Origin: a virus
IMG/VR virus record: IMGVR_UViG_3300029309_000065
Location: 25,712-51,548 of that record
DNA length: 25,837 nucleotides
Direction: 5' to 3' (one strand)
Part shown: in pieces, positions 1 to 25,837 of the stretch
Layout: each line of letters begins with the position of its first letter
How positions within the stretch are numbered: position 1 is the stretch's first letter
Program-made: the position numbers and the translations under genes
The notes under the pieces: model-generated
What the model was told of the DNA's origin: nothing
Database searches by the model: none
Seen by the model: only the letters and a program-made list of their open reading frames with translations

Positions 1-144
1 TGCCTTAACAGCTGCTTTAGTTCTTTTTTTAGCTTCTGCTGTACCAGCAATAACTTTTTCATCAATTTCAGTCTTAGACCAAGCCCAACGCCAATAGTCT
101 TGTAGGCTGAAAGTCCATAATACATGTAATATCTTTTTAAACAT
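1..144 (-). CDS. Small phage protein, N-terminal part only (runs off the window)
   Basis: The frame opens with ATG at 144-142 and stays open to base 1, giving 48 residues with the C-terminus outside the window. The protein starts MFKKILHVLW, continues with an aromatic patch (QDYWRWAW) and then a charged, Lys/Ala/Glu-rich helical stretch. The first 20 residues look amphipathic and may lie on a membrane; there is no clear signal peptidase site. The ATG follows an A-run, typical of Bacteroidota translation starts. It lies about 50 bases downstream of the minus-strand frame at 194-487, so the two could share a transcript. I do not recognise the family. Confidence 0.6.
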   Translation of the reverse strand, partial: MFKKILHVLWTFSLQDYWRWAWSKTEIDEKVIAGTAEAKKRTKAAVKA

Positions 145-193
145 TTTTTTCAATTTACATTACTATACTAATAATATACAAATTTTCATCAAC

Positions 194-487
194 CTAATCA
201 AATATAATGTTATATTTGTATTTGGTTAGTCCATCCTGTATATAGATAATATACAAAAATTCTAACAAATAATTAAAAATCAAAACTATGAATAAAGTTG
301 ATCCCATAATTTTCAAAAACAAATTTGCAATCTCTTTTTTACCTTCAGAAACACTTTTAGGAATTAAATCTGTTAATTGTGAAGTGCTCTGTGAAGATGA
401 TAAATACCGGTGGGTAAGCGGTGTTGAAATTGGATTTATATTTTTTACACTTTCATATGTAAATATGAAGGCATAAAATTTTTGCAT
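194..487 (-). CDS. Probable small single-pass membrane protein
   Basis: An open frame of 97 codons from ATG 487-485, preceded by an A-rich stretch. An upstream in-frame ATG at 535 would add 16 residues but would start inside the hairpin at 522-553, so the internal start is preferred. The N-terminal half is polar and rich in Ser/Thr (SSSQSTSQLTDL). A Lys-rich segment (SEGKKEIANLF) is followed by a strongly hydrophobic segment (residues about 60-80, STLFIVLIFNYLLEF) and a short polar tail. The shape would fit a small inner-membrane phage protein, for example holin-like, but no family is recognised. A 62-codon plus-strand frame at 288-476 overlaps it antisense with similar third-position composition, so the coding strand is not certain. 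Confidence 0.5.
   Translation of the reverse strand: MQKFYAFIFTYESVKNINPISTPLTHRYLSSSQSTSQLTDLIPKSVSEGKKEIANLFLKIMGSTLFIVLIFNYLLEFLYIIYIQDGLTKYKYNIIFD
199..218. repeat. Perfect inverted repeat containing two divergent TATATTTG boxes
   Basis: CAAATATA (199-206) and TATATTTG (211-218) are exact reverse complements around a four-base spacer. Each arm read outward fits the Bacteroidota -7 promoter consensus TAnnTTTG. No convincing TTTG -33 box is seen at the expected distance on either strand; TTTC at 184-187 is the nearest plus-strand candidate. The repeat overlaps the last codons of the minus-strand frame at 194-487 and lies 55 bases upstream of the minus gene at 1-144. It could be a bidirectional promoter, an operator, or simply an AT-rich hairpin. 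Confidence 0.4.
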
Positions 488-521
488 GTGGGTTATTTTT
501 TTTAAATTATAATTACCTAGT

Positions 522-553
522 AGCTGCACTCCCATCAGAGGGTGCGGCTTTTT
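522..553 (+). terminator. Intrinsic terminator-like hairpin upstream of nrdB
   Basis: AGCTGCACTC (522-531) pairs with GGGTGCGGCT (540-549) to give a ten-base-pair stem with two G-T pairs and an eight-base loop. The stem is followed at once by a run of five T (549-553). The T-run lies only on the plus-strand side, so it should terminate plus-strand transcription. It sits 21 bases before the nrdB ATG. No confident plus-strand gene lies upstream, so it either ends a small plus-strand transcript or is part of the nrdB leader. Confidence 0.7.
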
Positions 554-573
554 AACCCTTAATAAATAAGATT

Positions 574-1554
574 ATGAATCAAGACATTTTTCAACCTAGA
601 ACAAATATACTCCCTTATGAATATCCACAACTCTTAGCATATAAAGATGCAATAAGACATTCCTATTGGATTGATACTGAGTTTAATTTTACAGAAGATA
701 TACAAGATTATAAAGTAAGTATAACAGAACAGGAGAAAGATGTCATTAAAAAAACTATGCTAGCAATAGCACAGATAGAAGTAAATGTAAAAACTTTTTG
801 GGGTGACCTATATAAACGCATGCCTATCACAGAAATAGGAGATGTTGGTTTTACTTTTGCTGAATCAGAAGTTAGACACAAAGATGCCTATGCAAGACTA
901 CTTAGAATTCTTGGACTAGAAGAAGAGTTTAAAAACGTAGTTGAAGAGCCAGCAATTGCTAACAGAATCAAGTACTTAAAAAAATACTTAGATGGCACAC
1001 GTAGTAGAGATAATAAAATGTATACTAAATCTGTACTACTATTTTCTTTATTTATAGAGCACGTTAGTCTGTTTAGCCAGTTTCTTATTATGATGAGTTT
1101 TAACAAAGAAAGAAATGTACTAAAAGGTATATCTAATGTTGTTGAAGCTACAAGCAAAGAAGAAGAGATACATGGTAACTTTGGTGCTGAGATAATCAAT
1201 ATTATCAAAAAAGAAAACCCTCAGTGGTTTGATGCAGAGTTTGAAGAACTAGTAAACTCTGCTTGTAAAAAAGCCTACATTGCTGAATGTGGCATTCTTG
1301 ATTGGATCTTTGAGAAAGGTGAATTATCTTTTCTTAGTAAAGACACAATCAAGAACTTTATCAAAAATAGATTTAACAACTCTCTAGAAAAAATTGGAAT
1401 GCAACCAATCTTTGATGTTAATGAAATCATGCTTGAACAAACAGAATGGTTTGACATAGAGATAACATCTACAAAAGAAGGAGACTTTTTCTACAAAAAA
1501 TCTATTGACTACAACAAGAAAAGTAAAAGTATAACTATAGATGATTTATTTTAA
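574..1554 (+). CDS. nrdB: Ribonucleoside-diphosphate reductase class I, beta subunit (radical-generating)
   Basis: NrdB holds the diiron centre and tyrosyl radical that start reduction of ribonucleotides to deoxyribonucleotides in the NrdA active site. The 326-residue protein is close to normal NrdB length. The metal ligands are visible: Glu69 (place of E. coli Asp84), Glu99 and His102 in EVRHKDAY, Glu162, and Glu197 with His200 in EEEIH. Tyr106 occupies the radical position (E. coli Tyr122), so this is a radical-tyrosine type. No ATP-cone is present. The C-terminus ends in acidic DDLF, the kind of tail that docks to NrdA. The start has an AT-rich leader (AATAAATAAGATT) rather than a strong Shine-Dalgarno. 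Its stop overlaps the nrdA start by one base (TAATG), suggesting translational coupling. Phages use such genes to supply dNTPs for replication. Confidence 0.97.
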   Translation: MNQDIFQPRTNILPYEYPQLLAYKDAIRHSYWIDTEFNFTEDIQDYKVSITEQEKDVIKKTMLAIAQIEVNVKTFWGDLYKRMPITEIGDVGFTFAESEVRHKDAYARLLRILGLEEEFKNVVEEPAIANRIKYLKKYLDGTRSRDNKMYTKSVLLFSLFIEHVSLFSQFLIMMSFNKERNVLKGISNVVEATSKEEEIHGNFGAEIINIIKKENPQWFDAEFEELVNSACKKAYIAECGILDWIFEKGELSFLSKDTIKNFIKNRFNNSLEKIGMQPIFDVNEIMLEQTEWFDIEITSTKEGDFFYKKSIDYNKKSKSITIDDLF

Positions 1555-3179
1555 TGGAATACAGTAAATATTATTGGCTAAATGAAGATAGCCGTAAGTT
1601 TTTATCAAGAGGATATATATCAGAGGAACCAGAACAAAGAATAAAAGACATAGCAAATACTGCAGAAAAGTATTTACATATGCCAGGCTTTGCACAAAAG
1701 TTTGAGGACTATATGTCAAAAGGTTTCTACAGTTTATCTACACCTGTATGGATAAACTTTGGTAAACAAAAAGGTTTACCTATCAGTTGCTACGGATCTA
1801 ACATAGATGATAATCTAGATAGCATATTAAATGCAGGACGTGAAATAGGAATGATGTCTAAGTATGGTGGTGGCACTAGTTGTTACTTAGGTAACATAAG
1901 ACCAAGGGGATCAGTTATTAGCACAGGAGGACACGCTGATGGTCCAGTCCACTATGCTAGAATATATGATACAGTAGTTGATGTATGTAAACAATCTGAA
2001 GCAAGACGTGGAGCCTGTGCTGCTTACTTACCATTAGAGCACCCAGACATTATGGAGTTCTTAGATATTGGTACTGAGGGAAACCCAATACAAAACTTAC
2101 AGTATGGTGTTACAGTAACTGATGGTTGGATAGAACATATGAAGTCAGGGGACAAAACTAAACGTAAGATATGGGCTAAAGTAATTCAAAGAAGAAGTGA
2201 GTTTGGATTTCCTTACATAATGTTTAAAGATAACTCTAATGATAACTCTCCTTACAAAGAACTAGGGATGGATATCACAGCTTCTAACTTATGCTCTGAG
2301 ATTCAACTGCCAACGGATACTTACAATTCTTTTGTGTGTTGTCTTGGCTCTATCAACTTATTACACTGGGATGAGATTATAAAAACTGATGCAATAGAAA
2401 CTTATGTTTTCTTTTTAAATGCTGTAATGGATGAATTCATCAAGAAAGCTGAAGTAAAAGCAGGACTTAAAAGAGCATATAACTTTGCAAAAGATCATAG
2501 AGCTATTGGTTTGGGCGTACTAGGATATCATAGTTTGTTTCAGTCAAAGCTAATTGAGTTTGAATCTCTTGCAGCTAAGCAATTAAATAATCATATATTT
2601 AAACATCTAAAAGAAACATCAGATGCTGCATCTAGATGGTTGCATGAACATAGAGGTTATAGATCCTTACGTGAAGGTTTTGCAAATACTACACTAATGG
2701 CTATAGCACCTACTAAATCAAGTTCATTTATACATGGTGCTGTGTCAATGGGTATTGAGCCTATTAAGTCTAATTACTTTATCAAGGATCTTGCTAAGTC
2801 TAAGACTATATACAAGAATCCATTTTTAGAATGTGAATTAGAAAAGTATGGTTTAAATAACAAGAAGACCTGGGATAGTATATTAAAGAAAGATGGATCT
2901 GTTCAGCATCTAGACTTTCCAACTAAAGAAGTATTTAAATCATTTGTAGAAATATCCCCTAAAGAGTTAGTTCTACAAGCTGCACAAAGGCAAAAGTATA
3001 TTGATCAATCACAAAGTTTAAACTTAATGATTCATCCAAGTGTGCCTGCAAAAGATATTAATAAACTTTATTTGTATGCTCATGAAGAAGGAGTAAAGAC
3101 TTTGTACTATCAATTTAGTCAGAGCTCTGCTCAAGATTTTGCTAGAAATATATTAGAATGTTCAAGTTGTGAAGGTTAG
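1554..3179 (+). CDS. nrdA: Ribonucleoside-diphosphate reductase class I, alpha (catalytic) subunit
   Basis: NrdA is the catalytic subunit. All expected catalytic residues are seen: the redox cysteine pair Cys79 (PISCYGSN) and Cys262 (VCCLGSIN); Asn245, Cys247 and Glu249 in NLCSE, for the thiyl radical and general acid/base; the radical-relay tyrosines Tyr518-Tyr519 (TLYYQFSQ); and a C-terminal Cys536-x-x-Cys539 that would be re-reduced by thioredoxin or glutaredoxin. The phosphate-binding loop is recognisable at IAPTKSSSFIHGA. At 541 residues it is much shorter than E. coli NrdA (about 760), because the N-terminal ATP-cone is absent. The enzyme should therefore lack dATP feedback inhibition, a common state for phage reductases. 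It forms an operon with nrdB (one-base overlap) and overlaps the next lipoprotein gene by 11 bases. Confidence 0.96.
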   Translation: MEYSKYYWLNEDSRKFLSRGYISEEPEQRIKDIANTAEKYLHMPGFAQKFEDYMSKGFYSLSTPVWINFGKQKGLPISCYGSNIDDNLDSILNAGREIGMMSKYGGGTSCYLGNIRPRGSVISTGGHADGPVHYARIYDTVVDVCKQSEARRGACAAYLPLEHPDIMEFLDIGTEGNPIQNLQYGVTVTDGWIEHMKSGDKTKRKIWAKVIQRRSEFGFPYIMFKDNSNDNSPYKELGMDITASNLCSEIQLPTDTYNSFVCCLGSINLLHWDEIIKTDAIETYVFFLNAVMDEFIKKAEVKAGLKRAYNFAKDHRAIGLGVLGYHSLFQSKLIEFESLAAKQLNNHIFKHLKETSDAASRWLHEHRGYRSLREGFANTTLMAIAPTKSSSFIHGAVSMGIEPIKSNYFIKDLAKSKTIYKNPFLECELEKYGLNNKKTWDSILKKDGSVQHLDFPTKEVFKSFVEISPKELVLQAAQRQKYIDQSQSLNLMIHPSVPAKDINKLYLYAHEEGVKTLYYQFSQSSAQDFARNILECSSCEG

Positions 3180-3405
3180 ATTATTATTTTTTATTTTATT
3201 AGCTTCCTGTGTTACTAACAAAAAGACACCTAAAGAACCATGTTGTAAACATGCAGATGCTTTAGATACTGCACCTAATATATTACATTGGGAAACTGCG
3301 TCTGATGGAACCTTACATATCTATACAGAAAAGGACTCTATTATAGATGAGCGTGCAAGATGGGACTACATAAGAAGTTTAGATCATGATAGCCTTTGGG
3401 AATAA
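3169..3405 (+). CDS. Small predicted lipoprotein
   Basis: This 78-codon frame starts with GTG at 3169, inside the last codons of nrdA; an in-frame stop at 3154-3156 and the absence of other starts fix this choice. The N-terminus is MKVRLLFFILLASC: a basic residue, a hydrophobic core, and a lipobox Leu11-Ala12-Ser13-Cys14 for signal peptidase II. The mature part is about 65 residues with adjacent cysteines (EPCCKH) and a charged C-terminal half (SIIDERARWDYIRSL). No family is recognised. Small outer-membrane lipoproteins in phages can be outer spanins, but the partner would normally be encoded next to it on the same strand. Its overlap with nrdA implies the same transcript and probably coupled translation. 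Confidence 0.7.
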   Translation: MKVRLLFFILLASCVTNKKTPKEPCCKHADALDTAPNILHWETASDGTLHIYTEKDSIIDERARWDYIRSLDHDSLWE

Positions 3406-3406
3406 G

Positions 3407-3820
3407 TTAGAAGCTTGATTCTCTTCTGACCACTTCTATTGCTTTTTTCATTTTATCAATGTCTACAGGACACAAAAGATCCAATCCTGCTTTGGCTTTA
3501 AATTTTATGAATGCATCACCACCTGAAAAAATTAATATTGTAGGAACCATCCTAATCCTAAACTCTTTTTTTAGTTCAGGACTCTTTGCTATATCAGCTC
3601 TATAGTATTTAACACCATCAAGTTTAGCAACTTTATCCCAATCTGAAAAAGCATTATCTTTATTAAACTCTGCCCAAAATTCTATGACTACTATTTCATC
3701 TGAGTCATCAAATCCTGCTTGACCACCAATAGCTTCATCAAAACTTTTATCATTTACCCAATCTTGGGCTACCACTTGTGTTCCTACTAGCAGTAATACT
3801 AATGTTAGTAAGTACTTCAT
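3407..3820 (-). CDS. Secreted thioredoxin-fold protein lacking the CxxC active site
   Basis: The 137-residue product has an N-terminal signal peptide (MKYLLTLVLLLVGTQVVAQ), so the mature protein should be periplasmic. The rest fits a thioredoxin fold: a central strand VVIEFWAEF (about residues 44-52), the helix where WCxxC would lie, a strand at VKYYRADI, and the conserved cis-proline loop RMVPTILIF (about residues 91-99). The catalytic motif is replaced: after the Trp the sequence reads AEFNKDNAF with no cysteine. The only cysteine is far away (LLCPVD). It should therefore not act as a dithiol oxidoreductase and may instead bind a partner. It is the last gene of a tight minus-strand set, six bases after the 96-residue membrane protein. 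Its stop is one base from the convergent lipoprotein stop. Confidence 0.8.
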   Translation of the reverse strand: MKYLLTLVLLLVGTQVVAQDWVNDKSFDEAIGGQAGFDDSDEIVVIEFWAEFNKDNAFSDWDKVAKLDGVKYYRADIAKSPELKKEFRIRMVPTILIFSGGDAFIKFKAKAGLDLLCPVDIDKMKKAIEVVRRESSF

Positions 3821-3826
3821 TATAGT

Positions 3827-4117
3827 TTATTTTTTGGTTAGATCATAGATTCTCTCTTCCATCTTCTCAAACTTTTCTAATAACATCTCCACATCCTCTT
3901 GAGTATCCATTATTGTTTGACGTACCAATTCATCTTTTAGATCATACTCTACTCTATCTATAACAGGCTCTGGCATTACCATAGCCTGTGCTATGTCTGC
4001 TTGGAGTGTAAACCACATTGTTGCTAATGTAATTGTAAACCCTACAATCATACCTATTGTTTTTAAATCTAAAGTTACTTTTGTTTGTTCTCCTATCTGC
4101 GGTGCTCCGTTTGACAT
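3827..4117 (-). CDS. Single-pass membrane protein with C-terminal coiled coil
   Basis: A 96-residue protein with a polar N-terminus, one membrane segment at about residues 20-39 (IGMIVGFTITLATMWFTL), and a charged C-terminal half with heptad-like spacing (about 57-95; EDVEMLLEKFEKMEERIYDL), suggesting a coiled coil. There is no cleavable signal sequence. The layout resembles inner spanins and some phage membrane-anchored structural proteins, but no family is recognised. It lies 11 bases downstream of the 400-residue outer-membrane candidate and six bases upstream of the thioredoxin-fold gene, so the three are probably co-transcribed. Confidence 0.8.
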   Translation of the reverse strand: MSNGAPQIGEQTKVTLDLKTIGMIVGFTITLATMWFTLQADIAQAMVMPEPVIDRVEYDLKDELVRQTIMDTQEDVEMLLEKFEKMEERIYDLTKK

Positions 4118-4128
4118 TTTAATTAATT

Positions 4129-5331
4129 TTATCTAAATGAATAATTTATTCCAAATGATGACATGAATAGTTCACTATCCCACATCTTAGCATATTCTCC
4201 TTCTGCAAATACTCCTAGATTTTTTCCTATCTTCCATCCAAAGTTTACACCAGCAGAGTAATCACTCCACTGTTCTCCTTCTGCATCCTGACGTATTCCT
4301 CCGGCCCCCCAGTTATCTCTATGTAAATAACTGAAGTCCTCATCTCCCCTCACATAGTGATGATAAGGGAGTATCCAGTTAGCATAAGCATGTAACCAGA
4401 AATTTCTTTTATAATGGTAAAAATCAAAACCTACAATTGGTGCTATCTCAGCAAATGGATCAAGCTCTGCCCATCTTTCTCTGTTATATCTGTTCATTAA
4501 TTCAGTAAATACAGTCTCTCTAAACTGTAAATCTGTATTTGCCACTTGGTTTCCATCTGCATCTACCCAGTACCAATCGTATACCTCATTACCTAACTCA
4601 TCTTCTGCTGAATAATATATATCATCGTACCCGTACATAAACCCCAAAGTATACCAAGGGTTCACTGCAAACCCATTCTCATCTGTCTCGTTCAACCAAA
4701 TCTCAATTGGGTTGTAACCGTAAGGACGTTGATGTGTACGGTAGATTGCACCGGCTGATATGCTAAACTTTTTACCTATTGGTAATCTTAAACGTGCCTC
4801 AGCTGACTGATAGTTTAAATTAATTCTACCAACTTCTCTTGTCTCAGCTTTAATTATATGATACTTACCTGTGTGCTTAATAAAGTTTCTATGATTCTTA
4901 TAATCCTCTCCTCTAAATCTTTCTTTCTCAAAATGAAATTGATACTCTAATCCTTGAAAGGCTGAGGTTGGAGCTGTAAAGGCTAATTGATTTTCTGTTC
5001 CATCATAGTAGTTTCTAGGCTTTCTTTCATAATCAAACCTGGCTAGCTTTCTTATTCCAAAGCCGTATCTGTAATCAAATGGAAATTCAGGTGTGTTATC
5101 TTCTACTCTTGGTACATCATAGATAGATCCATTAGGATTAGTTCTAACAAAGTATACAGGATTCTTTGCTTCTATAGAGTTTCTAATATCACCAGCACCG
5201 TACAATGTACCATACTGTAAAAAATCTTCATACAATCCTTTCCAAAATTTACCTTTAACAGCCGGTGAGTCTTGGCCAAAAGATGTGATTGAGAAAAATA
5301 TGAAAACCAGAGTAAATATAAACTTCTTCAT
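4129..5331 (-). CDS. Exported probable outer-membrane beta-barrel protein
   Basis: The 400-residue product begins with a clear signal peptide (MKKFIFTLVFIFFSITSFGQ) ending in Gly-Gln, as is frequent in Bacteroidota. The mature part is rich in Tyr, Trp, Phe, Asn, Asp and Gly and has many stretches with alternating hydrophobic residues, for example RINLNYQSAEARLRLPIG, FSISAGAIYRTH, FWLHAYANWILPY and SAGVNFGWKIGKNLGVFAEG. The C-terminus (SSFGINYSFR) looks like the final strand of an outer-membrane barrel, with the aromatic residue one place from the end. Polar insertions such as DELGNEVYDWYWVDADGN may be surface loops. No named family is recognised. In a phage it could alter the host surface, for instance as superinfection exclusion or in lysis; this is inference. 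A 97-base gap separates it from the giant gene upstream. Confidence 0.75.
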   Translation of the reverse strand: MKKFIFTLVFIFFSITSFGQDSPAVKGKFWKGLYEDFLQYGTLYGAGDIRNSIEAKNPVYFVRTNPNGSIYDVPRVEDNTPEFPFDYRYGFGIRKLARFDYERKPRNYYDGTENQLAFTAPTSAFQGLEYQFHFEKERFRGEDYKNHRNFIKHTGKYHIIKAETREVGRINLNYQSAEARLRLPIGKKFSISAGAIYRTHQRPYGYNPIEIWLNETDENGFAVNPWYTLGFMYGYDDIYYSAEDELGNEVYDWYWVDADGNQVANTDLQFRETVFTELMNRYNRERWAELDPFAEIAPIVGFDFYHYKRNFWLHAYANWILPYHHYVRGDEDFSYLHRDNWGAGGIRQDAEGEQWSDYSAGVNFGWKIGKNLGVFAEGEYAKMWDSELFMSSFGINYSFR

Positions 5332-5428
5332 ATATAAGTTTTAAATTTAGAATGTTTTTACTGCTGGTTTATACTATAATATAATCAATCTCTCTGAATC
5401 TAGAAAATATTTTAAATGTAAATTTTTT
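5332..5428. other. Intergenic spacer between giant cargo gene and envelope gene set
   Basis: This 97-base AT-rich gap is the largest non-coding stretch between minus-strand genes in the window. It is the natural place for a minus-strand promoter serving the three genes at 3407-5331. I see no match to TAnnTTTG with a TTTG box on the minus strand and no GC-rich hairpin followed by T, so neither a promoter nor a terminator can be called. Confidence 0.3.
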
Positions 5429-8400
5429 CTATTTGATGTAAAAGTCATCATTCTTTTCAAATGAGCTATACTTCTGTATAGTATATAATACAGGTAATGC
5501 ATCAGCCCAGTTCTTATACAGTTTAAGCTCTCCCTTTCTAGGTTTATTTTGATAAACATAACTACTGTTTTGTTTAAATTCTTCATCAGATAAGAATAAC
5601 CAAGCAAGAGGGGTTTGTGCTGTTAATTCTAGTGCCTCACCTATCTCACCAAGAGTTCTAGTAGATGCTATAGGAGTCTTGGCCATTTGATATATTTGTT
5701 GGAAGTCTCCTAAACCTGGAATAGGTACAAACATTCTCATTTCTTTTTTAGTCCTATTTACTGTGTAAGCTGTAAAGTTTTTAAGTTTTCTTTCTATTCC
5801 TTCATCATCATCATCAGCTCCTTCTAGCATAGCATCTAAAATAAATAAGTTTAAAATAAGGAATGCTTCTCCTAAAGTTCTATATACATTCTTCAAAAGC
5901 ATATTAGCTTTTTGATCATCAAAGAATTCATTACCATCTAAATCTTCTGAGAACCCATAGGCATCTTTAAATCCTTGTCCCATGCTTTTCCCTTTATCTA
6001 AACCATGTGGTGCTAAAGCTCTTTTTCCAAATGTACTTAGTCCTGTTATATATTTAATAAATTTATAGAAAGATAAATACCTTCCTTCTAGCCATCCTAG
6101 ATTTTGATCATAGTACTGATGTTGAAACCTTGCTCTAAATGCAGGCATAACCCACTTATGGAACTGTGCTATAAGTATACCTAAGAAGTTGTTTTGAATT
6201 ACCATTCTATCTTCTCTTGCATAGTTACCATGAACTTGTTTATTCACCTCACGTATTCTATTTCTAAGCCTTGCTCTAAAATTATCATTATAAGGTTGCT
6301 CAAATCCGGTCTTCTTATCTACAATAGTATCATAACCTTCTTTGAGTTTGGCTGTCTGTGATGCTGCATCCCATTCCCAAGCATCTCTTAGTGATAATTC
6401 ATCTCCTGTTTTTTTGTTTTTTATTATAGTGCTATAGAGTATAGCATGTCCAATCTTAGTCTGTACAAAGTATTCTGCTCCTTGGTTAAAGGAATAACCA
6501 AAACTTGTAAATCTTTCCCACAGTGTTCCTGTATCTTCTCTACCACCAAAGGTCTCTCTAATATCAGCCTTATTGTCCATCATATAGTAATGATCCACTA
6601 ACCATTCATATAATGATAAAGGCTTCTTAACATCATAGTTTTCAGCTTTTAATTTTAATCTGCTGCCAGTTGCTAACCTTCCTGTAAAGTCAGCAAAGTC
6701 TCCTATGCCTTCTGGTGTTCTTCTTATTATACCTGCAATACCTGTATAGATAGCATCTTTGTTTGCTCTCTTATAAGCTTGACCAGTAAAATATAAACCT
6801 CCCATTGCTTCAATGGCATTGTTCATCTGGCCTATAGTTAAGTTATTAAAGTTACCAAAGACGTTAAATGCTACATATGATAAAGAAGAAAGGTTAACAA
6901 GTCCGTTTGTTATTTTCTCTACAGCACCTTGTGTAAGTTTGTCATTATCATAATATGACATTCTCATAAAGTGATGAGCTCTCCTTGCAGCATTACTCTG
7001 TAGACCATCATAGTTTTTCTTACCAATACTTTTAGTGATCATACCTTTACTCTTGTCATATAACTTACCTATATAAGTAGCTGAGCCAGGAGCATCATAA
7101 GTTCTCATTTCTATAACTTTAACAAAGGCTCTCATTGTATCTTCTATCTCTCCCATAGCCTCAAAGTTTTCTGCCATAGTACTAAACTTTATGAGAGATT
7201 TTGTCATGTCTTTATTAATCTCACCAAGAGAGGGCTTATTTCTTAGTGCTGCAAATTTAGATTCAAGCTCAAGCATCTGCTTTTCATACGCTGCCATATT
7301 TATTTCTCTCTTTGCTCTTTTCCCTCTTAATATATCCATCTCAGCTCTAAGCTCATCTAATGCTGCTTCTGTTCTAGCATTACCAGTATAAAATACAGGC
7401 AGAGTATCAATAATGTTTCCTGTCTGATCAACAACAACTTGCTTCTGTGTTGATGTAGTAGTAAAGAATTCTTTTACACCTCTTACTGTTCTACTTAACA
7501 TTTTTGTAAATAAACCACCTCTGTCTTTTAGATCATTTACAAAATTATTTCTAACTAAAGGTACTTTACCTAACATCTTGTTTCTAACAGACTTAGGTAA
7601 AGTTTCAAGCATAGACTCATAATTGTCTACATAGACTTCATAAAAGTTTTTTCTAGCCTGACCTAAAGCATCCTTTGGGTTCATGATAGCTTCATACTTT
7701 GGATTTAGATTACTCTGCGGATTACCTTGATCATCTAGATATGAATCTTTTACCTCTCTAAAATCTGATCTTACACTAGGAAAGCTTTCATCAAACTTTA
7801 CAGCACCAGTAGGATCACCATTACCATCTTTATACATCTTGACAAATGGTTGCTCTTGATAGTATTTTCTTCTATATGCATCGTATGCCTCTTTGTTTGT
7901 ACCTGGCTTCATTCTCCATGTACCACCTGTACCATTTGCATAAGGTTGAAAGTACTCCCATTTTGCTCTTATCTGTTTATATTCATCAGTGAACTTATGA
8001 TACTTACCATCTCTAAGTTGTCCATCTTCATAAACTTCAGCCCGCATAAAATCCCCAAATGCTTTCTTCTTTTTATATAAATCTTTGTTATAATCTATAT
8101 CTTCTTGTTTAGCATTTATTAATGAGGTTACTTTTCTGTACTCAAAAGGTTTCCCATTAACATCATAAAGTTTATCTCTTAGTGCAGCTTTTTGTGTGAA
8201 GTATTGCTGACCAATTCTTTGTGTATATAAACCAGTAAACTCTCCATTCTCATCAAACTCTAACATAAAGTCATATAGCTTCTGTAAATCTTTTTGCGGA
8301 GATAACTGTAGTAATGCTGCACCTGCTTCTCTAATCTTTTTTTCTCTTGCTTTTACTCTATCTAAGAACTCTATTCTTTTAATTTTGAATACTTTATCCA

Positions 8401-11185
8401 TAGATGCCAATAAGAAATCTTTAGATGTTGCTAAGTCTTTACTGTATAATTCTGCTGTGTCAATGTCTGGTACAAAACTTAATAGTTCTTTTATATCAGC
8501 TACTGTAAATGTTCTACCACTATGAGACTGTAGTATGTTTGCATCTGATGGTTGTAATCCATCTTGTGATAAAGCAAGAGAAACATAGTGTACATATTCA
8601 AGTATAGCCTTATTGACAATACCTTCTGCAGTACCTAGTTGTGCTTTAGAAGGTTTACCAAGCAATCTTGTAAGTTGTATATTAATTTGACCAATCAATG
8701 ATCTTTGAGTTGCATTTAAGTCTGCAGTAGTATCTAGTGCATGAAGACCTTCAAAAGTTGACAAAAACTGATTAAAGTTCATAACATAAGTAATATACTT
8801 TTCATCACTTACATTAGCTGGGTCAACAACATACTCCTCAAAAGCTTTCATTTGTCTTAGTGCATCCTTAAGTAATCTTGTGTATGCAACTGACTGTGAT
8901 GCAGGCCCTTCTTGTCTAGCTATATTAATGTATGCTAGTGTATTAGCAACCTGTTCTTTATGATCTACTTCAGTTCTATCAGAAAAAATATTAGCTTCTG
9001 TCATATCTCTAACCTTACCCTCATCAATTAATGCTGAGTAGTAAGAATCTAAAGCTACACTTACTGAACTTTCTGCTGGATATAAAGAAGGATCAATGTT
9101 TTCTGCAATATTTTCTATATTTTGACTATCCTGAGTATCATATAAACCTTCATTTAGATCTTTTGATATTTGTTCTACTTCATCCTCTGCAGTAATTACA
9201 GGAGCAAAAGGAACAATCTGATCTATGTATCTTTCATTATTAAATTGAGTATGAGGTACTGCAGCATGAAACTGTAATTCTTTTCCTTTGTAGCTAAGTA
9301 ATAATGTCTGTGAAGTATCATCCGCATATGCTGATTCATATCCTTGATTCTCTGCCATTCTCCTAGCTAAACCTATCTCAATCTGATCTTGTACAGCTTG
9401 CGTCAAAGACTTTTCTGTAAGAACCTTTTCTTTACCTTCCAAATTTAATTTGTCTTGGTAATATTTGCTCTTCTCAATATCACGTTTTAAAACACCTTTT
9501 GCCCAAGTCTTTGGATTTACACTCATAACATTAGAGTCATTGATCTGCAGTTTTAAATACTTAAAATGACCAACTCTATTTATAATCAATCCATCAACCA
9601 TAGCTGCTGTCTCAGTAGCTTTATCATAAAATGTTACATTAGTAAGCATAACATCTGAAGGACTCATAAGTGTATTAATGTTCTCTGCCAAATTATTAAA
9701 AGCAGTCTGTGCTTGTTCAACAGATAACTCTTGTATGTTTGCTTGTATATCAGTAAATGTTTGATCAGCTGCTATAGCATCCATCATAAGTCTTACATCT
9801 TGCTTTACTTTAGCTGTCTTTGCACTATCAGTTTTTCTACCAATAGCATCTGATGCTGACTTTACTATATTTCTATTAGTGAGGTCATAAAACTTATTAT
9901 CCTTTTTATTTAAAATTACAAGAGGGTTAGTGTTAGGTAGAGCTGTTTTAGGTCCACCAGATAATGTATCTGACATCTCTTTGGCTTCACTAACACTATG
10001 CACTAGTCTATCTATAACACGCTTTTGTAACTCATTTCCTTTAGCTTTTACTTTATTAACAAGATTTTGTTTATTTTGACTTAAGCTATATTTTATTCTA
10101 CCATCTGCTCTAGTAAGATCTATATTGAATACTAAGCCTGAAGTATTTAATAATTTTGCAATATCAGATAAACTTGCTGACTCAGATATATTACTTACAT
10201 CAACTGTTCTACCAGTTATTACTTCATTTAAATTTTTAATTATTGAAGCAAACCAGTCTAAGAACTGTCTTATCTTATCCATAAAACTTTGTGTAGGGCT
10301 TTCTTCATACTCATTGTTGAAGTGTCTAGATAGTGCTTGAGTTACAAGCTCCATGTTTCTTTCATCTGCTGTGATGCCTCTTCTTTTATTATAAGCATCA
10401 TCAATCAGTTGTTTCATTTCTGGGAATGCTTTGCCTGCTTCTCCCAATAAACCCTCAAATAATTTTATATTGTCTAATTTAACTGCTTCTACAAATGGAT
10501 GTAGCATTTCTTCTATAGCAGTCTCATCTGTTACTCTTCCTTTAATTAATACTGCATTACCACCCACATAAAAAGAATTTATTTGATCAAAAGGAACTCT
10601 TGCTTTTCTCCACTGTGGTATAGTTTCATATAATATTCTTGCCTCAGATACAGTTGCTAGTTTAACTTTAAGGTTTGGAAATAACCTCATCAAATGAGTT
10701 ACTACCTTTCTTGCTCTTGGTGTATCCCAAGATCTAGAAGACTCTAGCATATCTTTTGCAGTAAACAAATTACTATTTAAACTTACCGCAAATGTCTTTG
10801 GTGTCTTTGTTAAGTTTACTGACTCAATAGGAATATTATTAGTCTCTAGATATTTGTTTAATCTTCTTACATTACTATTTACTAAATCATCACTTGCTTG
10901 AAGTGTTTCTTGATCTGTATTGTTTATGTAATATCTACCCTGGTAACTATGTATAATACTAAGTCTACTTAGATTATTAAGCAAAGCTTGTCCAAACTCT
11001 ATCTGTTTTAAGTTGTATAGAGTCTTTCTATTAGTTACAAATTCTGATGCTTCTGCTACTGTAGGTATAGTTTCTGTTTTTGTAAACTCTTGGTATTGAT
11101 CAATTATATTACCCGTTGCTGCATCAGTTTTATAAACTGTTTTTAATGCTTGATATTCTGCTGTATTTATATTATGACATCTCAT
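5429..11185 (-). CDS. Giant probable virion cargo protein (crAss-like) with degenerate zincin module
   Basis: An uninterrupted frame of 1918 residues starting ATG at 11185, ten bases after the stop of the 4540-residue gene. The N-terminus (MRCHNINTAEYQALKTVY) resembles what I recall of large crAss-like proteins encoded beside the RNA polymerase. Residues about 205-322 form a zincin-like module in which HExxH has become EEMLH (225-229), followed by ERNMELVTQ (275-283) and an amphipathic helix (about 301-320, DKIRQFLDWFASIIKNL). The middle is long, charged and mostly helical, with a coiled-coil stretch at about 1267-1315. At about 1665-1710 the pattern KWVMPAFRARFQ...YYDQNLGWLEGRY resembles a recurrent crAss-like virion motif. 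A hydrophobic segment (about 1765-1785, EAFLILNLFILDAML) precedes an acidic patch (GADDDDEG). I infer a capsid-packaged, ejected protein. Co-transcription with the polymerase gene is likely. Confidence 0.9.
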   Translation of the reverse strand: MRCHNINTAEYQALKTVYKTDAATGNIIDQYQEFTKTETIPTVAEASEFVTNRKTLYNLKQIEFGQALLNNLSRLSIIHSYQGRYYINNTDQETLQASDDLVNSNVRRLNKYLETNNIPIESVNLTKTPKTFAVSLNSNLFTAKDMLESSRSWDTPRARKVVTHLMRLFPNLKVKLATVSEARILYETIPQWRKARVPFDQINSFYVGGNAVLIKGRVTDETAIEEMLHPFVEAVKLDNIKLFEGLLGEAGKAFPEMKQLIDDAYNKRRGITADERNMELVTQALSRHFNNEYEESPTQSFMDKIRQFLDWFASIIKNLNEVITGRTVDVSNISESASLSDIAKLLNTSGLVFNIDLTRADGRIKYSLSQNKQNLVNKVKAKGNELQKRVIDRLVHSVSEAKEMSDTLSGGPKTALPNTNPLVILNKKDNKFYDLTNRNIVKSASDAIGRKTDSAKTAKVKQDVRLMMDAIAADQTFTDIQANIQELSVEQAQTAFNNLAENINTLMSPSDVMLTNVTFYDKATETAAMVDGLIINRVGHFKYLKLQINDSNVMSVNPKTWAKGVLKRDIEKSKYYQDKLNLEGKEKVLTEKSLTQAVQDQIEIGLARRMAENQGYESAYADDTSQTLLLSYKGKELQFHAAVPHTQFNNERYIDQIVPFAPVITAEDEVEQISKDLNEGLYDTQDSQNIENIAENIDPSLYPAESSVSVALDSYYSALIDEGKVRDMTEANIFSDRTEVDHKEQVANTLAYINIARQEGPASQSVAYTRLLKDALRQMKAFEEYVVDPANVSDEKYITYVMNFNQFLSTFEGLHALDTTADLNATQRSLIGQINIQLTRLLGKPSKAQLGTAEGIVNKAILEYVHYVSLALSQDGLQPSDANILQSHSGRTFTVADIKELLSFVPDIDTAELYSKDLATSKDFLLASMDKVFKIKRIEFLDRVKAREKKIREAGAALLQLSPQKDLQKLYDFMLEFDENGEFTGLYTQRIGQQYFTQKAALRDKLYDVNGKPFEYRKVTSLINAKQEDIDYNKDLYKKKKAFGDFMRAEVYEDGQLRDGKYHKFTDEYKQIRAKWEYFQPYANGTGGTWRMKPGTNKEAYDAYRRKYYQEQPFVKMYKDGNGDPTGAVKFDESFPSVRSDFREVKDSYLDDQGNPQSNLNPKYEAIMNPKDALGQARKNFYEVYVDNYESMLETLPKSVRNKMLGKVPLVRNNFVNDLKDRGGLFTKMLSRTVRGVKEFFTTTSTQKQVVVDQTGNIIDTLPVFYTGNARTEAALDELRAEMDILRGKRAKREINMAAYEKQMLELESKFAALRNKPSLGEINKDMTKSLIKFSTMAENFEAMGEIEDTMRAFVKVIEMRTYDAPGSATYIGKLYDKSKGMITKSIGKKNYDGLQSNAARRAHHFMRMSYYDNDKLTQGAVEKITNGLVNLSSLSYVAFNVFGNFNNLTIGQMNNAIEAMGGLYFTGQAYKRANKDAIYTGIAGIIRRTPEGIGDFADFTGRLATGSRLKLKAENYDVKKPLSLYEWLVDHYYMMDNKADIRETFGGREDTGTLWERFTSFGYSFNQGAEYFVQTKIGHAILYSTIIKNKKTGDELSLRDAWEWDAASQTAKLKEGYDTIVDKKTGFEQPYNDNFRARLRNRIREVNKQVHGNYAREDRMVIQNNFLGILIAQFHKWVMPAFRARFQHQYYDQNLGWLEGRYLSFYKFIKYITGLSTFGKRALAPHGLDKGKSMGQGFKDAYGFSEDLDGNEFFDDQKANMLLKNVYRTLGEAFLILNLFILDAMLEGADDDDEGIERKLKNFTAYTVNRTKKEMRMFVPIPGLGDFQQIYQMAKTPIASTRTLGEIGEALELTAQTPLAWLFLSDEEFKQNSSYVYQNKPRKGELKLYKNWADALPVLYTIQKYSSFEKNDDFYIK
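10220..10573 (-). other. Degenerate zincin-like module (EEMLH in place of HExxH)
   Basis: This region encodes residues about 205-322 of the 1918-residue protein. EEMLHPFVEA (225-234) sits where a metallopeptidase HExxH would be, with the first His replaced by Glu; the catalytic Glu226 and second His229 remain. ERNMELVTQALSR at 275-287 could give the third ligand. The amphipathic helix that follows mirrors the arrangement after the intact HEAFH module in the upstream gene. Metal binding is doubtful without the first His. The link to zincins is by pattern only. Confidence 0.5.
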
Positions 11186-11195
11186 ATTCTATATT

Positions 11196-14100
11196 TTATC
11201 CTAATAAACATCTCTTAACGTAATCCTCAAATGCAGCTTCATCTGCAAAGTTTTGTTGAGGAGACTCATAGAATGCTATCATTTTTTCTAACGTATCTAA
11301 GTTATTATTTTCTAATACTTCTACTTGTGTAGCTAGCTCACCCGTCAAACCAGATCCACCTTTTAAATATGGATTGACAAATATAGTATTATAAAGTTGA
11401 GTAATCCCTGGATATTTCTCAGAAATATCTGCCTCAAAGTCCATTACTAACTGACTTTCCTCTGGTAAGTTTTCTTGTGCAGCCTCAACACCTTCTGCTT
11501 CTGTCTGCACATTCTCTTCAGCCTGACCTTCTTGACTTAGTATACTACTCAGCTCAGTAACATCTGCAATGTTTATAGCTCTACTAGTGTCTTCTGCTAC
11601 AAAGTCTATATTATCTTCTGTTGCTTCTATCATAGCATTCTCATTAGATAGTGCTCTTTGTTGTAATGATCTTGGTTGTGGTGCAAAATCTTCTGCTACT
11701 ACATCATCAAAGTTTATATCTGATCCATAAGCCGTTCTAGTTTGTCCTCTATCTTTTATGTTTTGTATTACAGCTTTGTTTGTATCTCTAGCTCCAAACA
11801 TAAATCCAATACCATTCTGATAATTAGATCCCATAGTAAGATCTTGCTGATATATATACTGATTGACAATGTCTCCGTTTTTAAGTTTCTTTTCAATTAC
11901 TTCTTGTAAAGTATAGAAAGTACTGACAGGCATTGGTTGTGTGTAGTCTATCACATTATAAAACTTAGATACACTCTCATCTTTCTGTGCTGTGTGCACA
12001 AGCTTTTGATCTCTTAACTGAAAACCTTTTCTATCAAATGCTATACCTCGGTCTCCAACATCAAGATTAAGAGTTTTAATATAAGGACCTACTACATTGG
12101 ATCTAAAGTAACCATCTTCAAAATATCTTACTAAATCTTCTCTGTTCATACCAAAGGTATCTTCATACCCTTCATTATTTAAAAATACTTGATTAACGTT
12201 GTTTACTGTTTGTAAATATTCACTAATTACAAAAGGTGAAATAGCATCAAGCAAACTTCCCTTAGCTTGTTGTAATCCATCTTTGACCATTATATAGTTT
12301 ACTATTGTCATAGCATCTCTTCTGCTTATAGGATTACCATAAAGCTTGGTAAAAGAAGTTTGTAGATCTAGCTTTTGTTGTTTATTTAATCCTCTCCAAG
12401 TATTTGCTTGTAGTAAATTTAGTCCTGTGTTATTCTTCTCTGCATTTATAGGTAGCATAGTTACAAACTGTCTTAAGAAGAAGTTATCAGGATCTGACTC
12501 AGTTAGTCTTTGTACTGCATTAAATATTGTTTGCCCTTCACTAGGATAAATTAAGTTATTAGTTAATGTTGCTGCACCCTTTGTTTCTGAGTTACCAGAA
12601 TTATGTAAGTAAGCCTGAATAGTAAAGAAAGAAAGCATATCTCTTTTTACTTTCTGTTGATCATCTGCAGTAAATGCTCTTTTGTCTGTGCTTAAGTTAA
12701 CAGATATATCATCATAAATATCCATAAATGTTTCTGTGCCTGTAATAAATGTAGTAGGAACTAATTCCTGTGCTACTTGCAAGAATACATCTATATTAGA
12801 TTTTACCCAGCTATTAGTTAATATAGGACCAATATCCATCAAAGGTCTTTTTTCAGCTGCCAACACACCAATAGTTTTAAAGCTATCTAGTCTTTGTTGT
12901 ATATCACTAAAGTTTCTACCTATACCATTACCAGACATGCTAGTAATAGAACTCATAGCTCCAGTAAATCCAGATATAGAATTCATTTTATCTAATATCT
13001 GTAGTATGCTGAAATCTTCTTCTTTAGTTAATGTCTCATCTTTAAGATTTTTTTCTAATAGTGTTTCATTTACAGCAACAGTATTAGTTCCTTTTAATAA
13101 TCTTAGTCTTTCTTTTATTAGGCTTTTAAAGCTTGGGTCAAACTTATCTGTTTTGTTTTCTGCTTGCTCAAATAAATCTCTAACAGTTTTACCATTTAAT
13201 AATAATACAGCATCTGTTAACGGTACACCTAAAGCTACCATATTAGTTGCAATACCAACTGCACTTGGATGCATACCTAACTTAGCTACATAATTTTCCT
13301 TAGAGTTATCTGTAAGCATGGTAATGATAGAAGATATCTCATCTTGCTTTCTAATACCATATGTATTTACATAATTTCCATAACCAGAATACTTCTCACC
13401 TCTTAGGCTAAATTGTAAACTTCCAGGTAAGGCAATCTTGTATTCAGATAATAAACTTAAATATAAGTTTGGTGATACAGCTTTACCAATAGCTGCACCT
13501 TTGTTTACTTCGTATGAAATTGTTTTACCTGTTAAACTATCTACATCTATATTTTCATTATCTAATCTAGCTACATAGTCAGGTGCAAGAACTTTTAATT
13601 CTTCATAAGCTTGTTCTACAGCTGTAAGTGTTGCAGGTGTAACAGAAATATCTTTTACTGCTTCATTACCCATTAGTGCAAATTTGTAATCTAAAGCAGC
13701 ATTGTTTAACGGTGCTTCATATGGCTCTCCATATTCAGCTTTATATTTTTGATATTGCTGTCTAGTAATTGGTAGTCCTAATCTACTTGCTGCTCTAATA
13801 GCTTTGTTAGAAAAGTCTGAGTCAATAAGTTCTGCATCAGTGTATGAGTCTTCAAGCTTACTCCCTTGATCTCTAAATGATTTTTCTGCCTCAGCATAAA
13901 CTGTATCTTTTTCAACCTCTTGATTTATATATCTAACATAATCAGAATATTCTCTACCTGGTGTTTCACCGTATGCAAAGAACTGTTTTGCTTCTTCATC
14001 ATAATAAGAGTCTTTTACCTGAACATAAGCTTTATCAATATCAAAGTCTGCTCCTGATATTTCAACAAGTTCTGCAGGGAACATTGCAGATGAACCAAAA

Positions 14101-17100
14101 TATGCAGGCATAAAATCAACTAGTTTTATATTCATACTAGAATGATTATCCTGTGATGGTATACGCACTCCAAACATCTTTCCTATAGAACCTGGGATCT
14201 TTGCACTCTTATTATTTTGTAGTTGTGAATATATATCTGCTGAGTGTGCAGGTAATACAGCTTCGCTATAATACTGTCCTGTCCATTGTCCTTGCTCATT
14301 ATATTCTCTTAGCTGATATCTTAATCTATCTCTTACTATTAATCCTTCTTTAGGTATATTACCGTTTGTTAAATCTTCTACTTTTACTTCTGCTAATGAT
14401 TCTCCTTCTGGTACACCATCTCTAAGTACTTCATTTCTACCTAGTCTACCATTGTCTTCCATAGAGAATATACGTCTTATTACTGTAAATCCTTGATCAG
14501 ATACTAAAGCTAGTCCGTGACCAGGTATCTTTTCTTGAAAGACCTCTTTACTAAAATAACTCATAAACAGTTGCTCTGCTTTAGGTCCAGATATAGGATT
14601 ATTTAAATTAAATTTAATCTCACCTGTTTTTGGATCTACACTAAAGAACTCTAATAAATTACTGCTAGCCTTTGATGCTTTTAATGAATTAGTTGCATAT
14701 CTTAAGAATGTTTGTAAGTTTGGTGTTAGTTTGTTTCTGTCTTTACTTAGTGCAAACTCTGACATCAAACCTTCAAAAGAATATACAAGATTTCTTTTGT
14801 TTTTAAACTTAAGAATTATTCTATTGCTTAATACCTTATTATATTCTTTTCTTACATCACCAATGTTCTTGATATCAGGTCTACCCTCTATAGTAACTGG
14901 AGTGTCATCTACTTGCTCAGAAGTAACTAAAACTTTCATCTGACTTTGCTCAGATACTTTAATTTTATTTGATGGATTTTTAACCTGTTCTCTAAAGTTT
15001 CTTGCATCTAATATTATAGATGGTTGTGTTATCTCATCCCCTAATACTTGTACATTTGTCTTAAGCATTTTAAATGCACTCTCAAATCCTGCCATTGATA
15101 TACCACCAAGATCACTATCCATAGCTTCTAGTTGCAATCTTAATCTATCTAACTCTGGGTTATTCTTTGTAAAGTCTTCTGTTAATGTAATAGCAGAAAA
15201 CTTTACATATGTGTTACCATCAAAGTAAACATACTTTTTAGAGTTAAGCATTTGACCTGTATTAGCCAAACCTTGTGGTCCAAATAATTCTTCTTGTGTA
15301 AGCTGATCACCATTCTCTATTTTTGTTATAGCTCTAGCACCGGCTTCTGTAAGTGTACCTAAAGAATTTTGTGCATGTCTATGAAACTTTGATGTTACAT
15401 AAACTTGAGCATCACCTCTATCAATAGTATTACCACTAAACTCTGATGTAATCTCTGCTTCTTTAAGTATTACAGCATTGATTTGCTCTGTAGGTTCATT
15501 GACACCCATCTTTGAATTAGACACTGGACTATATATACTATCACCTGCGGCATTCTGTCCTTTTGCTCTTTTAATTTGTTTTATAGAGTCTTCTAATATA
15601 AGAGCTTGATCTCCTAGTAATAATTCATTTAGTGATTTTGTATTTAGAAAATCATTAAAGAATATTTGTCTTAAGTTATAATTTTCATTAGATCTTAAGT
15701 TAAGTTTTTTAGCAGCATCTCTAGCTTTCTCTTGAGCTACAGCACCCTCTACACCCTGGACTAATCCATTCTTTATATCATTACCTATTTTATCTATAGC
15801 ACCCGTGCTATCCAATAAAGATCTAAATCTGTCAAACTTTGCATTAAGTTGATCTGTAAGTTCTTTTCTATATTTCTTGTTACTAATACCTGCTTCTGTT
15901 AGTGCTTTCTTAAAACTTACTGGATTCTGTGATGTAGCTGCTATCTCCAAAGCTTTTTTAGTTTCTGGTGTAATAAGATCCTTAACGTTAAACATTAGAT
16001 TCTTTCTCATTATACCGTCTACATCAGGAATATTATAACCAGGTATTTCTTTTGCAATTGTTATCTCTCTACCATCTTTAGTTGTAACATTCTGCAATGG
16101 TAAGTTTGCTGTCTCAGGATCATTTTCTCTGAGGATTCTATTATACTCATTCTCTACAAAATCACTAATAGCGTCAACATAAGCAGCAGTAACCTGTGCA
16201 TTTGTTCCTGACACAGCTTGAACTACTGGTAATGATATCATATCTCCCGTATTAGATGACTCCATTACTCTAATTAGTACAGGAGCAACAGCCCCATCAT
16301 CCATTCTCGTTCTTAATGAGTTACTTCTTGCTACATAGTCAACTGTGTAGTTGTTTACAAGTGAGGTTACAAACTGCTTTGGAGTAAAGCTTCCATACTC
16401 TGTTGTTTGTAATACACCACTTATATAAGAGTCATAGTCTTTACTTCTATCTAGAGTCTTCACTTCTTTTAATCCTGACAACCTTTGTATCTTTAAGAGA
16501 TTGTCATCAGACATATTTAAAAACTCTAGATTATTTAGTAAGTAGTTATTCTCTAAAAACTTGTCTGCTGCTAATTTATCTATTTCCGTTTCAGTATTTA
16601 AAGCAAACACCCTTTCTAAATGGAACGTTGGCTTTTGATGTGCATTTACTAAATCTCCATTTACATTTTTAAATACTGATAAACCAATTGACTCATCAAA
16701 TATTGCATTATTTATAGCAAGAGTTTTAAGTCTAGCAATTGCTCCATCATTTTCTGAATTAAATAGATCTCCATCTTTATTTATAATTTCTCTAATAAAG
16801 TATATACCTGTTGGATCAATAGGTTTTGCCATATCATTAAAAGATAAAAGCATACTTTGTGCAGCATTTTTAGTTTGTGTAGAATTAGAAAGTATACTAA
16901 ACTGTATATACAAAGGACTGAGTTTTATACCTACACCATCATAAACATTCTGTGCAAGGTTTCTAGATAAGTTTTCTAATCCATCTTGATTACCACTATA
17001 ACCTTTTGGTTGTGTAAGCTCTGCTCTTAGATCATCTAAATATCCTAATGCATTCTTTTTCAGTTGCGGATTTATTTTCCACTCCATACTCTTAGTAGTA

Positions 17101-20100
17101 TAGGCTTGACCCCATAACTCATTTTGTGTATGTATATCATCTCTTTCTGCTGCTGAGAAAGAAACTGTATTATTGGTATTGTCTTGTTGTAAGAATAACC
17201 AATCTACTTTATAATTACTAAATCCTTTTGTAATCTGATTAAACAATAATGGATTCTTAATTGTTTGTGGTAGTTGTAGTTCATTTATCTCTGTAATGGA
17301 ATCATAGTTAATACCTATATCATTAAAGATTGCTCTTACAGCAGCCTTTGTATTAGGATTACTATTACTAAATATATACATTGCCTGCATAATCTTTAGT
17401 GGATCTTGTATATTCTTAACTGCTTTTGTAATACCGTTATAGGTCTGATAAGCATCTATAGGGATAACAAGTTTCTCTCCATTATCTAGAACTTCATTTC
17501 CAAAGACATCTGTGTATGGCATTGTTATAGTAGCAAGATATTGTCTTATATATGTAGGTAAAGAAGATAGACCTCCAGACATATAGGCTTCTTTACCAAA
17601 CTGAGTTACATTTCTAAGACCTTCATTATTTTCAAACTCATCAATAACATCTTCTTCTATTTGTCTTTGTACATCTATAATTTCTAAAACTTCAAACACT
17701 GCTTTATATACAGGACTATCTTTTATGTCTTCTGTAACATCATAAGTCAGAGCATTGTGTATTTTGTCCAACTGTTCAACAGCAACAATATTAGCTTCGT
17801 TTGAACTGTCTGAATATTTAGAGTTTACAGGATTATTTTTATTATAGAGCCATGCAAAATCCTCTAATACTTCTTCAAAGATTTGATCATTGCTAATACT
17901 TGGATCATCATTACTTACCTTTCTAGCTACATAACTAGCAGCCATAACTCTAACAATTGGGTTAGCAATGCTGCTTTCTAAATATAGCTGACCTTTTTGA
18001 CTATTAACTTGTAATGCTTCATAAGGCAGTATAGCATTAGATATAATAACTTTAGGGCTTGGGTCTAAAGTAAAATCATTTGCAATAACAGATGCATCAG
18101 CAAACTTACCTGAGTCAATCTTTTGGAATAAAGTCTGCAGTTGAGTTTGTGTATATGAACCAAATATTCTTTTAAACCACTCTAGTATACGTGTAAAAAA
18201 GCTTTTAATTGGTGCAGATGCTTTAGAGTTTTTAGGGCCAGTCTTAAATAATTCAAACTGATCAGCCATATACTCTTCATAGTATCTATTCTCTAATTCT
18301 GCTTTGTCCATAGCAGCATACTCATCAGCAGAGTTTTTAAACTTCTCCAACTCTGTATTAAGACTAAGGCCTGCTTTTCTAAGTTCTGCTCTTTTTTCTT
18401 TTTTAGCTTCAGCTAATAATTCTTGCTGTTGTTGAGGTGTAAGTAACATTTGATACACACCATGGAAAGCCTCATGATATCTAAAAGGATTAGAAGCTCC
18501 TGTGTATATTGTACCGGCTGCTCTAAGACCACCACCTATAGATGCCATATCTAATACAAAAGCACCTACTCTTACACCACCTGCTTTCATGTTATTACCA
18601 AGAGACTCAACATCTCCAATACCAATAAAGTCTGGTAAGTTTTGTCTTGCCCATGACTTAAACACATCTATGTCTTCTACATCTTTTGCAGATAGTTTGA
18701 AGTCATTCTCAGATAAAACTTTATTAGATGGCTTAATAAGTTTATCTCTTTCTTTAATAAGATCTTGATATACTTTATCAGCTCTTAATGCCTTTATTTT
18801 TTTCTTTTCTCCTACTTCTTTTATTATCTCAGCTTCTCTTTCTTGTATAGATCTATTAACTGCATCAAGAGGAGTCTCTGCTTTTAGTGTAGCAAGTATG
18901 TCATTGTTTTGTTGTTCTGTAACATTATCTTTAAGATACTGTTCTATGTCTTTACTTATAACTTTTCTTATATCTTGTTGCCTTGGTGATAACTCAATAC
19001 CAGCCATAATATTTTGTGCAATAGATTCTACTAACTCAGCCTTTTGTGCGTCAGAAAGATTATTATCTACAAAAGCAGAAAAGACATCATCACTTATTGG
19101 ATCACCTGTTTCTTCTGACACAGCAACTGCTTCATCAATAGCATCTTGAGATATCTTGTCTCCCATCTCTGCAATCTTTCTTGCTCTTGCAGCCTCTGGT
19201 GATTCTTCTCTAATTGGTACAACATCTTGCTCAGACCGTGGTCTAGCTAGTATAATACCTTTGTCTTTTGCTCCTTGTATTGCAGATGCATCAGCAGTAA
19301 ACTCTATATACTGCCCCACTCTTACTTCTTTACCAAGCTTAGTTGTTAAGGTTTGTAACATTTCATCTATAGGCATATCTAATGGTATAGATCTCTTATA
19401 GTTTGCTTTTGATAATGTTGTAAGATTAAAAGATGCTGGTGCATCATCTAATAGTTTTTTGAATATTCTATCTAAATGTTGTATAGGTGTACCTTCTTTT
19501 TGTTGATCAGCCATCTCATAAAATGAGGTGTGGTCTTTACCTGTGTTTCTGTTAAATACAGTTGCTCTTATTGCTCCATCAGGTGCAACATCAATAGTAA
19601 TTTTATTACCACTTGTTGAGCTAATAAAGAAATCTCCATACTTTTCTTGGAATGCTTTATTAAATTCATCATTAAAGCCACGGTTCTTGTATCCTTCTTT
19701 GTTATCTTTTCTTGCTACACTAGCTTGTTGTAATATATCATTCATCATTGCACTCAACTGATCATCTCCTACATATGGAGCTTTTGCTGTTGCCAATGTA
19801 TATACACCACCCGGTGACTGTACTGCCATTATATATCTGTCAGTATATCCTCCTAGTGGCCCTTCTTTTTCACCACTCATCATCTTAGCCCAAAGACCGT
19901 TGTTCTTTAAACCATTCTCAACTTTTTCTGCCAATTCATTCTTTTGTTGTCCAGATAAGTTTGACATAACAATAGGGTCTCCAATAGCATTACCTTGTTT
20001 ATCACGAGATATATCATATATAATAATATCCCCTGTGCTATTTGTTTTGTATTGTAATTCTGCTAATGGTATCTCAGGATTTGTACCTTTTCTATATGCT

Positions 20101-23100
20101 GGTATACCTTCATTTCTTATAACCTGTAAACCTTCACCCAAAACACCTGCGTCTTCATCAGAACTTATTTTGTCTGATGCAACAGATATTAATGCTGCCT
20201 GTTTTGCAAAACCTTCTGCTACTTGTTCTATAGCTTGTTCAATACTTTGACCATCTGCAGGAATTATAATATTTCTTGCAAACTCTGGTGTCATAACTGA
20301 TGGATCTACAGTTTTCTTTTGACCATCTTGAAAATATAAACTATCATTTGGTAGATACGCAAATATACCATCTTGTGGTATTGGTGTTATTTGTAGTTCA
20401 TTTAACCTTATGTTTACATCAGCTAATACTGATACAGGTAATCTTAGTGATATGGTAAATCTTTCTCTTTGTTTTCTAATATAATCATTAGGAACAACAT
20501 CTTGACCAGCATTGAACCTATCATCATCAATAGGCTGCTCAGCCAATGGGTTAACATCAAAGTTTACAATTAATTGACTAAACTCTTCTGGCTTTAAGAC
20601 ATCAACAATAGCTCTTAACCTATCTGCCGCCATACCTGGTGAATCACCTGGTAATGTTTTAGCATATGCTCTATCTAATCTATTAGAAAATAATTTAGAA
20701 GCATTCTTAGGTAATGTATTAAATACTAACTTTTCTAATTCATACCTTCTACTAAAGTCTAATTCTATTTCTGCTTTGCTATTGCTATTTCTTACTTTGT
20801 AGTCTGAATTATAAAACTCTGCAGGTACTAAGTATATCTGTCCACCTTTATTTTCTATGCTATTTACTCTAAACTCTTCTCCTGTAATCTTGTCAAAGAC
20901 TGATATACCTTTTGATAGTTGCATGCCATCAAACAAAAAGATATCACCTCCAGATATTTCTCTATCTAATATATCTCTATCTGCTATAGCTTGAGCCATA
21001 GTAGTGTATGTTCCTGTTTTCTCAAAGTTGTCACTTATAACACCAAGCTGTGATTCATTTAAATCAATACCTTGTTTGTCTACAATTTTATAAAAAGCAC
21101 CATCTGGAGTATCTACTTGCACAATATTGAAAGCAATACCTTCACCACCTTGAGGTATTTTCTGTGTTCTTGCACCAGTAGCTTGTGTTGTTGTAAATAT
21201 ATCAATGTTTAAATCTAATGATCTAAGTACATCTTGTACTAAAGGCTCTTCTCTTGCTTCTCTACTATTTAAATAATTTTGGAATCCGCTTTCACTTGCT
21301 AACTCTTTCTGTGTAGGTATTCTTTTTCTATCTACCTTTTGTCCACCTTCTTCAACAGTTATATCATAACCCTTACCCCATATTCTTTTTAATGCATCAA
21401 ATGCTGTTTTTATTCTTACACCATCTTCTGATAGTCTCCAGTCTGCAAAAGACTTTGAGTCTTTGTCAAAAGCAGATTCTTTATACTTACGGTATTCTCT
21501 TTCTAAAACACTTTGTAATATACTAGATCTAGATGTATCACCTATGTTTACATCTACACCAGCATCCACTAATTTTTCTTCTACGTCTATTTGGGCTTCT
21601 TCTTTTTGTTGCTCTTGAAACTCTTCTGCCTTTACTTCTAATTCTGTAGTTAGACGGTATGTATTTATAAGTGCAATAATATCATTAGAAAGTTCTTGGT
21701 CAACATCTAAGTTTAATGCTCCACCAATAGCTCTACCATCTATAGAAAATTGTCCTGATGCTAATCCTTCTAGTAAACCATCAGCACCAATCTCATCAGA
21801 TAAAAATGCTCTGATTAAATCAGGGCTCATATAAACTTCTAACTTAGCTAGATCATTTATCAGTATATTCTTTTTATTAGTAGCAAGATATGCTTCTGTT
21901 TGTTTTCTATATACTTCAGCTCTATTCTTGTATAAATACTGATAATACTCTTCATTTCTATTAACTAACTCCATCATGCCTTCTGGAGTAGACAGGTAGT
22001 TTGCAGATTGAGAAAAAGCAAAAGCATCTTCTTGTAGTGCTGCATGATCTGTAAGTTCTTCTAATAAGTTTTGGAAGTTATCAGGATTTATAAAATCTGC
22101 ATTCTCACCAGCAATACCAGATAAATATTGTTTTAATGGTCCTTCTATTTTAGCAGTCTTTCTTCTATCAAAGAAACCTTTCTTAGTTAGGTTTTTAGGA
22201 TCTGTTAATACTTTAACATATCTATCAAGATCTTTTCTTTTTCTTTTCTTTTTATTTATTACAGCTTGATCTCCACCACCATCTTCTAGTGCAGCTATCT
22301 CTTTATCTAGTATACCTATCTCTGTTTTTATTGTCTCAGCATTAACTAAAACTCTTATATCACCATAAGCTTGTTTTGCAAAAATAGGCTCGTTTGCAAA
22401 AGCTGCTTCAATGTTTTTTTGTCTTTGTATAGCATCTACAAAACTTTCATTAGCAAATATGTATAACATTTTAGTTTGGTCTATAGCTCTATTAAAGAAC
22501 ATAGCATCTCTATATGCTTTGCCATCTTTTGGTATGTCAACCATATTGATCTTTTTAGAATCAAAAAACTCATTCATACCTTTCTTGGCTATTCTCTCAC
22601 CAAACTGATCTACTCTAGCTATCTCTCTAGCTATCTCTTCTCTAAGTCTTTGAGGTTTTCTACCTAAGTCACTTTCATTAAATGCTTCTGATAATTCTTT
22701 ATCTGACATTTTAGAGAAATCATTTAATGAATCTCTATATAGACTTATAGTACCATCCATATACTTACTGTACATGTTCATAAACCTAGAATCAAATCTA
22801 TTATTAAAGTAATCATACTTATCATTCAATGCTAATGATAAATTTGCTATACCATCTGCTTGATCTTGAAATTGTAAGTTTAGGTTTTTTGGACCAAGTA
22901 TACCATGTAAAGAATTTTTAAAATTACCACTCAGTTCATTAGCAGAATTTACTACATCATTTACTACTTGCTCTTCTGTCTGCCTTTGTTTAGCAGCCAT
23001 GTCTTCTACTTCTTGACCAAAAAATCTACCAAATTTTTTAGAAGAGCTAGCACTTGCTCTAGCTTTACTATATATAGCTGGTACGCCTTGAAATAAAACT

Positions 23101-24818
23101 TGCTGATATGGTCCCATTAAACCACCAATAAGAAAACCTGATGCAAATGTTTGAAAACCTTCTTTAGTAAATATTTCTTTTCCTGCTGCTCCATAGAATC
23201 CTGATAGAGTATTAGGTCCACCCGCAAGAGGTCCTCTCAATAAAGAGCTATAATATCCACCTGTAGCAGCTGATACAGCTTCCTGAGAAACTTCTTGTGC
23301 ACCTTCTACCATTCCCTTTACACCATATCTTAACATAACACCTGCTGCTACTTTCGCTCCTCTTTTCCATGAGCCTACAGAAAAAGCTGCTTTAAGTTCT
23401 TGTGGTAATGCTACTAGTGCCCACTTGCTTTTTACTGCATGCTTGCCCGGTCCTACCTTTAAAATTCTTTGTAGGTTAGCAGCAGTATTTCTATTTAATC
23501 TTTTAGCCCAACTACCAAAAACGTTTTTAAATACAATACGGTTAGATGCTGCTATAATAGCAAAGTTTGGAGCTAGTGTCTTCCATGATGCATTGTTTGC
23601 TGCTATTTGTATCTCTCTTATATCATCAGCACTTACACCTTTACCAGCATTTTGTGCATTCTTTTCACGCATACCACTTTCAAGAACTTGGTTATAAACC
23701 ATACCAGCTTCCATCTTTGCCTCTGACAAAGCAGCATTGTACATTCTCATATCTCTGTAGAATGCACCAAATACATCTGTATTTTTTCCTATATTATATA
23801 GGTTCTGGAATGTGTTTCCTGTAGTTTTCCAATTCTTTATTGTGTGTGCTAGTTCTGGTGCAATAAGTCTACCAGTAAAATTAGCACCAGTTCTTGCAAC
23901 ATTGTAAAAATCTCTAGCATTTTCAATACTTCTAATGCTTCTTAATAATTGTGTAGAAGCTTTATAGCCTCTTGCTATTGCTTGTGGTATTCTTGTAAGT
24001 TGTGCTAGGTTTTTTAAAGTTAGTGCACCAAATCCTGCAAGGGTTGTACCTCCTGATGGTATGGCTCCTACTGCTGCAATACCTGCTCCAATTACTTCTT
24101 CAACTGCAATCTGATAAATAATACCTGCTGAATAAGCAAAGTTTAATCCTGTGTTACCTAAAAATCCTGCCACTGATCCGGTTGTACTTCCACCTATTCT
24201 CATGGCATCCTCCATAGTAGCTGCACCAGTTAAATCAGGTGAGTCATATCCATCACCATCAAAAAAATCTGCTATAGATCTATATCCTGAGTATCTACCA
24301 GATCTAAATAAAGAGAAAAATGGGTTTAGACCTCTACTCAATGAATCACCAAAAGTTTCATTAGTATTTAAGATTGCGTCCATATTTGCATATGGAGTAA
24401 ATCCTATATCACTAAATGTATCACTTTCATATATTTTATCAAAGTTTATAGTTCTTGCATTTGCATATATAGGTTTTGGTAAAGAGCCTGGGTTTTCTTC
24501 TAAAGGTGCTTTAAATAATTTATCCATACTCTCTTCTGGAGTAAGGTTTCTTGTAGGATCAGTATTGATTACAGATGCTTGTGCACCCATAACTGAATTA
24601 GCATAGGTAACTGGAGATACCTGATCAAAAAATTGTGTATATTCTGCAACACTTCTTCTATATTGATCATCTACAAGATTTTCATTATCCGGCAAGTACT
24701 TAGTAAAGTCCTCATACGGCATACTCAAATCTATAGGATTTATATCTACGGAGTCCTGTCTTATCCTCTCTTGAAGATTATAATCAGGCTGAGGTAATGT
24801 TAATTTCTCTTCTGCCAT
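11196..24818 (-). CDS. Giant virion RNA polymerase polyprotein of crAss-like type with zincin metallopeptidase domain
   Basis: An unbroken 4540-codon frame, roughly half a megadalton, starting ATG 24818 after AAGGGAGA. Residues about 200-600 hold several hydrophobic or amphipathic stretches (GIIYQIAVEEVIGAGIAAVG; FLIGGLMGPYQQVLF) and EGAQEVSQE (505-513), as in ejected phage virion proteins. A helical region with a basic patch (KKKRKRK, about 853) follows. Residues about 2080-2245 carry HEAFH (2115-2119) with EEYMADQFE (from 2181) and a helix RILEWFKRIFG: a probable zincin metallopeptidase. The C-terminal third is the polymerase: GDAQVYVTSKFHR (about 3136) suits the first double-psi barrel; RIPSQ...GADFDIDK, with Asp3591, Asp3593 and Asp3595, is the second barrel and catalytic loop; MLTDNSKENYVAKLG (about 3837) suits the bridge-helix region. 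The tail is acidic. phi14:2 gp66, the characterised relative, is about 2180 residues, so this is a much larger fusion. Expected role: packaged enzyme transcribing early genes. Confidence 0.9.
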   Translation of the reverse strand: MAEEKLTLPQPDYNLQERIRQDSVDINPIDLSMPYEDFTKYLPDNENLVDDQYRRSVAEYTQFFDQVSPVTYANSVMGAQASVINTDPTRNLTPEESMDKLFKAPLEENPGSLPKPIYANARTINFDKIYESDTFSDIGFTPYANMDAILNTNETFGDSLSRGLNPFFSLFRSGRYSGYRSIADFFDGDGYDSPDLTGAATMEDAMRIGGSTTGSVAGFLGNTGLNFAYSAGIIYQIAVEEVIGAGIAAVGAIPSGGTTLAGFGALTLKNLAQLTRIPQAIARGYKASTQLLRSIRSIENARDFYNVARTGANFTGRLIAPELAHTIKNWKTTGNTFQNLYNIGKNTDVFGAFYRDMRMYNAALSEAKMEAGMVYNQVLESGMREKNAQNAGKGVSADDIREIQIAANNASWKTLAPNFAIIAASNRIVFKNVFGSWAKRLNRNTAANLQRILKVGPGKHAVKSKWALVALPQELKAAFSVGSWKRGAKVAAGVMLRYGVKGMVEGAQEVSQEAVSAATGGYYSSLLRGPLAGGPNTLSGFYGAAGKEIFTKEGFQTFASGFLIGGLMGPYQQVLFQGVPAIYSKARASASSSKKFGRFFGQEVEDMAAKQRQTEEQVVNDVVNSANELSGNFKNSLHGILGPKNLNLQFQDQADGIANLSLALNDKYDYFNNRFDSRFMNMYSKYMDGTISLYRDSLNDFSKMSDKELSEAFNESDLGRKPQRLREEIAREIARVDQFGERIAKKGMNEFFDSKKINMVDIPKDGKAYRDAMFFNRAIDQTKMLYIFANESFVDAIQRQKNIEAAFANEPIFAKQAYGDIRVLVNAETIKTEIGILDKEIAALEDGGGDQAVINKKKRKRKDLDRYVKVLTDPKNLTKKGFFDRRKTAKIEGPLKQYLSGIAGENADFINPDNFQNLLEELTDHAALQEDAFAFSQSANYLSTPEGMMELVNRNEEYYQYLYKNRAEVYRKQTEAYLATNKKNILINDLAKLEVYMSPDLIRAFLSDEIGADGLLEGLASGQFSIDGRAIGGALNLDVDQELSNDIIALINTYRLTTELEVKAEEFQEQQKEEAQIDVEEKLVDAGVDVNIGDTSRSSILQSVLEREYRKYKESAFDKDSKSFADWRLSEDGVRIKTAFDALKRIWGKGYDITVEEGGQKVDRKRIPTQKELASESGFQNYLNSREAREEPLVQDVLRSLDLNIDIFTTTQATGARTQKIPQGGEGIAFNIVQVDTPDGAFYKIVDKQGIDLNESQLGVISDNFEKTGTYTTMAQAIADRDILDREISGGDIFLFDGMQLSKGISVFDKITGEEFRVNSIENKGGQIYLVPAEFYNSDYKVRNSNSKAEIELDFSRRYELEKLVFNTLPKNASKLFSNRLDRAYAKTLPGDSPGMAADRLRAIVDVLKPEEFSQLIVNFDVNPLAEQPIDDDRFNAGQDVVPNDYIRKQRERFTISLRLPVSVLADVNIRLNELQITPIPQDGIFAYLPNDSLYFQDGQKKTVDPSVMTPEFARNIIIPADGQSIEQAIEQVAEGFAKQAALISVASDKISSDEDAGVLGEGLQVIRNEGIPAYRKGTNPEIPLAELQYKTNSTGDIIIYDISRDKQGNAIGDPIVMSNLSGQQKNELAEKVENGLKNNGLWAKMMSGEKEGPLGGYTDRYIMAVQSPGGVYTLATAKAPYVGDDQLSAMMNDILQQASVARKDNKEGYKNRGFNDEFNKAFQEKYGDFFISSTSGNKITIDVAPDGAIRATVFNRNTGKDHTSFYEMADQQKEGTPIQHLDRIFKKLLDDAPASFNLTTLSKANYKRSIPLDMPIDEMLQTLTTKLGKEVRVGQYIEFTADASAIQGAKDKGIILARPRSEQDVVPIREESPEAARARKIAEMGDKISQDAIDEAVAVSEETGDPISDDVFSAFVDNNLSDAQKAELVESIAQNIMAGIELSPRQQDIRKVISKDIEQYLKDNVTEQQNNDILATLKAETPLDAVNRSIQEREAEIIKEVGEKKKIKALRADKVYQDLIKERDKLIKPSNKVLSENDFKLSAKDVEDIDVFKSWARQNLPDFIGIGDVESLGNNMKAGGVRVGAFVLDMASIGGGLRAAGTIYTGASNPFRYHEAFHGVYQMLLTPQQQQELLAEAKKEKRAELRKAGLSLNTELEKFKNSADEYAAMDKAELENRYYEEYMADQFELFKTGPKNSKASAPIKSFFTRILEWFKRIFGSYTQTQLQTLFQKIDSGKFADASVIANDFTLDPSPKVIISNAILPYEALQVNSQKGQLYLESSIANPIVRVMAASYVARKVSNDDPSISNDQIFEEVLEDFAWLYNKNNPVNSKYSDSSNEANIVAVEQLDKIHNALTYDVTEDIKDSPVYKAVFEVLEIIDVQRQIEEDVIDEFENNEGLRNVTQFGKEAYMSGGLSSLPTYIRQYLATITMPYTDVFGNEVLDNGEKLVIPIDAYQTYNGITKAVKNIQDPLKIMQAMYIFSNSNPNTKAAVRAIFNDIGINYDSITEINELQLPQTIKNPLLFNQITKGFSNYKVDWLFLQQDNTNNTVSFSAAERDDIHTQNELWGQAYTTKSMEWKINPQLKKNALGYLDDLRAELTQPKGYSGNQDGLENLSRNLAQNVYDGVGIKLSPLYIQFSILSNSTQTKNAAQSMLLSFNDMAKPIDPTGIYFIREIINKDGDLFNSENDGAIARLKTLAINNAIFDESIGLSVFKNVNGDLVNAHQKPTFHLERVFALNTETEIDKLAADKFLENNYLLNNLEFLNMSDDNLLKIQRLSGLKEVKTLDRSKDYDSYISGVLQTTEYGSFTPKQFVTSLVNNYTVDYVARSNSLRTRMDDGAVAPVLIRVMESSNTGDMISLPVVQAVSGTNAQVTAAYVDAISDFVENEYNRILRENDPETANLPLQNVTTKDGREITIAKEIPGYNIPDVDGIMRKNLMFNVKDLITPETKKALEIAATSQNPVSFKKALTEAGISNKKYRKELTDQLNAKFDRFRSLLDSTGAIDKIGNDIKNGLVQGVEGAVAQEKARDAAKKLNLRSNENYNLRQIFFNDFLNTKSLNELLLGDQALILEDSIKQIKRAKGQNAAGDSIYSPVSNSKMGVNEPTEQINAVILKEAEITSEFSGNTIDRGDAQVYVTSKFHRHAQNSLGTLTEAGARAITKIENGDQLTQEELFGPQGLANTGQMLNSKKYVYFDGNTYVKFSAITLTEDFTKNNPELDRLRLQLEAMDSDLGGISMAGFESAFKMLKTNVQVLGDEITQPSIILDARNFREQVKNPSNKIKVSEQSQMKVLVTSEQVDDTPVTIEGRPDIKNIGDVRKEYNKVLSNRIILKFKNKRNLVYSFEGLMSEFALSKDRNKLTPNLQTFLRYATNSLKASKASSNLLEFFSVDPKTGEIKFNLNNPISGPKAEQLFMSYFSKEVFQEKIPGHGLALVSDQGFTVIRRIFSMEDNGRLGRNEVLRDGVPEGESLAEVKVEDLTNGNIPKEGLIVRDRLRYQLREYNEQGQWTGQYYSEAVLPAHSADIYSQLQNNKSAKIPGSIGKMFGVRIPSQDNHSSMNIKLVDFMPAYFGSSAMFPAELVEISGADFDIDKAYVQVKDSYYDEEAKQFFAYGETPGREYSDYVRYINQEVEKDTVYAEAEKSFRDQGSKLEDSYTDAELIDSDFSNKAIRAASRLGLPITRQQYQKYKAEYGEPYEAPLNNAALDYKFALMGNEAVKDISVTPATLTAVEQAYEELKVLAPDYVARLDNENIDVDSLTGKTISYEVNKGAAIGKAVSPNLYLSLLSEYKIALPGSLQFSLRGEKYSGYGNYVNTYGIRKQDEISSIITMLTDNSKENYVAKLGMHPSAVGIATNMVALGVPLTDAVLLLNGKTVRDLFEQAENKTDKFDPSFKSLIKERLRLLKGTNTVAVNETLLEKNLKDETLTKEEDFSILQILDKMNSISGFTGAMSSITSMSGNGIGRNFSDIQQRLDSFKTIGVLAAEKRPLMDIGPILTNSWVKSNIDVFLQVAQELVPTTFITGTETFMDIYDDISVNLSTDKRAFTADDQQKVKRDMLSFFTIQAYLHNSGNSETKGAATLTNNLIYPSEGQTIFNAVQRLTESDPDNFFLRQFVTMLPINAEKNNTGLNLLQANTWRGLNKQQKLDLQTSFTKLYGNPISRRDAMTIVNYIMVKDGLQQAKGSLLDAISPFVISEYLQTVNNVNQVFLNNEGYEDTFGMNREDLVRYFEDGYFRSNVVGPYIKTLNLDVGDRGIAFDRKGFQLRDQKLVHTAQKDESVSKFYNVIDYTQPMPVSTFYTLQEVIEKKLKNGDIVNQYIYQQDLTMGSNYQNGIGFMFGARDTNKAVIQNIKDRGQTRTAYGSDINFDDVVAEDFAPQPRSLQQRALSNENAMIEATEDNIDFVAEDTSRAINIADVTELSSILSQEGQAEENVQTEAEGVEAAQENLPEESQLVMDFEADISEKYPGITQLYNTIFVNPYLKGGSGLTGELATQVEVLENNNLDTLEKMIAFYESPQQNFADEAAFEDYVKRCLLG
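13179..15551 (-). other. RNA polymerase catalytic core (two double-psi barrels, DFDID loop)
   Basis: This region encodes residues about 3090-3880 of the giant protein. The DFDID codons are at 14034-14048. In YonO-like and crAss-like single-chain polymerases, and in the related eukaryotic RNAi polymerases, a DxDxD loop in the second double-psi barrel binds the catalytic magnesium. Upstream, GVRIPSQDNHSSMNIKLVDF and FPAELVEISGADFDIDK have the spacing and pattern of that barrel. Domain edges are rough. Confidence 0.85.
18084..18581 (-). other. Zincin metallopeptidase-like domain (HEAFH)
   Basis: This region encodes residues about 2080-2245 of the giant protein. NPFRYHEAFHGVYQMLL places HEAFH at 2115-2119: two zinc-ligand histidines and the catalytic glutamate. 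EEYMADQFELF at about 2181 offers a third, glutamate, ligand roughly 62 residues on, as in gluzincin-like folds. An amphipathic helix follows (about 2210-2225). Similar HEAFH modules occur, as I recall, in giant crAss-like virion proteins. Activity and substrate are unknown; self-processing of the polyprotein is one option. Confidence 0.75.
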
Positions 24819-24829
24819 TCTCCCTTATT

Positions 24830-25837
24830 TTATTGGTTTAGTGCCCTAGCGTCAGTATATACACTCTTGGCTTCTGATTCACTTGCTGACGGATTCTCAG
24901 TTTGATATTCTTCTACAAATTTATCTTCAGTCATACTTTCAGCTCTTTGTTGATATTGTGCTAAATTATTTAATTTATCTCTTTCTTGAAAATTTTGTTG
25001 CAATTGAAAGAATCTATTATTTAAGTCTTGAGAATAATTCCTAGATGCATCAAATGGTAAAATGTAGCTTTTATTTGTTGTTGTATATAAATTGTTTATA
25101 TCTGTTGATGTAGGATCATATATATTAAATGAAAGAGACACAGATACTTGACCACCACCTATATCTTGGAATACTGCTTTACCTGGTGAAAATCCTGCAT
25201 CATAATCATTATATTCATAAGTAAATGTTTTATCTTTACTAAGTGACATTTTTTGTTCTATGTATGATGTGTTGCTTGTGTTGTCAAAATTATTAGGATT
25301 TTGATCTCTACCACCTGTTCTATCATATACAAACATTACACCCTGATTCATTGCAGCTTTCAGTTGTTTAGTCATCTGGTCATCATCCTCATAAGCTGCA
25401 AGAATTTCTTTTCTATAAGCTGGATCAAAATCTGATATAACATATCCACCCATAGCATTTCTATCTTCTCCATCTGCTTTTAAAGAACCTAAATTATTAT
25501 AATATGTAATTTTAAATTTACCTTTAGTATCAGGATTAAACATTGTATTAAATATTGCATTAGATACTTGATACTCCATATCTGACATATCAACACCACC
25601 CTCAACATTAAACTCTTCAAAGTCTTTAACATCTTCTGGTTTGTACAAAAGAGAAACAACGCTTGTTGGATCACTAGATATGTAGTTATATTGATTTAAC
25701 ATATTTGCTAATACAACATCTTGTTGTGATCCAGCTACTGGTTTTGTACTAGAGGTAATACTATAAGTAGGATTAAATACAGTATTACCATAAGGTTGAT
25801 TTGTAGTTATACCTCTAGAAGATCCACTAACAGTTCT
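24830..25837 (-). CDS. Probable virion protein, C-terminal part (5' end outside the window)
   Basis: The stop codon is at 24830-24832. An ATG at 25702 would give 290 residues, but the same frame continues without a stop through base 25837, adding at least 45 residues (including TTNQPYGNTVFNPTYS and KPVAGSQQDVVLANM). The gene is therefore most likely a longer one entering from the right. The visible 335 residues are soluble-looking: Asn/Asp/Tyr-rich, with beta-type stretches (GGGQVSVSLSFNIYD; NKSYILPFD) and a Gln/Glu-rich helical C-terminus (FFQLQQNFQERDKLNNLAQYQQRAESM). No catalytic motif or membrane segment is seen and no family is recognised. It ends 11 bases before the polymerase gene, so it belongs to the same late, structural transcript. 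Confidence 0.8.
   Translation of the reverse strand, partial: RTVSGSSRGITTNQPYGNTVFNPTYSITSSTKPVAGSQQDVVLANMLNQYNYISSDPTSVVSLLYKPEDVKDFEEFNVEGGVDMSDMEYQVSNAIFNTMFNPDTKGKFKITYYNNLGSLKADGEDRNAMGGYVISDFDPAYRKEILAAYEDDDQMTKQLKAAMNQGVMFVYDRTGGRDQNPNNFDNTSNTSYIEQKMSLSKDKTFTYEYNDYDAGFSPGKAVFQDIGGGQVSVSLSFNIYDPTSTDINNLYTTTNKSYILPFDASRNYSQDLNNRFFQLQQNFQERDKLNNLAQYQQRAESMTEDKFVEEYQTENPSASESEAKSVYTDARALNQ

Follow-up and report, generated by a model that had tools for sequence, protein, structure and literature searches.

The transcription block of crAss-like phages consists of several large multidomain proteins (PMC7886860), and fusions of virion RNA polymerases to large proteins occur in both crAss-like and N4-related phages (PMC10770324). 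In phage phi14:2, the genes g067 and g066 are separate and consecutive with a one-base overlap, g065 is next, and the record annotation places the g065–g067 proteins in virions by MS/MS. Phage crAss001 has three genes, of which gp50 encodes the polymerase and gp47 lies on the opposite strand. Its virion cargo comprises gp47, gp49 and gp50, with gp45 and gp46 proposed as a channel, and ejection is proposed to require partial unfolding (PMC10172136). The Steigviridae likewise have three separate genes. In the Intestiviridae and Crevaviridae, the polymerase is joined to the downstream gp49-type protein in giant fused virion RNA polymerases of 4,070–4,422 aa (e.g., p-crAssphage KP06_gp44), and the zincin protein is its own gene; p-crAssphage KP06_gp45 is annotated in its record as an RNAP-associated protein fused to a zincin protease. 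The tail tape measure of Thermus phage P23-45, gp96, is 5,002 aa long and includes a virion RNA polymerase as a fused part (PMC10770324).

We analyzed a 25,837-nucleotide stretch of viral DNA (the window), bases 25712–51548 of a 51,548-base IMG/VR virus record, so that the end of the window is the end of the contig. Its longest open reading frame has an ATG start, 4,540 codons and no stops, and runs on the minus strand at 11196–24818, an interval across which the plus strand is rich in stops. Residue i of the encoded 4,540-aa protein, the giant, starts at window position 24818-3(i-1). HEAFH is found at residues 2115–2119 and DFDID at residues 3591–3595; the single unbroken chain with both motifs that was described in the initial annotation is thus borne out.

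The C-terminal half of the giant was readily connected to known polymerases. When aa 2500–4540 were used in tblastn against phage records, the matches were mostly to polymerase or large structural genes of crAss-like and Flavobacterium/Cellulophaga phages, and they reached phi14:2 g066 (“catalytic RNA polymerase subunit”) and crAss001 gp50. The blastp E values were 2e-14 for gp50, 3e-8 for g066 and 5e-5 for gp47. A profile built from 47 diverse relatives matched a single PDB entry, 6VR4, which is phi14:2 gp66 (E 1.5e-17), and hhalign of the polymerase against the gp50 group gave 98.7%. The alignment across families has a common block, GxRIPTx...LP...G...P.E....SGxDFDxDK. The DxDxD metal-binding loop of a double-psi barrel, in its GxRIPxx...SGxDFDxDK context, is present in the giant as DFDID inside GxRIPxQ...SGADFDIDK (aa 3591–3595; 14034–14048, minus strand), and phi14:2 gp66 likewise has a DFDID loop.

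Structure models gave the same picture over a longer region. An AlphaFold model of aa 2951–4150 (pLDDT 80) matched 6VR4 with a Foldseek E of 3e-26 and a Z of 18.9 over 903 residues (6VR4 chain 741–1867), the next-best structures being QDE-1 and RDR polymerases with Z of ~13–14. The model of aa 1950–3050 (pLDDT 78) matched 6VR4 residues 95–861 from model residue 326 onward, with a Z of 13.4 over 610 residues and 5.4 for the runner-up. The two models combined map gp66 residues 95–1867 contiguously onto the giant, and together with the profile they place both barrels in one chain with the overall 6VR4 fold. Based on these models and alignments, aa ~2275–4070 (12609–17996, minus strand) are predicted to be a crAss-like two-barrel virion RNA polymerase of the phi14:2 gp66 family. 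The double-psi-barrel fold that had been proposed for residues 3100–3900 was therefore found there by tblastn, by the profile search and by structural comparison with gp66. An N4-like polymerase was set aside, as the Foldseek and Z scores pointed to the two-barrel fold rather than the T7-like single-subunit fold of the N4-type giant polymerase, although absence from a match list is no proof. The C-terminal tail beyond the polymerase (aa 4181–4540; 11199–12278, minus strand) is fast-evolving (dN/dS 0.40) and of variable length.

The N-terminal half (aa 1–2245; 18084–24818, minus strand) is gp47-like, the match to crAss001 gp47-type proteins covering residues ~400–2245. With aa 401–800 as the hhalign query, aa ~414–712 aligned with gp47 373–637 (P 97%, E 2e-10), and aa 2055–2244 aligned with gp47 2104–2295, including an identical HEAFH. 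For aa ~800–2000, no relatives outside the clade were detectable other than one weak match to Leptolyngbya phage Lbo-JY46. A 1,552-aa protein of this phage (L052/L053) matches the gp47-like half (P 96%); the polymerase profile found nothing in its whole record, a weak negative from a search run without a positive control.

The zincin-like domain occupies aa 2045–2239 (18102–18686, minus strand), and hhalign scored it at 98% with the Suoliviridae giants and 97% with crAss001 gp47. An alignment of 22 relatives revealed a candidate third-ligand motif, EEYxAD, ~62 residues after HEAFH (EEYMAD in the giant, aa 2181–2186). HEAFH, EEY and A were invariant and D was conserved in >90% of these relatives; the 22 rows had been picked for HEAFH, and only the conservation of EEYxAD is independent. 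The pattern fits a predicted zincin of the HExxH...ExxAD type, and selection on aa 2000–2200 is very strong (dN/dS 0.03). The best PDB profile match of the domain was a Pro-Pro endopeptidase, with a weak E of 0.04, and Pfam gave no peptidase family worth naming. No peptidase was listed in the structural search with the model of aa 1950–3050, a large model that spans both this domain and part of the polymerase. The earlier metallopeptidase call holds as a probable one: HEAFH lies in a conserved domain common to crAss001 gp47, and the EYxAD-like motif is nearly invariant.

The “membrane-active region” of the initial annotation is unsupported beyond one borderline hydrophobic segment. Only two 19-residue segments score above a Kyte-Doolittle cut-off of 1.2: aa 232–250 (24069–24125, minus strand; 1.54), the sole one in the N-terminal half, and aa 3847–3865, which falls within the polymerase core. 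Shuffled versions of the giant had a mean of 11.4 passing segments, so the chain is less hydrophobic than expected by chance. Two relatives have a segment at the position equivalent to aa ~232, and in some gp47-type proteins one lies near the N terminus.

The two halves meet at a well-defined point. In the model of aa 1950–3050, confidence drops to a pLDDT <50 at aa 2233–2260 (model residues 284–311; 18039–18122, minus strand), between the zincin and the polymerase. Between two relatives 8% apart in protein, dN/dS was 0.23 overall and 0.06 across the join (aa 2200–2300). These values, with that of the zincin domain, indicate that the joined frame is translated as such.

The genes on either side of the giant complete an order familiar from phi14:2. 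Immediately downstream is a gene for a 1,918-aa polymerase-associated protein (5429–11185, minus strand), which matches crAss001 gp49, phi14:2 g065 and the C-terminal part of the Intestiviridae fused gene. Upstream, the contig end cuts a gene of which the C-terminal 335 aa remain (24830–25837, minus strand); a relative has a 1,107-aa protein in this location with 45% identity to them. Its position is equivalent to that of the cargo protein gene gp46/g068, but a sequence match to gp46/g068 was undetectable. The order g068-g067-g066-g065 of phi14:2 corresponds to upstream gene, giant and 1,918-aa gene here, and because of this match the giant can be read as g067 and g066 minus the stop between them. 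Profile, structure and gene order agree: the giant is g067 and g066 fused end to end. It had been stressed previously that the phi14:2 polymerase is about half the length of the giant. This is true of gp66, but it reflects how the genes are partitioned, as g067 (1,797 aa) and g066 (2,180 aa) sum to 3,977 aa.

Several features of the neighboring proteins were observed. The 1,918-aa protein has EEMLH at residues 225–229 (10499–10513, minus strand), a site at which the gp49/g065 homologues of phi14:2, cr1, cr114, cr7 and cr273 have HExxH (HEIMH, HELVH, HEMLH etc.), and two relatives and cr118 also have EExxH. We interpret this site as a second, putative zincin-like motif whose first histidine was lost in part of the gp49/g065 family. 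A thioredoxin-fold protein with a signal-peptide-like start is encoded at 3407–3820 (minus strand; Pfam E 2e-6); it has WAEFNKDN in place of WCxxC and is probably redox-inactive. The adjoining gene (4129–5331) encodes a 400-aa protein that also has a signal-peptide-like start and is 67% identical in a relative. Elsewhere in the window’s own record (L005:4269–6710) there is a pair of genes for a VWA/DUF2201 metallopeptidase-like protein and an AAA ATPase.

The giant looks unique at first sight because searches of Pfam, PHROGs and the PDB with its single sequence, phmmer among them, gave nothing useful. There was also no match by blastn against phage records, by tblastn with the N-terminal half alone or in an IMG/VR scan with the C-terminal half, and relatives had to be collected before profile searches yielded results. 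IMG/VR scans with the neighbor protein and with the catalytic-loop alignment succeeded, the latter giving at least 515 confirmed relatives, of which 80 were kept. Four of these were too short upstream to judge. Among the 76 testable relatives, HEAFH and DFDID were in one frame in 72 and in split frames in four. One of the split cases has two frame changes within ~130 bases, possible sequence errors (L062), one has a 534-base gap at aa ~2980 (L082), one has a break at aa ~3231–3278 (L107), and in the fourth the giant frame is split too (L072). Intact frames of 4,553 or 4,649 aa, with both motifs equivalently placed, were found in contigs of five other records (two distinct sequences), and these are ~62% identical to the giant across ~4,485 residues.

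The closest parallel in described phages is in the Suoliviridae. All five genomes examined, from three subfamilies, encode a single chain of 4,272–5,794 aa that includes both HEA[FW]H and DFD[IV]D (cr1_1, 4,551 aa; cr118_1, 4,946; cr114_1, 4,272; cr7_1, 5,443; cr273_1, 5,794; the chains of cr114_1, cr7_1 and cr273_1 require TAG to be read as Gln). In each, a gp47-type zincin (HEAFH or HEAWH) is followed ~1,440–1,880 residues on by a DFD[IV]D polymerase and then by a gp49-type gene of 1,584–2,043 aa, and this same arrangement is present in the window. In cr1_1 (YP_010110695), for example, HEAFH is at 2001 and DFDVD at 3445, versus 2115 and 3591 in the giant. The Suoliviridae sequences are, however, very distant, and the likeness is detectable mainly at the zincin and the catalytic loop. 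The “structural proteins” of Flavobacterium phages Fpv1 and FPSV-S29 (4,401 and 4,419 aa) similarly join a large N-terminal protein to a phi14:2-like polymerase (DYDID) and are followed by a 1,596-aa gp49-like gene, but their N-terminal half is without HExxH, and HEVIH is instead near the C terminus. The zincin–polymerase fusion is therefore already present across the Suoliviridae, and the window adds a member rather than a new kind of system. Given also the environmental relatives and the crAss-like fusions already in print, the view that this architecture is exceptional was not upheld. The accompanying statement that the parts are distributed among several genes in other crAss-like genomes is correct for the Steigviridae and partly so for the Intestiviridae and Crevaviridae, but not for the Suoliviridae or the window clade.

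Other large polymerase genes were encountered in these searches. In a Neisseriaceae MAG contig (L143), the frame is longer still (at least 5,839 aa) and includes HEAMH, GSDFDID and HELGH. A 228,862-base contig of the isolate Spirosoma oryzae DSM 28354 (L138, L163, L164, L165) likely contains an integrated relative: it encodes a polymerase of crAss-like type (41% over the loop region), a portal with 32% identity to the one of a window relative, a DUF2201 and AAA pair like that of the window’s record, and a tyrosine integrase beyond which ordinary bacterial genes lie. The polymerase chain of this element (3,356 aa) has a Dda-like helicase at its end (aa 2745–3315, E 2e-61) and is thus another fusion. 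In bajarodcaudo virus 1 (L020 13771–21951), the frame for the polymerase ends close to the catalytic loop; next come an endonuclease gene and a further frame of 930 aa, a layout that resembles insertion of a homing element at the active site.

The window’s contig is without terminase, portal and capsid genes, which were instead taken from a relative whose giant is 62% identical. All three match PHROGs seen in crAss-like phages; the terminase matched those of crAss-like and Flavobacterium phages, and the portal was closest to those of the cyanophage Lbo-JY46 (31%, E 2e-104) and Cellulophaga phi17:2. The environmental clade to which the window belongs is large and is related to the crAss-like phages. 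In the polymerase tree this clade is placed apart from the Suoliviridae, beside cr127 (Crevaviridae), which hints at independent origins of the fusions. The hint is not significant, as AU tests rejected neither a single fused clade (p 0.08) nor a grouping of the window clade with the Suoliviridae (p 0.11).

Overall, our data support that the giant is a protein of the crAss-like transcription block, an end-to-end fusion of a gp47/g067-type virion protein with its zincin and a gp50/g066-type virion RNA polymerase, and we give this reading a probability of about 0.9. The homology of the parts, their fold, their colinearity and the conservation of the fused chain establish what the protein is, and its packaging, delivery and activities are inferred from better-known relatives. 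By analogy with phi14:2 and crAss001, the chain would be packaged as capsid cargo together with its 1,918-aa gp49-like partner. As in the crAss001 model, it would then exit via the tail into the cell, partly unfolded, behind separate channel proteins. Its C-terminal half would refold and transcribe early genes from the entering DNA, using DFDID to bind the catalytic metal, and the zincin may help in crossing the envelope or may act on a protein of the host or the phage. Fusion would secure 1:1 dosage and co-delivery of both halves.

One alternative, which we regard as unlikely, is that the giant resembles gp96 of P23-45 and that its non-polymerase part is a tail or pore component anchoring the polymerase at the envelope. 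Transcription would then be coupled to genome entry, and the polymerase would never be free. P23-45 gp96 likewise has its polymerase, metallopeptidase and membrane domains in one giant chain, and the authors of that work suggest a similar role as a possibility for crAss-like fusions (PMC10770324); the recurrence of the hydrophobic segment near aa 232 in relatives would suit such an anchor. However, gp96 is a siphovirus tape measure with an N-terminal DFDGD polymerase, whereas the polymerase is in the C-terminal half here, and the non-polymerase parts are unrelated as far as known. The near absence of hydrophobic segments from the chain also argues against this role, as does the presence in crAss001 of dedicated cargo/channel proteins, gp45 and gp46 (PMC10172136). 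In one relative of the window, an 888-aa protein encoded apart from the giant includes a stretch like crAss001 gp45, and therefore the channel function need not sit in the giant.

It is less probable still that the giant is a self-processing polyprotein, in which the zincin or another phage protease cuts at the join (aa ~2233–2260) during assembly or entry to release a gp47-like protein and a free polymerase. The low-confidence linker lies exactly where such a cut would be expected, HEAFH and EYxAD are conserved under very strong selection, and the two parts function as separate genes in relatives. Yet no consensus cut site was identified, and at the join there is strong purifying selection, not drift. 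Self-cutting is further disfavored because there is a zincin without a fusion (crAss001 gp47) and a fusion without the zincin (Fpv1). HExxH is missing from phi14:2 g067, from the gp47-type proteins of cr111 and from the N-terminal half of the Fpv1 fusion, and thus the zincin does not track a need to separate the halves. Since the domain also occurs in a gp47 encoded apart from the polymerase, and some gp47-type proteins do not have it, its main role is probably something other than cutting the fusion. With regard to virion proteomics of a fused form, there is none in the main text of the phi-crAss002 paper, and we found no Fpv1 proteomics paper.

A broader proposal, that zincin–polymerase joining arose more than once in crAss-like phages and that the chain, once delivered, is matured by the protease within it, appears very improbable to us; if it were true, these phages would inject a self-processing polyprotein whose cutting turns on early transcription. 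That the frame is an assembly artefact or fortuitous and represents two or more genes, for which the four split relatives might be cited, is refuted as far as sequence can refute it by the intact frames of similar length in five other records, the single frame in the great majority of relatives and the purifying selection on the join.

The fusion is thus the rule in a large environmental clade, with strong selection running through a join that is now mapped precisely, between aa ~2245 and ~2275. This makes the passage of ~500-kDa chains through a tail, with refolding or else cutting, a question that can be tested in one protein.
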